DNA of 64,000 nucleotides from Alphaproteobacteria bacterium (GTDB lineage Bacteria > Pseudomonadota > Alphaproteobacteria > Rhodobacterales > Rhodobacteraceae). The notes under the pieces were generated by a model that searched no databases, was not told where the DNA came from, and saw only the letters and a list, made by a program, of their open reading frames with translations. Numbering within the stretch: position 1 is the stretch's first letter; each line of letters starts with the position of its first letter. A program made the translations under genes and the position numbers. The DNA lies in assembly GCA_030433335.1 (NCBI GenBank), contig JAUILL010000008.1, forward strand, positions 1 to 64,000, given 5' to 3'. Below are positions 1 to 64,000 of the stretch, piece by piece.

Positions 1-1
1 C

Positions 2-112
2 AGTTTCGCTCGCCTCAAGGATTGGCGGCGGGTCGCAACACGCTACGACAGGTGTCCGAAGGTCTTCCTGTCAGCATGCGCATTAGCGGCAGTCGTCATG
101 TTCTGGTTATGA
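2..112 (+). mobile_element. C-terminal end of an IS5-type transposase (partial, runs off the left edge)
   Basis: Frame 2 from the first base gives 36 codons and a TGA at 110-112. The peptide reads FARLKDWRRVATRYDRC and ends in VVMFWL. That is the characteristic tail of IS5-family DDE transposases: the RxKxxRRxATRYD block followed by a short hydrophobic end. The rest of the element lies outside the window. The IS end is probably just after the stop, near the CTAG at 122-125. The opposite-strand gene of unknown function reads through this end. Identification rests on recalled family sequence. Confidence 0.75.
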
Positions 113-1145
113 ATCCTGACCCTAGGTCCACGAAAACAGTTTTATCCGCATTTTTTGCTTTATAAACTGCGTCCAAATATGTTTGCGCTGAAAGCAAAGG
201 GAAAATATCGCCTGTTACCTTGTGCTTCTGGCTCGGGCGTCCAACCGAAAGCAAAGGAATTTTCTCGTATTTTGGTTGTTGCTGCAGGGTGTAGCCGGTT
301 TTCTTTTTAACCGGATCGCCAAAATACACTGTCCACATATCCGAAGCGCCGTGCCACGTTCCCTTGAGTACAATACCAAACGTCGCGCCCTTGTCTGACG
401 ATCCGACTTGCACCAAACGCCAACTATATGACGAAAAGCCGGTCTCTTTGTGTATTGTCCCGAAGGGCCATCCTGGATGGATAGGAACGAGTTCCTCGTG
501 TTTGGTCGAGGTGGGGTGCTTTACAGCGCCTCCAGCTGATCCCCTGACATACAGGACATTCGCATCGAACCCCCCATACCCATGCGACATCGCGCACAGG
601 GTGGCCAGCTTGGGCATGTCCTTCAGGAAGACATTGTACTGTTCGATCAGGTTCTTTTCGAGGTTCGACTTCAATTCGGATATGTCTTCCTCGATGTCAC
701 CCAGACGATATCGCATCGCCGCCAGTGCCGCGCACTTGCGCTGAGTGGTTGCCAGAGAAAGGTAAAATTCCTCTCTTGAATTGAAATAGGCTTCTGGCGA
801 CGCGAGATCGAGCTCTACCTGATGCTTGGCCTCATGTGCCTGAAAGACTGTCTGGCCCACATGGTTCCCGTCCGTATCAAGTCCGCAAATGACCCTGTGG
901 AGAAAACCGAGCCTCGCCCCGAAGGCATAATCGTACTTAACAAAAACCTGTCTGATGGCTTCTTCATAGCTCGGCTTGTGGGTCCCATAGGCGTTCGTGT
1001 TCGCCTTTACCTTCTTCACAAGTTCGTCGTAGCCATCATGGATCATGACTAGGGCTTCTTTCAACGTCGAGTCAAAATAGGACCAATCTAGATCGATGCT
1101 CAGCTGTTTTTGGCGCGCTTCGACTTTGCTGAGACGGTCGTCCAA
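96..1145 (-). CDS. Protein of unknown function, probably the 3' part of a disrupted gene
   Basis: The reading frame codes for 349 residues with no family that I recognise. The N-terminus is rich in charged heptad-like residues (DDRLSKVEARQKQ), and a second coiled stretch lies near residues 150-175. The middle holds a Gly-rich segment (SHGYGGFDAN), and the C-terminal part looks like a small beta-rich domain. The only start that fits the frame is TTG at 1145, without a convincing ribosome site. The same frame is open upstream to the TAA that ends the 76-residue ORF at 1194, so the two may once have been one gene. The last 8-9 residues are read from the end of the IS5-type element, so the original C-terminus was probably cut off by the insertion. 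Function unknown. Confidence 0.5.
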   Translation of the reverse strand: MDDRLSKVEARQKQLSIDLDWSYFDSTLKEALVMIHDGYDELVKKVKANTNAYGTHKPSYEEAIRQVFVKYDYAFGARLGFLHRVICGLDTDGNHVGQTVFQAHEAKHQVELDLASPEAYFNSREEFYLSLATTQRKCAALAAMRYRLGDIEEDISELKSNLEKNLIEQYNVFLKDMPKLATLCAMSHGYGGFDANVLYVRGSAGGAVKHPTSTKHEELVPIHPGWPFGTIHKETGFSSYSWRLVQVGSSDKGATFGIVLKGTWHGASDMWTVYFGDPVKKKTGYTLQQQPKYEKIPLLSVGRPSQKHKVTGDIFPLLSAQTYLDAVYKAKNADKTVFVDLGSGFITRT

Positions 1146-1193
1146 CTGAGAAAGTTGGCGGTTTACCCAGAGCTGCCGCTTAAACGAAGGGTC

Positions 1194-1424
1194 TTATACG
1201 TCGATCAGGAGTTCCAGACCGGGTTCCAGCCGTCCTTTATTGTCCCGCCCAACAATTGATTTCACGATTGCTCTGGATGCAAAAAGCCCCGCATTGGCAG
1301 CCAGCCCGACAACGCCCATGTGTATACTCCAATAAAATAAGCTGTGTCCGAAAACTCCGGAAGTTAAGTGATCAGCCAAGACTGCGGAGCACCCCGCCGC
1401 AAAGCAAGCATTTTTGATGCGCAC
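1194..1424 (-). CDS. Small membrane-type ORF, possibly the 5' part of the same disrupted gene
   Basis: The 76-residue product starts at GTG 1424, with AAAGGT four to five bases upstream. It has two hydrophobic stretches (about residues 5-30 and 33-55) and then a short polar tail ending LLIDV. It lies in the same frame as the following ORF at 96-1145, separated only by TAA 1194-1196 and 16 open codons. This fits either a short membrane protein translationally coupled to its neighbour, or the N-terminus of a longer membrane-anchored coiled-coil protein interrupted by a nonsense codon. No family recognised. Confidence 0.4.
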   Translation of the reverse strand: MRIKNACFAAGCSAVLADHLTSGVFGHSLFYWSIHMGVVGLAANAGLFASRAIVKSIVGRDNKGRLEPGLELLIDV

Positions 1425-1569
1425 CGCACCTTTCTGGATGCAATTATAAGTTGTTTTTGAGATTCAGCTCTCGTCTCTGTGAAAGAGTCTACGAAGTGCA
1501 CCAAAAACAGGCGGCCGCACCTACACTGCAAAGGGCCATAGCGTTGGACGACCCTGTGCCGCTCGACTG

Positions 1570-1585
1570 GAGTGTTGCAACTCTC
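1570..1585. promoter_or_regulatory. Palindromic operator candidate upstream of the copper module
   Basis: The 16-base element is GAG-T-GTTGCAAC-T-CTC. Its central 8 bases and both outer triplets are symmetric. It lies about 95 bases before the GTG start of the first copper-module gene, a usual position for a regulator site. No regulator gene is adjacent, so the protein that binds it is unknown. Confidence 0.35.
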
Positions 1586-1677
1586 TCGCTAAATCGTGGG
1601 CGCACCAGCGTTCTGGTTTGCTTGACGCCGTCGCGATGCTTGGGACAGACTGCGGGCCAGACCCGAAAGGACTTTCC

Positions 1678-2016
1678 GTGCGCCTGATCATCACCATCCT
1701 TTGCACCGGCTTGCTCGCGCTCTTCTCGCTCGCGCCGTCTCAGAGCATGGCACATGGCATGGCCGAAGCGCACGGGATGTCCAACCACGCAGAGGCCTGC
1801 GCGGATTGCCCGACTCACGCTGCTGCAGAGCAAATGGAAACCGGCCAAGATTGCCCGCATATGACGGCCTGCTGTGCCGTCGGTGCCTTGGCGATCGCCA
1901 TGGATGTGCCCATCCGCGCACCTTACTCAGGTACGCGTCACGCAATCCCAAAGGCCAAGATCTCTGCCGGAACAGGCGAGGCGATCGATCTGCCACCCCC
2001 TCGGACACAAGTTTGA
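1678..2016 (+). CDS. Exported His/Met/Cys-rich protein, likely copper-binding
   Basis: I chose GTG 1678 as start because AAAGGA lies six bases upstream. The longer frame to 1618 adds residues without a ribosome site. The 112-residue product begins with a signal peptide (VRLIITILCTGLLALFS, cleavage after SMA). The mature part is dense in possible copper ligands: HGM repeats, CADCPTH, CPHMTACC. The pattern resembles small periplasmic copper proteins of the DUF2946 kind, though that match is from memory. It is the first gene of a rightward group with a cytochrome c, a multicopper oxidase and a cytochrome c'-like protein, which supports a role in holding or delivering copper. Confidence 0.6.
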   Translation: MRLIITILCTGLLALFSLAPSQSMAHGMAEAHGMSNHAEACADCPTHAAAEQMETGQDCPHMTACCAVGALAIAMDVPIRAPYSGTRHAIPKAKISAGTGEAIDLPPPRTQV

Positions 2017-2082
2017 TCCCGCGGCGATCCTTTCGCCAAACCCAACCGATCAAGCCCAAACCCGAATATAAAGGGTCATCAG

Positions 2083-2517
2083 ATGAATAAGTTAATTCTC
2101 GCAGGAGGCGCAGCCCTCGTCCTTGCGGCAGGCGCCTACTTTACACTCAACGCGCCAGAGGCTCAGGAAGCCGCTGCCGTGCCTTCAGCCGAAGGCAACC
2201 CTCTTGTCGAGGTTGCATTGCCAGCAACTCTGTCCGAACAGGCGGAAGTCGGCAAGCTTGCCTTTGATGCCGTTTGCGCTGCGTGCCACGGACCGAATGC
2301 GGCGGGCAAGTTGGGGTATGGCCCCCCGCTGGTTCACAAAATCTACGAGCCCTCCCACCATGGCGACATGTCCTTCTATGCGGCGGTGGAACGTGGCGTT
2401 CGCGCGCATCACTGGCCCTTTGGCAACATGCCCCCCCAAGAGGGACTGACCCAAGGCGATGTGACCGGCATCATTGCCTACGTGCGCGAACTTCAGCGCG
2501 CCAACGGCATCAACTAA
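2083..2517 (+). CDS. Exported c-type cytochrome (class I, monoheme)
   Basis: The 144-residue product starts with an uncleaved or cleavable hydrophobic anchor (ILAGGAALVLAAGAYF). It has one heme-binding motif, CAACH (C65, C68, H69). A downstream FGNMPP is the likely Met axial ligand, and the helix near the end (GIIAYVRELQRANG) is typical of class I cytochromes c. The gene ends eight bases before the multicopper oxidase start, so the two are probably co-translated. The obvious inference is that this cytochrome accepts electrons from, or donates them to, the oxidase in the periplasm. This pairing is inferred from gene order only. Confidence 0.85.
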   Translation: MNKLILAGGAALVLAAGAYFTLNAPEAQEAAAVPSAEGNPLVEVALPATLSEQAEVGKLAFDAVCAACHGPNAAGKLGYGPPLVHKIYEPSHHGDMSFYAAVERGVRAHHWPFGNMPPQEGLTQGDVTGIIAYVRELQRANGIN

Positions 2518-2524
2518 GGGCGGC

Positions 2525-3901
2525 ATGATGAACATTATTAGACGACAGTTCTGTGCAGGTCTCGGCGCGGTCGCCCTGCCCCTTCGGGCTTCTGCCAGCA
2601 CTCAGACAATCCGCGCTCAGAAAGCAACGGTCCAACTCGCCCCCGAAGGCTATCCCGCCACAGAGGTCTGGTCATACGATGGCACCCTCCCCGGCCCGCT
2701 GATCCGCGTTCGACAAGGCCAGCGGCTGACCCGGCAGTTGGTGAATGACCTTGATGTGCCCACGTCGATCCACTGGCACGGGATCCGCATCGACAATGCC
2801 ATGGACGGTGTTTCGGGCCTGACCCAAGACCCTGCGGCTGCGGGCGAAACGTTTGACTATGACTTCGTCGTGCCCGACGCGGGCACCTACTGGTACCACG
2901 CCCACAAAAATTCGATGGAACAGGTCGGGCGCGGCCTGTCTGGCGTTCTGATTGTGGACGAACCGACCCCACCCGACGTAGACCGCGACGAAGTTCTTAT
3001 GTTGGATGACTGGCTCCTGGATCCCGACACCGGCGGGTTTGTCGAGCCCTTTGATCATCCCATGATGATGAGCCACGGCGGCCGCACAGGGAACCTTGTC
3101 GGGGTGAATGGCCGCTACGATTTCACCATGTCCGCCATCACCGGCGAGCGTCTGCGCCTGCGGTTGATCAATGCGGCCAATGCTCGGATCTTTGGCCTGC
3201 GACTAGAGGGCATGAAAGCGTGGACAGTTGCCTTGGACGGAATGCCTTTGGACAGGCCAGAAGCGTTGAGCGAAGACATCATCCTCGCGCCAGCCCAGCG
3301 GATCGATTTGATCGTAGACATTACCGCCAGCGAAGGAGAGCCTGCAGGCATCCTGATGGCGATGAATGACAACAGTTGGCAGGCACTGGCTGACATGACA
3401 GTCGCAGGGAGCCAGTCGCCGCGGGCGGATGCCCCGGCCCCGCTGCCAGCCAACCCGAACACGGCGCTGCCTGATCTCGCGACTGCCAGACGCTTTGACC
3501 TCGTGATGGAAGGCGGCGCAATGGCGGGGATGGAGAGCGCTGTTTACAACGGCCAGACGCTCGATTTCCGCGCTCTGATTGATCAGGGGCAGTTTTGGGC
3601 TCTCTCCGGTCAGGCCGGTCTCTCGGAGACACCCTTTGCCTCTTTGGCGCGGGGGGAGGTTGCCCGTGTGGCTCTGACCAATCGCACCGCGTTTCCTCAT
3701 GCGATCCACCTACATGGTATGCACTTTCGCCAAGTGAGCGCGGACGGCAGCCTTGGCCCTCTGCGGGACACCATCCTGTCCTATCCCGACGAACCGCTAG
3801 AGATCGCCTTTACCGCCGACAACCCCGGCAAGTGGCTCTTTCACTGCCATATGCTGGCCCATGCAGCCTCTGGTATGAACACATGGATCGAAGTAACCTA
3901 G
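2525..3901 (+). CDS. Tat-exported multicopper oxidase
   Basis: The 458-residue product starts at ATG 2525 (or 2528), just after the preceding stop, with AAGGG upstream. The N-terminus is a twin-arginine signal (NIIRRQFCAGLGAVALPL). Three cupredoxin domains can be followed. The first carries HWHG (H83, H85) and WYHAH (H125, H127). The last carries HAIHLHGMHF and the HCHMLAHAASGM motif. Together these supply the ligands of the type 1 site and the trinuclear cluster. This is the CopA/CueO/FtsP superfamily. With an exported metal-binding protein and two c-type cytochromes alongside, periplasmic Cu(I) oxidation is the likeliest job. Another metal or organic substrate cannot be ruled out. Confidence 0.9.
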   Translation: MMNIIRRQFCAGLGAVALPLRASASTQTIRAQKATVQLAPEGYPATEVWSYDGTLPGPLIRVRQGQRLTRQLVNDLDVPTSIHWHGIRIDNAMDGVSGLTQDPAAAGETFDYDFVVPDAGTYWYHAHKNSMEQVGRGLSGVLIVDEPTPPDVDRDEVLMLDDWLLDPDTGGFVEPFDHPMMMSHGGRTGNLVGVNGRYDFTMSAITGERLRLRLINAANARIFGLRLEGMKAWTVALDGMPLDRPEALSEDIILAPAQRIDLIVDITASEGEPAGILMAMNDNSWQALADMTVAGSQSPRADAPAPLPANPNTALPDLATARRFDLVMEGGAMAGMESAVYNGQTLDFRALIDQGQFWALSGQAGLSETPFASLARGEVARVALTNRTAFPHAIHLHGMHFRQVSADGSLGPLRDTILSYPDEPLEIAFTADNPGKWLFHCHMLAHAASGMNTWIEVT

Positions 3902-3946
3902 ACGTTCAATGCGATGTGAAAGACAAAAGACCTACAGAGGCCGAAG

Positions 3947-4381
3947 ATGAAAAAGACCTACGCTGCAATCGCCCTGATCGCCTTGGGAACGGCCGCGCTT
4001 GCCCATGGCGGCGTCAAAAACAAGGACGTTCTCGCGCGGATGGAAGTTATGAAATCCATCGGCGATCAGATGAAGATTGTGGGCGCGATGGCCAAAGGGC
4101 AGAGTGATTTTGATAGTGATGTCGCGAATGCGGCTGTTAGCGAGATCGCTCAGCTCTCGTCCCAAATTTCTTCGGTCTTCACATCGCCTGCGAGTGATCC
4201 GAAATCCGAAGCTCTGCCCGCAATCTGGACAGAATGGGAGCAATTCACAAAGCTTGCGCAAGACAGCGAAGCCGCTGCTACGTCGGTCGCTGGCACGATC
4301 ACAACGCCAGATGATCTGGATACGGCGCTTCGGCAGATTGGCGTGACGTGCAAGGCATGTCACTCGAAGTATCGCGACTAA
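3947..4381 (+). CDS. Exported cytochrome c'-type (class II) protein
   Basis: The 144-residue product has a cleavable signal peptide (KKTYAAIALIALGTAALAHG) and an all-helical mature part. Its single heme motif, CKACH, sits at the very C-terminus (C135, C138, H139), followed by SKYRD. This layout, a four-helix bundle with the heme site near the end, defines cytochromes c' and c-556. It is last in the copper module, 45 bases after the oxidase. Class II cytochromes in such settings carry electrons or bind small ligands. Which applies here is not visible. Confidence 0.85.
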   Translation: MKKTYAAIALIALGTAALAHGGVKNKDVLARMEVMKSIGDQMKIVGAMAKGQSDFDSDVANAAVSEIAQLSSQISSVFTSPASDPKSEALPAIWTEWEQFTKLAQDSEAAATSVAGTITTPDDLDTALRQIGVTCKACHSKYRD

Positions 4382-4444
4382 CTATCTGAAATAACGCGGC
4401 GAATGCCGCCTTGCGATCTGGGCCCACTTACAATTTGGAATTCT

Positions 4445-4481
4445 TCGCCGCCAAAGACTGTGTCAGAGCGTCTGGCGGCGA
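4445..4481. terminator. Inverted repeat between convergent genes, possible terminator
   Basis: TCGCCGCCA at 4445-4453 is the exact reverse complement of TGGCGGCGA at 4473-4481, giving a 9-bp stem with a 19-base loop. It lies between the rightward copper module and the leftward SDR gene. There is no T-run on either side, so it would be a weak or Rho-assisted terminator. Confidence 0.35.
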
Positions 4482-4487
4482 GATGTA

Positions 4488-5300
4488 TCACGTCAAAGGC
4501 ACCGCCGGCCCTGGTGCCTGACTGTCATAGGCGCCCCACACCGACTGATCGTAGTGAATGACCGAACCGGTCAGTACACCGCTGTCATCAGAGGCCATCC
4601 ACAAGACCGCCTTTGCCACTTCCGCAGGATCCAGCAACCGGCCCAAAGGTAAGCCCGCCCCGGCCTTGGCCTCCCAATCGGGATCGCCGCTTTCCGCCAG
4701 TTGGATCGCCCGCTCCTTGTCCGAGGCCATCCACCCGATATCGAGTTGGTTCACCCTGATGCGGTTACGCATCAGCGAAAACCCTGCGTTGCGGGTCAAG
4801 GTCGCCAACGCCCTCTTGGTCGTAGAATAAGCGCATAGCATTGGCTGCCCAGCCCGCTCTGACGTGGAGCCGATGTTCACGATCCGCCCGTCGATGCCCT
4901 GCGCAATCATTACCTTGGCGGCGTCCTGCATTAGAAAGAACGGTGCGCGGACGTTGGTGGCCATCAGCGTATCGAACAGCTCTGGCGAGGTGTCAGTCAG
5001 GGTGCCTCGGTCTGTCAGACCCGCCGCGTTCACCAGAATATCGACCCGACCAAAGAGCTCTACGCAGCGCGGCACGATCTGCTGCACCTGTGCCAGATCG
5101 GACAGGTCAGCGGCAATCATCTCGGTCCGCATTCCGGTCTCCGAGGTGATCGCCGCAGCGGTTGCCGCGCCCTTGGCCGGATCACGCCCGACGATCAGCG
5201 CGCCAGCAGCACCGGCCGCAGCAAACTGACGCGTGATCGCGGCCCCCAATCCTTGGGAGCCGCCGGTCACAATCGCGATTTTACCGTCAATTCGGTTCAT
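4488..5300 (-). CDS. Short-chain dehydrogenase/reductase
   Basis: The 270-residue product is a classical SDR. The cofactor motif TGGSQGLG is at residues 12-19, NAAG follows in the fourth strand, and the catalytic Tyr-Lys pair is in AYSTTK. The residue after the second strand is Arg (VGRDP), which favours NADP(H). It starts nine bases after the end of the PhyH-type dioxygenase gene on the same strand, so the two form an operon. The likely role is oxidation or reduction of a hydroxylated product of that enzyme. The substrate is not evident. Confidence 0.85.
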
Positions 5301-5309
5301 TCAATGCCC

Positions 5310-6476
5310 TCAGGTCTCGTTCTTGGTTTTCAGATCATCCAGCATCTGACCAAAGGCTTCTTCCGTCCAGCCCTCTGCGATCGCCTGCGCCAAGTAGGCC
5401 GCTTGCGTCTTGGGCGCGATGCCCCCGATTGGCGGGTTGCGATCCAGATTGGTCGGGAACGGATAGCCCTCTGCGCTGGAGGCGATGACGTTTGCAATAT
5501 CGACCCCAATGGGCGCGCATTTCAGCATCGGAAAAAGGGCGCGACACATCTCGGTCCGGTTCACGCTTTCCATCGCGCGGCCAAAAGCCGAAGAGACCTG
5601 AAACAAGTTCACCAAGCGGAATTTGTCCGCCGTGTGATTGGTCCCTGCCCCGTGCATGACTGCGGGATTGAAGAACACCGCATCGCCCTTATCCAGCGGC
5701 AACTGCACGTAGTTCTCCGCGAAATAGTCCTGATATTCAGGGCGATTGAACGCGATATACCCTTCGAAGAACTGCTGCGAGAAGGGCAGTACCAGCGTCG
5801 GCCCCGTTTCGACCGGCATGTCGCAATGGGCGAGCGCCCCCTGCAGGGTCAACACTGGCGAAATCCCGTGGATATGGGCCGGATACTCGGCCATCCGCTC
5901 GGCCGACATAAAGCCCAAGTGGTAGTCGCGATGGGGCTTCTGCGCCGTGCCGCCAGGGTTCACGCGGTTCACCTGAGCGGTCATCTGATAGGCCGGCCCC
6001 AGCCACGCCTCGGAGGCCAACGCAAAGCTCTGGCAGCTGTAGTAGGCCGCGAAATTCTCGGGATCGGCGAGGCAGTGTTTCTCGAGCGAGTTCCAGATGC
6101 GGTCGTTTGCGCCGGGTTTGGCAAAGTGATCGCCCTTGCCGGTGTTGGTTTCTTTTTCCTGCCGGATGATGTCGTCGAACACCTCAGAGGCACGATCCAC
6201 AACCGCAGCGTCACGCAAAGCGCCCTTGATCACGATCACCCCTGCGCCATCGGCAAAAACGCGGGCCCATTCGGCCTTCAGGCTCTGCCGCGCTTCTGGG
6301 TCGGCCGCCGCGCGGTCTACACTGGGGCCGTCGTAGATCGGGATATTGCGGATGACGTCCGTTGCTAGGGGCACCGACGCTGGATCGGTGGTCTGCTCCA
6401 CGATGGATTTAAAGGTCTCGAACTCACCGCTGGTCGCGCTGATCCAGACCGTTTTCGGATCATGTATAACGTTCAT
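5310..6476 (-). CDS. Phytanoyl-CoA dioxygenase (PhyH) family Fe(II)/2-oxoglutarate oxygenase
   Basis: I chose ATG 6476 because GGGAGGA lies seven bases upstream; the longer frame to 6536 runs into the LacI regulator's promoter. The 388-residue product has the facial triad of this superfamily: H182-x-D184 within KPHRDYH, a distal His in VMHGAGTNH (H275 or H281), and R287, which would bind 2-oxoglutarate. The length is at the upper end for PhyH proteins. It is divergent from a LacI-type regulator 85 bases away and followed by an SDR. This suggests an inducible two-step oxidation of an unknown small molecule. Confidence 0.8.
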   Translation of the reverse strand: MNVIHDPKTVWISATSGEFETFKSIVEQTTDPASVPLATDVIRNIPIYDGPSVDRAAADPEARQSLKAEWARVFADGAGVIVIKGALRDAAVVDRASEVFDDIIRQEKETNTGKGDHFAKPGANDRIWNSLEKHCLADPENFAAYYSCQSFALASEAWLGPAYQMTAQVNRVNPGGTAQKPHRDYHLGFMSAERMAEYPAHIHGISPVLTLQGALAHCDMPVETGPTLVLPFSQQFFEGYIAFNRPEYQDYFAENYVQLPLDKGDAVFFNPAVMHGAGTNHTADKFRLVNLFQVSSAFGRAMESVNRTEMCRALFPMLKCAPIGVDIANVIASSAEGYPFPTNLDRNPPIGGIAPKTQAAYLAQAIAEGWTEEAFGQMLDDLKTKNET

Positions 6477-6516
6477 ATCTGTCCTCCCTGCGCCAAACCT
6501 GCGCGATGGCCGCTGG

Positions 6517-6524
6517 TTTCGAAA
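6517..6524. promoter_or_regulatory. Candidate LacI-type operator
   Basis: TTTCGAAA is a perfect palindrome with the central CG pair typical of LacI-family operators. It extends imperfectly to GGTTTCGAAAGTT. It sits in the 85-base space between the divergent dioxygenase and LacI-regulator genes, about 40 bases from each start, so one protein bound here could control both. Confidence 0.4.
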
Positions 6525-6561
6525 GTTGCTTTCCACCTCAAAAACACCTCAAGATCACGCT

Positions 6562-7581
6562 ATGAGCAGAAAGTTCACGATCAAGGAAATTGCCTTCCAC
6601 GCGGGGCTTAGTCTGGCCACGGTCGACCGTGCACTACATGGGCGAGAGAACGTGCGCCAAGTCACGCGCGATCGTGTGGACGCTGCCATTGCCGAGCTGG
6701 AGCGGCAGCACGCGGCGACTCGGCTCGACAGCACGAAGCTGACCATTGATGTGGTCATGCAGGCCCCCAAGCGCTTTTCCTCCGCCGTGCGCGACGCGCT
6801 CGAAGCGGAACTTCCGTTGGCAAAGCCCGCCGCCTTCCGCGCCCGATTTCATCTGGCCGAAGTGATGAGTGACACAGACATCGTCAAAACCCTGCGAAGC
6901 ATTGCCCGTCGCGGCAGTCAGGGGATTGTCCTCAAGGTTCCTGCCACGACCCAGATCGAAGCCTGCCTGCACGACCTTCTGGATCGCGGCATTCCTGTGA
7001 TCACCTATGTGACCGATGTGGCCCCGACCTTGCGCCATGCGTATGTCGGGATGGAGAACAAGAAGGCCGGAGCGACCGCCGCATACCTTTTGAATAGAAT
7101 GCGAAAATCGGACGGTGGCCGCATCCTAGTGTCCCTTTCCAGCCAGCTGTTTCTGGGGGAAGAGGAGCGCCGGATCGGGTTCATGTCCTGTCTGCACGGC
7201 ATCCAATCCAGCGCGGCTGTGCTAACCGTGTCCGAAGCGCTCGGCGTCAATCGCACGACCAAGGCGGTCATTCTTGATGCTCTGGCAAGCCATGAAGACA
7301 TTGATTGCGTCTATTCCATCGGCGGGGGCAATCGCGCAATCCTGTCTGCCTTCGAAGAGGCGGGCCGCACGATTGATGTGTTTGCCGCTCACGACCTTGA
7401 CCGAACCAACCAGAGCCTTTTGGCAGAAGGAAAACTCAGCTTTGTTTTGCACCATGATCTGCGGAACGACGCCCGTCAGATTGCGCAGCATTTTTTGCAA
7501 CATCATCGCTTTCTACCGCGCACGGTCGAGATCGAGAGAACCGAGATCGGGATTGCCTGTCCCCTGCCTCTTCTGTCCTAG
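6562..7581 (+). CDS. LacI-family transcriptional regulator
   Basis: ATG 6562 gives 339 residues and is the start that brings the helix-turn-helix to the N-terminus: TIKEIAFHAGLSLATVDRAL at residues 6-25, followed by the hinge-forming segment. The rest is a periplasmic-binding-protein-like effector domain (about residues 65-335, with IDCVYSIGGGN and VFAAHDLD). The frame extends further upstream, but that extension covers the divergent promoter. It probably represses the dioxygenase-SDR pair and itself. The effector is unknown, and the family mostly senses sugars. Confidence 0.85.
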   Translation: MSRKFTIKEIAFHAGLSLATVDRALHGRENVRQVTRDRVDAAIAELERQHAATRLDSTKLTIDVVMQAPKRFSSAVRDALEAELPLAKPAAFRARFHLAEVMSDTDIVKTLRSIARRGSQGIVLKVPATTQIEACLHDLLDRGIPVITYVTDVAPTLRHAYVGMENKKAGATAAYLLNRMRKSDGGRILVSLSSQLFLGEEERRIGFMSCLHGIQSSAAVLTVSEALGVNRTTKAVILDALASHEDIDCVYSIGGGNRAILSAFEEAGRTIDVFAAHDLDRTNQSLLAEGKLSFVLHHDLRNDARQIAQHFLQHHRFLPRTVEIERTEIGIACPLPLLS

Positions 7582-7601
7582 AGCATCGGGTGTTTGCAGG
7601 C

Positions 7602-8501
7602 TTACGCCGACCCCTGCCGAGCGAAGCTCTGAAGCAAGGAAAAGAAGTTCATGACCTGCGGCTTCCGATTGTCGAGCCGCGCATGGGCGGTCAGACGCGT
7701 TCCGGGATTGTGACCTTCGTACTGCCTGTAAATGACGCCAGATCGCGGCGATCGCGAAACGCTTTCTGGCACCATTGCGACCCCTACCCCGACCGACACT
7801 AGTGAGATGGCCGTCTGGTAGTCCTGCGCAAAAATCTGCTCTTTGGGATGGAATCCGTTCTCCGAACAAACCCTCAGGATGAAGTCCGCGAACGAAGGTC
7901 TTGGACGGCGCGGATAGAGCACGAAGGGTTCGTCTGCCAGATCGCTCAGGGCGAGCGCGCGGTCGGCATCCGCAAAGGGTGAACCATCGGGAATAGCCAG
8001 GATCAATGGCTCGCGAAACAGTTCTGCCGAGCGCAGCGCCTCTGCGCCGCTCAATTTCGGACGGGCCACGGCGATGTCGATATCCCTGCGGATCAGGGCG
8101 CGTTCCAGATCCGCGTTGTTCATGGACGACAGGGACAGATCGACGTTCTTGTATTTCGACCGGTAGGCCTGAATGAGATCGGGCAGCGGACCGTGCGTCG
8201 CCGACCCGACAAAGGCGATCCGCAGCTGGCCCGCTCCGCCTTGGCCAATCAGGGTCGCCTCGCGGTAGGCGCTGTCCAGATCGCGCAGAATATCCCGTGC
8301 CCGCTGCAGGAACGCGGCGCCCGCGTCGGTCAGCCTGATCTGGTTGCGGCTGCGGTCAAAGAGTTTGACGCCGAGCTGATCCTCCAGCGCCGCGATCTGC
8401 CGCGACAAAGGCGGCTGCGCCATTCCCAGACGCACGGCAGCGCGGCCGAAGTGCAATTCCTCGGCCACGGCGATAAAGTATTTCAGACGTTTGAATTCCA
8501 A
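7602..8501 (-). CDS. LysR-family regulator, likely controls the catechol genes
   Basis: The 299-residue product has a typical winged helix at the N-terminus (FKRLKYFIAVAEELHFGRAA, then PPLSRQIAALE), a long linker helix and an effector-binding domain from about residue 90. It is the last gene of a leftward run with an alpha/beta hydrolase, an SCP2-like protein, a muconate cycloisomerase and an intradiol dioxygenase. CatR/BenM-type LysR proteins sit in the same company and respond to muconate. A T-N11-A palindrome of LysR form lies upstream of the dioxygenase gene. Its position at the end of the operon, instead of divergent to it, is less usual. Confidence 0.8.
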   Translation of the reverse strand: MEFKRLKYFIAVAEELHFGRAAVRLGMAQPPLSRQIAALEDQLGVKLFDRSRNQIRLTDAGAAFLQRARDILRDLDSAYREATLIGQGGAGQLRIAFVGSATHGPLPDLIQAYRSKYKNVDLSLSSMNNADLERALIRRDIDIAVARPKLSGAEALRSAELFREPLILAIPDGSPFADADRALALSDLADEPFVLYPRRPRPSFADFILRVCSENGFHPKEQIFAQDYQTAISLVSVGVGVAMVPESVSRSPRSGVIYRQYEGHNPGTRLTAHARLDNRKPQVMNFFSLLQSFARQGSA

Positions 8502-8522
8502 GAGCGGCCCTCGGCGGCCACC

Positions 8523-9368
8523 CTACCCCATCTTGGCAAGCGCCTCGATGAAATGCGGACGGAAGGTGGCGGGGTTTTCACTCATCGGAAAATGCCCGAT
8601 CCCCTCCATGACCGCAAGGGTTGCGCCGGGGATCTGGTCCGCCGTGCGCTTGGCGTCTTCGGGGGTGCAGGTCATGTCGTAGGTGCCGACCATGATGTGC
8701 AGCGGTTTGCCCGAGGTATCGATCCCGCCAAGCTTGCCCACCAGACTGTCATCCTTGGTGTAGAAGTTCAGATCGCCGCGGAACACGCCCGGTCCCGACT
8801 GCATGAACATCCACTGGGTGTTCCAGCGTTCGGCCTTGGGTCCTTGAGGGGCGATGTTCGCCGACACCAAGGCCGCGCCCATCTCGCCCCCATGGGCATC
8901 GGGCCGGTGGAACCAGTCGATGTCGTACCATGCAGGCTGGAAGTCCGACGCCTCGATCGCGATGAAGCCCTTGAACGGTTCGGGGTTGTTCAAGGCCAAT
9001 TGCAGCGCGATCCGCCCCCCCATGGAGCAGCCCGCGTAGATCGGATTTTCTAGTCCCAGCGCCTCGACCAGTTTCAGGACGGTCTCGACGTAGACTTCGG
9101 TGGTCAGCAGGTATTCCTCTTCCTCGAACCCTTCGGGCGGCAGGGATTTCCCGTGCCACGGCATGTCCGGCGCAATGAAGCGGTAGTTCGTGGTCATCTC
9201 GGCGTCGTTCATGATGTGACGCCATTGGCGGCTGTCCGCGCCTGCGGTGTGGAAGCAGATGACGGGCTGGCCCTGTCCGGCTTCTTCGACATAGACGCGG
9301 TAACTGCGGCCTGCGACTTCGATGGTGACATAGCGGCCAATGATCGGCTCGTAGTTTGGCGCGCTCAT
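8523..9368 (-). CDS. Alpha/beta hydrolase, candidate 3-oxoadipate enol-lactonase
   Basis: The 281-residue product is an alpha/beta-fold hydrolase. The oxyanion loop is FHTAGADS (residues 39-46), the nucleophile elbow is GCSMGG with S115, and the catalytic His is H259 in GIGHFP. The start codon overlaps the stop of the SCP2-like gene (ATGA), so the two are coupled. In the beta-ketoadipate pathway the step after muconolactone isomerisation is hydrolysis of 3-oxoadipate enol-lactone by PcaD, an enzyme of this fold. The context with a muconate cycloisomerase and an intradiol dioxygenase makes that role likely but unproven. Confidence 0.7.
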   Translation of the reverse strand: MSAPNYEPIIGRYVTIEVAGRSYRVYVEEAGQGQPVICFHTAGADSRQWRHIMNDAEMTTNYRFIAPDMPWHGKSLPPEGFEEEEYLLTTEVYVETVLKLVEALGLENPIYAGCSMGGRIALQLALNNPEPFKGFIAIEASDFQPAWYDIDWFHRPDAHGGEMGAALVSANIAPQGPKAERWNTQWMFMQSGPGVFRGDLNFYTKDDSLVGKLGGIDTSGKPLHIMVGTYDMTCTPEDAKRTADQIPGATLAVMEGIGHFPMSENPATFRPHFIEALAKMG

Positions 9369-9754
9369 GCTGTGGCCTCCTCTTGGCGACCGAGCGCCAT
9401 AAATTCTTTGAAGAACCGCAGGTTTTTCACCAGCAACAGGATGTCGCCCTCGATCCGACCGCGTCCGGTTTTCACAAAGCCGAAGATGTCGTGAAAAGTG
9501 GGTTCAGGCACCGGTTCCCAGAACTTCGCGAGCGCCTCAGCGTCGGTACGGATCGCGAACCGCCAAGGGGTCTGGCGGCTGGGGCCTTCGGTCACGCGCT
9601 CCAGTTCACCGCGATGGAAGGCCAGATAATATTCGTTGCCGTCGATTTCGATCAGAACGGTTTCCGAGAACAGCGCGCCAAGCCGCAGAAGATGAGGCTT
9701 GGCAGCGAGCTCGCGCCCCATGTCCTCGAAGCGGTCACGCAGATCACTTGTCAT
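9365..9754 (-). CDS. SCP2-like small protein in the catechol operon
   Basis: The 129-residue product is not a muconolactone isomerase by any motif I know. Its second half (TPWRFAIRTD, then GRGRIEGDILLLVKNLRFF) follows the pattern of SCP2 sterol-carrier domains, where a conserved xxxGDxxxxxKL stretch closes the lipid-binding tunnel. It lies between muconate cycloisomerase, 10 bases upstream, and the alpha/beta hydrolase, which overlaps its end. That is the slot where catC might be expected. It may bind a hydrophobic pathway intermediate. Function open. Confidence 0.5.
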   Translation of the reverse strand: MTSDLRDRFEDMGRELAAKPHLLRLGALFSETVLIEIDGNEYYLAFHRGELERVTEGPSRQTPWRFAIRTDAEALAKFWEPVPEPTFHDIFGFVKTGRGRIEGDILLLVKNLRFFKEFMALGRQEEATA

Positions 9755-9764
9755 TGGGATTTCC

Positions 9765-10943
9765 TTAGTCTTTGCGGGCGTATTTCTCGATCAGGTCCAG
9801 GTCCGGCGTCACGCCGAGCCCCGGCCCATCGGGCAAATGCACCTCGAAATTCTCGTATCTCAGGCCGTTGCGGCAAAGGTCTTCAATCAGGATTTTGGGG
9901 CCGAAATGTTCGGTGCCCCAGTGCAGATCGGGCAGCGCGGCAAAGGCATGCAGGTGGGCTGCAGCCCCGACCGAGCTTTCCAGCAGACAGCCCCCGTAGA
10001 GCTGCACGCCAGCGGCCTGCGCCACAGCTGCGACCTGCTTCAACTGATGTACCCCGCCGTGTTTGCACAGCTTGAGCGACAGGACAGAGCCCGCGCCACG
10101 GGTGCACCCATCCAGTGCCTCTTCGGTGGTGAAGACGCCCTCGTCCATCATGATCGGAACGGGGGAGCGCGCCGCGATCCGCGCCATCGCCGCCATTTGG
10201 CCGCCCGGCAGGGGTTGTTCGATCAAGCTCACGCCAAGATCAACGAGCCGAGGAATGTACCGGATGAAGTCCGCTTCGGACCAGCCTTGGTTCACGTCCG
10301 CGATGATGTCGGTCCCTGCGGGCAGCGCCTTTTGCAAGGCAGCCAAGCGGTCCAGATCGGTCGCCGGATCGGCAAAGCCCAGCTTGATCTTGAAGCGGTT
10401 GAACCACCCCTTTTCGATCATGCCTTTGGCCTCTTCGACCTCTTGGCCCGCATCACCAGACGCCAACGCCCAAATTGCAGAGAACGACCGCCGCCGTGCG
10501 CCGCCTAGCAGCACATGGGCCGAAACCCCGAGCGTTTTGCCCGTGGCATCCAGCAGCGCCATGTCGAGAGAGGACTTAGCCGCATTGTTGCGCTTGGCCG
10601 CTTTGGCCATCTCGCCCGCCGCGGCCTCTAGCAGACATGCCGGTTTGCCAATCAGCGCAGGCGCCAGGTAGGTGTCGATATTGGCCTTGATCGCTTCGAC
10701 GCTTTCCTCGGCCCAGCGGGGACCACCCAATGTCGATGCCTCGCCAAATCCCTCGACCCCGTTTTCCAGCGTCACGCGGACAAAGACGTAGCCCTGATAG
10801 CTGATCGATGTGTTCGAGAGTTTGTGCTTACGGCGGGTCGGTGCCTCGACGATCCAAGAGGTGACCGCACGGACGCGCGTGGCCTCTTCCAGATGATCGC
10901 AAGGCTGACCAGAGAGCGCTTTGGATGCGAGGGGCGTGTTCAT
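9765..10943 (-). CDS. catB: Muconate cycloisomerase (enolase superfamily, MLE subgroup)
   Basis: The 392-residue product carries the full muconate-lactonizing set. K185-x-K187 lies in RFKIKLG. The three metal ligands are D216 (DVNQGW), E242 (IEQPL) and D267 (MDEGV), and K291 is on the opposite side (LKLCKHGG). The N-terminal capping domain occupies about residues 20-145. The enzyme would turn cis,cis-muconate into muconolactone in the catechol branch of the beta-ketoadipate pathway. It follows the intradiol dioxygenase by 93 bases on the same strand. A related activity on another acid-sugar or dipeptide is possible for this superfamily, but the neighbours favour muconate. Confidence 0.8.
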   Translation of the reverse strand: MNTPLASKALSGQPCDHLEEATRVRAVTSWIVEAPTRRKHKLSNTSISYQGYVFVRVTLENGVEGFGEASTLGGPRWAEESVEAIKANIDTYLAPALIGKPACLLEAAAGEMAKAAKRNNAAKSSLDMALLDATGKTLGVSAHVLLGGARRRSFSAIWALASGDAGQEVEEAKGMIEKGWFNRFKIKLGFADPATDLDRLAALQKALPAGTDIIADVNQGWSEADFIRYIPRLVDLGVSLIEQPLPGGQMAAMARIAARSPVPIMMDEGVFTTEEALDGCTRGAGSVLSLKLCKHGGVHQLKQVAAVAQAAGVQLYGGCLLESSVGAAAHLHAFAALPDLHWGTEHFGPKILIEDLCRNGLRYENFEVHLPDGPGLGVTPDLDLIEKYARKD

Positions 10944-11036
10944 GATGATTTCCGGATGGTCAGTTTGGGGAACGGCACGGGCAAACGCGCCGCTCCTTGG
11001 GAGGTTGGAGGGAAGCTCCCGTCCAGCCAGCGCCGA

Positions 11037-11906
11037 TCACTCGGCGGCGACGCTCTCGATCAGAGCATTGTCACGGATCACGAAGTCAAAGGTCATGACC
11101 ATGTCGGTGTCCGCGCCTTTGGGGGCTTTGGTCATCTCGCCGATCAGTTCCTCTTTCACGGCAAAGACGCTGTCGTTGTCGAGGTATTCGGTGGTGCTGT
11201 CGTAGATCTGCGAGATCAGGGTTTTGTAGCCGTCCTTCATGATCATGAAGTGGATGTGGCCGGGGCGCCAAGGGTGGTGACCCATGTACTTGAGCAGTTC
11301 GCCCGCAGCCCCGTCATAGGGGATCGGATAGGGCACGGGACGGATCGCGACGAATTCGTACTCGCCCTTTTCGTCGGTAACAAAGCGGCCGCGCAGGTTG
11401 TAATCCGGCTGATCAGGGTCCTGCTGTTCGTACAGGCCGTTCGGCGCATCTTCCCAGACATCCATGGTCACGCCCTGCACGGGGTTGCCATCGGTATCGC
11501 GGATGGTGCCAGATACGCGGACGGTCTCTTGACCTTCGAAATCCTTCTGGATGATCGATGCGCCCTTTTCCAGAACCGGCGGATTCTCGCGGTAGAACGG
11601 GCCAAGCACGGTCGAGATGGTCTCGTTGTGGGTTGGTTTTTTGTCGAGCATGTCCGCCAGAACCTCGACCCCGATAATGTCGGAGATCAGGATGAATTCG
11701 TTGCGGGCATCGCTGGAAATCTCGCCTGCGCGGCGCATCCATTCCATGGCTTCGAGCCATTCGTCATAGGTCAGATCGACCTCTTTCATGAATGCATGCA
11801 CGTGCTTCAGCGCGGCCTTCATGATTTCCATGTTGCGTGCGGGAATCCCTGCGTCCATCGAATTGATGACGGCGTCGGTAATATTCTCAATGGTAATGTT
11901 GCGCAC
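11037..11906 (-). CDS. catA: Intradiol ring-cleavage dioxygenase (catechol/hydroxyquinol 1,2-dioxygenase)
   Basis: GTG 11906 is the start, with GGGAGGAG seven bases upstream; the longer frame has no ribosome site. The 289-residue product has the helical N-terminal dimerisation domain (to about residue 100) and then the beta-sandwich catalytic domain. The non-heme Fe(III) ligands are visible: Y159 (GLYEQQD), Y193 (PVPYPIP), H217 and H219 (RPGHIHF). These spacings match catechol and hydroxyquinol 1,2-dioxygenases. PIPYDG is a form I associate more with hydroxyquinol enzymes, so the exact diol is uncertain. With muconate cycloisomerase next and the iac genes nearby, catechol is the most likely substrate. 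Confidence 0.85.
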   Translation of the reverse strand: MRNITIENITDAVINSMDAGIPARNMEIMKAALKHVHAFMKEVDLTYDEWLEAMEWMRRAGEISSDARNEFILISDIIGVEVLADMLDKKPTHNETISTVLGPFYRENPPVLEKGASIIQKDFEGQETVRVSGTIRDTDGNPVQGVTMDVWEDAPNGLYEQQDPDQPDYNLRGRFVTDEKGEYEFVAIRPVPYPIPYDGAAGELLKYMGHHPWRPGHIHFMIMKDGYKTLISQIYDSTTEYLDNDSVFAVKEELIGEMTKAPKGADTDMVMTFDFVIRDNALIESVAAE

Positions 11907-11986
11907 AGTAGCTCCTCCCTCTGTCGACTTGAGTGGAATGTGCGGGCCTCTGGTCCCCAAAACAATGCTCGGGCAGATATACGTTG

Positions 11987-12001
11987 ATACCTCAAAGGTA
12001 T
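11987..12001. promoter_or_regulatory. LysR-type T-N11-A operator upstream of the intradiol dioxygenase
   Basis: ATACCT-CAA-AGGTAT is a perfect 6-bp-arm palindrome of the T-N11-A form bound by LysR regulators. It lies 81 bases before the GTG of the dioxygenase gene. The LysR gene at the end of that operon is the natural candidate to bind it. Confidence 0.55.
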
Positions 12002-12168
12002 GACCTATCGCGATACGTGACTTTATCTATCACCATTGCTCTAATTGCGCTTGATCGCAGCGGCCACGCAGATCTGAGGCTTGCGTTTCGATCCGCTGGC
12101 TGCTACCTGATTCCAGAGTATTTTACTCGGATATATTTTCCGGCGCCTTTTTGTCATCAGGAGACGAG

Positions 12169-12588
12169 ATGCTGTCCCGCATGCTGACCTTCACTGCCGC
12201 TTGTCTTCTGCCCTCTGTGCTTGTGGCTCAGGACGAAGGGGCCAAGATTTCGCTTGAACTCAATGCGCTCTCGCCCTCGGACACGGCGTGCATGGCCAGT
12301 TTCGTTGCGACAAATTCCAGCGATCAAGACATCGAAAGTGCGATCTACGAGGTCGTTCTCTTTAACGCGGACGGCGGCGTGGACCGTCTGACGTTGCTCG
12401 ATTTCGGGACGCTGCCCGAGGGGCGCCCTCGGGTGCGGCAGTTCGGCTTGGGCAACCTTGCCTGCGGCGATCTTGGACAGATCTTGATCAACGGCGCGCA
12501 GACCTGCACCATCGCGGGCGCCGCCTCTGATGTGTGTGCCAAAGGTCTGACGGTTTCGAGCCGGACCGACGTGGAGGTCACAGGATGA
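12169..12588 (+). CDS. Exported protein of unknown function at the head of the TonB operon
   Basis: ATG 12169 has AGGAG five bases upstream. The 139-residue product begins with a signal peptide (SRMLTFTAACLLPSVLVAQ) and has a predicted beta-rich mature part with cysteines near residues 41, 95, 109 and 119. No family name is certain. Its stop overlaps the ExbB start (ATGA), so it is translated with exbB-exbD-exbD-tonB. Proteins of this size and pattern head exbBD-tonB clusters in rhodobacteria as far as I recall. It probably sits in the periplasm and assists the transport system, but that is inference. Confidence 0.7.
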   Translation: MLSRMLTFTAACLLPSVLVAQDEGAKISLELNALSPSDTACMASFVATNSSDQDIESAIYEVVLFNADGGVDRLTLLDFGTLPEGRPRVRQFGLGNLACGDLGQILINGAQTCTIAGAASDVCAKGLTVSSRTDVEVTG

Positions 12589-13217
12589 TCCAAGCCCTGA
12601 AGGACGGCGTTGTTCAGCTGCATGACTTGGGCGGGCCTGTGGTGCTGGTCTTGCTTGCCTTGTCGATCATTGCCCTTTCCGTCATCGCCTATAAACTCTG
12701 GCAGTTTTCTGCTGCGGGTGTGGGGCGCCACAAAGCCCTGCAATCTGCCGTGACAGCATGGGACCATGGCGACATTGACCGTGCCAAATCAGACATCGCC
12801 ACATCGCGCAGTTACCTCTGCCCCGTGGTTGCCGCAGCATTCGACGGAACTGCCGATTACGACCGGCTCGCCGCCGAGGCAGAGGCCCGATTTGCCAGAC
12901 TAGAGCGCGGCTTTCGCCTTCTCGACACCATCGCACAACTCGCGCCCTTGCTCGGGCTTTTCGGCACTGTCCTCGGGATGATTTCGGCGTTCCAAGCCCT
13001 GCAAGATGCAGGCACCCAAGTGGACCCGAGCGTTCTGGCCGGCGGCATCTGGGTCGCACTGCTCACCACAGCGGTCGGATTGGCGGTTGCTATGCCCGTG
13101 GCCTCTGTCCTGAGTTGGCTCGAAGCGCGCATGGATGCTGAACGGGTCCTAGCAGAGCGTGCTTTGCGGACTTCGCTTTCGCCTTCCTGCGCGCAACCTA
13201 TTTCAAGCCATGCGTAG
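12585..13217 (+). CDS. exbB: ExbB/TolQ/MotA-family proton channel protein
   Basis: The 210-residue product starts at ATG 12585, overlapping the preceding stop. It has a first membrane segment at about residues 18-38 (VVLVLLALSIIALSVIAYKL). A cytoplasmic loop follows, then two further segments containing LAPLLGLFGTVLGMISAF and GGIWVALLTTAVGLAVAMPV, the conserved MotA/TolQ/ExbB core. It would form the pentameric channel around ExbD that feeds the proton gradient to TonB. The next gene overlaps its end by eight bases. Confidence 0.9.
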   Translation: MIQALKDGVVQLHDLGGPVVLVLLALSIIALSVIAYKLWQFSAAGVGRHKALQSAVTAWDHGDIDRAKSDIATSRSYLCPVVAAAFDGTADYDRLAAEAEARFARLERGFRLLDTIAQLAPLLGLFGTVLGMISAFQALQDAGTQVDPSVLAGGIWVALLTTAVGLAVAMPVASVLSWLEARMDAERVLAERALRTSLSPSCAQPISSHA

Positions 13218-13575
13218 GCACGTTCGGCGCAGGCGGCTGTCGATGACCTCGTTGATCGATGTGATTTTCTTGTTGCTGCTGTTTTTCATGCTCACCTCGA
13301 CCTTTACGCGTTTTGGCGAGATCGACCTGACGTCTGCCGCTGGTCGCGGCACCAGAGCGTCCGGCGATGCCCCGCTATTTTTGCAGGTGTCGCCCCACAG
13401 GCTTGGCCTGAACGGGCGCGATATTGGACTTGATGCGTTGCCCGAAGCGCTCGACAGCACCAAACCTGTTCTGGTCTCGCTCAAGCCCAATGTGTCCTCG
13501 CAGCGGTTGGTCGATGTCTTGGTGGTCTTGAAAACCATCCCCGATCTGAGCGTGACGGTCTTGGAGGGCACATGA
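13210..13575 (+). CDS. exbD: ExbD, first copy, with the transmembrane Asp
   Basis: The 121-residue product has a basic N-terminus (MRRHVRRRRL) and one membrane helix, SLIDVIFLLLLFFML. In this helix D17 is the protonatable residue required for proton flow in ExbD and TolR. The periplasmic domain follows. It overlaps exbB by eight bases and is overlapped at its end by the second exbD (ATGATG). It differs from the second copy precisely at the functional Asp, so the pair is probably not a simple redundancy. Confidence 0.9.
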   Translation: MRRHVRRRRLSMTSLIDVIFLLLLFFMLTSTFTRFGEIDLTSAAGRGTRASGDAPLFLQVSPHRLGLNGRDIGLDALPEALDSTKPVLVSLKPNVSSQRLVDVLVVLKTIPDLSVTVLEGT

Positions 13576-13958
13576 TGCGGACGCGGCCGAAACGACAAAA
13601 GCCCGAACCGACGATCACCCTGATCAACATTGTCTTCTTGATGCTGATCTTCTTTTTGGTCGCGGGTACGTTGGCTCAGCCACTAGACCCAGAGCTTACC
13701 TTGGTACGGGCGCGGGATTTGGCTGCGCAGCCGCCTGACGATGCGCTAGTGATCGATGCCGCGGGTGAGTTGTCCTACCGCGGCATCCCCCTGCCCGACA
13801 TCGACGCCTACGTGTCAGAGCACATTGGCGATCGCAGCGCCCTTCGGATCGTGCCGGACCGCAACCTGCCCGCGCGGCAATTGGTCCAGATCGGGAACCA
13901 ACTTCGCGCGGCGGGTGCGGAGCGAGTGATCCTGGTGACAGAACGAGGCCTCGAATGA
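13572..13958 (+). CDS. exbD: ExbD, second copy, with Asn in place of the transmembrane Asp
   Basis: The 128-residue product has the same plan as its neighbour: a basic N-terminus, one helix (TITLINIVFLMLIFFLV) and a periplasmic domain with LPARQLVQIG. The position of the essential Asp is taken by N19 (LIN in place of LID). On family knowledge this copy should not carry protons alone. It may pair with the first ExbD in the 5:2 ExbB:ExbD complex, leaving one active Asp. Its stop overlaps the TonB start (ATGA). Confidence 0.85.
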   Translation: MMRTRPKRQKPEPTITLINIVFLMLIFFLVAGTLAQPLDPELTLVRARDLAAQPPDDALVIDAAGELSYRGIPLPDIDAYVSEHIGDRSALRIVPDRNLPARQLVQIGNQLRAAGAERVILVTERGLE

Positions 13959-14770
13959 TCGCGACATCCCGCATCGCCAAAGGCCTCGCTTTGACAGTGG
14001 CCATTGGTTTGCACAGCGCGGCACTCTTGGCATTGATCGCCCCAGCCCCGACCGTCCAAACCGAAGGTGCAGGCGGCGAGACCGAGCTGCAAATCGGCAG
14101 CAGCTTTGCCGATCTGGTCGAGGGTACCCTGACAGCGCAGCCCCCGGAAACGACCCAGCCATTGCAGACCACAACCGAGATAGCGGAAGCGATCACGCCT
14201 GAACCTGCCAAGCCCGTTCCACCCGCAGAGGCCGCGAAACCTGTGCCTGTAGTGACCGCTCCGATCGCCGCCCGAACGACGTCTGAAGTGGCTGCTCCTT
14301 CGGACCTGATCGCGGCCACGCCAGAGCAACCCAAACAATTCGCGGCGCTTCGTCCGCCCGAACGGCCCAAAGCTCCGGCTCCGAAGTCCACCCCAAAGAA
14401 GCCGATCGGGAATGCGACGCAAGCAGCCAAACGCGGTGCAGCAACCGGAACGGAAACTGCAAAAGCCGCGACGCGAGGCGCCGGCAAAACCGTCACTGCA
14501 GATGGGAGCGCCGCGGCTTCCAACTATCCCGGTCAGGTTATGCGCTGCATTAGTCGTGTGGGTCGGCCAAGAGTGCGCGCCCAAGGAGCCGCGCGGGTTG
14601 CCTTTGCAGTGTCCAGCTCAGGTGCGGTTACCGGTGTCACGCTTGCCCAATCCTCGGGCGTGGCGGCTTTGGACAAAGAAGCTTTAGCCCTGATCTCCCG
14701 CGCGGGCCCTTGTCCCGCGCCGCCAGCGGGGGCACAGCGCAGCTTTGCTATTCAGATCAAGGCACGCTGA
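13955..14770 (+). CDS. tonB: TonB energy transducer
   Basis: The 271-residue product has a single N-terminal membrane helix containing the His seen in TonB proteins (VAIGLHSAALLAL). A long Pro/Ala/Lys-rich region (about residues 55-185: PPET, PEPAKPVPP, PKAPAPK) spans the periplasm. The C-terminal TonB domain begins at NYPGQVMRCI and includes FAVSSSGAV, SSGVAALD and CPAPPA. It ends the operon. No outer-membrane receptor gene is in the window, so the cargo is unknown. The site between auxin and catechol genes may be coincidental. Confidence 0.9.
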   Translation: MIATSRIAKGLALTVAIGLHSAALLALIAPAPTVQTEGAGGETELQIGSSFADLVEGTLTAQPPETTQPLQTTTEIAEAITPEPAKPVPPAEAAKPVPVVTAPIAARTTSEVAAPSDLIAATPEQPKQFAALRPPERPKAPAPKSTPKKPIGNATQAAKRGAATGTETAKAATRGAGKTVTADGSAAASNYPGQVMRCISRVGRPRVRAQGAARVAFAVSSSGAVTGVTLAQSSGVAALDKEALALISRAGPCPAPPAGAQRSFAIQIKAR

Positions 14771-14914
14771 CCCATCCGCGCTTTGGTCGCCCTCTTGTTC
14801 AGCTTCAGACGGCCTTAGAAATACGAGCCAAGGGCGGTCGAAACCTCCACCAGATGTGGCCTATGCGATTGCCATTCCTACGGGCGCAGTCCACATTCAG
14901 CATCTGTAGTCTCC

Positions 14915-15415
14915 ATGCTGAAACGAGCCGGCCCGATCACCAAGATGACCGATGACACCCCCGAAGCCCCACCTCCGCACGAGGCCGAATTTCATAAGTC
15001 CGAGTGGCCGTTCTATTGGATTACCCAAACTTCCTCGCGGTACTTGCAGGTGCTCGAGGCCCGGCTGAAGCCCATCGGCGTGGATATCGCTTACTGGCGC
15101 GTTCTGATGTCCTTGTACGAGGACAACGCGCTCTCGGTGTCCGAGATTTCGAATTACTGCATCATCAAGCCTAATACGGCGACCAAGATCGTGCAGCGTA
15201 TGACCGTCGAAGGGTTGGTGGCCACGGGCACGCGCCCCTCGGACGGGCGCGTCACCGATGTCTTTCTGACCGACAGAGGCCACGAAATGCGGCGCAAAGC
15301 ACGGGCCATCGCAGAAGAGGTTTTTGCCAGTGCCTTTGCCGACCTGTCGAAAGAGGAGAAGATGATCCTGAACCTTCTTCTCCAGCGCGTTTTCAACGGG
15401 CTGGCAGAGGACTGA
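14915..15415 (+). CDS. iacR: MarR-family regulator, IacR candidate
   Basis: The product is 166 residues from ATG 14915, or 156 from ATG 14945. Neither start has a clear ribosome site. The winged helix covers about residues 50-125 (DNALSVSEISNYCIIKPNTA for the recognition region, then PSDGRVTDVFLTDRG for the wing). It converges on the far end of the auxin-degradation operon, 18 bases from the aldolase-like stop. Known iac clusters carry a MarR repressor, IacR, released by indole-3-acetate. This gene is the only MarR in the window and fits that role. Confidence 0.75.
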   Translation: MLKRAGPITKMTDDTPEAPPPHEAEFHKSEWPFYWITQTSSRYLQVLEARLKPIGVDIAYWRVLMSLYEDNALSVSEISNYCIIKPNTATKIVQRMTVEGLVATGTRPSDGRVTDVFLTDRGHEMRRKARAIAEEVFASAFADLSKEEKMILNLLLQRVFNGLAED

Positions 15416-15433
15416 GCCCCTGCCCCCTGACCA

Positions 15434-16198
15434 TCACGCGTACTGGGGGCAGTCGCGCTTCATCTTGCGGACCATCGCATCGAACAAGAGAGTCGCAAAG
15501 GATGCGTTATCCTTCAGGTTCTCTGCGTCGCGGGCGCATTTTTCTTTGACCTCTTGCGGCAGGATGCTGTTCGGCCCGGGGATCGAGGACGCCGCACACT
15601 GGATTTCCGCCGCCCGCTGAACCGTCCACAGCAGCATGAAGGTCAGGGGAATGTCGGCCTCGGCCACGGCGATACCGTGGTTGCGCAGGACCAGAACGTG
15701 CTTGTCCCCCAGCGATTTCAACATGCGCTGGCGCTCGTCCGAGTAGATCGTGATCCCTTCGAAGGTGTGATAGGCCACGCGGCCATAGAGCTGAGCGCCG
15801 TAGAAGCTGTCGTGATCGATGTCGAAACCCTTCATGGTGATGGCCGACAGGGGAGTGGTGTGTGTGTGCGCCACGCAGCCCACATCGGGGCGGTTTTCGT
15901 GGATCACGCCGTGCAGGGCGAAACCGGCGGGGTTCGCGCCGTGGCCACCTTCGTCCAAGAGCTTGCCGTCCACGCCCACACGGATCAGGTTTTCAGGGGT
16001 GATTTCGTCGTAGTGCAGGCCAAAGGGGTTCACCAAGTAGGCGTGTTGTTCACCGGGCAGACGTACGGAGATGTGGTTAAAGATCAGCTCGGCCCAACCC
16101 AGATAGCTGACAAGGTGGTAAAAATCGGCCAGCTGCACGCGCAGGTCTGCTTCGGTAATGCCAGCCATCGGGTCCGCGATTTTGGTTGCAACGTTCAT
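15434..16198 (-). CDS. Class II aldolase/adducin-family protein
   Basis: The 254-residue product is a class II aldolase/adducin-fold protein. The zinc-binding pair is in HTHTTPLS, a further His is in LRNHGIAV, and the glycine-rich phosphate-loop region is in ELIFNHISVRLPG. Residues for sugar-phosphate binding are not obvious, so it may act as a decarboxylase or a lyase on a carboxylate. It is the last gene of the leftward run that begins with iacH and starts three bases after the reductase gene. It is not part of the iac gene set as I know it. Its place in the pathway is unknown. Confidence 0.8.
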   Translation of the reverse strand: MNVATKIADPMAGITEADLRVQLADFYHLVSYLGWAELIFNHISVRLPGEQHAYLVNPFGLHYDEITPENLIRVGVDGKLLDEGGHGANPAGFALHGVIHENRPDVGCVAHTHTTPLSAITMKGFDIDHDSFYGAQLYGRVAYHTFEGITIYSDERQRMLKSLGDKHVLVLRNHGIAVAEADIPLTFMLLWTVQRAAEIQCAASSIPGPNSILPQEVKEKCARDAENLKDNASFATLLFDAMVRKMKRDCPQYA

Positions 16199-16201
16199 CG
16201 G

Positions 16202-17197
16202 TTAAATCCTTTCCAGTACGGTATGTGTAAGATGTTTGGTCAAATTCTTGAGCACCGCGCCAGCGTCGGGCAGCGGCAAGGTGGGGGCGGCTTCCAACTC
16301 GGCCAGCAGGTTTGTCAGGCCGGTCATCGGCAGGCCCATTTGTGCGGCCATCGCCATGGGGGCGCGGCAGATCGCGTCCAGTTCCAGCGGGCGGCCCGCG
16401 CGGGCGTCCTGAAGCATCGAGGTTTCGAATTCCCCCGCGTCCAGGAGCAGATCTCCGAGCCACGCGTTTGGCGGCAGGTCATAGCCCATCGCCTTGGCCC
16501 AAGAGCGGAACCCGTCGGCGATGCCAAAGGCGATGGTGCGCAAGGCCTCGTTCCGCCCGATCTCCGCCAGCGAGCAGCCCACCAGAGCGGACAGGGGGTT
16601 GGTGGCCACATTGGCCAGTAGCTTAACCAGAACCTTGGTGCGGATGGTGTCGGTCACGTCAGTGCGAACGCCCGCCGCGTTCAGCGCCTGAACCAAGGGG
16701 CCAAGGTCCCCGCCCTGCCCTGCAGCCCGCCCCAGCGACAGCGTCGGCGTGTTCGAAGAGACAGCCACCCCGTCCGCACCGGTTTGCACAGTCATCAACA
16801 GGACCGCCCCCAGCACCCGTTCGCGGTTCAGGCGGGCCAGATCTCCGGTCGGGTCGGTGAACGGCGCAGGCTGGTCAAAGAACCAGAACGGCAACCCGTT
16901 CACCATCGGAATCACCCACGTGTCCGGCCCGATCCCCGCCGCATTGGCCGCCAGAGCCACGCCCAAATCCTGCGATTTCACGGTCACGAACACGGCGTCC
17001 ATCGGCTCGATCAGGGCAGTGACAGCCTGCACAGGCGCGCGGTGGATGGTGCCACGATCATCCAGCGCCACCCCTTCGGCGCGGATACGCTCCAGCCGCG
17101 CGCCACGGGCCACAACAGTCACATCCAGTCCGGCCGAAGCCAACAGCGCGGCCATGGCGGTGCCGATATTTCCGGCACCGATGATTGCTAGTCTCAT
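16202..17197 (-). CDS. 2-Dehydropantoate 2-reductase-like (ketopantoate reductase family)
   Basis: The 331-residue product has the N-terminal Rossmann motif GAGNIG (residues 7-12), followed by VVARGARL with an Arg that favours NADPH. The helical C-terminal domain of the PanE/ApbA family includes KLLANVATNPLSALVG. Pantothenate synthesis is unlikely here because it sits between the TRAP transporter and the aldolase-like gene in a catabolic operon. Reduction of a 2-keto acid arising from side-chain metabolism is a reasonable guess. The start is 15 bases after dctM. Confidence 0.75.
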   Translation of the reverse strand: MRLAIIGAGNIGTAMAALLASAGLDVTVVARGARLERIRAEGVALDDRGTIHRAPVQAVTALIEPMDAVFVTVKSQDLGVALAANAAGIGPDTWVIPMVNGLPFWFFDQPAPFTDPTGDLARLNRERVLGAVLLMTVQTGADGVAVSSNTPTLSLGRAAGQGGDLGPLVQALNAAGVRTDVTDTIRTKVLVKLLANVATNPLSALVGCSLAEIGRNEALRTIAFGIADGFRSWAKAMGYDLPPNAWLGDLLLDAGEFETSMLQDARAGRPLELDAICRAPMAMAAQMGLPMTGLTNLLAELEAAPTLPLPDAGAVLKNLTKHLTHTVLERI

Positions 17198-17212
17198 GAA
17201 ATCTCTCCGCTT

Positions 17213-18505
17213 TTATCCGGCCGTGTGCGCCAGCAGCAGGACCAACCCCGGCAAGGCCGTCAGCAGCCCGACCCGCAGCAGGTCCATCGCGACGAACGGC
17301 CCCAGCCCTTTGAAGATCGTGCCCAATCGCACATCCGGCACCACCGACCGCAGGACAAAGGCGTTCATGCCGACGGGGGGCGTGATGTAGGAAATCTCGG
17401 TGACCATGACCACGAAGATGCCGAACCAGATCAGGTCAAACCCTTGGGCCGCCACGATGGGATAGAACACCGGCACGGTCAGCATGATCATCGACAGGCT
17501 TTCCAGCACGCAGCCCAGAACCAGATAGATGCACAGGATCACCAGAATGGTCATCATCGGCGTGGCGCCAAAGGTGCTAAGGAAACTCTGGATGTCGTTC
17601 GTCATGCCCGACATATTGACGTAGTTGGTAAAGGTCAGCGCGCCGAACAGGATAAAGAACATCATGGCGGTGGTCTTCATCGTGTCGAGCAGCACCTGAA
17701 ACAGCCCCTCGATGGTAAAGCGGCCCGACAGAACGACCAGCAGCAGCGCGCCGCCCGCGCCCATGCCCGCGCTTTCGGTGGGGGTGAAGACGCCGAGGTA
17801 AATCCCGCCCATGACAAAGGCGAAGAGGATCAGCGCACCCAACGTGCCCTTCAGTGCCGCCAAACGGTCCCGCAGGGGCAGCTTGGGCTCGACCGGAAGG
17901 TCCAGACCCTGCCACTTGATCGAAATGCGCACGGCGATCGAATAGAACAGCACACCCAGCACACCGGGGATCAGCCCCGCAAGGAACAGCTTGCCGATGT
18001 CCTGCTGGGTCATGATGCCGTAGAACACCAGAATGACCGAGGGCGGGATCAGGATGCCAAGGGTGCCACCCGCCGCGATCGAGGCCGTGGACAGCTGGTC
18101 CGGATAGCCGAATTTCCGCATTGAGGGCAGCGCGATCCGAGTCATGGTCGCCGCCGTCGCCATCGACGAACCGCATACCGAACTGAATGCGCCGCAGGCG
18201 ATGACGGTGGCCGTGGCCAGCCCGCCTTTGCGGTGGCGCAGCCAGGCGTAGGCGGACTTGTACAGTTCTTCGGCGATGCCGGACTGGACCACAAAGTTCC
18301 CCATCATCAGGAACAGCGGCAGCACCGACAGGGAATAATCCCGGCCGTTGTCGAAAAACGCGGACCCCAGCAAAGACAGCGCCGGGGTCCACCCGATGAT
18401 CGAGGCCACCCCGACCAAGCCAACCCCCGCTAGCGACAGGGAAATCGGCACGCCGCAGAGCAACAGGCCCATGACGATCGCCATGCCAATTGGCCAGTGT
18501 TCCAT
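17213..18505 (-). CDS. dctM: TRAP transporter large membrane subunit
   Basis: ATG 18505 follows GGAG and lies two bases after the dctQ stop; the longer open frame to 18739 is only the shadow of dctQ. The 430-residue product has about 12 membrane segments with the DctM-type repeats (for example ATMTRIALPSMRKFGYP, IPPSVILVFYGI, TEISYITPPVG). It forms the sodium-coupled transport channel of a TRAP system. It lies in the same operon as iacCDEFG, so it probably imports the auxin or a related aromatic acid. Confidence 0.9.
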   Translation of the reverse strand: MEHWPIGMAIVMGLLLCGVPISLSLAGVGLVGVASIIGWTPALSLLGSAFFDNGRDYSLSVLPLFLMMGNFVVQSGIAEELYKSAYAWLRHRKGGLATATVIACGAFSSVCGSSMATAATMTRIALPSMRKFGYPDQLSTASIAAGGTLGILIPPSVILVFYGIMTQQDIGKLFLAGLIPGVLGVLFYSIAVRISIKWQGLDLPVEPKLPLRDRLAALKGTLGALILFAFVMGGIYLGVFTPTESAGMGAGGALLLVVLSGRFTIEGLFQVLLDTMKTTAMMFFILFGALTFTNYVNMSGMTNDIQSFLSTFGATPMMTILVILCIYLVLGCVLESLSMIMLTVPVFYPIVAAQGFDLIWFGIFVVMVTEISYITPPVGMNAFVLRSVVPDVRLGTIFKGLGPFVAMDLLRVGLLTALPGLVLLLAHTAG

Positions 18506-18507
18506 CG

Positions 18508-19050
18508 TTATTTCTCCGCTTTCAGCCAGAGGACCAGACGGCGCAGAGGCACCCAAGCCGTCAGAAGCGCGCCAGCAACCGTGCAGATCGCACAGAAATA
18601 CCCCAAGGGGGCAATCGGCAGCCCCAAGGTCTGCGAGGCCCCGCCATAGCTGGCGAACTGCGCCGCATAGACCCAGATCCGCCAAGCCACAATCAGCAGA
18701 ACCCCTGCCCCTGCAATGCCCGTGATCGCCAGCCGCCACGGGTGTATCCAGCGCGGCATGTGGTCAGTGATCAGATCGACCGTGACGTGTTCGTTGTCCA
18801 TTGAGACGGCAGGCAGTCCCAGAAAGATGGTCGCGGCCAGCAGCATCTCGGTCAGCTCTGCCGCACCGGGAAGCGGCGAATTGAACAGATAGCGCCCGAC
18901 CACATCCACCACGGTGATCCCCATCATGCTGAGCAGCAAAAGCCCCCCGATCACCGCCAAAATCGTGCGCGGCTTGGGGACCGAGATCCCCGCCGGCAGC
19001 ACTCTAGCTGCCGGCAGTTCTGATTGATGGAGAGAGGTGACAGGCTTCAT
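18508..19050 (-). CDS. dctQ: TRAP transporter small membrane subunit
   Basis: The 180-residue product has four membrane helices. These include the DctQ signature region between helices 1 and 2 (VDVVGRYLFNSPLPGAAELTE) and LGLPAVSMDNEHVTVDLI. The N-terminus is extended by about 30 polar residues. The gene overlaps dctP by four bases (ATGA) and is followed closely by dctM, so the three subunits are made together. Confidence 0.9.
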   Translation of the reverse strand: MKPVTSLHQSELPAARVLPAGISVPKPRTILAVIGGLLLLSMMGITVVDVVGRYLFNSPLPGAAELTEMLLAATIFLGLPAVSMDNEHVTVDLITDHMPRWIHPWRLAITGIAGAGVLLIVAWRIWVYAAQFASYGGASQTLGLPIAPLGYFCAICTVAGALLTAWVPLRRLVLWLKAEK

Positions 19051-20078
19051 TCGCCTGCGGCTTTCATTTCCGCGCTGGCGGCTTCGATTTCGGCCTTGAA
19101 CGCGGCATAGGCAGCGTCCGCATCAATGCCTGCCTCGGCGACCTCGGCCAGCTTGGCTTGGATCACGGGCGACAGCGCCTCTTCCCACGCGGCCAGTTGC
19201 ACGTCAGAGGCCGGAGTGATCGCGATCTCCCCATCCATTGCCGCCTTGCCCGCAGCGTCCGCGCGGTCCCACATTTGGCCAGCCATGCGGGCTAGTGCTT
19301 CGCCGGTGACGCTGTCGATCTGGGCTTGCTCTTCGGGGCTCAGGCTTTCCCATTTGGCTTTGTTCATCACCACGTAGAACGAGGTATTGTACAGGCCGCC
19401 GGGCACCGAGACGCCCACATCCAGCTGCGGGATCAGCTTGAAGAAGTTCACGGATTCATAGGGGAACAGGATGCCGTCCGCGACCCCTTGGCTGAGGAGT
19501 TCATAGGCCTTGGAGGACGGCCCCTCGACCGGAACGGCACCCAGTTCGGTGGCAACTGTGTGCACGATCCCGCCGCCCACACGCAGCTTCTGCCCCTTGA
19601 GCAGATCGACCGAGGACGGGTCCGCCGAGGTTTTCAGGAAAATCTCGCCGGGGCCGTGGGTAAAGACACCCAGCACCTTGACCTGATCATATTCACCCGC
19701 GCCCTTCAGGGTCTTGTCGAACATGCGCCAATACGCGACTGAGATCGCCTCGGCACTGTTCCCGAGGAAGGGCAGTTCGGCGAGGTTGGTGGTCTTGAAC
19801 CGGCCGGGACTGTAGCCCTGCACGCCGAATGTGATGTCCGCCACGCCGTTCACCGCGAAATCGAAATGGGCGGGGGGCGGCCCGAGGGGGGCGGGCAGGA
19901 TGCTGGCGGTCACTTCGCCGCCCGTTGCCTCAGCAATCGCTTCGGTCATGGGCACAATCACCTCGGACACCAGCGGGTGCGACGGTGGCAGCCAGTTCGC
20001 CACGGTCAGGGTGGTTTGCGCGCTGGCAGGCAGTGCGGCGGCAAGCGCCAGAAGGCTGGCAGAAATCAGTTTATTCAT
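19047..20078 (-). CDS. dctP: TRAP transporter substrate-binding protein
   Basis: The 343-residue product starts with a signal peptide (NKLISASLLALAAALPASAQ) and is a DctP-type periplasmic binding protein. WLPPSHPLVSE lies near the N-terminus. The conserved substrate-contact segment includes KLRVGGGIVHTVATELGA, where the usual Arg that binds a carboxylate is R170 or a neighbour. It starts 61 bases after iacG. A carboxylate ligand is expected for this family, and indole-3-acetate or a related aromatic acid would suit the operon. Confidence 0.85.
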   Translation of the reverse strand: MNKLISASLLALAAALPASAQTTLTVANWLPPSHPLVSEVIVPMTEAIAEATGGEVTASILPAPLGPPPAHFDFAVNGVADITFGVQGYSPGRFKTTNLAELPFLGNSAEAISVAYWRMFDKTLKGAGEYDQVKVLGVFTHGPGEIFLKTSADPSSVDLLKGQKLRVGGGIVHTVATELGAVPVEGPSSKAYELLSQGVADGILFPYESVNFFKLIPQLDVGVSVPGGLYNTSFYVVMNKAKWESLSPEEQAQIDSVTGEALARMAGQMWDRADAAGKAAMDGEIAITPASDVQLAAWEEALSPVIQAKLAEVAEAGIDADAAYAAFKAEIEAASAEMKAAGE

Positions 20079-20139
20079 AGTGCGTTTCCCTGTTTTAAAA
20101 TTTCCTGAGATGGATCTGCGCGCGGTTCTGCGCCGCGCT

Positions 20140-20634
20140 TCAGACAGCGATTTGAGGCAGATGGTGGAACTGGCGCCCGAACCACATCAGGCCCGAAGCG
20201 TCGCCCTCGGTCAGGGCGATATCCTCGACCTGACAGAAGAAAACCGAGTGGGTGCCGATGACCTCGCGGTTGATGATCCGGCAGTCAAAGGCGGCGACCG
20301 CATCGTCCAGAACGGGCGCTCCGGTGGCGCGGGTGGTCCAGCCGCCTTGGGCGAACCGGTCCCCATCGCATTGGCCTGCGAACTGGCCAGAAAGGTCACG
20401 GTGGCGCGGACCCAGAACGTTCACGCACAGCACCCCGTTCTGCACAAACAGATCGTGGCTGCGGTTGCGGGTGTTGACGCAGACCAGCAGCGTCGGCGGC
20501 GTATCGGTGACAGAGCACACAGCCGATGCGGTCATCCCGTGCCGCCCCGCCTGCCCGTCCGTGGTCAGGACGGTGACGGCGGCGCCCAAACGGCTCATGC
20601 CCTTGCGGAATAGGTTCTGCATGGCGGCCCCCAT
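20140..20634 (-). CDS. iacG: Flavin reductase, IacG-type
   Basis: ATG 20634 overlaps the iacF stop (TGATG); the longer frame to 20793 is a shadow of iacF. The 164-residue product belongs to the flavin-reductase (HpaC/DIM6) family: VTVLTTDG, GRHGMTASAVCSVT and PPTLLVCVN at the N-terminal half, and GTHSVFFCQVEDI near the end. It would supply reduced FMN or FAD to the monooxygenase IacA in the first step of indole-3-acetate oxidation. Confidence 0.85.
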   Translation of the reverse strand: MGAAMQNLFRKGMSRLGAAVTVLTTDGQAGRHGMTASAVCSVTDTPPTLLVCVNTRNRSHDLFVQNGVLCVNVLGPRHRDLSGQFAGQCDGDRFAQGGWTTRATGAPVLDDAVAAFDCRIINREVIGTHSVFFCQVEDIALTEGDASGLMWFGRQFHHLPQIAV

Positions 20635-21599
20635 CAGATGTCCAGCACCAGCCGGACCGAGCAAGCCCGCGAGCAGCAGGCGCAAATCATCTCGCTCTCT
20701 TCGCGTTCTTCCTCGGTCAGGAACTGGTCGCGGTGATCGATTTCGCCCTCGAGAACACCGGTCACGCAGGTGCCACAGATGCCTTCTTCGCATTTGACCT
20801 CGATCTTTACACCTTCGCGGGCCAAAGCCTTGGCGATGGTCTCGTCCGGCCCGACAGTCACAGTGATCCCAGATTGCGCCGCGACCACTTCGAATGTCTC
20901 GCCCGAGGCATCCACATCCGCGCTAAAATATTCGCGGTGCACATTTTTTTGACGGTGCCCGGCATTTTCTGCCGTCTGGATCACCCAGTCCATATATCCT
21001 GCGGGGCCGCAAACGTAGATGTGCGTACCGGCATCCGGTGCAGGCAGCGCCGCTTGCAAATCCAAGGGGGCCGAGTCGTCGTGATGCACCACAATCCGGT
21101 CCTTGAACGGGGCGGTTTCGATCAAATCGGCAAAGGCCATCCGGTCCGCCGAGCGGGTGCAATAATGCAGGGTGAACTCCGCGCCCTTGGCATGAAGTTC
21201 CCACGCCATCGCCAGCATCGGGGTCACGCCGATCCCGCCGCCGAACAGAACGGTCTTCTGCGCCGAATGGTCCAGCGCAAAGTGGTTGCGCGGCCCCTCA
21301 ACATGGACCTTTTCGCCCGCCTTCACCAATTGGTGCAGCGCGATTGATCCCCCTCGGCTGGCCGGATCGCGCAGGATACCCAAGCGCCAAGCCGAGCGGT
21401 CCGTGGGATCTCCGGCCAGCGAATACTGGCGCCAAAGCGGGCCTTCGGGGGTGTCTACCAACAGGTCGATGTGCGCGCCTGCGGTGACCTCGGGCAGCGG
21501 GCCGTCGGCGGTCAGGGTCAGGCGCATGATGTCGCCGCGATCGTCCAGCCGTTCGGCAACGGTCAGGACTAAGGGCGTGGTGTCGTGCATGTCCTTCAT
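20634..21599 (-). CDS. iacF: Oxygenase reductase with C-terminal [2Fe-2S] domain, IacF-type
   Basis: The 321-residue product has the phthalate-dioxygenase-reductase order. A flavin domain comes first (RQYSLAG, about residue 58). An NAD domain follows (GGIGVTPMLAMA, CGPAGYM). The C-terminal plant-type ferredoxin domain has CEEGICGTC plus a last Cys in CACCSRAC. It passes electrons from NADH to the Rieske oxygenase encoded upstream (IacCD). It starts three bases after iacE. VanB- and PobB-type reductases share this architecture; the neighbours decide the name. Confidence 0.9.
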   Translation of the reverse strand: MKDMHDTTPLVLTVAERLDDRGDIMRLTLTADGPLPEVTAGAHIDLLVDTPEGPLWRQYSLAGDPTDRSAWRLGILRDPASRGGSIALHQLVKAGEKVHVEGPRNHFALDHSAQKTVLFGGGIGVTPMLAMAWELHAKGAEFTLHYCTRSADRMAFADLIETAPFKDRIVVHHDDSAPLDLQAALPAPDAGTHIYVCGPAGYMDWVIQTAENAGHRQKNVHREYFSADVDASGETFEVVAAQSGITVTVGPDETIAKALAREGVKIEVKCEEGICGTCVTGVLEGEIDHRDQFLTEEEREESEMICACCSRACSVRLVLDI

Positions 21600-21602
21600 G
21601 GC

Positions 21603-22364
21603 TTACCTCATGTACAGGCCGCCGTTCACGTCCCAGCAGGCGCCAGTGGTGAAACCGGCGTCGGGGGCGCACAGCATGGCCACCATTTTCGCAACAAATT
21701 CAGGGCGTCCGAGCTGCCCCACGGGGATACCGGCCAAGAAGCCTTCCATCCGGTCCTCGGGGACGATCCCGTGCACCATGGGCGTGTCCATCGGACCGGG
21801 CGAAATCGCGTTCACCGTCACGCCAAAGGGGGCCAGATCGCGGGCAAAGACCTTGGTTAATGTCAGGATTGCTCCCTTGGAGGCCGCGTAGTGCGCCCCC
21901 GTGGCCGTTCCGCCGTTCTGCCCCGCAAGGCTGGCCATGTTCACGATACGGCCATAGCCGCGTTCCTTGAAATGGCGGCCAAAGGTCTGGCATCCGGCGA
22001 AACACCCGCCCGCGTTCACGGCCATGACGGTGTTGAACTCGGCCGGGTCAATCTCCAGCACGGGGCGGGCCTGGGTCATGGCGGCGTTGTTCACCAGAAC
22101 TTCGGCGCTGCCCCAGCGGTCGATCACCTTGTCCAGAACGGTCTGGAAATCGGCGGGGTTGGCCACGTCCAGCGTCGCCGTCACAGCCGTTTCCCCCGCC
22201 AGATCCAGCTCCGAGGCCAGCGCGCCAGCCGCCTCCTGATCCAGATCGGTGATCACCACGCGAAAGCCTGCGGCGTGCAAGGCACGGGTGGCGATGGCGC
22301 CAAAACCCTTGGCGCCCCCCGTGATCACGGCCGTCTGGATAACATCCGGCAACGGCGCCCCCAT
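21603..22364 (-). CDS. iacE: Short-chain dehydrogenase, IacE-type
   Basis: The 253-residue product is a classical SDR with TGGAKGFG (residues 15-22), Asp at the end of strand 2 (ITDLD, so NAD(H) is preferred), NNAA, and the Tyr-Lys pair in HYAASKG. The start overlaps the stop of iacD (TGATG). In the iac pathway an SDR works early, on hydroxylated indole-acetate intermediates. A cis-diol dehydrogenase role after the Rieske step would also fit by family. Confidence 0.85.
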   Translation of the reverse strand: MGAPLPDVIQTAVITGGAKGFGAIATRALHAAGFRVVITDLDQEAAGALASELDLAGETAVTATLDVANPADFQTVLDKVIDRWGSAEVLVNNAAMTQARPVLEIDPAEFNTVMAVNAGGCFAGCQTFGRHFKERGYGRIVNMASLAGQNGGTATGAHYAASKGAILTLTKVFARDLAPFGVTVNAISPGPMDTPMVHGIVPEDRMEGFLAGIPVGQLGRPEFVAKMVAMLCAPDAGFTTGACWDVNGGLYMR

Positions 22365-22858
22365 CAGAACAGATAGCTGATCGAGGTCAGCATCCCATCG
22401 CTGTTCAGAAGGCGGATGATCTTGTCATGGATCTTCAGGCCCTCTTCGGTTTGCTCCAGCTTCCATGTGACGTTCATGGCAAAGCTGCGCTGGCGGCCGA
22501 ACTTGTCCTCCGTGACGTGCTGCGCGGCGCGGACGGTGATCAGGCTGCCTTCGACGCTGTCGATTACGATGCGCGAAACCGTACGCACGGATTCCGCCGG
22601 CGGCGCGGCCGAGATCGAGAAACCACCCTGCAACCGCTTGACCCGCATGTCGCGCATCAGGGCGTTGTCATAGGCGATGTTCAGGGTGTTGGCGAAATCG
22701 TCGCCCTGCTTGTCCACGGGGATCACGTAGTGGCCCGATCCGGTCCACAGTTGCAGCCACTGGTCGTATTCCTTGGCGTCCAGCAGGTCCGCTTCCATCC
22801 ACAGGAATTCGGTGATCGCGGCCAGATTTACGTCGGTTTGCGCAGGGAAATCTTTCAT
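22364..22858 (-). CDS. iacD: Ring-hydroxylating dioxygenase small (beta) subunit, IacD-type
   Basis: ATG 22858 overlaps the stop of iacC (ATGA) and is preferred over the longer frame. The 164-residue product has the cone-shaped NTF2-like fold of RHO beta subunits: FLWMEADLLDAKEYDQWLQL at the start and FGRQRSFAMNVTWKLEQ later. It has no cofactor and is structural in the alpha3beta3 oxygenase. Pairing with iacC and location within the full iac set support the name. Confidence 0.9.
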   Translation of the reverse strand: MKDFPAQTDVNLAAITEFLWMEADLLDAKEYDQWLQLWTGSGHYVIPVDKQGDDFANTLNIAYDNALMRDMRVKRLQGGFSISAAPPAESVRTVSRIVIDSVEGSLITVRAAQHVTEDKFGRQRSFAMNVTWKLEQTEEGLKIHDKIIRLLNSDGMLTSISYLF

Positions 22859-24129
22859 TGTTCCATCACCTTCTTCCACATTTTATAGGCAGAGCGCATG
22901 CCGGTCTCGGCGCTGATGTCGCCTACGGGCAGGCCATTGTCCGATGCCTTTTCCAGACCCAGACCACGGTTCACCATGACGTCGATATCCTCGCCACCAC
23001 CGGCAGAACCGCGCTGGACGCGTTCCCACACTTCGGCATCATCGGGCGAGCCAAAGCCCATCGGCCCTTGGAAGTGCTCGTGAATGCGCATCCGCATCTG
23101 GTTTGCTGCCGCAGGGCCACCGTCCATGCCGATCGCGATGTGGCGGATTTCGGTTTCGTGCACCGACACGGGGCGCAGAATGCGGAAGAACGACAGCGAA
23201 CACGCCGCATTCGGGAAGAGGTTCAGGTTGAACCCGCAGCCCCCCACAGCGCGGACCAAGCGGCGCACCTGCGCCTCGTCGTAGTCCTTGCGCAGGTCTT
23301 CGGCCAATTCAGCGAACCGCTCGGGGATCGGAGCGCCGTCGTCGTTATCCAGATCAATGAATTCGGGCATCATCACCATGACCGAGTGGCCATTCCCAAG
23401 GTCTTCGACATAGCCGTCATCGTCGTCCATGAAGCTGAACGTCTCGGTCGCCTCGCCATCAAGAGATTGCAGGAAACTCTTGTGAACAATGGGGAAATGG
23501 TAGGCGTCAGTGGTGTTCTCCAACTGGATTTTCCAGTTCATCGGCACCTTGAACTGATGCTCGCCCAAGGTTTTGACCGGATAGCCGCCGCCCTGCTTCA
23601 TGAACAGTTTGATCCACGGCTTGGCGTTGCCAAGGAAGTCCTCCAGCGGCTCCACATCCATGTTGTAGGATGCAAAGATCATCCCTTCGAAGATGCCGAC
23701 TTTCAGTTGCTTCAGGCCGAACTCTTTCTTATCGAAGTCGGTGTTGTAACCCTTGGTGTAGGGGATCGCGCGCAGCTCGCCGTTCAGGGCATAGCCCCAG
23801 CCGTGATAGGGGCACTGGAAGGACGAGGTCTTGCCCTTCTTGATCTCGCACACGGTCGCGGCGCGGTGGCGGCAGCGGTTTACCAGAACGTGGATTTCCC
23901 CCTTGCGGTCGCGGGAAATGATCACCGGCTGCAGGCCCACATGGCTGAGTTTGAAGCTGCCCTTGTCCGGCACTTCGGATGTGTGGCCGACCCAGACCCA
24001 GACCTTGCCAAAGATCTTTTCCATCTCTTCGTTGAACAGCGCGGGGTCTTCGTACATCGGGGTTTTCACGCGGTCGTTCAGCACCAGATCATCGGTGCCG
24101 ATGCCGCCGGGGGTTTGGTCAAGAGACAT
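22855..24129 (-). CDS. iacC: Rieske ring-hydroxylating dioxygenase large (alpha) subunit, IacC-type
   Basis: The 424-residue product has the Rieske cluster ligands C86-x-H88 (CRHRA) and C106-x2-H109 (CPYHGW). The mononuclear iron site is D208-x2-H211-x4-H216 (DAYHFPIVH), where D208 also bridges electron transfer between subunits. Length and motifs match benzoate/anthranilate/salicylate-type oxygenases, and IacC belongs to that group. It would hydroxylate an aromatic intermediate so that catechol is released at the end of the auxin pathway. It starts 17 bases after iacI, with iacD and iacF close behind to complete the enzyme. Confidence 0.9.
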   Translation of the reverse strand: MSLDQTPGGIGTDDLVLNDRVKTPMYEDPALFNEEMEKIFGKVWVWVGHTSEVPDKGSFKLSHVGLQPVIISRDRKGEIHVLVNRCRHRAATVCEIKKGKTSSFQCPYHGWGYALNGELRAIPYTKGYNTDFDKKEFGLKQLKVGIFEGMIFASYNMDVEPLEDFLGNAKPWIKLFMKQGGGYPVKTLGEHQFKVPMNWKIQLENTTDAYHFPIVHKSFLQSLDGEATETFSFMDDDDGYVEDLGNGHSVMVMMPEFIDLDNDDGAPIPERFAELAEDLRKDYDEAQVRRLVRAVGGCGFNLNLFPNAACSLSFFRILRPVSVHETEIRHIAIGMDGGPAAANQMRMRIHEHFQGPMGFGSPDDAEVWERVQRGSAGGGEDIDVMVNRGLGLEKASDNGLPVGDISAETGMRSAYKMWKKVMEQ

Positions 24130-24146
24130 CGGTTTGTCCTATTGGT

Positions 24147-24683
24147 TCAGTCCGCAGCCACAGGCGCAGACGGGGTTGGAGCGGGAATTTGCACGGGTTG
24201 GTTCCAGTCGGACACGGACCGCGCATAAAGGTTTCGGGTGGTAAAGCGGTGCATCCGCCACGCGCCGTCTTGACGGGCAAAGGTGATCACCAGCCGCGCC
24301 GCCATCACAAAGGATTGCCCATCGTGAAAGGTCGGCGTTTGCAGCATGATCCAGCGTCCGGTCTTGGTGCCGTCCGCGTTGTGGGACAGCGCCTCTGCGG
24401 TCAGGAAATGCGCGTTCATGGCGAAATGCGGGGGCGTGGTGCAGAAGCCCGCCATCCAGTCTATGATCGCCTGACGGCCACGGTGCGCGCCAAAGTCGGC
24501 CTCGTACCGCTCACCGGCACCGGACCAGATGGCGTCCGTGGTGAACAGCGCCCCAAGCGCGGTCAGGTCCGTGTCCGCATCCAGCCGGTCGCAAATGTCC
24601 ATGTAATCGGACAGGCAGCGGCGGCAGGCGGCTTCGGCCTCTAGGGCGTCCAGACGGGACAGGATGGCGGTCAGATCACTCAC
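24147..24683 (-). CDS. iacI: SnoaL/NTF2-like protein, IacI-type
   Basis: GTG 24683 overlaps the stop of iacB (GTGA); the extra 35 codons of the longer frame are a shadow of iacB. The 178-residue product is an NTF2-like (SnoaL) cone: YMDICDRLDADTDLTALGALF, WSGAGERYEADFGAHRG, FARQDGAWRMHRF. Such proteins act as isomerases or small hydrolases, or resemble oxygenase beta subunits. IacI in the described auxin cluster is a small protein of this kind with no settled activity. Confidence 0.75.
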   Translation of the reverse strand: MSDLTAILSRLDALEAEAACRRCLSDYMDICDRLDADTDLTALGALFTTDAIWSGAGERYEADFGAHRGRQAIIDWMAGFCTTPPHFAMNAHFLTAEALSHNADGTKTGRWIMLQTPTFHDGQSFVMAARLVITFARQDGAWRMHRFTTRNLYARSVSDWNQPVQIPAPTPSAPVAAD

Positions 24684-25045
24684 AGCGCGGGAATCTCCAG
24701 CGCGCGGCCCATACGGGCCTCGATCCGCATGTAGCGCCACAGGCGGTGGTTTTCCTCGCCGACTTCGATGGTGCGGAACAGGTTGCACGCGGCCTTGACG
24801 GCCTCACGATCTGGGAAGTCGCACAGCATGTAGCAGGTCCAAGGGAAGCCGGTAGGCGACGTGCCGACCATGGTTTCGTCATCGTCAATGGTGCCCAGAA
24901 CGGTCACGCCCTCGGTCGCGGCGACGGTGCCCATAAAGGTCGAGAACCCCTTCCACACCATACCGATCTGGTCGAACGGCAGGTCAAAGAAATTCTGCTG
25001 GACCGCGATGCACAGAAGCGTGCGCAAAGGTTTGGTATCACTCAT
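24680..25045 (-). CDS. iacB: Small conserved protein, IacB-type
   Basis: The 121-residue product has no catalytic motif that I can name. It is probably a ferredoxin-like alpha/beta barrel (LRTLLCIAVQQNF strand, later FPDREAVKAACNLF helix, and the conserved end RLWRYMRIEARMGRALEI). It sits between iacA and iacI, where the described auxin cluster carries a small gene, iacB. By fold it could be a small isomerase or a muconolactone-isomerase-like protein, but this cannot be decided from sequence alone. Confidence 0.7.
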   Translation of the reverse strand: MSDTKPLRTLLCIAVQQNFFDLPFDQIGMVWKGFSTFMGTVAATEGVTVLGTIDDDETMVGTSPTGFPWTCYMLCDFPDREAVKAACNLFRTIEVGEENHRLWRYMRIEARMGRALEIPAL

Positions 25046-25085
25046 TATTCTATTCCTTCGGGTGTATTTGGTGTGAGCGGCAAAA

Positions 25086-26237
25086 TCAGGGGAAACCGGG
25101 GGGCGTGCGTTCGCCGAACATGGCAGCGCCAGCGGCGGTCCACGTCCCCTCGCCCATAAAGGCGTGCTGCGCGACGCAGGCCGCGTCGATCATCAAACGC
25201 CCCAAGGGGTGCCCCGTCATCATCGCGTTCGATCCCCCCATGACAAAGGCATCGCGGGCCACAGCGGCCCCTTCGTGGGCGGCGGCGGTGGCGGCGAGAC
25301 GAAGGCGCACATGGGTGTCGGGGGTGACGCTGGAGTTGTGCTTCAGCTCCTCCCACGCGCGGGCGGTGGCGTCGAAGAATTGGGCGCGCACACCGGCAAG
25401 GCGGCTTTCGGCGCGCGCCAGCATGGACTGGAAGTTCGGGCGGGCGCCGGGGTTCGGCGCACCGGTGATCGACGCCCGCTGCGCAGCATCCGACCGGATG
25501 TAATCCAGCGCCTCACGCGCGGTTCCGAGCGCAACCACGGCCAACACTTGCGCGGCCAAAGCCATCGCGGGATAACGGAAAATCGCATCCTCCATCGCGG
25601 ATCGCGACCCGCGAACAAAGGTCATTTCGTCGGGCACCAGCACTTTATCGGCGACCAGATCGTGGCTTCCGGTGCCGCGCAGGCCGATGGTGTCCCACGT
25701 TTCGTCAATGGTGATCGCGGCGCGAGGCATGACGGCGGTGCGCGGCAGCGGGGACCCCTCGCCCTCTAGCTTGATGCCGCCCCCCAGCAGGTCCGCGCCC
25801 ATGGAGCCAGAGCACCACGGCCAGCGGCCCGTTACCTCAATCCCGCCAGCCACGCGGGTGGCGTCTTGGGGCGGGAACAGGCCGCCCGCGAACACGGTGT
25901 CGGGGTTGGCGCTGTAGATCGCCGCGAAGCTATCGGTCGGCAACGCCGCCAAATAGGTCGATGAGACCCCGAAACTGGCCACCCACCCTGCCGAAGCATC
26001 CGCCGCCGCGATAGTCTCAATCAGCGCCAGAAAGTCCATCGGGCTGATTGCATCCCCGCCAAACCGCTGGGGCACAAAGGCGCGGTACACGCCGACCTTC
26101 TTGAACCCGTCCACGATGTCCTGCGGAATGTGCCGCAGCTGGTCGAATTCGGCACGGCGGGAACGGATCGTATCAAGCAGTTGCGCCATCTCGGCGCTTT
26201 GGGCGTTGCGCGTGGCAACCGGTTCGGGATGGGTCAT
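25086..26237 (-). CDS. iacA: Flavin-dependent monooxygenase of the acyl-CoA dehydrogenase fold, IacA-type
   Basis: ATG 26237 overlaps the amidase stop (ATGA). The 383-residue product has the group D monooxygenase (acyl-CoA dehydrogenase/HsaA-like) arrangement. An N-terminal helical domain contains FVPQRFGGD. The middle beta domain has VTGRWPWCSGS and WDTIGLRGTGSHD. The C-terminal four-helix bundle ends near MGGSNAMMTGHPLGR. There is no catalytic Glu for acyl-CoA oxidation in the usual place. IacA starts indole-3-acetate breakdown by oxygenating the indole ring with reduced flavin from IacG, and both genes are in this operon. Confidence 0.85.
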   Translation of the reverse strand: MTHPEPVATRNAQSAEMAQLLDTIRSRRAEFDQLRHIPQDIVDGFKKVGVYRAFVPQRFGGDAISPMDFLALIETIAAADASAGWVASFGVSSTYLAALPTDSFAAIYSANPDTVFAGGLFPPQDATRVAGGIEVTGRWPWCSGSMGADLLGGGIKLEGEGSPLPRTAVMPRAAITIDETWDTIGLRGTGSHDLVADKVLVPDEMTFVRGSRSAMEDAIFRYPAMALAAQVLAVVALGTAREALDYIRSDAAQRASITGAPNPGARPNFQSMLARAESRLAGVRAQFFDATARAWEELKHNSSVTPDTHVRLRLAATAAAHEGAAVARDAFVMGGSNAMMTGHPLGRLMIDAACVAQHAFMGEGTWTAAGAAMFGERTPPGFP

Positions 26238-27379
26238 CCAATCATCTCCACAAAAGGTTCGGTGGTGAGCTGGCGCTCTAGAAATTCGGCGATGGCACAG
26301 AGGCGAGCTTCTTCGCCCTTGCGGCCCACCAGTTGCAGGCCAGCGGGCAGTCCGGCGGCGGTGCGCAGGGGCACGGTCAGCGCGGGGTGGCCCGACAGGT
26401 TGAAGGGGCGCACCAGCTTGGTCAGGGGAATAATCGCGGCGGGGTCTTGGGCCTGATCCCAAGTGGGCGGGACGCAAGGCATGGTCGGCAGCACCAGGGC
26501 ATCAAGGCCGGTCAGGGCGTTATCAACCTCTTCGGTAAACTGGGTGCGGACCTGTTCGGCCTCGGCCGCCATTTCGGGTGTGACGGTAAGGGCGTTCAGC
26601 AGGCGGGCGCGCACATCGGGCCCCAGGGTCGCATTCGACCGCGCCAGATGCCCAAATTCGCCTCCCAGTTCATAGTTGATCAAGGTGATGCCCGCTTTGA
26701 ACGCAGCCTCCAGCCCGTCCAGCGGGGTGACCGTTTTCCAGCGGGGCGATAGGACGCCATCGACCGCCGCGATGATGTCCGCGTCCACTTGGACCGGCAC
26801 GCAGCCCAGTTTGGGGGCGTCGATCTGAACCGGCGTGAACCCGTCCAGCAGCATCTCGGCGGCGCGGGTCAGCATCTCGGCGCTGGCGGCGAAGGGGCCG
26901 ATAACGTCCAGAGAGGACGCACGTGGAATGGCACCCCGGCGACTGATCGCATTTTGGGTCGGCTTCAGGCCATAGATCCCGCAGCAGCACGCGGGCTGGC
27001 GGATCGACCCGCCGGTGTCGGTGCCGATCGCGAAATCACACAGACCCGCCGCCACTGCCGCCGCCGACCCTGAGGATGAGCCCCCCGGAATGCGGTCCGG
27101 CCACAGCGGGTTCGGGGCGGTTCCGGCATAGGCATTGGCCCCCGTTACCCCGAACGCCAGCTCGTGCATGGTAGTGGTTCCGTTGATGCGCGCGCCCCCC
27201 GCAATCAGGCGTGCCACCACGTCGGAGTGCTCTGCCTCCACCGGCGCTTCCGCAAAGGCCGCACTCCCGCAGCGGGTCGGCAAGCCTTTGACCCCAAGGC
27301 ATTCCTTGATCAGAACCCTGAGCCCCTCTGCCGCTCCGAGCGCTAGTCGAATTGTAATGATCTCGGAGTGCTGGACCAT
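26234..27379 (-). CDS. iacH: Amidase signature enzyme, IacH-type
   Basis: The 381-residue product has the amidase-signature triad: K25 (LIKECLG), cis-Ser S101 in [10 protein letters not shown], and S125 in [11 protein letters not shown]. The N-terminus is short: the Lys usually lies near residue 70. It heads the leftward operon and overlaps iacA by four bases. In the auxin pathway IacH is thought to open an amide formed after ring oxidation. It may also release indole-3-acetate from conjugates. The promoter region upstream carries unusual AT-rich repeats. Confidence 0.8.
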
Positions 27380-27401
27380 GACGTGCCTCGCTGTGTCGAT
27401 T

Positions 27402-27472
27402 TATGTGAATATTACGACAACCGCGGACCACGCCTAGATTATTCCCGGTACTTTTCACGTAATTTCACGCAA
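27402..27472. promoter_or_regulatory. Repeat cluster at the iacH promoter
   Basis: TATGTGAATATTAC starts at 27402. Two decamers, TTTCACGTAA and TTTCACGCAA, run head to tail from 27453 with a period of exactly one helical turn. Read on the operon strand the decamers are TTGCGTGAAA and TTACGTGAAA. The ATGTGAA of the first element is nearly the reverse complement of TTTCACGT, so the sites may be half-sites of one regulator, possibly IacR. Confidence 0.4.
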
Positions 27473-27674
27473 TCGCACACCGAGGCGACCCAAAAGGAAT
27501 GAATTTCCCTAGGCTTTTCAGAGGCTAAACGATGGGATGATTTTTTGTGCAAATCACCCAATTCACCAAGATTTCGTTTGGATAAGGCGACTATAGGATA
27601 AGCGATGCTGCTTAAGCTCGCTTGCCGCGATGTAAAAAGCCAGACGCGCAGTCACGGCTCATGGATCGCGATTC

Positions 27675-27688
27675 TATGTGAATATTAC
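27675..27688. repeat. Second copy of the TATGTGAATATTAC repeat
   Basis: This is an exact copy of the 14-base element at 27402, again preceded by a GATT run, 273 bases further from iacH and about 100 bases past the end of the chemotaxis operon. The two-copy spacing suggests a distal operator, but chance has not been excluded by calculation. Confidence 0.35.
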
Positions 27689-27789
27689 TTTTAACAAAAT
27701 GGATCTGAGGGCTTATAGAATGAGCGCATCTCGCACAAACAAGAGCATGGCTCTGCGCCCGCCCCCGATACGGGCCTTCAAGCGATCCG

Positions 27790-28833
27790 TCAGAAAAGCT
27801 CGAAGGTCAGGTCTTCGTCACTCTCTTTCCACTGGCTATCACCAACATGGCCGCTTTCCATGTGCACGCGGCGCTGAGAGTACATCACGTATTTCTGCGA
27901 GAGTTTTCCGATCAGATCGTCCACGCCCGCGCAGATATCCGCGTTCAAATCTGTGTCTTTGATGAAGTTGCTCATTTCTTGCAGCATCTCATCAATGGTT
28001 TCTGCCTGCTGCCGGATGACGTCCCCGCTTTGGGCACAGGACATGGCCGAACGGATCGAGCCTTCGATTTCAGACTGGGTCGCTTTGTTCTCTGCCTGCT
28101 GCTGAACCGTGAGATCCAGCAAGTCAGAATAACTGACGGTCATTTCGGACAGGTTCGCCCGAGCCGTATCCAGTGTGGCCTCTTGGTCCGTCAGACTTTC
28201 GAGGATATCCTCGCGATCGTCGGATCCGTCGGACTCCATGGTGGACGCGTGTGCGTTGATCTCTTTCAGCGCATTCTGCACCAACGGCGCAAGACGCTGG
28301 GTCACGCTCTCTGTTTCCGACGCCAGGCGGCGGACTTCGGAGGAAATCACGGTGAATTCCCGCCCGGCCTTGCCTGCCCGCGCCGAGGCAATCGAGGCGT
28401 TGATCGCGATCATCTTGATCTCGCGGCTGAAATTCTCGACCTCGCGCAATTCTTGGCGCATCGCCTCGATAGAGGTTGCAATCGCCCGCATGGACTGGCG
28501 TGCGGCTTCGATTTCTTCACGGACAAACTTGTTGACGTCCACAGCCCGCTGGAGGTCAGCTTCGAGCGCTTTGCGGTCTTCTTGGTGATCATGAATGGCT
28601 GTTTCCAAACCACCCAGATGATCAATGGCCGTTTCGGACTTCTTGCGCTCGTCCTGCAAGCGCTCTTCGATACTCATGAGGTGGGTCATGAAGTTGATCG
28701 AACAGTCATTGGTCTCGTGCACGATGTTCTTTGTCAGATCGCTGAGAAGATCGACAAAGCGTGGCAGATGTTCCCCATAAGATTGATTTTGGGCTTCCAT
28801 CTTGTCCAAGTTGAATGAGTGTCCGGAATCCAT
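27790..28833 (-). CDS. MCP-like cytoplasmic protein with a CheZ-like DxxxQ motif
   Basis: ATG 28833 has AGAGGT just upstream; the GTG at 28839 overlaps that site. The 347-residue product is almost all helical and has no membrane segment. Residues about 140-175 resemble a degenerate chemoreceptor hairpin tip (IKMIAINASIASARAGKAGREF). Further on, the segment SGDVIRQQAETIDEML near residue 275 carries D-x3-Q, the spacing of the CheZ phosphatase residues. It is the last gene of the chemotaxis operon, directly after a CheY. A role in dephosphorylating CheY, or as a scaffold, is therefore worth testing. Neither is proven. Confidence 0.6.
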   Translation of the reverse strand: MDSGHSFNLDKMEAQNQSYGEHLPRFVDLLSDLTKNIVHETNDCSINFMTHLMSIEERLQDERKKSETAIDHLGGLETAIHDHQEDRKALEADLQRAVDVNKFVREEIEAARQSMRAIATSIEAMRQELREVENFSREIKMIAINASIASARAGKAGREFTVISSEVRRLASETESVTQRLAPLVQNALKEINAHASTMESDGSDDREDILESLTDQEATLDTARANLSEMTVSYSDLLDLTVQQQAENKATQSEIEGSIRSAMSCAQSGDVIRQQAETIDEMLQEMSNFIKDTDLNADICAGVDDLIGKLSQKYVMYSQRRVHMESGHVGDSQWKESDEDLTFELF

Positions 28834-28848
28834 GACCACCTCTTACTT

Positions 28849-29220
28849 TTAACCGTTGGGAAGCAGCTTCTGGAGGGCTGTTTCCAGCTGCTTGTGATCA
28901 ACGGGTTTGGTTAACCAGCCGGTCGCACCGGCCTTTTTTGCCTGATCACGGCGGTCCTGCTGGGAGTCCGTGGTCAGTACGAGCATTGGCGTAAACCGGT
29001 GCGCGGGATGCTGGCGCAGGAAGCCGATCAGCTCGATCCCGTTCTTGCCGGGCATGTGCAAATCGGTGATCACCATCTTGGGCTCTTCGCCTGCGCGTAG
29101 TTTTTCGACCGCCTCTTCTGCTGTGCTCGCCTTGACGACGGTATGGCCGAACCGCTGGAGCAGGCTTTCCATGCTCATCAGGACGGTTGGGCTGTCATCG
29201 ACGATCATAACATGTGCCAT
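28849..29220 (-). CDS. cheY: CheY-like single-domain response regulator (second in the operon)
   Basis: ATG 29220 gives 123 residues and lies ten bases after AAGGAG; ATG 29229 is only one base from it. The receiver domain has the acidic pair DD (residues 8-9, MIVDDSP), the phospho-acceptor D53 (ITDLHMPG), T82 or its neighbour in LVLTTDSQ, and the Lys in LTKPVDHK. There is no output domain. It lies one base after the STAS-like gene and 15 bases before the DxxxQ MCP-like gene, so it may be the partner of that protein. Confidence 0.9.
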   Translation of the reverse strand: MAHVMIVDDSPTVLMSMESLLQRFGHTVVKASTAEEAVEKLRAGEEPKMVITDLHMPGKNGIELIGFLRQHPAHRFTPMLVLTTDSQQDRRDQAKKAGATGWLTKPVDHKQLETALQKLLPNG

Positions 29221-29221
29221 G

Positions 29222-29476
29222 TTAGGCATTCTCCTTGGCGTAATACTCTCGACCGGATGTCAGATACTGACGCCAGTCCTCTGTCCCTTCTGCACCGGCA
29301 ACCGTCGCGCCTGTTGCAATCAGCAACTGTACAACAGCCGTGTGCGCACCCGTGCAGTCACTTACATCAACGGCAGAGGTCGGGTTTTGTTGTAGCCAAG
29401 GATGAAGAATATCGACATCTGTGATATCGATATATCCTTCGAGTAGAGCGCAATCGTCGTTCAGTGATATTGGCAT
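29222..29476 (-). CDS. STAS-like small protein
   Basis: ATG 29476, with GGGAG eight bases upstream, lies inside the end of cheA (16-base overlap). The 84-residue product fits a STAS domain: alternating strands and helices with VDVSDCTGAHTAVVQLLIATGATV, where the Ser in the DVSDCTG loop corresponds to the phosphorylatable position of SpoIIAA-like proteins. STAS proteins next to CheA occur in some alphaproteobacterial clusters as possible phosphate sinks or switch partners. Family assignment is moderate. Confidence 0.6.
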   Translation of the reverse strand: MPISLNDDCALLEGYIDITDVDILHPWLQQNPTSAVDVSDCTGAHTAVVQLLIATGATVAGAEGTEDWRQYLTSGREYYAKENA

Positions 29477-31731
29477 TCGATGATCTCCCTCAGGTTCAGG
29501 GCCAGCAGGATCGAGCCATCCCCCAGGAGCGCGGTCCCCGAATAGCACTGATAGCTACTCAGGACGCCTGTCATGGGTTTGATGATCGCATCGACGCCGG
29601 GATGAAACTTGTCTACGATCAGTCCGGACTCGCGCCCGTCGACGTCGACAACCATGACGCTCAGGATGTCGTTGTCCTCGACGTCTGGACAGGCAAAAAG
29701 GTTCCGCATGCGGACAAGCGGAATGAGCCGGTCCCGCAGAACCACCATTTCAGCGTTGCGGTGGCGCCGGATGCTCGAGGATTTGATCTTCTGGCTTTCG
29801 ACCACACGGTCGATCGGGACACCGTAGAGCCCGTCGCCAATCTCGACCATCATCAGACGCTGCACGGCCATCGACAGAGGCAGCTTCATCGTGATCTTGG
29901 TGCCCCGCCCTTTTTCACTGAAGATCGAAATACTCCCACCCAAACGCCGCACCATGCTTGCGACCGCGTCCATGCCAACGCCGCGCCCGGACAGATCCGA
30001 GACTTCGTTCTTGGTCGATAGGCCAGGCAAGAATACCAACTGCAGCGCATCTGTCCGTGTCATGTTGTTGACTTTGTCCTGATCCACCAAACCGCGCTCC
30101 AGCGCCTTGGCGATCACGCCATCAACGTCGATCCCTTTACCATCGTCCAGGACCTCGAGCACGACGCTCTCTTCGAGCTGGTAGGCCTTGACCTGAATGG
30201 TCCCGACGCGCGGTTTGTCCGAGGCCTCGCGGGTGACGGGGTCTTCGAGACCGTGGTCGATCGAGTTCCGGATCAAGTGCACAATCGGTTCGGCCAATTC
30301 GTCCACGATGGCCTTGTCCGCCTCGGTATCTTCTCCTTCGACCACATACTGGATTTCTTTGCCCAGCTTGCGGGACATATCCCGCACCAGTCGATTGAAG
30401 CGCGACAGGATCGTGCTCATCGGGACCATGCGGATCTGCATAATCGCCGACTGCAACTCTTCGGAGATCCGGTTAATCGTGTTGTGCTGCGCTTTGATCT
30501 CACGCACCAACTCGCCGGTTTCGTCCATCGTCTCGGCCCTCTGCGCGAGGAACGGCATGGCGTTTTTGGCCACGATCAATTCGCCCGCGAGGTTCATCAG
30601 GGCATCGATACGCTCGCTGCTGACCCGCAGATGCGAGTTCGCACGGGCGGGCGACGCGGTTTGCTTGATGGTTTCAGGCTCGTCCGCCTGCTCTTCCTCG
30701 ACAACGGCTGGCGGGGCGGCAACCGCTTTCGGCTCTGGCTTGCGCAACGCCGCCCCTAGAATGGCCATCCACTGATCAATCGTGGCGCGGGGGTTGTCCG
30801 CATCGAGTTCAGGGCTCAGCTCAATCGAGACGGCCTGCGCCACGCGCTGCAAGACGACAGCAACACTGGCGGTGCAGTGGTCTTCGGCGGGGCTGGCCTG
30901 ATCCGATGCAAGCAAGCTGCGCTGTGAGACGAGCAGTTGCTCGGCCATCGCGCGCAGGCCTTCGTCTATCGCGCCCTCGGCAGGCGCATCACCCGCAGAG
31001 ACGATCGCTTCGTAGGTCACCTCGTCGCTGACATAGGCGAAATGGGCGTCCAGTTCGTCCTGTGAGGCGCTGCTGACCAACCGGAAGCTGATGTGCAGAA
31101 GGAACGGATCAAGATCGTCAGAAGTCGGCCACTCTTTGGGCGAGACGATACGGGACCACACCAAACCGGGCGTGCTCTGGACAGTCCGCAATGGATCGTC
31201 GCCCGAAAAGAAAGCATTCACCGAGGGTGTATAGGTCACCAAAGTCACCGCCCCAGAGACGGGCAGCGCGGGCACGTCGTCTGGCCAAGGCAGCGCAGTG
31301 TCTTCTGGTGCAGCATCCGAAAGCTCCGGGATCGCCCCGATGCCCGGCGCATCGATCAGCGCGCGCAGGCGCTGGCTCAGAGCATCCCCGATAGCCGCTG
31401 CGTCCTCGTTCAGGGCCTCTTGTGCCTCGACCTGATCCAGCCAATCGACGCAGCGATCCAGCATCTCCAACAGGACATCGGCCACGTCAGAGGTGAAGGG
31501 CACGTCCCCCGCTCGGATGGTGTCCAGCAGGTCTTCGCCTGCGTGTACCGTCTTGGTCAGAGGCGTAAATTCGAAGAGGCCCGCTGCGCCCTTGATCGTG
31601 TGGACCGCGCGAAAGAGCTGATCGATCTGCTCTTTGTCCTGCGCGTTCTGCTCCAGATCGAGGAGCGCTTTCGAAGCGGCTTCGATGAGGTCGCGGCTTT
31701 CCGCGACGAATTGGGCGAGAAGTGCGTTCAT
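29461..31731 (-). CDS. cheA: Chemotaxis histidine kinase CheA
   Basis: The 756-residue product has the full CheA order. The HPt domain has phospho-acceptor H44 (AVHTIKGAAG). A long variable region (about 130-375) lacks an evident CheY-binding P2. A dimerisation helix pair follows (SERIDALMNLAGELIVAKN). The kinase domain has the N box (HLIRNSIDHGLED), G1 (DDGKGI) and G2 (SGRGVGMDAV), and the CheW-like C-terminal domain comes last. It receives signals from the soluble receptor through the CheW scaffold and phosphorylates the CheY proteins and CheB. It overlaps cheY upstream (ATGA) and the STAS gene downstream. Confidence 0.95.
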   Translation of the reverse strand: MNALLAQFVAESRDLIEAASKALLDLEQNAQDKEQIDQLFRAVHTIKGAAGLFEFTPLTKTVHAGEDLLDTIRAGDVPFTSDVADVLLEMLDRCVDWLDQVEAQEALNEDAAAIGDALSQRLRALIDAPGIGAIPELSDAAPEDTALPWPDDVPALPVSGAVTLVTYTPSVNAFFSGDDPLRTVQSTPGLVWSRIVSPKEWPTSDDLDPFLLHISFRLVSSASQDELDAHFAYVSDEVTYEAIVSAGDAPAEGAIDEGLRAMAEQLLVSQRSLLASDQASPAEDHCTASVAVVLQRVAQAVSIELSPELDADNPRATIDQWMAILGAALRKPEPKAVAAPPAVVEEEQADEPETIKQTASPARANSHLRVSSERIDALMNLAGELIVAKNAMPFLAQRAETMDETGELVREIKAQHNTINRISEELQSAIMQIRMVPMSTILSRFNRLVRDMSRKLGKEIQYVVEGEDTEADKAIVDELAEPIVHLIRNSIDHGLEDPVTREASDKPRVGTIQVKAYQLEESVVLEVLDDGKGIDVDGVIAKALERGLVDQDKVNNMTRTDALQLVFLPGLSTKNEVSDLSGRGVGMDAVASMVRRLGGSISIFSEKGRGTKITMKLPLSMAVQRLMMVEIGDGLYGVPIDRVVESQKIKSSSIRRHRNAEMVVLRDRLIPLVRMRNLFACPDVEDNDILSVMVVDVDGRESGLIVDKFHPGVDAIIKPMTGVLSSYQCYSGTALLGDGSILLALNLREIIECQYH

Positions 31732-32114
31732 TGAACCTCTCCTACCGTGAGCAACGTCAGAAGATGCGTGATATCCGCGGGGCTTGCGGGCTTGACCAGA
31801 TAGTGGTTCGCCCCCGCCGCAAAGGCTTTGTCCTTGTCAACCAGTTGCGCCTCGGTCGAAATCATGACCACTGGGATCTGCCCCAACGTGTCAGAGGTTC
31901 GCAGCGCCTTGACGAAAGAGTAGCCGTCCATGACCGGCATATTCACATCCACGAGGATCAGGTCGACCTCGAATTCCAGCGCTTTTTCCAAGGCTTCGAC
32001 GCCGTTCTCGGCCTCGAGCGCAATCCAGTCTGCTTGCTCTACCAGAGATCGGTGATACATCCGCACAGTGGTCGCATCATCAATGATCAGAGCTGTGTTG
32101 TGATGAGCAGTCAT
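31728..32114 (-). CDS. cheY: CheY-like single-domain response regulator (first in the operon)
   Basis: The 128-residue receiver has the acidic pair at residues 12-13 (IIDDAT), phospho-acceptor D56 (LVDVNMPVMDG), Ser in VVMISTEA and Lys in LVKPASP. It has no output domain. It overlaps cheR at its start and cheA at its end by four bases each, so it is made in step with both. Confidence 0.95.
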   Translation of the reverse strand: MTAHHNTALIIDDATTVRMYHRSLVEQADWIALEAENGVEALEKALEFEVDLILVDVNMPVMDGYSFVKALRTSDTLGQIPVVMISTEAQLVDKDKAFAAGANHYLVKPASPADITHLLTLLTVGEVQ

Positions 32115-32953
32115 GCGCTTGGCCTTTGGTAGACGATTGCTTTGGGGAAACGCCGCACCTCGAAGAGAGAGGTCATCCGGCTGATGCTTTCGGAATGTCC
32201 CAGGAACAGGTAGCCGCCCGGATTCAGGGCATCGAACAAGGTGTTGATCGCCTGCTGCCGTGATTTGTCGTCGAAATAGATCAGCAGGTTCCGGCAGAAG
32301 ATCACGTCAAAGGCCCGCAACTTGCGCCCGTCCTCGCGGTTGGACAGGTTCGTTTTGAACAGGTGCACGGCCTCGCGGATGTCTTCGGAAATCTGGTATT
32401 GCCCACCGGGCATGGTGGTGAAGTGGCGGCGCAGCACGTCCGGCGGCAGGTACTGCACGCTGCGGCGGTTATAGATCCCTTGGCGCGCCCGCTCGAGGAC
32501 GTCGGTGTCAATATCCGCACCTTCGAGTTCCACGTCGTACTGACTGAGCCCCGGCCAGTTTTCGATCAGCTGCAACGCGATCGAATAGGGTTCCTCTCCG
32601 GTGGAACTGGGCAGCGACAGGATGCGGATCGGTTTGGAGCGGCGGCGGTCGCGTCCGACGATTTCCGGCAGCACATCCCCTGTCAGGGTGTGGAACTGAT
32701 GATCCTCACGATAAAAATAGGTCTCGTTCACCGTCATGATGTTGACGATGTTCTGGAACTCTTTCTGACTGGACTCGAAGCGGACAGAGATAAAGTAGTC
32801 GCGGAACGATTTGGAACCGGTCTCCTCGATCCGTTTCAGCAATCGCTTGTCGACGAAGTATCGTTTGCTGTCGTCGAACTCGATGCCGGTCTTCTTGTAA
32901 AAGAATTCCCGAAAAACATCGAAGTCCTCTTTGCTCAGCGCGGCTGTGCTCAT
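32111..32953 (-). CDS. cheR: Chemoreceptor methyltransferase CheR
   Basis: The 280-residue product has the N-terminal helical domain (EDFDVFREFFYKKTGIEF) and the SAM-binding domain. Motifs are SLPSSTGEEPYSIA (the GEEPYS motif is diagnostic), LEGADIDTDVL, FDVIFCRNLLIYF and LGHSES. It would methylate the receptor's Glu side chains, with CheB reversing it. No C-terminal tethering domain is present. It overlaps the HEAT-repeat gene and cheY by four bases each. Confidence 0.95.
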   Translation of the reverse strand: MSTAALSKEDFDVFREFFYKKTGIEFDDSKRYFVDKRLLKRIEETGSKSFRDYFISVRFESSQKEFQNIVNIMTVNETYFYREDHQFHTLTGDVLPEIVGRDRRRSKPIRILSLPSSTGEEPYSIALQLIENWPGLSQYDVELEGADIDTDVLERARQGIYNRRSVQYLPPDVLRRHFTTMPGGQYQISEDIREAVHLFKTNLSNREDGRKLRAFDVIFCRNLLIYFDDKSRQQAINTLFDALNPGGYLFLGHSESISRMTSLFEVRRFPKAIVYQRPSA

Positions 32954-33576
32954 ATGGGCTCCTCCGCGTCGAGGCAGATGATCCGCTTGATCGCATGATC
33001 GATCGCAAACTGGATGTAGGGATCATGGACAAAGCGCGCTTTGATCTCTTCGAGCGTTGGCAGATCGTCCACGCTGCCGATTTCGCAGAGGCGATCGACC
33101 GCCACCCCGATCACGTTCGGATGGTCTTCGCGGGACAGCAATGCCCGCAGCCACAGGTGCGCTTCGGGGATGGTCAGCAGGCGGATGACGTCCACCGCCA
33201 TGATCCGCATGTCCGGCTCGCTTTCACTAAGCAGGGACTGGATCTTCTGAGAGGATTGCTCGGGCAACTGCTGCAAAGCATAGACAGCCTCGTTCCGGCG
33301 GTCGGCTTCGTCACCGCGCAGCTGCTCGATAAAGAAATCGACGACGTCATCGGAGCCGATCGCAATCATCGAAGAAACCGCAGCACCGCGCACCGATTGC
33401 CGCTCTTCGTGACGCAAGCAATCGGCCAGAACGTCGACGGCCCCCTCCTCGCCATGCAGGGTCACTGCGGCTTCGCGGCGCTGCGCTGCTTCGGGATGCG
33501 CGATCTTCTCCATGGCGTCCTCGACGGTCATGGCATCCGCAACGGGCGCTTTGCTCTGGTTCTTTTTTAAGAGCAT
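32950..33576 (-). CDS. HEAT-repeat protein in the chemotaxis operon
   Basis: ATG 33576 has GGAG about seven bases upstream and overlaps the end of cheB by ten bases. The 208-residue product has repeated two-helix units with the HEAT/PBS-lyase pattern (QRREAAVTLHGEEGAVDVLA, VRGAAVSSMIAIGSDDVVDF, RRNEAVYALQQLPEQSSQ, MRIMAVDVIRLLTIPEAH, NVIGVAVDRLCEIGSVDDL), about five units in all. Such solenoids bind other proteins. Placed between cheB and cheR, it may link adaptation enzymes to the receptor array. It is not a standard chemotaxis component. Confidence 0.8.
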   Translation of the reverse strand: MLLKKNQSKAPVADAMTVEDAMEKIAHPEAAQRREAAVTLHGEEGAVDVLADCLRHEERQSVRGAAVSSMIAIGSDDVVDFFIEQLRGDEADRRNEAVYALQQLPEQSSQKIQSLLSESEPDMRIMAVDVIRLLTIPEAHLWLRALLSREDHPNVIGVAVDRLCEIGSVDDLPTLEEIKARFVHDPYIQFAIDHAIKRIICLDAEEPI

Positions 33577-34658
33577 TGCCGTCTCCTCGCAGGTATCGTG
33601 TTCTCGGTCCACCGCCGCAGTTCGCTTGCGATCCTCTGAACGGGGAGGACACAGGTGGCGCCTCCGTGTTCGATCAGCTGACCCGGCATGCCAAAGACCG
33701 CAGCGGTTTCTTCGGACTCTGCAATTGTCGCGCCACCTTCCTTGTGGATGCGCGCCATTTCTACGGCCCCGTCGTCGCCCATCCCTGTCAGCATCACACC
33801 GATCAGCTTGCGCGCCTCAATATGATCCAGCGCGCTATCGACCATGCGCGACACGCTGGGGTGCCACACATATTTCGGATCAGAGGGCACTGTCGCGGCC
33901 ACGAGCCTATTCAGCTTTTTGCGAACCACAACGTCCCGGCCACCTGCCGCCAGATAGACCGTCCCGGGTTGCAGCGGGCAGGTTTCCGTCAGTTCGACCA
34001 CATCCACTTCGCAAGCTTCGTTCAGTCGGTGAGAGAACGCAGCAGTGAACTTGGGCGGCATGTGCTGCGCAATCAGGATCGGCAGGGGGAAGTCAGCGGG
34101 GATTTCCTCTAGGATGGTCTGAACCGCTCCTGGCCCGCCGGTCGAACTGCCGATCAGCAACAGCTCTGTCCCGACACAATTCGGAAAGCGTGTGCGCTGT
34201 GCCGGAGCCGCAGAGGTTTTAGAGACACGAGGCTTGGCCCCCACCCGCACGCCTCGTCGCGTCCGTGCGCGTGTCTGCGTCGCCATACGGATCTTGCGCT
34301 TCAACTCGTCCATGACGCTGCTCATGTCGACCGAGACGGTCCCGTCGGGCTTGGCGACAAAGTCCACCGCCCCCAATTCCAAGGCCTCGAAGGTCGCCAT
34401 CGCCCCGCGCTCTGTCAGAGAGGACAGCATGATCACCGGACAGGGCCGGATTTCCATGATGTGGGCCAAACAGGTCAGCCCATCCATCTTGGGCATGTTG
34501 ATGTCCAGTGTAATCACATCCGGCTCGAACTGCGCCAACTTCTCCAGAGCGTCTTCGCCATCGCGGGCGAACTCGATCTCTAGGTCGTCCTGATCGGCGA
34601 AGTTTTCGCGCAGGACACGCCGCATCAAAGCGGAATCCTCGACGATCAGAAGCTTCAT
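33567..34658 (-). CDS. cheB: Chemotaxis response regulator-methylesterase CheB
   Basis: The 363-residue product has an N-terminal receiver with D52 (TLDINMPKMDG). A basic linker (about 125-155) follows. The C-terminal methylesterase has the Ser-His-Asp triad in IGSSTGGPGA, AQHMPP and GMGDDG. The first few residues overlap the end of the CheW scaffold gene (ATGA). It would demethylate receptor Glu residues and so balance CheR. Confidence 0.95.
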   Translation of the reverse strand: MKLLIVEDSALMRRVLRENFADQDDLEIEFARDGEDALEKLAQFEPDVITLDINMPKMDGLTCLAHIMEIRPCPVIMLSSLTERGAMATFEALELGAVDFVAKPDGTVSVDMSSVMDELKRKIRMATQTRARTRRGVRVGAKPRVSKTSAAPAQRTRFPNCVGTELLLIGSSTGGPGAVQTILEEIPADFPLPILIAQHMPPKFTAAFSHRLNEACEVDVVELTETCPLQPGTVYLAAGGRDVVVRKKLNRLVAATVPSDPKYVWHPSVSRMVDSALDHIEARKLIGVMLTGMGDDGAVEMARIHKEGGATIAESEETAAVFGMPGQLIEHGGATCVLPVQRIASELRRWTENTIPARRRQCS

Positions 34659-35593
34659 GATGCGGCCACCTCTTCAGCAGCAGCGGCAAGTTCATCGGGG
34701 TCGACAACGTCAAAGGCCCCGCTGTCCAAGACCAGCACCATGCGTTTGCCGCCATGTGTCTTGGCCACGTTCTGGACGTATCGGGCCGCTTCGGAATTCA
34801 AAGTCGGCGGCGCTGTCAGTTCAGATGCGGTGACGGTCAGCACTTCGGTCACGCTATCGACGATATAGCCTGTCAACATGCCCTGCACGTTCAGAACGAT
34901 AATGCGCTGACGCTCACTCCGTTCGCAGGAAGCAAGGTTGAAATACCGGCGCATGTCGATCACCGGCATGACCATACCGCGCAGGTTGATCAGGCCCTCG
35001 ACCTCGGCGCCCGCATTGGGAACGACTACAAAGCTTTCGGGCAAACGGATGATTTCCTGAACCGAGTGAATGCTGATCCCGAAATTCTCTTGGGCCAGCT
35101 TGAAGACCACCAGTTGCTCATCATCGCTGAGGTGCTCGTCCCCTGCCCCACGCATATCGTCTTCCTCCGTCTCTTCGGTGTTCACATCGATGGTCGAGGC
35201 CGCAAGAGCCTCGTCCTCTTCCTTCAGATTCAAACCGCAGAAAATTTCTCTGGCCGACAGGACAGAGATCAGGCGTTTTCCACTGTCCAGTTTGCAGATG
35301 CATTCAATCTCGTCAGAGCCATGGCGTTTGATCCCGTCAGGCACGTCCTCGATAAACTCGTTCGAGATGCGCAGAACTTCGCGAGCCCGGTCGACGATGA
35401 CCCCGAAACGACGCACGGCACCGTCTCTGTCCGGAATTTGCAGAACGACAACGCGGTTGCTGTCATTCGCCTCTTCTCGCGCAACACCCAGACAGGTGCG
35501 CAGGCTGATCAGCGGCAGAACGCGGTCGCGCAAGCTGGTCAATCCAACGACGGCATCCGGCGAATTCGGAACTTCCGAGATCATCTCTGGCAC
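34655..35593 (-). CDS. C-terminal piece of the split CheW scaffold (domains 2 partial and 3)
   Basis: The 312-residue frame begins at a GTG that is really the Val of RVPEM inside CheW domain 2; no ribosome site precedes it. Domain 2 continues to about residue 125 (SLRDRVLPLISL, FGVIVDRAREVL). A Glu/Asp-rich linker follows (NTEETEEDD), then a complete third CheW domain (LVVFKLAQENFGISIHSVQEIIRLP, GLINLRGMVMPVIDMR). Its end overlaps cheB. Confidence 0.75.
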   Translation of the reverse strand: MPEMISEVPNSPDAVVGLTSLRDRVLPLISLRTCLGVAREEANDSNRVVVLQIPDRDGAVRRFGVIVDRAREVLRISNEFIEDVPDGIKRHGSDEIECICKLDSGKRLISVLSAREIFCGLNLKEEDEALAASTIDVNTEETEEDDMRGAGDEHLSDDEQLVVFKLAQENFGISIHSVQEIIRLPESFVVVPNAGAEVEGLINLRGMVMPVIDMRRYFNLASCERSERQRIIVLNVQGMLTGYIVDSVTEVLTVTASELTAPPTLNSEAARYVQNVAKTHGGKRMVLVLDSGAFDVVDPDELAAAAEEVAAS

Positions 35594-35616
35594 GCGAACA
35601 ATCTCGTCTACATCCG

Positions 35617-36270
35617 TCAGATTGAAGCATATTCCTCGTTCCCGATAGACAGGGACACGATTTGCAGAACGTCATCGTCAGAGCCTTCTGATCCGCCTTC
35701 GGCCGCATCAAACCCGCGACTGCTTCCCGCGCTCGAGCCGATGACCGATCCGCCTTCGGGCTGACCCCCACGCGCTTGCAGGTTCGCGAAATCCGGCAGA
35801 CGGCTGGGATCGAACAACTGCACCAGATCGTGGTTCCCGAGGTTTTTGACCACCCCCGTCAACAACTCCGACGCGACGGTTTTCTCAATCGCCTCGGCGT
35901 CTTCGATCCGGTCTTCAGGGACGTTCAGAACCTGCGCGACCCGGTCCACAACCAGTCCCACCTTGAACCTGTCTTCGACGACAATCACGCGGGATGCGTC
36001 GCTGGTCTCTGGCGCTGAGACACCCAGCATCTTGCGCAGGTCAAACACCGGCAGGATTTCCCCGCGCAGGTTGGCCAGCCCCAGCATCGTAGAAGGCGTC
36101 ATAGGCACGCGCGCCAGTTCGGGCACGCGGATGATTTCCTGTACCATCTCGATCCCGAAGCCAAAGAGCTCGTCCCGGATCAGAAAACTCACATATTGTA
36201 GAACAGAACCGATCTGTTCCTCTTCCGCATCAAGATCGGAAAAACTGCCTTGATCAAGCTGGCCCATCAT
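35617..36270 (-). CDS. N-terminal piece of the split CheW scaffold (domain 1)
   Basis: The 217-residue frame starts at ATG 36270 with GGAGGGG upstream. Residues about 24-165 form one complete CheW domain (YVSFLIRDELFGFGIEMVQ, NLRGEILPVFDLRKML, VGLVVDRVAQVL). A Gly/Ser-rich linker (GGQPEGGSVIGSSAGSS) leads into the first strand of a second CheW domain, where the frame breaks. As it stands this piece could still act as a one-domain CheW. Confidence 0.8.
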   Translation of the reverse strand: MMGQLDQGSFSDLDAEEEQIGSVLQYVSFLIRDELFGFGIEMVQEIIRVPELARVPMTPSTMLGLANLRGEILPVFDLRKMLGVSAPETSDASRVIVVEDRFKVGLVVDRVAQVLNVPEDRIEDAEAIEKTVASELLTGVVKNLGNHDLVQLFDPSRLPDFANLQARGGQPEGGSVIGSSAGSSRGFDAAEGGSEGSDDDVLQIVSLSIGNEEYASI

Positions 36271-36332
36271 ACCCCTCCAGATTGAAAACCCGGTCGGGGG
36301 CCCTGCGCACAGAGCCGCCCGCCCACAGGTGA

Positions 36333-38273
36333 TTAGCCAAGCTGAAGCTCGTCAGCCGATGCCGCGATATTGTCGATCGCAATGGACAGCTCTTCCGCGC
36401 CTTTGCCTTGCTCGGTCGCCGCGATCGAGGCCTGATTGGCTGCGGTTTGCGCCTCTTCGGCGGCTGCAGCGATCTGCTCCATGCCCTGCTTTGCGGTCGA
36501 AACAGCCTCTAGGATTTCGTCGGCCGAGTTGACGATTTCCTGGTTGCCGTCGAGAACAATCTTCATGTCGCGCGCAACGGTTTCCAGCAAAGAGGTGGTC
36601 GCCTTGGCCCGATCGACTTCCATCAGAGCGGTCTCGGCGGTTTCGGTCAGGTCAGTGCGCACAATCGCGATTTGGTCCTGAATGCCTTTGACCATGTCTT
36701 TGATTTCGTCCGCGTTTTTCTGCGCGTCTTCGGCAAGGTTCTGAATGTCCGTCGAAACAACGGCAAAGCCTTTGCCGTATTCACCGGCGCGGGCCGCTTC
36801 GACAGCACCGTTTACTGCCAGCATGTTGGTCTGGATCGCCACGTTCGCAATCGCGTCCACGATCTTGTCAATGCGGCGGCTGACGACATCCAATTCCTGA
36901 ATTTCGGAAACCGAGCGTTGGCCCGCAGTCATCGCCTCACTCACGCCGCGGATGATATTCTCAATCGCGGTGCGGTTCTCGATCAGCAGATTGCTGATCA
37001 GACCGCCTTTTTCAAGCGCAGCACCTGCGTTCTCTTTGGACAGCTTCGAGTTGGTTTCGATCTGGGTAATGCCGGCAACACCCTCTTCAACTGCAGAGGC
37101 CTGCAGTGTCGCGGTGTCGAGGATCTGAGAGATCGCAGTCGTAATTTCGGTGCTGGCACGGTTCAGCTCTTCGATGGTCGCGGCCAGTTCTTCGGACGCT
37201 GCGGCCATCTCTTCCGAGGCCTTGGTGATGTCGCTGGCGGTGCTCAGTTCTTCGGCGATCTCGACCAGTTCGGTGGCTGCACGCTCTGCTTCAGACAAAG
37301 CTTGGTTCTGGGTCTCGACCGTTTTCGAAGCCTGATCCGCGCCTGCTGACTGTTCTTCGGCAGCGGCCGCGATCTGTTCCGCGCCCTTCAGCGCCTGCTC
37401 TGCGGCAGCGCCCATCTCGTTGGCATTGCGGGACAGAACTTCCGCGCCGCCCGCAATCACCTCCATATCCTCGCGGATTTTTTCTAGGTTGTCGGTGACC
37501 GAGCGGCACTTTTCGACTTCATCGGCTGCAGTGTTCGCGGCAGAGCCCACATTCTCGGACAGAACGCTCGCCTTTTCCTGAATGTTGCGCACCAGCCCGT
37601 CGATGTCGGTCGCGTTGCGCTCTGACGCTTCGGCCAGCTTGCGGACGGTATCTGCAACAACAGCAAAGCCCTTGCCGTGCTTGCCGGCGCGCGCCGCTTC
37701 GATCGCAGCGTTCAGAGCCAGCAGGTTGGTTTGGTCGGCAATCCGGATCACCTGATTGACAGCTTCAATCACGTTCTGTGCCTGATTTTCCAGGTCCTGC
37801 ATCAGCTTGACCGACGCAAACTGGCTCTTTGCGCTCTGATCCACGCTATTGATCAGATTGTTGACGCCCTTGTCCGTCTCGACCAGCAGCGTCTGCAATT
37901 TCTCGGTCACCTCGAGCGACTTCTTCGCCGCCTCGGCCTGAAGTCCCACACGGCGGTTGACTTGGGTCATCGACGCCGCGCTTTCCTCACTCGCAGAGGC
38001 CGCCTCGACCGCACCGCGTGCGATCTGCGTCATTGCTCCAGAGAGCTGCTGCGTGGCGGCGCTGGCCTCCTGAACACCTGCGCTCAGTTCTGCACAGGCG
38101 GCACCAATCGCATCAGCGGTCTGCTTGCGCTTGGCCACGGTCCGCGCGCGCTGACGCTTTTGGTCAACCGCGCTGGCTGCAGGTTTCGAACGGGTGGTCG
38201 GAGTGTCATCGGACCCCGAAGCTCCTGCTGAACGAGGTGCCGGAGTTCCAGTTTTTTGCTTCACAAGCGCCAT
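36333..38273 (-). CDS. Soluble chemoreceptor with two signalling hairpins
   Basis: ATG 38273 has GGGGA upstream and gives 646 residues. There is no membrane segment and no recognisable sensor domain: after a basic, disordered N-terminus (to about residue 55) everything is coiled coil. Two complete MCP hairpin tips are present, [19 protein letters not shown] at about 180-197 and [19 protein letters not shown] at about 479-497. Both carry the GKGFAVV continuation, and the tips are 300 residues apart. This looks like a tandem duplication within one chain. It is the first gene of the chemotaxis operon, so it is its dedicated cytoplasmic receptor. What it senses is not visible; partner proteins may bring the signal. 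Confidence 0.85.
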
Positions 38274-38743
38274 AAGTGTATCCCCTGGATGACGTAAACA
38301 GAAAAAGGTGGCGCCGTGTTCGGTCTTATCACCTAACAGCAGACTCAACGCCAGAGGATGCAATTAATTAAGAAATTCACCTGAATTCAGAGAATGAAAT
38401 TCGATAAGCGGCCACTCACCGAAGTATTATCGTCAGAGAGGTGCCCACACTATGGTGTGCGCAAGTATTAATTCGAGACGGACTAAAAAAGATACGTATA
38501 AACAATTACTTGAGTGACACCCCCAGCGAGGGATCTGGGATTTTTTCTTATCCATCAATTAATTACGTTTGAAATATCAGATATTCAAAAGCTGTAATTT
38601 CGATAGGTCTACCGCATGCGCACAAGTTCCCGTAGACTTATGCGGTTTTTAATATGTGACCTCGAATTACTTTTCTGTTTTTTACTTCGATGGGGGTAAA
38701 ACAAACAACCTCCGCAGTATGGATAACCGAAGCCCAAGCGCTC
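38274..38743. other. AT-rich intergenic region upstream of the chemotaxis operon
   Basis: This 470-base stretch has no supported gene. It should hold the promoter of the chemotaxis operon. It contains a perfect hairpin CACAC-TATG-GTGTG (38446-38459) and a terminator-like element on the + strand at 38522-38546. There is no + strand gene in front of that element, which raises the possibility of a short untranslated RNA. Confidence 0.5.
38522..38546 (+). terminator. Orphan Rho-independent terminator candidate
   Basis: CCCAG at 38522-38526 pairs with CTGGG at 38535-38539, followed by A and six T. The stem is only 5 bp with an 8-base loop, so the strength is modest. No annotated + strand gene ends before it: the nearest gene to the left runs leftward from 38273. 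Confidence 0.4.
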
Positions 38744-39772
38744 TTAATCTGGTGCACCCTTGCGACGACCTTCACGCCATTTCGAAGGGGACTGGCCCGT
38801 CACTCTCGAAAACTCTCGGTTGAAATTCGACTTGCTGGCAAAGCCGGACATCATCGAGATCGCAAGGATGGTATCGCTCGTTGTTTCCAAGAGGTGACAG
38901 GCATCCTTGATCCTGAAGTCGTTGACGAACTGCGACACGCTCTGACCGCGATGCCGGTTGATCGCATTGGACACCCGCCGGTCCGGCAAAGACAACCGGC
39001 GCGCCAAGCGCCGCAACGTCAATTCCTCATCCCGGTGCAACAGCTCTGTCGTGAACAGCTTTTCGAGGCGTTCAATGATCTGGGCATCTTCGTCGGTGGG
39101 CGCTTCGACCGGCTCGGGCTCGGTGATTGCACTGTCCGTTTCGGTGACCCGCCCTGTGGTCGCACAGAGTCCAATCACCAGCACTGACAAGGATTGCGCT
39201 ACCCCGACGAGGAGCGGCACATGTCGCCCGCCCTGCAAGATAAAGTCCGCCAAGATCGCGGCGTCGATCACCCCGGAAGCCATTAGGGCCGCGGAGGTCA
39301 ACACCATCGCGCGCGTTATCCTGCCTGCATCCCCCAAGGGCGACAGGACCAGACCATCCTGCCCCCTCCGAGCATTCCGCAGAAGTGCGCCTCCGAAACC
39401 GAGATAGGTCAACATGATCATCCCGTCGGCCAAGTCTGGGGCAATCGCCGTCACGCACCATGTCATGCCGACGACCGCCAGAGGCCAAAGCTCTTTTCGC
39501 CGGAGTTGCGTCGACAGACTGCGGTAGGCAAGGAAGACAACAACCGGTGGCAGTGGCGCGAGAAATGCGCTGGGCCAACGCGCCCAGTCCAGTGCATACC
39601 CCCAGCGCAAAGTGACCAACAAAGACTGCAGCGCCAACAGCAGTATGACACCGAAAAACAATTGATGCGGGCGCTGGCGCATGTCTTGGGTCCGCAAGAA
39701 CCACAGACAGGCCAGACACAGGAGCAAACAGGAAAAAAGCGGAAGCGGAACGAAGATCATAGGAAATAGCAT
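38744..39772 (-). CDS. AraC-family regulator with a multi-span membrane N-terminus
   Basis: The 342-residue product has about six or seven hydrophobic segments in the first 205 residues (from LFPMIFVPLPLFSCLLLCLA to VAQSLSVLVIGLCATT). A polar linker leads to a C-terminal AraC DNA-binding domain (LTLRRLARRLSLPDRRVSNAI, then SMMSGFASKSNFNREFSRVTG). Such proteins sense a signal at the membrane and bind DNA directly from there. The divergent exported alpha/beta hydrolase, 124 bases away, is the obvious target. Confidence 0.85.
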   Translation of the reverse strand: MLFPMIFVPLPLFSCLLLCLACLWFLRTQDMRQRPHQLFFGVILLLALQSLLVTLRWGYALDWARWPSAFLAPLPPVVVFLAYRSLSTQLRRKELWPLAVVGMTWCVTAIAPDLADGMIMLTYLGFGGALLRNARRGQDGLVLSPLGDAGRITRAMVLTSAALMASGVIDAAILADFILQGGRHVPLLVGVAQSLSVLVIGLCATTGRVTETDSAITEPEPVEAPTDEDAQIIERLEKLFTTELLHRDEELTLRRLARRLSLPDRRVSNAINRHRGQSVSQFVNDFRIKDACHLLETTSDTILAISMMSGFASKSNFNREFSRVTGQSPSKWREGRRKGAPD

Positions 39773-39896
39773 TAGGTCTCAATGGCCTGACCCTATCCTG
39801 AAACGCGATCTGGCACGACCTAAAACGCGTTCGAGGACGTTTTGGCAGGATCGCTTGGGTAAAACCGTCACAGAGTTCCAACGACGGAGAGCCACC

Positions 39897-40988
39897 ATGC
39901 CTCGCTTCACCACCATCCTGAAAAGCAGCGCCTGCGCCATTGCCATTGGGCTTGCGGCTTGGGCCGGATATGAACTGACGCGCCCTACTTATGACGGCAG
40001 CGCGGGCATTGCCTATGGCTCTGCCTATGCGCCGGTTCGGGGCCAAGCGGTCGGCTTTCATATTTGGTACCCGGCAAAATCTGGCGGCAAAGCAGTCACT
40101 GTCGGCGGAAACGGCGTGTTCTACGGCACCCCTGCGGGACGGCGCGCGCCACATCGGGACGGCGCGTTTCCGACGATCATCATGTCCCACGGTGCAGGCG
40201 GAAATGCAGGCCAGTTTGGATGGATCGCCTCGAAACTGGCAAAAGCCGGGTTCGTCGTTTTGCTACCAAACCACCCCGGAACGACGTCGGGCAATGCCTC
40301 GGCGGAGGCGGCGGTGAGGGTGTGGGAGCGGCCTGCAGACCTGACTGCCGTGCTGGATGAGGTGGTGAACAATCTCGCCGACTATCCCTATGTCGATTTG
40401 CAGCGGCTCGGCGTGCTCGGGTTCTCTGCCGGAGGGTACACCGCGCTGGCCGTGTCAGGGGCACGGGTCGACCCTGCGAAATTGCAGCGCTTTTGCGATG
40501 GTTCGGATCACGGCATGTCGGACTGCGCTTTTCTTGCGCGCTATGGCATTGATCTGCACCAGATGGACCTATCGCCCGCCGCGAAGGATTTGCGCGACCC
40601 TAGGATCACTGCGGCAGTCGTCATCGATCCGGGCATCGCGAGTACGCTCACCCCACAGAGCCTGTCCGACATTGGCATTCCTGTGAGCCTAATCAATCTG
40701 GGCCAAGAAGCCGTCGTCCCCGAAGGCGTCCATGCGCGCAAGATCGCAGAAACCATCCCGAACGCCCGATACGACACCATTCCTGATGCATTGCACTTCA
40801 GCTTTCTGGCAGAATGCAAACCGGCGGGCGCGTCGATCCTTGAGCGGGAAGGAGAGCCAGATCCCCTCTGCGCGGACGCCGGAGGACGCGACCGCAGTGC
40901 CCTGCACACAGAGTTGGCCGAGAGGATCATCACCGCATTCCGCAGGGATCTGGTCGGTCTCAACGTTGCACATGCCTCCACGCGCTAG
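39897..40988 (+). CDS. Exported or membrane-anchored alpha/beta hydrolase
   Basis: ATG 39897 has GGAG upstream; the longer frame covers the divergent promoter. The 363-residue product starts with one hydrophobic segment (SSACAIAIGLAAWAGYEL), a signal or anchor. The hydrolase fold follows: HGAGGNAGQF as oxyanion loop, GFSAGG as nucleophile elbow, and ALHFSF holding the likely His. It resembles the dienelactone-hydrolase or platelet-activating-factor-acetylhydrolase type of predicted exported esterase. The substrate is unknown. Control by the divergent membrane AraC protein is likely. Confidence 0.8.
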   Translation: MPRFTTILKSSACAIAIGLAAWAGYELTRPTYDGSAGIAYGSAYAPVRGQAVGFHIWYPAKSGGKAVTVGGNGVFYGTPAGRRAPHRDGAFPTIIMSHGAGGNAGQFGWIASKLAKAGFVVLLPNHPGTTSGNASAEAAVRVWERPADLTAVLDEVVNNLADYPYVDLQRLGVLGFSAGGYTALAVSGARVDPAKLQRFCDGSDHGMSDCAFLARYGIDLHQMDLSPAAKDLRDPRITAAVVIDPGIASTLTPQSLSDIGIPVSLINLGQEAVVPEGVHARKIAETIPNARYDTIPDALHFSFLAECKPAGASILEREGEPDPLCADAGGRDRSALHTELAERIITAFRRDLVGLNVAHASTR

Positions 40989-41163
40989 CTCGAACCTGCT
41001 TGGTACATAGGGTGTCAGTAACGCGCATTGACTTGGCTCGGCTTGTAGAGTTCGATTTCCTTCACGTCGTCTCGGAGGAGGAGTTGAGACCGATGCACAC
41101 CCCAAGTTTGCCCCCCTGTGTGGTCAGAGGGGCCAGCCCAGTTACGGCACTGGCGCCACATGC

Positions 41164-41973
41164 ATGGCTGGCGCCCGCATGACTGATATTTTGCTGAAAG
41201 CGTTGGACGCCGATGGTGTCCTGCGCCTGACCTTGAACACACCAGCCAAACGCAACGCCTTGTCCGAAGAGATGCTGGTCGCTTTGTCGGCGGCTTTGGG
41301 CGATGCCTCGAACGACCCAGCGACGCGCGTCATCGTTCTGGCCGCGAATGGGCCTGCCTTTTGCGCTGGTCACGACCTGAAAGAACTCACCGCTGCACGG
41401 GCCGCCCCTGATCGCGGAAGAGAGGTGTTCACGCGGATCATGACGCTCTGTTCCACGGTCATGCAGCAGATCGTTAAGTGCCCCAAACCGGTGATCGCCG
41501 AAGTCGATGGCATCGCCACCGCAGCGGGCTGCCAGTTGGTGGCCAGTTGCGATCTAGCCGTCGGATCTGACGCTGCGAAGTTCAGCACGCCGGGGGTGCA
41601 TATCGGGCTCTTTTGCTCGACCCCCATGGTCGCGCTCTCGCGGAACCTATCAAACAAGCATGCCATGGAAATGCTGCTGACCGGAGACATGGTGCCGGCG
41701 CCCCGCGCGGCAGAGATCGGGCTGATCAACCATGCCGTTTCTGCGGACGCATTGACAGACACCACGATGGCTCTGGCGCGCAAGATCGCTAGCAAATCCA
41801 GCATGACATTAGCAACCGGCAAAAAGGCGTTCTACGCGCAGCGCGAGATGCCACTGGCTGACGCCTACGCCCACGCGGCCCAAGTCATGGTCGAGAACAT
41901 GCTCGCCCGCGACGCGGAAGAAGGCATTCAGGCCTTCATCGAAAAGCGCGCCCCACATTGGCAGGACAAGTAA
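41164..41973 (+). CDS. Enoyl-CoA hydratase/isomerase family protein
   Basis: The 269-residue product (264 if ATG 41179 is used) is a crotonase: LTLNTPAKRNALS near the start, the oxyanion-hole motif AFCAGHDLKEL, and CDLAVGSDAAKFSTPGVHIGLF. The usual second catalytic Glu is not in its place: TPGVHIGLF has Val-His. It resembles the ECHDC3 group more than a standard hydratase. It is followed four bases later by an acyl-CoA synthetase, suggesting a two-gene operon for activation and conversion of a carboxylic acid. Confidence 0.85.
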   Translation: MAGARMTDILLKALDADGVLRLTLNTPAKRNALSEEMLVALSAALGDASNDPATRVIVLAANGPAFCAGHDLKELTAARAAPDRGREVFTRIMTLCSTVMQQIVKCPKPVIAEVDGIATAAGCQLVASCDLAVGSDAAKFSTPGVHIGLFCSTPMVALSRNLSNKHAMEMLLTGDMVPAPRAAEIGLINHAVSADALTDTTMALARKIASKSSMTLATGKKAFYAQREMPLADAYAHAAQVMVENMLARDAEEGIQAFIEKRAPHWQDK

Positions 41974-41977
41974 TAGA

Positions 41978-43615
41978 ATGACGAACCTTTATAACGACGG
42001 TCTTGACCGCAATCCGGCAAACCATCAGCCGCTAACGCCCCTACAATTTCTGGAACGCGCGGCGACAGTCTTTCCAAAGCACACCGCCATTGTGCACGGA
42101 GCCTTGCGGCGCAGCTATGCAGAATTCTACACCCGCGCCCGGCAACTGGCTTCTGCGCTCAGCCAGAACGGCATCGCCCGCGGTGACACGGTGTCCGCGC
42201 TCTTGCCAAACACGCCAGCCATGCTGGAATGCCACTACGGGGTCCCCATGTGCGGGGGCGTTCTGCACTCGATCAACACCCGCCTTGACGCTGCAATCAT
42301 CGCTTTCCAGCTCGATCACGCGATGACCAAAGTTGTTATCGTAGACCGAGAGTTCATGCCCTTGCTGCAAGAGGCTCTGGCACTGGCCACCGTCACGCCC
42401 ATCATCGTTCAATCCGACGATCCCGAGTTTGAGGGCGCCCCCACCGAAACGGACGCCATCGACTACGAAGCCTTTGTCGCAGAGGGCGATCCGCAATTCG
42501 CCTGGCTGATGCCAGAGGATGAATGGGACGCCATCGCGATCAACTACACTTCGGGCACCACGGGCGATCCCAAAGGTGTCGTCTACCACCACCGCGGCGC
42601 GTATCTGCTGGCGCAGGGCAACGCCCTGACCACATCCATGAGCAAGCACGCGGTTTATCTGTGGACCCTGCCCATGTTCCATTGCAACGGCTGGTGTTTC
42701 CCATGGACACTCTCGGCCATTGTCGGAACCCATGTCTGTCTGCGTCAGGTCCGCGCCGAACCGATCTGGAATGCACTCGCTGACGAAGGCGTTACCCATC
42801 TGTGCGGTGCCCCCATCGTGATGTCCTTGCTGATCTCTGCCCAAGCCGAGGAAAAGCGGGCGCTCGATACCACCGTCCAGTTCTCTACCGCCGCGGCCCC
42901 GCCGCCGGAAAAACTGCTCGCCGATATGCGTGCTGCTGGCTTTGATGTGACCCACCTGTATGGGTTGACGGAAACCTATGGGCCTTCGGTCGTGAACGAC
43001 TGGCACAGCGATTGGTCCGCCCTGCCCGCGTCAGAACAGGCCACGCTGAAATCGCGCCAAGGTGTCCGGTATCTGCCCTTGGAAAATCTGGATGTGCTGG
43101 ACCCCGAAACCATGGAACCCGTTCCACGCGACGGTGAAACCATGGGCGAAGTCATGTTCCGCGGCAACGTTGTGATGAAAGGCTATTTCCGCAATCCCGA
43201 AGGCACGGCCAAAGCCTTTGAAGGTGGCTGGTTCCACTCCGGTGATCTTGGGGTCGTGCATCCTGACGGCTACATCCAGCTCAAGGACCGGTCCAAAGAC
43301 ATCATCATCTCGGGCGGCGAGAATATCTCGTCCATTGAGGTCGAAGAGGTGCTGTATCGGCATGACGCGGTTGCGGTCGCAGCGGTCGTCGCCATGCCCC
43401 ACGAGAAATGGGGGGAAACACCCTGCGCCTTTGTGGAACTGACCCGAGGGTCTGACGCATCCGCCGCGACGCTCAAAGGTTGGTGCCGCGACCACCTTGC
43501 CCATTACAAAGTCCCCGGCAAATTTGTCTTTACAGAGATCCCGCGCACCTCGACCGGCAAGATCCAGAAATTCGTGCTGCGTGACCAAGCCAAGGCCTTG
43601 GCAGACGCCGAGTAA
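41978..43615 (+). CDS. AMP-binding acyl-CoA synthetase
   Basis: The 545-residue product has the adenylate-forming order: INYTSGTTGDPKGV (the P-loop), LYGLTETYGPSV, GWFHSGDLGVVHPDGYI, KDRSKDIIISGGENISS and the catalytic Lys in TSTGKIQKF. It belongs to the medium/long-chain or DmdB-like fatty-acid/3-methylmercaptopropionate CoA ligase group by its motifs. The partner hydratase-like gene is four bases upstream. In roseobacters such pairs can serve fatty-acid or sulfur-compound degradation; the exact substrate is open. Confidence 0.9.
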   Translation: MTNLYNDGLDRNPANHQPLTPLQFLERAATVFPKHTAIVHGALRRSYAEFYTRARQLASALSQNGIARGDTVSALLPNTPAMLECHYGVPMCGGVLHSINTRLDAAIIAFQLDHAMTKVVIVDREFMPLLQEALALATVTPIIVQSDDPEFEGAPTETDAIDYEAFVAEGDPQFAWLMPEDEWDAIAINYTSGTTGDPKGVVYHHRGAYLLAQGNALTTSMSKHAVYLWTLPMFHCNGWCFPWTLSAIVGTHVCLRQVRAEPIWNALADEGVTHLCGAPIVMSLLISAQAEEKRALDTTVQFSTAAAPPPEKLLADMRAAGFDVTHLYGLTETYGPSVVNDWHSDWSALPASEQATLKSRQGVRYLPLENLDVLDPETMEPVPRDGETMGEVMFRGNVVMKGYFRNPEGTAKAFEGGWFHSGDLGVVHPDGYIQLKDRSKDIIISGGENISSIEVEEVLYRHDAVAVAAVVAMPHEKWGETPCAFVELTRGSDASAATLKGWCRDHLAHYKVPGKFVFTEIPRTSTGKIQKFVLRDQAKALADAE

Positions 43616-43899
43616 CGCAGCGACCAGAGCGGCATGCCCCATGAGCGTGCCGCTCAAACGTGCAGCCTTTGGCCTGCTTTCGCACACAAATTCACAATTC
43701 GATATTTTATTTTAGTGCGCCACACTTCCCTCTCGACAGGCGATGGTAAGGGGTGCTTAGACTTGCTCGCGAGTCCGTGAAGCGATGCATTTCAGTCGCC
43801 GATTAAGACCCTATTTCGAATTGAACTGTTTTTAAGAAGGGGCGCTGTCACAGGCTATTGCCACGCGTTGCGCCCGATTTTGATCGAAAGGCCAACACG
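43616..43899. other. Intergenic region with a terminator-like hairpin
   Basis: No gene is seen. GAGCGGCA at 43627-43634 pairs with TGCCGCTC at 43648-43655 (8 bp, 13-base loop), 12 bases after the synthetase stop. There is no T-run, so it would be a weak terminator. The AT-rich stretch at 43685-43720 may hold the promoter of the exported protein that follows. Confidence 0.4.
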
Positions 43900-44937
43900 A
43901 TGCGCTTCGGCATCAAGAAACTTCTCATGATCTGTGCTGCCGTCATGGCAACGGCAATCACAGCACCCGACGTTCGCGCTCAAAGCAATCTGACAGACCC
44001 TGCGATGTGCAAACAATACGCGGGCTTCCTGCGCTCGATGGTGAACAAAGCCATCCAGCAAAACGGCTCCTGTCTGGACTGGGACCGCGGCGTCCATGAT
44101 GTCTACCAGATGCACTACAACTGGTGCCTCGAAAACCCGCGCGACAGCGTCGTCGGTGCAGCAGATCACATCCGCAACCTCGTCATTGATTGCACAGGCC
44201 AAGCGCAGCCCGTCTCGCCGCTGCAGATGTCAGCCCCCGCCCCTGTCTACCCGACCCCGCAAGCACGCTGGATCGGAGACGGGCAATACTGCGAAGCCGA
44301 AATCCGCGTGCCCTACCGCCAAGAATACCACAGCCAGCTCTTGCGGTTGACCGCCGGTTCAAACGGTTTTTGGCTGATTACCGACTACTACAATGCGGGT
44401 TCGGTTGCTGACGTCATCGTTGACGGGCGCAGGTTCACGCAACGCTGGGAGCGGGAATCGGACGTCGTTCAAACCCAGATCGGGATGGATTTGGTCCAAG
44501 CGCTGAAACAGGGAAATTCTGTCGGAATCGCGTTCGACCAATATATGGATTTCCCGCTGTCAGGGTCTTCGGCCGCGATTGACACGATGCTGCAATGCGC
44601 AGGCATGCGGCCCGAACCGCAGGTCTCTGCCGGTCAAGGGCGCGTCATCTATGGCAGCTGCAAACTGATCGTAGACGGCGTGCAATACATCAACATCCCC
44701 TCAAACTGCCCGATCTTTATGGCTTCGGATGGCCGCTTTCAGATCAATAGCGATCAACGCGGATATCTGGGGGACTACTTTGCCGAGATATCCCCTTGGG
44801 GCGATGGCACCGCGTCAGGGCACTGGAACGGCAGCCCTGGCTCAACCCACGCCCAAGCCCTGCTCGGCGAGGATTTCCGCATGGGCAGCGGCGGGTGCTG
44901 GCACAATGGCCGCGCAACAATCTGTGCTGCGCGCTAA
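43900..44937 (+). CDS. Exported cysteine-containing protein of unknown function
   Basis: ATG 43900 has AAAGG about nine bases upstream. The 345-residue product has a signal peptide (KKLLMICAAVMATAITAPDVRAQ). The N-terminal part is helical with paired cysteines (CKQY, NGSCLDW, NWCLEN, DCTGQ). The middle is beta-rich, and the C-terminal part (from about 245) contains GSCKLIVDGVQYINIPSNCPIF and ends in GGCWHNGRATICAAR, again with paired Cys. It is probably a disulfide-rich periplasmic protein. I do not recognise the family. Confidence 0.75.
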   Translation: MRFGIKKLLMICAAVMATAITAPDVRAQSNLTDPAMCKQYAGFLRSMVNKAIQQNGSCLDWDRGVHDVYQMHYNWCLENPRDSVVGAADHIRNLVIDCTGQAQPVSPLQMSAPAPVYPTPQARWIGDGQYCEAEIRVPYRQEYHSQLLRLTAGSNGFWLITDYYNAGSVADVIVDGRRFTQRWERESDVVQTQIGMDLVQALKQGNSVGIAFDQYMDFPLSGSSAAIDTMLQCAGMRPEPQVSAGQGRVIYGSCKLIVDGVQYINIPSNCPIFMASDGRFQINSDQRGYLGDYFAEISPWGDGTASGHWNGSPGSTHAQALLGEDFRMGSGGCWHNGRATICAAR

Positions 44938-44945
44938 ACGCAAAA

Positions 44946-44969
44946 GGGCTGCTCCGTTGCGGGCAGCCC
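44946..44969. terminator. Bidirectional terminator candidate
   Basis: GGGCTGC at 44946-44952 pairs with GCAGCCC at 44963-44969 around a 10-base loop. It lies between the convergent exported-protein gene and the small membrane-protein gene. AAAA on the left serves as T-run for leftward transcription; the right side (AATTCT) is weaker. Confidence 0.5.
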
Positions 44970-44995
44970 AATTCTAAAAACCTGAAGCGGATAGT

Positions 44996-45220
44996 CTAGC
45001 CGATCAATCCCAGCACAGAGGCCAGTGCCATCGCGCCCACCGCGAGACCCGCAATCCCGAGATAGAGCCTGCGTGTAACCTTGCGCTGGATCACCAGCAT
45101 TTCCATCCGGTCATATCCGTAGTGCCGCCCGAAATCCTGATAGGAGTCACCATACGCCCTGCGGGCGACGATCACCCGGCTCGCTGATCCTGCGCTACTT
45201 TCGAAATGTTCGCCGTACAT
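44996..45220 (-). CDS. Small single-span membrane protein of unknown function
   Basis: ATG 45220 has GGGAA upstream; the longer frame starts at TTG without a site. The 74-residue product has a polar N-terminal half with several Tyr and Arg (RRAYGDSYQDFGRHYGYDR) and one C-terminal helix (YLGIAGLAVGAMALASVLGLIG). No family recognised. Confidence 0.5.
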   Translation of the reverse strand: MYGEHFESSAGSASRVIVARRAYGDSYQDFGRHYGYDRMEMLVIQRKVTRRLYLGIAGLAVGAMALASVLGLIG

Positions 45221-45346
45221 GACAGTTCCCGTCTGTTCCCCTGACCACCAGTCTCTCAAACTGCATGGGAAAGAAGAATAATCTCTTAACGGCAGAGCGG
45301 ATGCCCTTCGGTATAGACGGGCCAGCCCTCAGGATAGCCCAGCTAG

Positions 45347-46783
45347 TCAATCGCACAGATAGGCCAGGCGCAGCCCACCCCAATGACGGCCATTCACATA
45401 GATAGGTGCGGATACATCTTTCATCATCCGGAACTCGCCGTTGCCCATATCACGACGATAGGCTTGCATAAGAAACGGACGCGTGCTCTTGCCCGCGGCC
45501 AAACCGACTCGATCATCGAAAATCCGACGGTTGCGCGAATTTGCGCTGTTCCACGCCTCATCGCCATACCGCTGAGGGTGGCTAAACTTGCGGTTATGCG
45601 TGGGAATGTAGCCGTTCTTGTCGATCGCGGCGCAGAAAACGACTTTGCCAGACAGTTGCAAGAGCGGCTCTTGGATATCTGGCAGCAGCGCGTCAGTCAG
45701 CGCCGTGAAACGCGTCATGTGCTGCAAAGGAGCGCTGCCCGAGATGGGCTGGTACATGTCATCAAACATATCCCGCTCCGAGATACGCCCCGAAAGTACA
45801 GCCGCGTTGAAGGCATCGGAAATCTTGCTTGCTGCGGTCTTGGCGGCGTTGATGTAGATGGTGTCGTAGGTTTCGACCCCCATCTGAGCACTCAAGGCTG
45901 TCAAAGTCTCGGCGTCATCAGTCACGTCGGAAAGCGCCGCATCCGCTTTGGCAAGGCTGGCCGCGGATTGTTCGACATTGACGGTCAGCGCATCGATATC
46001 ATGCTGGGTGGCAAGGATCGACTCGTCGATCGTCGCAGAGGCATTCACAATATCCTGCTGTGCCTCGCGCACTTTGCCCAAGGTGACGGGGATCGCATCG
46101 ATTTCCCCCCCGACCCCACTTGTCCGCTCGGTGATGGTGCCCGCCAGCCCTGTCGCGCTTTGGGCGGCGTCGCGCAATGCCCCGAGTTCCTTGTTCAATT
46201 GCTCGATCGTTTCACCGATCTCGGCGGTCGCCTGCCCTGCCTGATTGGACAGTTCCTTGACCTCGCCCGCCACAACCATAAAGCCTTTGCCGTGTTGGCC
46301 AGCCCGCGCAGCCTCGATCGAGGCGTTCAGCGACAGCAGGTTGGTTTGCCGCGAGATCCCAGCGACATGCCGCGAGACCCGCGCAACTTGATCCAAAGCC
46401 GCCTGTAGCCCGTCCAGTTGGGCTGCAATCTTGGTCACCTGTTCGGTCAGTTGGCCGACGTCAGACACCATCGCGCTCAGGTTTCCGCTTGTTTCGACCA
46501 TGCGGCCCTCTGCATCTTCTGAGATCGTCAGGGCGCGTTGCGCCGCACTCGACACAACGGCGCTTTGTTCGGACATACTCAGAGCCCGCTTATGAATGCC
46601 ACGGAAGCTCTCGCTTTGTTCGCGCACTCTTTCGGAGGTATCGCCCACATCGCCCGATACCGCTGCGATTGCGACGCTCAGGCTGCCGACGCGATTTGCA
46701 ATCTCTTTGATCGCTTTGCTATTTTTGTCTGCGTCGCCCTGAACACGCTCTGAAGCCTGCGGAAACACTGCGATTTCAGCCAT
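45347..46783 (-). CDS. Soluble chemoreceptor with a C-terminal sensor-like domain
   Basis: ATG 46783 gives 478 residues; the longer frame begins at TTG. No membrane segment is seen. The first 300 residues are coiled coil with a signalling tip ([20 protein letters not shown], followed by [16 protein letters not shown]). The C-terminal third (about 310-478) is a separate globular domain containing [31 protein letters not shown] and [13 protein letters not shown] Cache-like pattern of this type is often found after the MCP part in cytoplasmic receptors. The reversed order, signalling first and sensor last, is notable. It lies alone, away from the main chemotaxis operon. Confidence 0.85.
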
Positions 46784-47164
46784 ATTTGCCCCCAATTATT
46801 CTCAATCCCTTGTGGATCAGAACGACATATGCCGGAAATTATATAGGCCAATCCGCAATTTGTATGGGTCAGTCCCAAAGGGATAGGACTTCGCCACCCC
46901 CACCTGCGCGCGAGGCCATTTCAACCTCGGCTCTAAAGCACTGGATGACGTTCGGATGATCGCAAAGATTGAGGCTTGGCACTTGGCGCAACCCGGATTC
47001 GGGCCGGAAGACAATGCTGCCAAAGGCCAGACGGACCGCCATTCCGAAGGCTCCACAACACGTCTGTGACGCACAAACCTGGGACTGAATTGGTCTCCAT
47101 CATGGTCTCCGGTAGCTCCTGCGATTCCAAAAGCTGAGGTCTGACAATGGCCTATTGGGAGAAG
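46784..47164. other. Intergenic region next to tRNA-Arg, possibly holding a decayed gene
   Basis: No intact gene is supported. A 57-codon frame on the - strand (46869-47042) ends with a protein-like stretch (HPNVIQCFRAEVEMAS). A short + strand frame from 46957 reads MIAKIEAWHLAQPGFGPED before it stops. Both may be scraps of older genes. The 3' ends of tRNA genes are common integration sites, so this may be the scar of a lost element. Confidence 0.35.
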
Positions 47165-47241
47165 TGGCGCACCCATCAGGATTCGAACCTGAGGCCTCTG
47201 CCTTCGGAGGGCAGCGCTCTATCCAGCTGAGCTATGGGTGC
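47165..47241 (-). tRNA. tRNA-Arg (anticodon CCG)
   Basis: Read on the - strand, the acceptor arm GCACCCA pairs with TGGGTGC. The D arm is GCTCAGCTGGATAGAGC. The anticodon stem CTGCC/GGCAG encloses the loop CTCCGAA, with anticodon CCG. The T arm contains GGTTCGAATCC. G is the discriminator and CCA is encoded. It reads the Arg codon CGG. It lies 46 bases after the end of sufS. Confidence 0.95.
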
Positions 47242-47287
47242 CTGAGGGGTGGAATAGCAGGGCCATGACAGCCCCGCAATCGCAAAA

Positions 47288-48508
47288 TTAGCCCAGTAGT
47301 TCCTGAGCCAGCTCCAGTGCATCGACCAGAGCATCCACCTCTGCGGTGGTGTTGTATGCGGCAAAAGAGGCGCGGCAGCTGGCGGTGATGCCCAGATGCT
47401 CCATCAGCGGGCCACAGCAGTGGTGACCTGCGCGGACAGCGACGCCCTTTTTGTCGAGGATGGTCGAGATGTCGTGCGCGTGCGCAGCGCCCGACATAGT
47501 GAAGCTGAAGATCGCGCCTTTGCCCGCTGCGGTGCCCTGCACTTGGAGCCAGTTCAGACCGAGCAAACGTTCCTGAGCGTAGTCGCGCAAGGCCGCCTCG
47601 TGGGCCGCGATGTTCTCCATCCCGACGCCCATCATCCACTCCAACGCCACTCCCAAACCAATCTGCTGAACGATACCGGGCGTGCCGGCCTCGAGCATCA
47701 TGGGGGTGTCGTTGTAGCTGACCGCATCCTTGGACACTTCGCGGATCATGTCCCCGCCACCCATAAAGGGACGCATTTCCGCCAGACGCTCTTTGGCAAT
47801 GAAAATCGCGCCAGAGCCCGAGGGGCCATAGAGTTTGTGACCGGTGATCGCATAGAAATCGCAGCCGATGTCCTGCACATCAACAGGCATGTGGACAGAG
47901 CCCTGCGAGCCATCAACCAGCACAGGCACACCAAGCTCTTTCGCAGCCGCGCAGATCGATTTGACATCGACCACAGTGCCAAGAACGTTCGACATCTGGG
48001 TGATCGCGACCAGCTTGGTCTTGGGGCCGATGGCGTCGATGACCTTTTGCGGATCAAGACTTCCGTCCGCCTCGGGATCGACCCATTTGAGCACGATCCC
48101 CTGACGTTCCCGCAGAAAGTGCCAAGGCACGATGTTGGCGTGGTGCTCCATGGTGGACAGGACGATCTCGTCCCCTGCTTCCATGCGGGGCATGGCCCAG
48201 CCGTAGGCCACGGTGTTGATGCCCTCGGTCGTGCCAGTGTTCATGACGATCTCGTCCTCGGACGGAGCGTTCAGGAATTTGGCTACGATGCCGCGCACAC
48301 CCTCGTATTTCTCGGTGGCGAGGTTCGACAGGAAGTGCAGACCGCGGTGCACATTCGCGTATTCTTCGGAATAGGCGCGGGTGATGGCGTCGATCACGAC
48401 CTGAGGCTTTTGCGAGCTGGCGCCGTTGTCCAGATAAACCAGCGGCTTGCCGTTCACCTGACGCGACAGGATCGGGAATTCGGCGCGTAGGGCGTTTACA
48501 TCAAACAT
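47288..48508 (-). CDS. sufS: Cysteine desulfurase SufS
   Basis: The 406-residue product is a group II (SufS/CsdA) desulfurase. The PLP Lys is in TGHKLYGPSG and the catalytic Cys is in RAGHHCCGPLM, preceded by GVAVRAGHH, typical of this group. It mobilises sulfur from cysteine for the SufBCD scaffold. SufE, its usual activator, is not in the window. It ends the leftward operon that begins with iscR, 21 bases after a YIP1-family gene. Confidence 0.95.
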   Translation of the reverse strand: MFDVNALRAEFPILSRQVNGKPLVYLDNGASSQKPQVVIDAITRAYSEEYANVHRGLHFLSNLATEKYEGVRGIVAKFLNAPSEDEIVMNTGTTEGINTVAYGWAMPRMEAGDEIVLSTMEHHANIVPWHFLRERQGIVLKWVDPEADGSLDPQKVIDAIGPKTKLVAITQMSNVLGTVVDVKSICAAAKELGVPVLVDGSQGSVHMPVDVQDIGCDFYAITGHKLYGPSGSGAIFIAKERLAEMRPFMGGGDMIREVSKDAVSYNDTPMMLEAGTPGIVQQIGLGVALEWMMGVGMENIAAHEAALRDYAQERLLGLNWLQVQGTAAGKGAIFSFTMSGAAHAHDISTILDKKGVAVRAGHHCCGPLMEHLGITASCRASFAAYNTTAEVDALVDALELAQELLG

Positions 48509-48529
48509 AAGGCAGAGCCTCCGGTAGGT

Positions 48530-49090
48530 TTACACACCGAGCAGCGCCAATAGCAGAACCATGCCGAAAGTGATGCCGACAAAACCGAACACCACGGTAG
48601 CAACGGCTCGACCAGCGGTCTCGAAACCATGTGCAACTTTGATAAATCTAGTGGTAAGCCACAGGGCGTACCCAATGACTACAAAGGCAAAAAGAGGGCC
48701 GATCGAAGGAAAGGCAAGCGCCAACACGCTTTGCGGGATTTGCAGCGCGATCAGCATCGTCTGCACCCAAGACATGACCAGAACAATCTGATCCAGACGT
48801 GCCGTGCCTTCGAGAGCACGTCCCGAAGCCAGCATCGCAAAGGACATCACCGCGAGGTTCGCGCCCATCACGACCGTCAGCATAAACGGCGGCACCACCG
48901 TGCCGAGCCCCGAGGGCAACAGCACCTCTGTCCCGTAGAACATCAGAACGCTTGCAATGACGGTTAGGCCAAAGATGTGCCACACCGCAGAGGGCCGCAG
49001 CCGCATCCCTAGCAGAGATCCCGCGACCGCATCAGGGTCACGAACCGTGGCAAGGATCAACTGCCATATGGTCGAAGCGTTCAGTGTCAT
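48530..49090 (-). CDS. YIP1-family membrane protein
   Basis: The 186-residue product has about five membrane helices (FGLTVIASVLMFYG, PPFMLTVVMGANLAVMSFA, QTMLIALQIPQSVLAL, PLFAFVVIGYALWLTTRF, VVFGFVGITFGMVLLLALL). The last regions have the YIP1 pattern. It starts nine bases after a second protein of the same type, and both lie between sufD and sufS. A link to Fe-S assembly is suggested only by position. Confidence 0.7.
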   Translation of the reverse strand: MTLNASTIWQLILATVRDPDAVAGSLLGMRLRPSAVWHIFGLTVIASVLMFYGTEVLLPSGLGTVVPPFMLTVVMGANLAVMSFAMLASGRALEGTARLDQIVLVMSWVQTMLIALQIPQSVLALAFPSIGPLFAFVVIGYALWLTTRFIKVAHGFETAGRAVATVVFGFVGITFGMVLLLALLGV

Positions 49091-49099
49091 GACTCGTGA

Positions 49100-49606
49100 T
49101 TAGGCGCCTCTTGCCGCCGAGGCAAGTGGGCCTGTCCAGTAGGCGACCTTGAGACCGGAAAAGAGGAACCATACAAAGGCCACGACCCACAAGGCCCCGA
49201 CCACCGCAACGCCGCTTCCGGGCGCGAGCCCTTCGGTCAGGCCATAGAGCAGCAAGAGCGGGACTGAAGCAAAGAAGCCCCAGAACAGCGCCAGACGTGC
49301 CCCGTAAGATTTTCCCTTGCCGCCTGCTACGCGGACGAGCAGGTGCAGCACACCGGCCAGAATGTAGAACAGAAGCGGCGCAAAAAAGACCCACGCCATC
49401 AGAGGACCGGTCAGGCTCTCGGTGAAATCCTGACCGCTCAGAAACGCATCGCGCGAGATTTTAGGCCACTGCCCCACAAAGGTCAGACCGCATGCCGCGA
49501 TCAGCCAGAACAGGGCGCGATCCTCTCGCTGGCCCATAGCGGACAGGCGCGTGAACACCTGTCCGGGGTTGCGATAGGTCGCGACCATATCCCGCGTGAT
49601 CGACAT
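49100..49606 (-). CDS. YIP1-family membrane protein (first of two)
   Basis: The 168-residue product has a soluble N-terminus (YRNPGQVFTRLSAMGQREDR) and four or five membrane helices. These include LMAWVFFAPLLFYILAGVL and LALFWGFFASVPLLLLYG. The FTRLSAMGQREDRAL region is the typical YIP1 entry. It overlaps sufD at its start codon. Function unknown. Confidence 0.7.
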   Translation of the reverse strand: MSITRDMVATYRNPGQVFTRLSAMGQREDRALFWLIAACGLTFVGQWPKISRDAFLSGQDFTESLTGPLMAWVFFAPLLFYILAGVLHLLVRVAGGKGKSYGARLALFWGFFASVPLLLLYGLTEGLAPGSGVAVVGALWVVAFVWFLFSGLKVAYWTGPLASAARGA

Positions 49607-50913
49607 CAGAGATCGTCTTCCAAATCCAGCCAGAGGCGGATGCGGCGCAGGATAGCCTCGCGCAGCTCTTCGGATTCGATCTCGTCAACCGCTTCGGCAA
49701 GGAACGCCAGAACCATCAGATCCTGTGCCTTGCGATGCGGAATGCCGCGGGCACGCAGGTAGTACAGCGCATCCTCGTCAATCGCACCGGAGGTCGAGCC
49801 GTGCGAACAGGCCACGTCATCGGCATAGATTTCCAGCTCGGGCTTAGCGAGGAACTGGCTGTCCTCGTCCAGAAGCAGCGACTGGCTGATCTGGTAGCCG
49901 TCGGTTTTCTGAGCGCCCTGCTTGACCAAGATTTTGCCCTGAAACACGCCGGTTGCGCCGTTCGACAGCACCTTCTTGAACACCTGACGGCTTTCGCAGT
50001 TCACCGCGTCATGGGTGATAAAGATGGTGTCGTCCTGATGCACGTCCTTGCCGTCCGCCATCAGCGCGCCTGCCACGTGGGCAATCGCGTCATCGCCGGT
50101 CAGCTCCATGATGCATTCGTTGCGGGTCATCTTGCCGTTCGGGGTCAGAGTGAACGACTTGAAAGTGCTTTCAGAACCCAGACGCGCGAACATGTGGGTC
50201 AGCAACTGACGTTCTTGATCGCGGCCTTGGCTGCGAACATGGTGGAAGGCGGCAGTGTCGGCCACGGTGACTTCGGTCACAGTGTTGGCGCGGGCACCAG
50301 CGGCACCGGTTTCCAGCAGGGTCACGGATGCGCCCTCTTCGACCTTGATCACGTGGTGCAGAACCACGTCCGAGGTGTCAGAGCTGCGCTCATAGACCAC
50401 GTGGATCGGCTTGGCTGCCGCGCCGGTGGCACGGATCACCAGACCGTCGGTCGCATAGGCGGTGTTCAGGGCCGCCAGCGGACGCTCGACGGGGTCCTGC
50501 CCTGCGGTTTCCAGTGCGCCGTAGATGTCCTTGGCCCAGTGGATGTCGGCCTGCGCGGCATCAGCCAAGCGGCTGATTTCCACACCGTCCAGCGCCAGCG
50601 CGTCAGAGGCATCCGCATCAAATGCGCCATCACGGAAGACAACGGTCAGAACGTCCACGCCTTCGAACACCTGCGCACCAGCATCATCGGCCAGAGCCGC
50701 CGCTTCGGGCGCAGCCGAGGTGAACGCATCGGGGCGGGTGTATTTCCAGTATTCGTCGCGACGGATGGGCAGACCCATCGCATCCAGACGGCCAGCGGCA
50801 TCTTTGCGGGCAGCGGTGATCCACTCGCCGCCTTCGGGCATCGACAAGACGGGCTGGCGCGCGGCCAGAGCGTCCTGTTTCTGCTGCTTCAGCTGTGCTC
50901 GTTTGATCGCCAT
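49606..50913 (-). CDS. sufD: Fe-S assembly protein SufD
   Basis: The 435-residue product has the SufB/SufD beta-helix core: GASVTLLETGAAGA, FHHVRSQGRDQERQLLTHMF, LGSESTFKSFTLTPNGKMTRNE, HGSTSGAIDEDALYYLRARGIP. The ACSHGSTS segment near the end is diagnostic. It partners SufB and SufC in the SufBC2D scaffold. It overlaps sufC at one base (stop/start) and the YIP1 gene at its end. Confidence 0.95.
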   Translation of the reverse strand: MAIKRAQLKQQKQDALAARQPVLSMPEGGEWITAARKDAAGRLDAMGLPIRRDEYWKYTRPDAFTSAAPEAAALADDAGAQVFEGVDVLTVVFRDGAFDADASDALALDGVEISRLADAAQADIHWAKDIYGALETAGQDPVERPLAALNTAYATDGLVIRATGAAAKPIHVVYERSSDTSDVVLHHVIKVEEGASVTLLETGAAGARANTVTEVTVADTAAFHHVRSQGRDQERQLLTHMFARLGSESTFKSFTLTPNGKMTRNECIMELTGDDAIAHVAGALMADGKDVHQDDTIFITHDAVNCESRQVFKKVLSNGATGVFQGKILVKQGAQKTDGYQISQSLLLDEDSQFLAKPELEIYADDVACSHGSTSGAIDEDALYYLRARGIPHRKAQDLMVLAFLAEAVDEIESEELREAILRRIRLWLDLEDDL

Positions 50914-51668
50914 TACGCGTTCTCCGCCAGCAGGTCTGCGTAGCCGTTCTTTTCAACTTCCAGAGCCAGCTCGGGGCCACCGGTCTTGATGATGCGGCCG
51001 TTCGCCATGATGTGCACAACGTCAGGAACGATGTGGTCCAAGAGGCGCTGGTAGTGGGTGATCACGAGGAACGAGCGGCCCTCGGAACGCAGGGCGTTCA
51101 CACCGTCGGAAACCAGCTTCATCGCGTCCACGTCCAGACCCGAGTCGGTCTCGTCGAGGATGCACATCTTGGGCTCCAGAACCGCCATCTGCAGGATCTC
51201 GTTACGCTTCTTCTCGCCGCCCGAGAAGCCCATGTTCACGGGGCGCTTCAGCATGTCGCCGTCGATCTTCAGGGTTTTGGCCTTTTCGCGAACCATCTTC
51301 AGGAAGTCGGTCGCCGACATTTCCTCTTCGCCGCGGGCCTTGCGCTGTGCGTTTAGAGCGGTGCGCAGGAAGGTCATGTTCGACACGCCGGGGATTTCCA
51401 CGGGGTACTGGAACGCCAGGAACAAGCCTTCGGCGGCGCGCTCTTCGGTTTCCGCTTCCAGCAGGTCAAAGCCGTCCATGGTGGCCGAGCCTTCGGTCAC
51501 TTCGTAGCCATCGCGGCCCGACAGAACGTAGCTGAGGGTCGACTTGCCCGAGCCGTTGGGGCCCATGATCGCGTGGACCTTGCCGGTTTCGACAGTGAGA
51601 TCCAGACCCTTCAGGATCTGCTTGTCCTCGTCTTCAAGTTTGACGTGCAGGTTTTTGATTTCCAGCAT
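50913..51668 (-). CDS. sufC: Fe-S assembly ATPase SufC
   Basis: The 251-residue product is an ABC-type ATPase: Walker A GPNGSGKST, Q-loop in AFQYPVEIPG, signature FSGGEKKRNEI, Walker B CILDETDSGLD and the switch His in VITHYQRLL. The EKKRNEI variant of the signature is typical of SufC. It drives conformational change in the SufBD scaffold. It starts 24 bases after the YbjQ-family gene. Confidence 0.95.
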   Translation of the reverse strand: MLEIKNLHVKLEDEDKQILKGLDLTVETGKVHAIMGPNGSGKSTLSYVLSGRDGYEVTEGSATMDGFDLLEAETEERAAEGLFLAFQYPVEIPGVSNMTFLRTALNAQRKARGEEEMSATDFLKMVREKAKTLKIDGDMLKRPVNMGFSGGEKKRNEILQMAVLEPKMCILDETDSGLDVDAMKLVSDGVNALRSEGRSFLVITHYQRLLDHIVPDVVHIMANGRIIKTGGPELALEVEKNGYADLLAENA

Positions 51669-51692
51669 ATTTTCGTTCCTTTTCAGGTCAGA

Positions 51693-52004
51693 TCAGCCCA
51701 GCACCACGGCGGTGCCCGAGGCCGAGACCATCAGCATGTTGTTGATTACTTCGTAGTCCAGATCGACGCCGACAACGGCGGTCGCGCCCACGGCGGCGGC
51801 GCGCTCTTCCAACTCTTTCAGAGCAGTTTCGCGGGCTTCGGCGAGGCTTGCCTCATAGGCACCGGACCGGCCCCCGATGATGTCGGTGATGCCCGCAAAG
51901 ATATCGCGGAACACGTTGGCACCCAGAATAGCCTCGCCCGTGACGATGCCACGGTATTCGGCGATCTGGTACCCTTCGACGGTGGGGGTGGTGGTGACGA
52001 TCAT
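51693..52004 (-). CDS. YbjQ/UPF0145-family protein
   Basis: ATG 52004 has AAGGA upstream. The 103-residue product has the family pattern: [23 protein letters not shown] at the start, [20 protein letters not shown], and [15 protein letters not shown]. This family is linked to metal binding by annotation, but its role is not settled. It lies between sufB and sufC, an insertion not found in the E. coli operon. Confidence 0.85.
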
Positions 52005-52052
52005 TGGACGTTCCTTTGTGGGATGCGAAGGGGGCAACCTGCCCCCACCAGA

Positions 52053-53573
<1,521 letters not shown>

Positions 53574-53599
53574 TGGCGTCCCTCCTGTTCACATCACGA

Positions 53600-54643
53600 T
53601 CACGCCGCGCGGGCGCGAAATTTCTTGAACTGCTTGCGCCAAGCCTCGGCAAAACGCAGCACGTCCTCTTCTGTTACGTCCGGCCCCAGACTGATACGGA
53701 TCGCTCCGCTGGCTGTGGCCTCATTAAATCCCATCGCGGTCAACACGCGGCTGGCGCGCACCTTCCCGCTGGAACAGGCAGACCCGGCGCTGATCGCAAA
53801 ACCGGCCAGATCCATCTGCATCACTTGCGTCTCACCCTTCCATCCGGGCACCGCCACCACAGTGGTGTTCGGCAGGCGATCCGCGCCTTTCCCGACCAAA
53901 ATAGGTAGGTCCGAGTCATCTTCCAGAGCGTTTTCTAGAATATTTCTAATTTCCGCAACCCGTTCCCAAACGCCATCCGCCAGATCACGGGCCGCAGCCT
54001 GCGCGGCCGCCCCGAAACCGACCATTCCGATGACATTTTCAGTCCCCGACCGACGGCCCATTTCCTGCCCCCCGCCCTTGATGCGGCTCTCCACATCCAG
54101 ACCGCGCCGCAGCACCAAAGCCCCAATGCCCTTTGGCCCGCCAAGCTTGTGCGCGGACACGAGGCCCATCTGCGCACCGCTCCAGTTGAACGCAAAAGGC
54201 ACCTTGCCAAAGGCCTGTGTCATATCGCTGACCGCCAAGCCTTCGGGCAGTTTTTGCAAGACCCCGGTTTCACTATTCGCCAGCTGCAATGCCGATATAG
54301 TTGGGTCCTCAACAGTCACGCGACCCAGAGCATCCACTGACAACTCATCCGTAACCCAAGCTGACACGGCGTCATGCTCAACGGCTGCACTCTTCAACCC
54401 GCGCCCCGCGCAAGCCAAAGCCGCCGCTTCGGTCGCCCCAGAGGTAAAGACAATGTCCGCCCCCTCAGCTCCGAGCGCCTCAGCAACCTGCGCACGCGCG
54501 GCCTCGACCAAAGACTTGGCCGCACGCCCCTCGGCATGCACGCTGGATGGATTGCCCACCACATCCATGGCCGCGATCATCGCTGCCTTGGCCTCCGCCC
54601 GCAAAGGCGTGGTCGCATTCCAATCCAGATAAACGCGCTTCAC
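53600..54643 (-). CDS. Cysteine desulfurase of the NifS/IscS group
   Basis: GTG 54643 has AAGGA eight bases upstream and gives 347 residues (VKRVYLDWNATTPLR). PLP Lys lies in SAHKLGGPKG and the catalytic Cys in the mobile loop GSACSSGKVR. This SSGK loop marks group I enzymes, different from the SufS-type enzyme at the other end of the operon. It lies between iscR and sufB, so the operon encodes one desulfurase of each group. It is shorter than E. coli IscS (about 404). Confidence 0.9.
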   Translation of the reverse strand: MKRVYLDWNATTPLRAEAKAAMIAAMDVVGNPSSVHAEGRAAKSLVEAARAQVAEALGAEGADIVFTSGATEAAALACAGRGLKSAAVEHDAVSAWVTDELSVDALGRVTVEDPTISALQLANSETGVLQKLPEGLAVSDMTQAFGKVPFAFNWSGAQMGLVSAHKLGGPKGIGALVLRRGLDVESRIKGGGQEMGRRSGTENVIGMVGFGAAAQAAARDLADGVWERVAEIRNILENALEDDSDLPILVGKGADRLPNTTVVAVPGWKGETQVMQMDLAGFAISAGSACSSGKVRASRVLTAMGFNEATASGAIRISLGPDVTEEDVLRFAEAWRKQFKKFRARAA

Positions 54644-54719
54644 AGCACAGGTCCTTCTTTTTGCTCAAAATACTCCGGGGGTGTCGCGCAGCGACGGGGG
54701 CAGAGCCCCCAGCCACGCA

Positions 54720-55178
54720 TCATTCATCCACCACAGCGAACAGGCTCGGCACCGCCGGACAAGGCGCCAGCTGGTTCTTGATCACGTCCTTCAAACTCGC
54801 CTGATGCAGGAACACATAGACATGGGCACTCAGCCCTTCCCACAGACGGTTGGACAGCGACTGCGCCCGGGATCCCGACAACCCGCCAGAGGCCCCTGCC
54901 CCTTTGTGCATCGCGCTCACGGTCTCATCCACAGCGCCCAAAATCTCGGACACGCGAATGTCCGCTGCGGGTCGCGCCAGACGGTATCCGCCCCCCGGAC
55001 CACGCACAGACTCCACCAGACCACCGCGGCGAAGCTTGACGAAAAGCTGCTCAAGATAGGGCAGCGAAATGTCCTGACGCTTCGAGATTTCGCCCAACGT
55101 CACCAGATGATCTTCAGGCTGCAAAGCCAAGTCCACCAGCGCAACCATTGCGTAACGACCTTTGGTACTCAGTTTCAT
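54720..55178 (-). CDS. iscR: Rrf2-family regulator IscR, without the classical Cys cluster
   Basis: ATG 55178 has GGGG upstream. The 152-residue product has the IscR winged helix (KLSTKGRYAMVALVDLAL, LPYLEQLFVKLRRGGLVESVRGPGGGYRLAR). The segment that in E. coli carries C92, C98 and C104 reads HKGAGASGGLSGSRAQSLSN here and has no Cys. The only Cys is near the end (APCPAVP). From what I know, IscR of rhodobacteria differs in just this way and still binds an Fe-S cluster. It should repress the Suf operon when iron is sufficient. Confidence 0.9.
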   Translation of the reverse strand: MKLSTKGRYAMVALVDLALQPEDHLVTLGEISKRQDISLPYLEQLFVKLRRGGLVESVRGPGGGYRLARPAADIRVSEILGAVDETVSAMHKGAGASGGLSGSRAQSLSNRLWEGLSAHVYVFLHQASLKDVIKNQLAPCPAVPSLFAVVDE

Positions 55179-55263
55179 TTCGTCCCCCCGACGGCGAATA
55201 GATTGACGTTCGCGCCCGCAAGCCCTAAATCGCTTACACCTTCCCGTCCACACCGACGGTAAT

Positions 55264-55278
55264 TTAGAATCCTTCTAA
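55264..55278. promoter_or_regulatory. Palindromic operator, iron/IscR-type candidate
   Basis: TTAGAA-TCC-TTCTAA is a perfect inverted repeat, 6-bp arms with a 3-base spacer. It lies 86 bases before iscR and 62 bases before the divergent alpha/beta hydrolase. Its form agrees with the iron-responsive palindrome that I recall for Rhodobacterales (Iron-Rhodo box). The match is from memory. Confidence 0.55.
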
Positions 55279-55339
55279 GGTGGTTGATCGTTTTCGTCAA
55301 GAATTCGCCGCCCAATTTGTTCAGGAGAGCGCCAAGTAC

Positions 55340-55993
55340 ATGCCCGAGGTCATTTTTCCAGGACCCGAAGGCCGCCTCGAAGGCCGCTATCACCCCCAAA
55401 AAGACCGTGACGCCCCGATCGCCATCGTGCTTCATCCCCACCCGCAATTCGGCGGGACGATGAACAACAAGGTCGTCTACAACCTGCACTATGCCTTCTA
55501 CAACATGGGCTTCACTGTGTTGCGGTTCAACTTCCGTGGCGTTGGCCGCAGCCAGGGCGAATACGACCAAGGCGTGGGCGAACTGTCGGATGCGGCATCG
55601 GCGCTGGACTACCTTCAGTCGATGAACTCCAACTCCAAGCACTGCTGGGTCGCCGGCTTCAGCTTTGGTGCGTGGATCGGGATGCAGCTTCTGATGCGCC
55701 GCCCCGAGATCACGGGCTTCGTCTCTGTCGCGCCGCCGGCCAACATGTATGACTTCAGCTTCCTGGCGCCCTGCCCCAGCTCTGGCCTGATCATCAACGG
55801 CAGCTCCGACCGCGTCGCGCCGCCCGCAGACACCGTGTCGCTGGTCAAAAAGCTCCAAGAGCAAAAAGGCATCACCATCACCCACGAGGAAATGCCCGGC
55901 GCCGGTCACTTCTTCGAGGAGCCGAACATGGAGCCGATGATCGACACCGTGTCGACCTATGTGAAGCGTCGTCTCACCGAGAACAGCCGCTAA
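55340..55993 (+). CDS. Alpha/beta hydrolase of the conserved short type
   Basis: ATG 55340 is preferred because related proteins begin MPEVIFPGPEGRLEG; the GTG at 55280 would place coding sequence over the operator palindrome. The 217-residue product has HPHPQFGGTMNN (oxyanion region), GFSFGA (nucleophile elbow), an Asp in SSDRVAPP and the His in GAGHFFEE. This widespread family is conserved in alphaproteobacteria, with unknown substrate. It is divergent from iscR. Confidence 0.85.
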   Translation: MPEVIFPGPEGRLEGRYHPQKDRDAPIAIVLHPHPQFGGTMNNKVVYNLHYAFYNMGFTVLRFNFRGVGRSQGEYDQGVGELSDAASALDYLQSMNSNSKHCWVAGFSFGAWIGMQLLMRRPEITGFVSVAPPANMYDFSFLAPCPSSGLIINGSSDRVAPPADTVSLVKKLQEQKGITITHEEMPGAGHFFEEPNMEPMIDTVSTYVKRRLTENSR

Positions 55994-55996
55994 GTT

Positions 55997-56215
55997 ATGG
56001 GGATCACAGAAGATCTGGCCGACAAGTTGGCCCAAGACGTGATCGCTGCCATGGAAAAGCTTGGCGATGACCGCCTGCCGGACGAGGTGGCCGATGTGAT
56101 CGGCGCCACCTCGCCCACCACCGAAGAGGCCTTCCGCACCGCTGTGCGCGTGCGGATCGCCGAACAACGGGCACGCAAGTTCCTAGCCTCCAAGCTTGGC
56201 GAGGACGAGGCGTGA
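55997..56215 (+). CDS. Small conserved helical protein
   Basis: The 72-residue product (GITEDLADKLAQDVIAAMEKL ...) is all helical, without membrane segment. It starts three bases after the hydrolase stop and overlaps the HD-hydrolase start (GTGA), so it is part of that operon. It resembles a rhodobacterial DUF of unknown function. Confidence 0.7.
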   Translation: MGITEDLADKLAQDVIAAMEKLGDDRLPDEVADVIGATSPTTEEAFRTAVRVRIAEQRARKFLASKLGEDEA

Positions 56216-56799
56216 GCACGGATCGGATTTCGGCCCAGCTCGCCTTTTTGACAGAGGCAGACCGGCTGAAATCCATCAACCGCGCGACCACCCTGTGCGA
56301 CGCTTCGCGGCGCGAAAATTCTGCAGAACACAGTTGGCACATCGCGCTTTACGCGCTGACCATGGCCGAACACGCCTCGCGCCCCGTCAACGTGAGCCGC
56401 GTGATCCAGATGCTCTTGCTCCATGATATCGTCGAGATTGATGCCGGTGACGCGCCGATCCACGGCAGCCCGGACCCTGACTTGCAAGCGGCCAAGGAAC
56501 AGGCCGCTGCCGACCGCATTTTTGGCTTGCTGCCCGCCGACCAACGCGACGCCTTCCGCGCGATTTGGGAGGAGTTCGAGGCCGCCGAAACCGACGACGC
56601 GATCTTTGCCAAGTCCATAGACCGCGTACAGCCCGTGATCGCGAACCTCGAAACCGGTGGCGGCACTTGGCCCGAATACAACGTCACGCCCGAGCAGTTG
56701 GAAACCCGCGTCGGCGTCAAAGTCAAACGCGGCGCCCCCGCGATTTGGGAGGCGCTGAAGACCCGCATCGACCGATGGTTCGCTGAAAACACAGGCTAA
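56212..56799 (+). CDS. HD-domain phosphohydrolase, YfbR-like
   Basis: The 195-residue product (GTG start, overlapping the preceding stop) has the HD-domain metal ligands: H in ENSAEHSWHIAL, HD in LLHDIVEIDAGD, and a later D in KSIDRVQPV. The EHSWHIAL and HDIVEIDAGD segments are typical of 5'-deoxynucleotidase YfbR-like proteins. It would hydrolyse a nucleotide monophosphate. It overlaps the small helical protein by four bases. Confidence 0.85.
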   Translation: MSTDRISAQLAFLTEADRLKSINRATTLCDASRRENSAEHSWHIALYALTMAEHASRPVNVSRVIQMLLLHDIVEIDAGDAPIHGSPDPDLQAAKEQAAADRIFGLLPADQRDAFRAIWEEFEAAETDDAIFAKSIDRVQPVIANLETGGGTWPEYNVTPEQLETRVGVKVKRGAPAIWEALKTRIDRWFAENTG

Positions 56800-56870
56800 G
56801 GCACGCTGCGCTGCGGCTTTGCGTGCGCAGCATGTCGACAGGTCAGCATTTCTGTCCTATATTAGAGGTC

Positions 56871-57494
56871 ATGCCAGCCTCCTATCATATCCCCCCGTCC
56901 CCACAGAAACACACCATGATCGAGGACATCCAAGGGCTGTCCATCGGCCTGATCACGACGTCAATCGGCCTGACGTTCCTGACCTCGCTCGGCTTTATCA
57001 CGGGGCAAACGGCGGGTCTGGCGCTGATCATCAGTTACCTGAGCGGGATCAGCTTCAGTTGGGTGTTCTGGACGATCAACATCCCCTTTTACATTGTCGC
57101 ATGGTTCTACATGGGCCCCGAATTCACCATCAAATCCGCGATCAGCGTGACGTTGTTGTCCGTGCTGATGGCGGTCGTTCCGGGCCTGATGCCCTTTGAC
57201 GGATTGAACCCGTGGTTCGGGACCGTGGCATTCGGAGTGCTAACCGGCTTTGGGTTGCTTGGCGTCTTCCGCCACAAATCCTCGCTCGGTGGGCTTGGCG
57301 TGATTGCCCTGATGGCTCAAGAGTTCCTGAACATCCGCGCGGGCTACGTACAGCTTGGGTTCGACGCAATCCTCTTTGCTGTCGCGTTTTTCCTGTTCGA
57401 TCCGCGCATCGTGCTCTTCTCGTTATTTGGCGCAGTCATCCTGAACGGCGTTATTGCCTTTAATCACCGGCGCGACCGTTATATCGCGGACTAA
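56871..57494 (+). CDS. YitT-family membrane protein (first of a tandem pair)
   Basis: ATG 56871 gives 207 residues (alternative ATG 56916). Five membrane helices with the family features TSLGFITGQTAGLALIISYLSG, NIPFYIVAWFYMGPEFTIKS and FRHKSSLGGLGVIAL. It lacks the C-terminal soluble domain of Firmicutes YitT. It is followed by a close paralogue 31 bases later. Function unknown; transport is suspected for the family. Confidence 0.85.
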   Translation: MPASYHIPPSPQKHTMIEDIQGLSIGLITTSIGLTFLTSLGFITGQTAGLALIISYLSGISFSWVFWTINIPFYIVAWFYMGPEFTIKSAISVTLLSVLMAVVPGLMPFDGLNPWFGTVAFGVLTGFGLLGVFRHKSSLGGLGVIALMAQEFLNIRAGYVQLGFDAILFAVAFFLFDPRIVLFSLFGAVILNGVIAFNHRRDRYIAD

Positions 57495-57525
57495 GATTTG
57501 ACCAATTAGACAGAGACGATGCGCC

Positions 57526-58137
57526 ATGGCAGAGCCACATCACTCGATTAACCATACCCTTGCCGATGATGCCCAAGCCTTTGCGCTGGGAACGACAATG
57601 TGTTCGCTGGGTCTGCTGATCCTGACCAATCTGGGGCTGATCACTGGACAGACGGCGGGCCTTGCGGTGCTACTCAGCTACCTGACTGGCATGAAGTTCG
57701 GCCTTTTGTTTTTCCTCGTGAACATCCCGTTCTACGTGCTCGCCTACATGCGAATGGGCCTACGGTTCACGATCAAGACCTTCATCGCTGTGGCCCTGCT
57801 GTCTGTGATCGCCGACCAACTGCCGAACTTTGTCCAGTTCAGCGAGATTGATCCACTGGTGGGCACGCTGATCATGGCCGGTGTCACGGGTCTGGGACTG
57901 ATGGTGCTGTTTCGGCATGGCGCGTCCCTTGGCGGGATCGGCGTTCTGGCGCTGTACCTGCAGGACAAAACGGGTTTCCGCGCGGGTCACACGCAGCTGA
58001 TCTTTGACGCCTGCCTGTTTAGCGTGGCGTTCTTTATACTGCCGCTTCCGATGGTGCTCTATAGCCTGCTTGGGGCTGTGATCGTGAACCTGATCATCGC
58101 CACCAACCACCGCAAAGACCGCTACGTCGCGCTCTAG
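57526..58137 (+). CDS. YitT-family membrane protein (second of a tandem pair)
   Basis: The 203-residue product aligns with its neighbour over the whole length: ITGQTAGLAVLLSYLTG, NIPFYVLAYMRMGLRFTIK, FRHGASLGGIGVLALY and an almost identical end (NHRKDRYVAL against NHRRDRYIAD). This indicates a gene duplication. It has five membrane helices. Its end overlaps the convergent amidotransferase gene by four bases. Confidence 0.85.
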   Translation: MAEPHHSINHTLADDAQAFALGTTMCSLGLLILTNLGLITGQTAGLAVLLSYLTGMKFGLLFFLVNIPFYVLAYMRMGLRFTIKTFIAVALLSVIADQLPNFVQFSEIDPLVGTLIMAGVTGLGLMVLFRHGASLGGIGVLALYLQDKTGFRAGHTQLIFDACLFSVAFFILPLPMVLYSLLGAVIVNLIIATNHRKDRYVAL

Positions 58138-58934
58138 GCGACTTTGTGCGCCCGGTGCAGATCGGGCGCGAAGCATGACCGCTCGACCCCGTCCGCGCTA
58201 AAGCGCATCCAGCAACCGGGCGGGACTTCGACCCAATCCGTCTCGTCGGTTTCCAAGGGTTCGGACACCACAGCCCACCCGTTCCGCGTATCGCTCCAAC
58301 GATAATACAGCGACGGCGCATGCGCATCTGACGCGTAGCGCACTGCATAAAGGCTCTGACCATCAGACAAAGCCGCGGCCAAACGCATGTGGGGTGTCGC
58401 GCCCTTTTCCTCGGACAAAATTTGCAGACGAGCGACCGCACGAAGCATTGCACCATGGGGGTCCGCATCCAGCCCCTCGTCCAATGCGATCAGGAACAGC
58501 GCTTCGCTGTCCGTCGCCCCTTTGCGGCTGTCATACAGCTCGTTCGAGATCATCATATCCGCGTCCTTGCGGATCGCGTTAAAGCCCCCGACCTGTCCGT
58601 TGTGCATAAAGCTCCATTTGCCCACGGAAAAGGGATGGCAGTTGTTATGGCTGGTCGCCGTACCGGTCGAGGCCCGGACATGCGCCATGAAAAGCCCCGA
58701 CTTCACCTGATAGGCCAGCGACCGTAGGTTGGGGTCCGACCACGCCGGATGCACGTCGCGGTACAAACCCGGCTCTTCGCGCTCGCCATACCACGCCAGC
58801 CCGAAACCATCCGCATTGATCGCAGTCTGACACTGGGTCGCGCACTGAGACTGATGGACCAGCGAATGCTTGGGGTCGGTCACGACCTCGGACAGGAAAA
58901 TCGGTTCTCCGATATAGGCGGCCCAACGGCACAT
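58134..58934 (-). CDS. Class II glutamine amidotransferase (YafJ-like)
   Basis: ATG 58934 places the nucleophile at C2 (MCRWAAYIGEP), as required for this N-terminal nucleophile family. The 266-residue product has AHVRASTGT, NCHPFSVGKWSFMHNGQVGGF and DSEALFLIAL, the glutamine-binding elements. There is no synthetase domain, so it is a stand-alone amidotransferase of the YafJ/EgtC kind; the acceptor is unknown. Confidence 0.9.
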   Translation of the reverse strand: MCRWAAYIGEPIFLSEVVTDPKHSLVHQSQCATQCQTAINADGFGLAWYGEREEPGLYRDVHPAWSDPNLRSLAYQVKSGLFMAHVRASTGTATSHNNCHPFSVGKWSFMHNGQVGGFNAIRKDADMMISNELYDSRKGATDSEALFLIALDEGLDADPHGAMLRAVARLQILSEEKGATPHMRLAAALSDGQSLYAVRYASDAHAPSLYYRWSDTRNGWAVVSEPLETDETDWVEVPPGCWMRFSADGVERSCFAPDLHRAHKVA

Positions 58935-59137
58935 TGGCGTGTCCTCGATACGTGGCGGATGCTGTGTTGCGGCATGCAATCTACAGGCCAGTTCAAACAG
59001 GTACAAGCAGCACCAAAGACCCCTGCCCCGGACCTATCCCTTTTACACATTCCAATCGCGGCGCACTTATGGACAAGCCCCCCTTGCATCGCTAGACATT
59101 CGTGACGCTTGGCCCATGCCAGAACGAAAGAGACCAC

Positions 59138-61792
59138 ATGCCTTCGCTGAACGATATTCGATCGACCTTCCTCGACTATTTTGCCAAGCAGGGACACGAG
59201 GTTGTGCCCTCGTCACCCCTGGTGCCGCGCAACGACCCGACCCTGATGTTCACGAACTCGGGCATGGTGCAGTTCAAGAACTGCTTTACCGGTGTTGAAA
59301 CCCGCGACTATGTGCGTGCGACCACCGCGCAGAAATGCGTGCGCGCTGGCGGTAAGCACAACGACTTGGACAACGTAGGCTACACCGCGCGTCACCACAC
59401 GTTCTTTGAAATGCTGGGGAATTTCAGCTTTGGCGATTACTTCAAAACCGAAGCGATTCCCTTTGCATATGAGCTGATCACCAAAGAATTCGGCATCAAC
59501 AAAGACCGCCTCTTGACCACCGTCTATCACACCGATGACGAAGCGTTCGAGATCTGGAAAAAGGTCGGCGTACCCGAGGATCGCATTATCCGCATCGCGA
59601 CCTCTGACAACTTCTGGCAAATGGGGCCGACCGGTCCTTGCGGCCCCTGCACCGAGATTTTCTACGACCACGGCGACCACATCTGGGGAGGCCCTCCCGG
59701 CTCGCCCGAAGAGGACGGCGACCGCTTCATCGAAATCTGGAACGTCGTTTTCATGCAGAACGAGCAGTTCGAAGACGGCTCGATGAAGGCGTTGGACATG
59801 CAGTCCATCGACACCGGCATGGGTCTGGAGCGTATTGGCGCCCTGCTGCAAGGCAAGCACGACAACTACGACACCGACCTGATGCGCAGCCTGATAGAGG
59901 CCAGCGCCGAAGTCACCGACGGCGCCCCTGATGGCGACGGCAACGTGCATCACCGCGTGATCGCGGACCACCTGCGTTCGACCTCGTTCCTGATTGCCGA
60001 TGGCGTCATGCCCTCGAACGAAGGCCGCGGCTATGTGCTGCGCCGCATCATGCGCCGCGCCATGCGTCACGCGCACCTGCTGGGTGCCAAAGACCCCGTG
60101 ATGCATAAACTGGTGCCCGCGCTGGTGCGCCAGATGGGTGCCGCCTACCCCGAACTGGGTCAGGCTCAGGCACTGATCGAAGAAACGCTGGAGCTGGAAG
60201 GCAAGCGCTTTATCACCACTTTGGATCGCGGCCTGAAGCTGCTGTCTGACGAAGTGGCTGATCTGCCCGAAGGTGCGCCCCTCTCCGGCGAAGCTGCGTT
60301 CAAGCTGTACGACACCTATGGCTTCCCGCTCGACCTGACGCAGGATGCGCTTCGCGAACAGGACCGCACCGTGGACACCGACGGCTTTGATGCCGCGATG
60401 GCTGAACAGAAGGCCAAGGCGCGCGCTGCTTGGGCCGGTTCGGGCGAAGCAGCCGACGCAACCATCTGGTTCGACATCGCCGATGAAAAAGGCACCACCG
60501 ACTTCCTGGGTTACGACACCGAGTCCGCCGAAGGTCAGGTCGTCGCGCTGGTCAAAGACGGCGCACAGGTGGACAGCCTGTCCGCGGGCGATACCGGCCA
60601 GATCGTCCTGAACCAGACCCCCTTCTACGCTGAAAGCGGTGGTCAGATTGGCGACACCGGTGAGATCACAGTCGAAGGCGGCAAGGCCCGCGTCACTGAC
60701 ACCAAGAAAACCGCTGGCGTTTTCATTCACTTCGTCGAAGTGACCGAAGGAAAGATCGACCGCGGCCAAGGCGCTCAGCTTGAAGTCGATCACGACCGTC
60801 GCGGCGCGATCCGCTCCAGCCACTCGGCCACGCACCTGTTGAACGAAGCCCTGCGCCGTGCGCTTGGCGATCACGTGGCACAGCGCGGCTCGCTGAACGC
60901 CGAAGACCGTTTGCGGTTCGACTTCAGCCACGCCAAGGCCTTGACCGCCGAGGAACTGGCCCAAGTCGACGCCGAGGTGAACGAGTTCATCCGACAGAAC
61001 ACCAAAGTCGAAACCCGTATCATGACCCCCGACGATGCTCGCGGCCTTGGCGCGCAGGCTCTGTTTGGCGAAAAGTACGGCGATGAGGTTCGCGTTGTTT
61101 CCATGGGCACCCTGCCCGGCTCGGGCAAAGGCATGGACGGCGAGACCTATTCGCTGGAACTCTGCGGCGGCACCCATGTGCGCCAGCTGGGTGAGATTGG
61201 CCTCTACCTGACCCTGTCCGACAGCGCCTCCAGCTCTGGCGTCCGCCGGATCGAGGCTCTGACCGGTCAGGCCGCGCTGAACCACCTGCGCGAACAGGCA
61301 GAGCGTGTCTCGGAACTGTCGGGTGCCCTGAAGACCCAGCCCGCCGATCTGGTTGGCCGCGTTCAGTCCCTGATGGACGAGCGCAAGAAGCTGGAGAACG
61401 AAGTTGCCCAACTGCGCCGCGAATTGGCAATGTCCGGTGGCGGTCAGGCCGAAGCCAAGGCAGAGGACGTCAATGGCGTGCCCTTCCTTGCGCAAGTTCT
61501 CTCGGGTGTGACGGGCAAAGACCTGCCCTCTCTGATCGACGCACATAAAGAGAAATTGGGCAGCGCCGCGATCCTGCTGATCGCCGATGCGGACGGCAAA
61601 GTCGCCGTGGCCGCTGGCGTGACCAAGGACCTGACCGACAAAGTCAGCGCCGTTGATCTGGTCAAAGCCGCCGTAGTTGAACTGGGTGGCAAGGGTGGCG
61701 GTGGCCGTCCCGACATGGCTCAGGGCGGCGCCAAAGATGCCGCGAACGCAGATGGCGCGATCGCCGCTGCCAAAGCCGCCATCGGAGGATAA
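59138..61792 (+). CDS. alaS: Alanyl-tRNA synthetase
   Basis: ATG 59138 with GAAAGAGA upstream gives 884 residues, the usual length. The class II catalytic domain comes first ([43 protein letters not shown]). The tRNA-recognition region follows. The editing domain has [11 protein letters not shown] and CGGTHV zinc ligands, and a coiled coil leads to the C-Ala domain ([14 protein letters not shown]). It charges tRNA-Ala and clears Ser and Gly mischarges. Confidence 0.98.
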
Positions 61793-61794
61793 CC

Positions 61795-62082
61795 ATGACC
61801 GCTCTCTGGATCGCCCACGTGCACGTCACAGACGCCGACGCTTATGGCAAATATGCTGCAGGCGCCGGTCCCGCCATCGCCGTCCACGGAGGCAAGTTCC
61901 TTGCCCGTGGCGGCGACTACCACATCCTCGAAGGAGCTGACCGCGAACGCCATGTCGTCGCTCAGTTCCCGTCGAAACAAGCGGCCATCGACTGCTACCA
62001 TTCGGACGAATATCAGGCCGCCTTGGCACATGCCAAAGGCGCAGCTGAGCGTGATCTGGTGATCGTCGAACTTACTGAATAA
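61795..62082 (+). CDS. DUF1330-family small protein
   Basis: The 95-residue product starts two bases after alaS, with AGGA in the alaS end as ribosome site. It fits the DUF1330 ferredoxin-like barrel: VTDADAYGKYAAGAGPAI, GGKFLARGGDYHIL, FPSKQAAIDCYHSDEYQAAL. Proteins of this type are dimeric with no agreed function. Confidence 0.9.
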   Translation: MTALWIAHVHVTDADAYGKYAAGAGPAIAVHGGKFLARGGDYHILEGADRERHVVAQFPSKQAAIDCYHSDEYQAALAHAKGAAERDLVIVELTE

Positions 62083-62091
62083 TCGGATGTC

Positions 62092-62111
62092 TTGGCCGCC
62101 ACGGCGGCCAA
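62092..62111. terminator. Strong hairpin after the DUF1330 gene
   Basis: TTGGCCGC and GCGGCCAA at 62092-62099 and 62104-62111 pair perfectly around CACG. No T-run follows directly; the second hairpin 13 bases later has one. The two may act together. Confidence 0.4.
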
Positions 62112-62123
62112 CTTCGCAAAACA

Positions 62124-62153
62124 AAAGGCCCCGAGGATCACCTCGGGGCCTTT
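62124..62153. terminator. Bidirectional Rho-independent terminator
   Basis: GGCCCCGAGG at 62127-62136 pairs with CCTCGGGGCC at 62141-62150 around ATCA. AAA on the left and TTT on the right give a U-run in either direction. It separates alaS-DUF1330 from the convergent typA. Confidence 0.85.
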
Positions 62154-62159
62154 GCTATT

Positions 62160-63977
62160 TTAGGCTTGTTTCGCCATCCGCTTCCGCTCGTGCGGATCAA
62201 GATAGCGCTTGCGCAGACGGATCTTGTTCGGCGTCACTTCGACCAGCTCGTCGTTGTCGATATAGGCAATCGCCTCTTCCAGCGACAGCGTGATCGGGGT
62301 GGTCAGGCGAACCGCTTCGTCGGTGCCCGAGGCACGAACGTTGGTCAGCTTTTTACCCTTCAGCGGGTTCACTTCCAGATCGTTGTCACGGCTGTGCTCG
62401 CCGATGATCATACCGGTGTAAACCTCTTCCTGAGCACCGATGAACATCTTGCCACGGTCTTCCAAGTTCCACAGAGCATAGGCAACCGATTGGCCGTTCT
62501 CCATCGAGATCAGGACGCCTGCGCGGCGGCCCGGGATCGCACCCTTGTGGGGCGCCCACTCGTGGAACACGCGGTTCATCACGCCGGTACCGCGGGTATC
62601 GGTCAGGAATTCACCGTGATAGCCGATCAAGCCGCGCGAAGGCACATACGCGATGATGCGGGTCTTACCGGCACCAGCGGGTTTCATTTCGGCCAGCTCA
62701 CCCTTGCGCGCACCGGTGATCTTTTCGATCACGGCACCCGAATAATCATCATCCACGTCGATGGTGACTTCTTCGATGGGCTCCATGCGCTGACCGTCAA
62801 CTTCGCGGAACAGAACCTGAGGACGCGAGATCGACAGCTCGAACCCTTCGCGGCGCATGTTCTCGATCAGAACGCCCATCTGGAGTTCGCCGCGACCGGC
62901 GACTTCAAAGGCTTCACCACCGGGGGTGTCGCTGATCTGGATCGCAACGTTCGACTCGGCTTCTTTCATCAGGCGGTCACGAATGACACGGCTCTGGACC
63001 TTTTTACCATCGCGGCCCGCCAGCGGGCTGTCGTTGATGCCAAAGGTCACTGTGATGGTCGGCGGGTCGATCGGCTGTGCGGGCAGAGGCTCGTTCACCG
63101 AAGGGGCAACCAGCGAATCCGCAACGGTCGCTTTGGTCATGCCCGAGATGGTGACGATGTCGCCTGCTACCGCTTCGTCGATGGGCTGCTGACCCAAGCC
63201 GCGGAACGCGAGAATTTTCGCAACGCGGAAGTTCTCGATCAGCTCGCCGGTGCGCGACAATGCCTTCAGGCTGTCACCGGTTTTCAGGGTGCCTGCTTCG
63301 ACGCGGCCCGTCAGAATGCGGCCGAGGAAGTTGTCGCTGCCCAGAGTGGTCGCCAGCATCTGAAAGGGCTCACCGGCCTTTTCCTGCTGTTTGGGCGACG
63401 GCACGTGATCGACGATCAGGTCAAACAGAGCGTGCAGGTTCTCGCGGGGACCGTCGAGTTCCATGTCACACCAGCCGGCGCGGCCCGAGGCGTACATGGT
63501 CGGGAAGTCCAGCTGCTCTTCGTTTGCACCAAGGTTGGCGAAAAGGTCGAAGCACTCGTCCAGCGCGCGGTCAGGTTCGCCATCGGGCTTGTCGACTTTG
63601 TTCACGACCACGATGGGGCGCAGACCCAGAGCCAGAGCCTTGGAGGTCACGAATTTGGTCTGGGGCATCGGGCCTTCGGCCGCGTCGACCAGCAGAACAA
63701 CGCCGTCTACCATGCTCAGGATACGCTCGACCTCGCCGCCAAAGTCGGCGTGACCGGGGGTATCCACGATGTTGATGCGCGTTCCGTTCCACTCGACGCT
63801 GGTTGCTTTGGCCAGGATAGTAATCCCGCGCTCGCGTTCCAGATCGTTGCTGTCCATGGCGCGTTCGTCCACGGCCTGGTTTTCACGGAAGGCACCCGAT
63901 TGTTTCAGAAGCGCATCGACCAACGTAGTTTTGCCGTGGTCAACGTGCGCGATGATCGCGATATTGCGAAGATCCAT
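62160..63977 (-). CDS. typA: Ribosome-associated GTPase TypA/BipA
   Basis: The 605-residue product has the translational GTPase order. The G domain has G1 in [10 protein letters not shown]3 in [10 protein letters not shown] and G4 in NKVDKPD. Domain II, two EF-G-like domains ([14 protein letters not shown]) and the TypA-specific C-terminal domain ([17 protein letters not shown]) follow. AAAAGG lies upstream of the ATG at 63977. It acts on the 50S ribosome during assembly and stress. Confidence 0.97.
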
Positions 63978-64000
63978 GAGTTCAGCCTTTTCCTATTCCC

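Follow-up and report, generated by a model that had tools for sequence, protein, structure and literature searches.

The window analysed here, a 64,000-nucleotide stretch from a marine bacterium of the Rhodobacteraceae (contig JAUILL010000008.1, assembly GCA_030433335.1), carries what is likely an iac-like operon for catabolism of the plant and algal auxin indole-3-acetate (IAA), joined to a TRAP importer and two accessory enzymes under an IacR-type regulator. We favour this explanation because of the enzyme set and its order, a MarR regulator of the IacR group, the linkage of the importer's binding protein DctP to both iac and iad loci, a shared upstream box and the solved folds nearest to DctP.

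Fourteen genes lie on the minus strand from 27379 to 15434 as a single run with gaps of -4 to +61 bp (the largest being 61 bp), in the order iacH-A-B-I-C-D-E-F-G, dctPQM, a ketopantoate-reductase-like (PanE-like) gene and a class II aldolase-like gene (ald), followed by a convergent MarR gene. An earlier note on this DNA had named iacH, A, B, I and C to G, and all were found in the positions and order it gave; the run also continues, as it had described, into dctPQM and the ketopantoate-reductase-like and aldolase-like genes, and the packing with overlapping start and stop codons is seen at six gene pairs (iacH/A, B/I, C/D, D/E, F/G and dctP/Q). Its IacR candidate at the end of the operon is indeed IacR-like by PDB matches, but lies just beyond the interval described, at 14945-15415 on the plus strand, and is convergent. 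Pfam agrees with the assignment of every gene except iacB, whose product has no match in Pfam or NCBIfam. The features, with their supporting families, are:

26234..27379, minus strand: iacH, amidase, 381 aa (PF01425)
25086..26237, minus strand: iacA, acyl-CoA-dehydrogenase-fold flavin monooxygenase, 383 aa (PF08028/PF02771)
24680..25045, minus strand: iacB, small protein, 121 aa (identity to an annotated Klebsiella 'IacB protein')
24147..24683, minus strand: iacI, SnoaL-like, 178 aa, GTG start at 24683 (PF13577)
22855..24129, minus strand: iacC, Rieske oxygenase alpha subunit, 424 aa (PF00355, PF00848)
22364..22858, minus strand: iacD, Rieske oxygenase beta subunit, 164 aa (PF00866)
21603..22364, minus strand: iacE, short-chain dehydrogenase, 253 aa (PF13561)
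20634..21599, minus strand: iacF, [2Fe-2S] oxygenase reductase, 321 aa (PF00111, PF00175)
20140..20634, minus strand: iacG, flavin reductase, 164 aa (PF01613)
19047..20078, minus strand: dctP, TRAP substrate-binding protein of the TarP-like aromatic-acid group, 343 aa (PF03480)
18508..19050, minus strand: dctQ, TRAP small membrane subunit (PF04290)
17213..18505, minus strand: dctM, TRAP large membrane subunit, with the ATG at 18505 preferred as start (PF06808; NCBIfam dctM above its cut-off)
16202..17197, minus strand: panE-like, ketopantoate-reductase family, 331 aa (PF02558, PF08546; apbA_panE above its subfamily cut-off)
15434..16198, minus strand: ald, class II aldolase/adducin family, 254 aa (PF00596; PRK07044 above its cut-off)
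14945..15415, plus strand: iacR, MarR regulator, ATG at 14945, with a longer frame from 14915 (top PDB matches are IacR)
27400..27420, minus strand: candidate operator for IacR, lying 20 bp ahead of the iacH start (27.1 bits)
27443..27463, plus strand: second, weaker operator-like site (16.1 bits)
27673..27693, minus strand: third operator-like site, far upstream (23.8 bits), with GTAATATTCACATA in common with the first site

The three TRAP subunits are all present and contiguous. A counterpart with 93% identity to this block is found in Donghicola mangrovi, in a different place. Scans for promoter-like and terminator-like signals were at background (3 against 2.9 expected and 13 against 11.1 expected, respectively).

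By sequence, the window encodes a genuine iac-like enzyme set, and the iac assignment passes every test that could be run. It was made because the marker genes iacA, iacB and iacI (the marker set given in the available text of PMC9613470) are all present, the regulator is of the IacR type, iad markers have no match, and the gene order is that of other iac loci. The nine enzymes and the IacR-type MarR are those of the iac operons of Pseudomonas putida 1290, Acinetobacter baumannii and Enterobacter soli (iacABCDEFGHI and iacR), from which the window differs in adding dctPQM, panE-like and ald to the run and in having the regulator convergent at the far 3' end. The order H-A-B-I-C-D-E-F-G is identical to that of the A. 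baumannii and Klebsiella plasmid loci; in the latter the third gene is annotated 'IacB protein', and window IacB is 51% identical to it. IacH is 42-53% identical to its counterparts in iac loci outside Rhodobacterales and 64-91% in the TRAP-linked L009-L011; outside Donghicola, IacA is 41-79% and IacE 48-89% identical to those of other loci. The adjacent iacC and iacD belong to the iac class: when plasmids were searched with IacC as query, the 40 records listed of 383 split into a class of 53-86% identity and one of at most 37%, with nothing between them. An iad-type pathway was rejected, as IacC is only 27% identical to the iad-type Rieske alpha subunit and the window gave no tblastn match (E 1e-5) to the iad-exclusive markers, for which IorA/IorB-like and cyclase queries from L007 were used. 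HsaA/HpaB-type and anthranilate/benzoate dioxygenase systems were rejected too, all being far under their NCBIfam cut-offs (HsaA is the best NCBIfam match of IacA), and the earlier identification as iac, as opposed to another aromatic pathway, is upheld by markers, order and regulator.

The same note had called the operon complete. That description suits the gene set from IAA to catechol and is restricted to it, since a full catechol route was not found. A muconate cycloisomerase of the catechol ortho-cleavage (cat) pathway is encoded next door; it scores 390 bits with TIGR02534, whose cut-off is 335. Muconolactone isomerase (PF02426) was not found in the window's genome, which is 89% complete, nor in five of six other carriers, and pcaF gave no match over its cut-off in the window's genome or in 14 control genomes.

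The best PDB matches of the window MarR are three solved IacR proteins, 7kua (E 8e-30), 7l19 (4e-29) and 7l1i (9e-17), with the next match at 1e-9; by sequence it is a member of the IAA-binding IacR group. The IAA-contacting tyrosine of IacR is apparently retained, in a placement that assumes a particular tag length. Upstream of iacH a palindrome-like box scores at least 18 bits in 35 of 37 loci, by a model trained only on iacH upstream regions, with the tested loci inside the training set, near-copies (L047/L052) included, single-base shuffles as controls and sites counted on both strands; left-out scores were also computed. L008 of A. baumannii (10.6 bits) and L059 fall below that score; in L059 the start is misplaced and a 28.6-bit site is nonetheless present. 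The core pattern occurs once in the window's 4.23-Mb genome, inside the first site at 27400..27420. In the iac loci of A. baumannii and Klebsiella the model gives nothing above 15.0 bits, though the two highest-scoring Klebsiella sites, at 15.0 and 14.8 bits, are about 100 bp upstream of iacH. The available text of PMC8242030 describes the IacR operator as 'previously identified', and the existence of such an operator is not in itself new.

The box also accompanies the importer away from the operon. Of 10 genomes that carry iacC elsewhere, 7 have it ahead of an unlinked dctP or panE, against 0 of 28 genomes lacking iacC (p 9.5e-6). The seven box-bearing loci represent three lineages, and the remaining three of ten (L040, L067 and L070) have no box; at L046, in a genome with part of iac, the unlinked copy has a weaker site of 17.7 bits. 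Where marR and dctP are divergent, a box lies between them at 18 bits in L044, L049 and L073 but not in L019, L028, L048, L072 or L074. This shared motif suggests that the importer and the two extra enzymes are part of the same auxin-controlled system, and because it precedes unlinked dctP and panE in iac-carrying genomes, they probably belong to the IacR regulon.

Recurrence of the TRAP link is statistically strong. Among 390 genomes of the order, a sample free of the query bias of our named loci, iacC occurs in 11, and in nine of these, the window included, this DctP is no more than 10 kb away, at distances of 2.8-3.4 kb (8 of 10 when the window's own genome is left out); genome-level co-occurrence of iacC and DctP has p 1.3e-10. 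The link persists in four or more different gene arrangements. Members of this DctP family also adjoin distinct iad-type auxin loci in seven more genomes; counting weaker relatives, 18 of the 28 iad loci have a DctP no more than 10 kb away. The named loci were found with a five-member query alignment, every member of which stands beside iac or iad. Gene calling in high-GC loci was codon-weighted, simple calling having given mostly antisense frames. Auxin is not the invariable neighbour of this family: a rule to that effect was rejected, as 37 of 84 DctP-family loci adjoin neither pathway, as do 8 of 24 loci in the unselected sample. The 84 comprise the 80 best of 122 loci and four from plasmids, and contig ends truncate some of them. 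Neither oxygenase is encoded in 27 of 38 genomes with an unlinked or part-linked DctP copy, and Pfam searches of 20 neighbours of unlinked dctP loci revealed no common pathway. A single origin of the iac link was unsupported on the DctP tree, which came from a quick search and has 13 label changes, root support of 36% and several long branches.

The TRAP link had been proposed as a marine-type version of auxin use, of possible relevance to algal hosts. The marine label is only partly right, because some Hyphomicrobiales (Martelella, Ciceribacter and Stappia) share it. None of eight iac loci from Acinetobacter, Klebsiella, Caballeronia, Rhodococcus, Novosphingobium, Rhizobium, Azospirillum and Shinella has a TRAP match nearby, so iac does not need TRAP.

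The operon's binding protein is a PF03480 DctP and not an ABC binding protein of the IadK2 type. Its nearest PDB sequences are 4p56, 7nr2, 5i5p, 5iga and 7nsw. The structure model (mean pLDDT 92.9) has 15 nearest solved folds at Z 34.4-42.2, the next being at 30.4; eleven of these are named as aromatic-acid or TarP proteins (Z 34-39), and the other four have no ligand name among the matches listed. Named ligands of the nearest solved relatives are aromatic acids other than IAA; we take that of 4p56 to be mandelate and that of 4pgp to be IAA. R166 is invariant across 22 aligned sequences, and in each of the five solved relatives shown the aligned residue is likewise an arginine. By both fold and sequence group the protein falls with the TarP-type aromatic-acid binding proteins, and it shares the conserved arginine with the TarPQM system of R. 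palustris (PMC3610893, available text), from which it differs in being 27-33% identical to solved TarP and in an auxin rather than coumarate context. Another of the 15 nearest folds is DDE_0634 of Oleidesulfovibrio alaskensis (Z 36.7, 24% identity), likewise a TRAP binding protein, whose reported ligands include IAA (PMC9973260, available text). DctP probably carries IAA or a near relative.

In the mechanism that we propose, IacR would sit on the palindrome-like box upstream of iacH and repress, and would be released on binding IAA. Periplasmic DctP would take up IAA or a close indolic or aryl acid, with R166 gripping the carboxylate, and DctQM would move the delivered ligand across the inner membrane. 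IacA, with IacG, would oxidise IAA, and IacE would lead to dioxindole-3-acetate, which IacC, D and F, possibly with IacI, would convert to catechol. The iac steps and IacR repression are known from other strains in the available texts of PMC9613470 and PMC7225977; what we infer for this organism is IacR binding to the box, the ligand, its transport and the functions of IacH, PanE and ald. IacH may release IAA from an amide or cleave one that arises later. The PanE-like protein and its aldolase-like neighbour are probably regulon members handling a 2-oxo or 2-hydroxy acid, which might be a side-chain product or an indole-pyruvate or indole-lactate precursor.

The iac enzymes could be real and the TRAP-PanE-aldolase part still import and process another aromatic or 2-hydroxy acid (mandelate-, phenyl-lactate- or coumarate-like), the two being joined since a single exudate, of algae or plants, provides both substrates. 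The nearest relatives of DctP, 4p56 and the TarP proteins with coumarate, cinnamate, caffeate and ferulate, point that way, as do the nanomolar Kd of R. palustris TarP for cinnamic acids (PMC3610893, available text), the 37 loci without iac or iad among the 84 (best 80 of 122 plus four plasmid loci), and five of those 37 in which PanE and ald are close to dctP without iac. We nevertheless regard it as unlikely: the DctP family adjoins two different IAA pathways, boxes at unlinked copies occur only in iacC-carrying genomes and, at 17.7 bits, in L046 with its partial iac, and in L036, L048 and L051 PanE and ald are also found, at the iac operon's opposite end.

A main substrate other than IAA (indole-3-propionate, indole-lactate, skatole or indole) is improbable, for although the published account, as available, gives a broad range of indole derivatives as substrates of IacA and IacE from Caballeronia glathei, the regulator falls in the IAA-binding group and the nine-gene set is that of loci with demonstrated IAA activity in other strains, again in the texts available. 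Least credible is a chance fusion of the TRAP genes to the run, unconnected to IAA, which would suit the eight iac loci of other groups without a TRAP match; the link at 9 of 11 iac loci, in a sample chosen without regard to it, led us to reject a chance neighbour, and the retention of the link through at least four arrangements, the co-occurrence p, the iad-adjacent DctP and the box at unlinked copies tell against it too. Gene content, order, family membership, recurrence of the link and the motif were observed directly.

Nothing in the open-licence full-text literature, as far as available, contradicts the earlier statement that described clusters lack a TRAP system, and no TRAP-type importer in any auxin operon was found described there; nor was a described auxin uptake system of marine bacteria found in the available text of the literature searched. 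The sole binding protein found tied to an aerobic auxin-degradation locus is of the ABC type, from a rhizosphere strain (PMC10374108, available text). That Variovorax iad locus resembles the window in combining auxin degradation genes with a periplasmic binding protein that probably functions in uptake; its IadK2 is an IAA-specific ABC protein, whereas the window has a TRAP protein and no match to the iad markers tested. The iad pathway ends at anthranilate, according to the source as available. For a marine Sulfitobacter the IAA uptake system was still awaiting confirmation in 2025 (PMC12114110, available text).

A wider reading is put forward tentatively, at somewhat less than an even chance: that a TRAP family of marine Rhodobacterales is dedicated to auxin import and became joined to both iac and iad, that in the iac lineage IacR, via the conserved TTACGGTAATATTCACGTAAA box, would run degradation and also the importer and the PanE-like and aldolase-like proteins, as two new enzymes of the pathway, even when these are apart from iac, and that the whole unit would be a mobile cassette. 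Auxin is exchanged between algae and their associated bacteria. The TRAP importer tied to auxin genes offers a specific protein for ligand testing, the candidate operator could serve as a reporter of auxin sensing by roseobacters, and the products of panE and ald are two candidate enzymes for poorly understood steps around the iac pathway.

A run of fourteen genes occupies the minus strand of the window from 27379 to 15434, with a largest intergenic gap of 61 bp. The run, its regulator gene and the nearby ring-cleavage genes are located as follows.

27379-15434, minus strand: iacH, A, B, I, C, D, E, F and G, dctP, dctQ, dctM, a panE-like gene and a class II aldolase-like gene (ald), in this order
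14945-15415, plus strand: MarR-type regulator gene, convergent with the fourteen-gene run
11906-7602: ring-cleavage cluster with an intradiol dioxygenase, a muconate cycloisomerase, a 129-aa protein, an alpha/beta hydrolase and a LysR regulator

The Pfam search placed the amidase, acyl-CoA-dehydrogenase fold, SnoaL, Rieske alpha and beta, SDR, [2Fe-2S] reductase and flavin reductase of the enzyme half, and DctP, DctQ, DctM, ApbA and Aldolase_II of the remaining half, where they were expected; IacB was assigned to no Pfam family. Both order and Pfam content agree with the earlier note, which had read here an iac operon for indole-3-acetate (IAA) degradation continuing into TRAP transporter, ketopantoate-reductase-like and aldolase-like genes. 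ExbB, two ExbD and TonB genes are found at 12534-14770, between the ring-cleavage genes and iacR, and chemotaxis-type genes at 27790-35593 adjoin the auxin operon; the best Donghicola mangrovi match of their cheA-like gene covers just 106 bp (76%).

The iac and iad types of auxin pathway and their regulators IacR and IadR are already known (PMC9613470). When the Rieske alpha subunit was searched against plasmids by tblastn, the 40 listed records (of 383) split into one class of 53-86% identity and another at or below 37%, with a gap between them. Other iac genes accompany the upper class in Acinetobacter, Klebsiella, Azospirillum, Shinella, Sagittula, Martelella, Gemmobacter and Thioclava. In Klebsiella the gene order equals that of the window, and the third gene of the locus is annotated as IacB protein. 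The iad marker queries had no match within the 64-kb window, and the iad-type Rieske alpha shows 27% identity to the window's IacC. The three best PDB matches of the MarR protein, 7kua (E 8e-30), 7l19 (4e-29) and 7l1i (9e-17; next match 1e-9), are templates that PMC11630574 attributes to P. putida, E. soli and A. baumannii; PMC9613470 calls these proteins IacR, in keeping with the proposed IacR candidate.

In the ring-cleavage cluster, the muconate cycloisomerase scored over its cut-off and the 129-aa ORF (9365-9754) matched no Pfam family. The window's genome and 5 of 6 other carriers gave no match to muconolactone isomerase. On Sagittula and Gemmobacter plasmids, maleylacetate reductase and intradiol dioxygenase genes lie upstream of iac (L004, 3237-5167; L006, 3536-5462), so a hydroxyquinol route perhaps replaces catechol there.

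In a sample of 390 genomes of the order, iacC occurs in 11, including the window's own, and DctP is encoded within 10 kb in nine of these (gaps 2,780-3,404 bp), the exceptions being G255 and G205. At 46% identity or more, 24 of the 390 genomes have a DctP relative, which adjoins iac in 9, iad-type Rieske genes in 7 and neither in 8. Weaker relatives (38-42%) also adjoin iad loci and bring the total with a DctP relative within 10 kb to 18 of 28 such loci (27 genomes). Of the 84 named DctP-family loci (the best 80 of 122 matches plus four plasmid loci), 36 adjoin iac, 10 iad and 1 part of iac, leaving 37 with neither neighbour. The link is retained in differing arrangements: iacG-dctPQM in the window and Thioclava, iacG-marR-dctPQM in Martelella AD-3, a divergent form in L014 and, in L155 and L156, dctPQM ahead of iacH. 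The 20-25 kb stretches fetched for eight iac loci of other groups (Acinetobacter, Klebsiella, Caballeronia, Rhodococcus, Novosphingobium, Rhizobium, Azospirillum, Shinella) gave no match to DctP, DctQ or DctM. A Klebsiella pneumoniae locus (L159) carries nine iac genes and a MarR gene on a conjugative IncF plasmid, followed by MFS genes and an IS3 transposase, with no TRAP match. Part sets also occur: L046 and L049 hold iacA, B, E and G with IacR and TRAP (L049 also an iacF-like gene) and gave no Rieske oxygenase match, and L032 and L035 hold only iacG, IacR and TRAP. These loci may convert IAA only to dioxindole-acetate, or may be decaying.

A palindrome-like box, TTACGGTAATATTCACGTAAA, scores at least 18 bits within 150 bp upstream of iacH in 35 of 37 loci. 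On leave-one-out, 35 of 37 exceeded the shuffles' 95th percentile (7.7 bits); the median was 27 bits, and the highest-scoring shuffle reached 17.3. At 13 bits or more the window has just three sites, at 27400, 27443 and 27673, each of them upstream of iacH, and the core pattern GTAANNTTCAYRTAA has a single match, at 27401-27415, in the whole 4.23-Mb genome. The model, trained on iacH upstream regions only, matched 125 sites at 18 bits or higher in 2.48 Mb of locus sequence, and 60 shuffled loci yielded none. The box also precedes dctP or panE standing apart from iac in seven of ten unlinked loci with iacC elsewhere in the genome (L013, L023, L042, L053, L055, L069, L075; not found in L040, L067, L070), versus 0 of 28 loci from iacC-less genomes at the 18-bit threshold (Fisher p 9.5e-6, which overstates independence because the seven represent three lineages). 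L046, among the 28, has one site at 17.7 bits. None of 17 scanned iad-linked loci had the box. We infer that IacR binds it; PMC8242030 uses a 'previously identified' IacR operator, and no description of TTACGGTAATATTCACGTAAA was found in the open-licence literature searched.

The panE-like and ald genes occur together in 22 of the 36 loci linked to iac, in 5 of the 37 unlinked ones and in none of the 10 beside iad, either after dctM or before iacH (L036, L048, L051), and the box precedes panE in L036, L023 and L042. Their substrate may be a 2-oxo or 2-hydroxy acid derived from the side chain of IAA, or else indole-lactate/pyruvate as an IAA precursor.

Marine Marinomonas with iac genes uses IAA (PMC11373566), and Ruegeria pomeroyi, which carries an iad-type regulator, degrades it (PMC9613470). 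IadK2 is an ABC-type IAA binding protein (PMC10374108); a TRAP system within an auxin locus was not found described in the open-licence literature searched. The predicted DctP structure (mean pLDDT 92.9) matches 4p56 (Z 42.2) and also a protein of marine metagenome origin 'specific for aromatic acid ligands', as well as TarP proteins in complex with coumarate, cinnamate, caffeate, ferulate or 4-hydroxyphenylacetate. Among the top 15 entries, 11 bear the name of an aromatic-acid or TarP protein, and the 16th stands at Z 30.4. The model also matches DDE_0634 (Z 36.7), for which IAA binding is reported (PMC9973260), and R166 is invariant in 22 aligned sequences. On these grounds IAA is a plausible DctP ligand, though the ligand could also be another aromatic acid.

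Window positions 63998-47157 are syntenic with D. mangrovi at 84.7-87.6% identity, and more weakly (70%) on to 45009; past that point the stretches compared (L009 and one contig end) show no match. Over 12,440 bp the block 27379-14944 is 93.2% identical to its D. mangrovi counterpart, but that one lies on another contig. Homology stops at the two outer start codons, those of iacH and the MarR gene; the iacH promoters differ in sequence and both keep the box. Since the block is 93.2% identical at another place while the core is at 85-88%, and its GC content is 63.0% against 59% in the flanks, the comparison fits movement of iac, TRAP and iacR as a whole unit.
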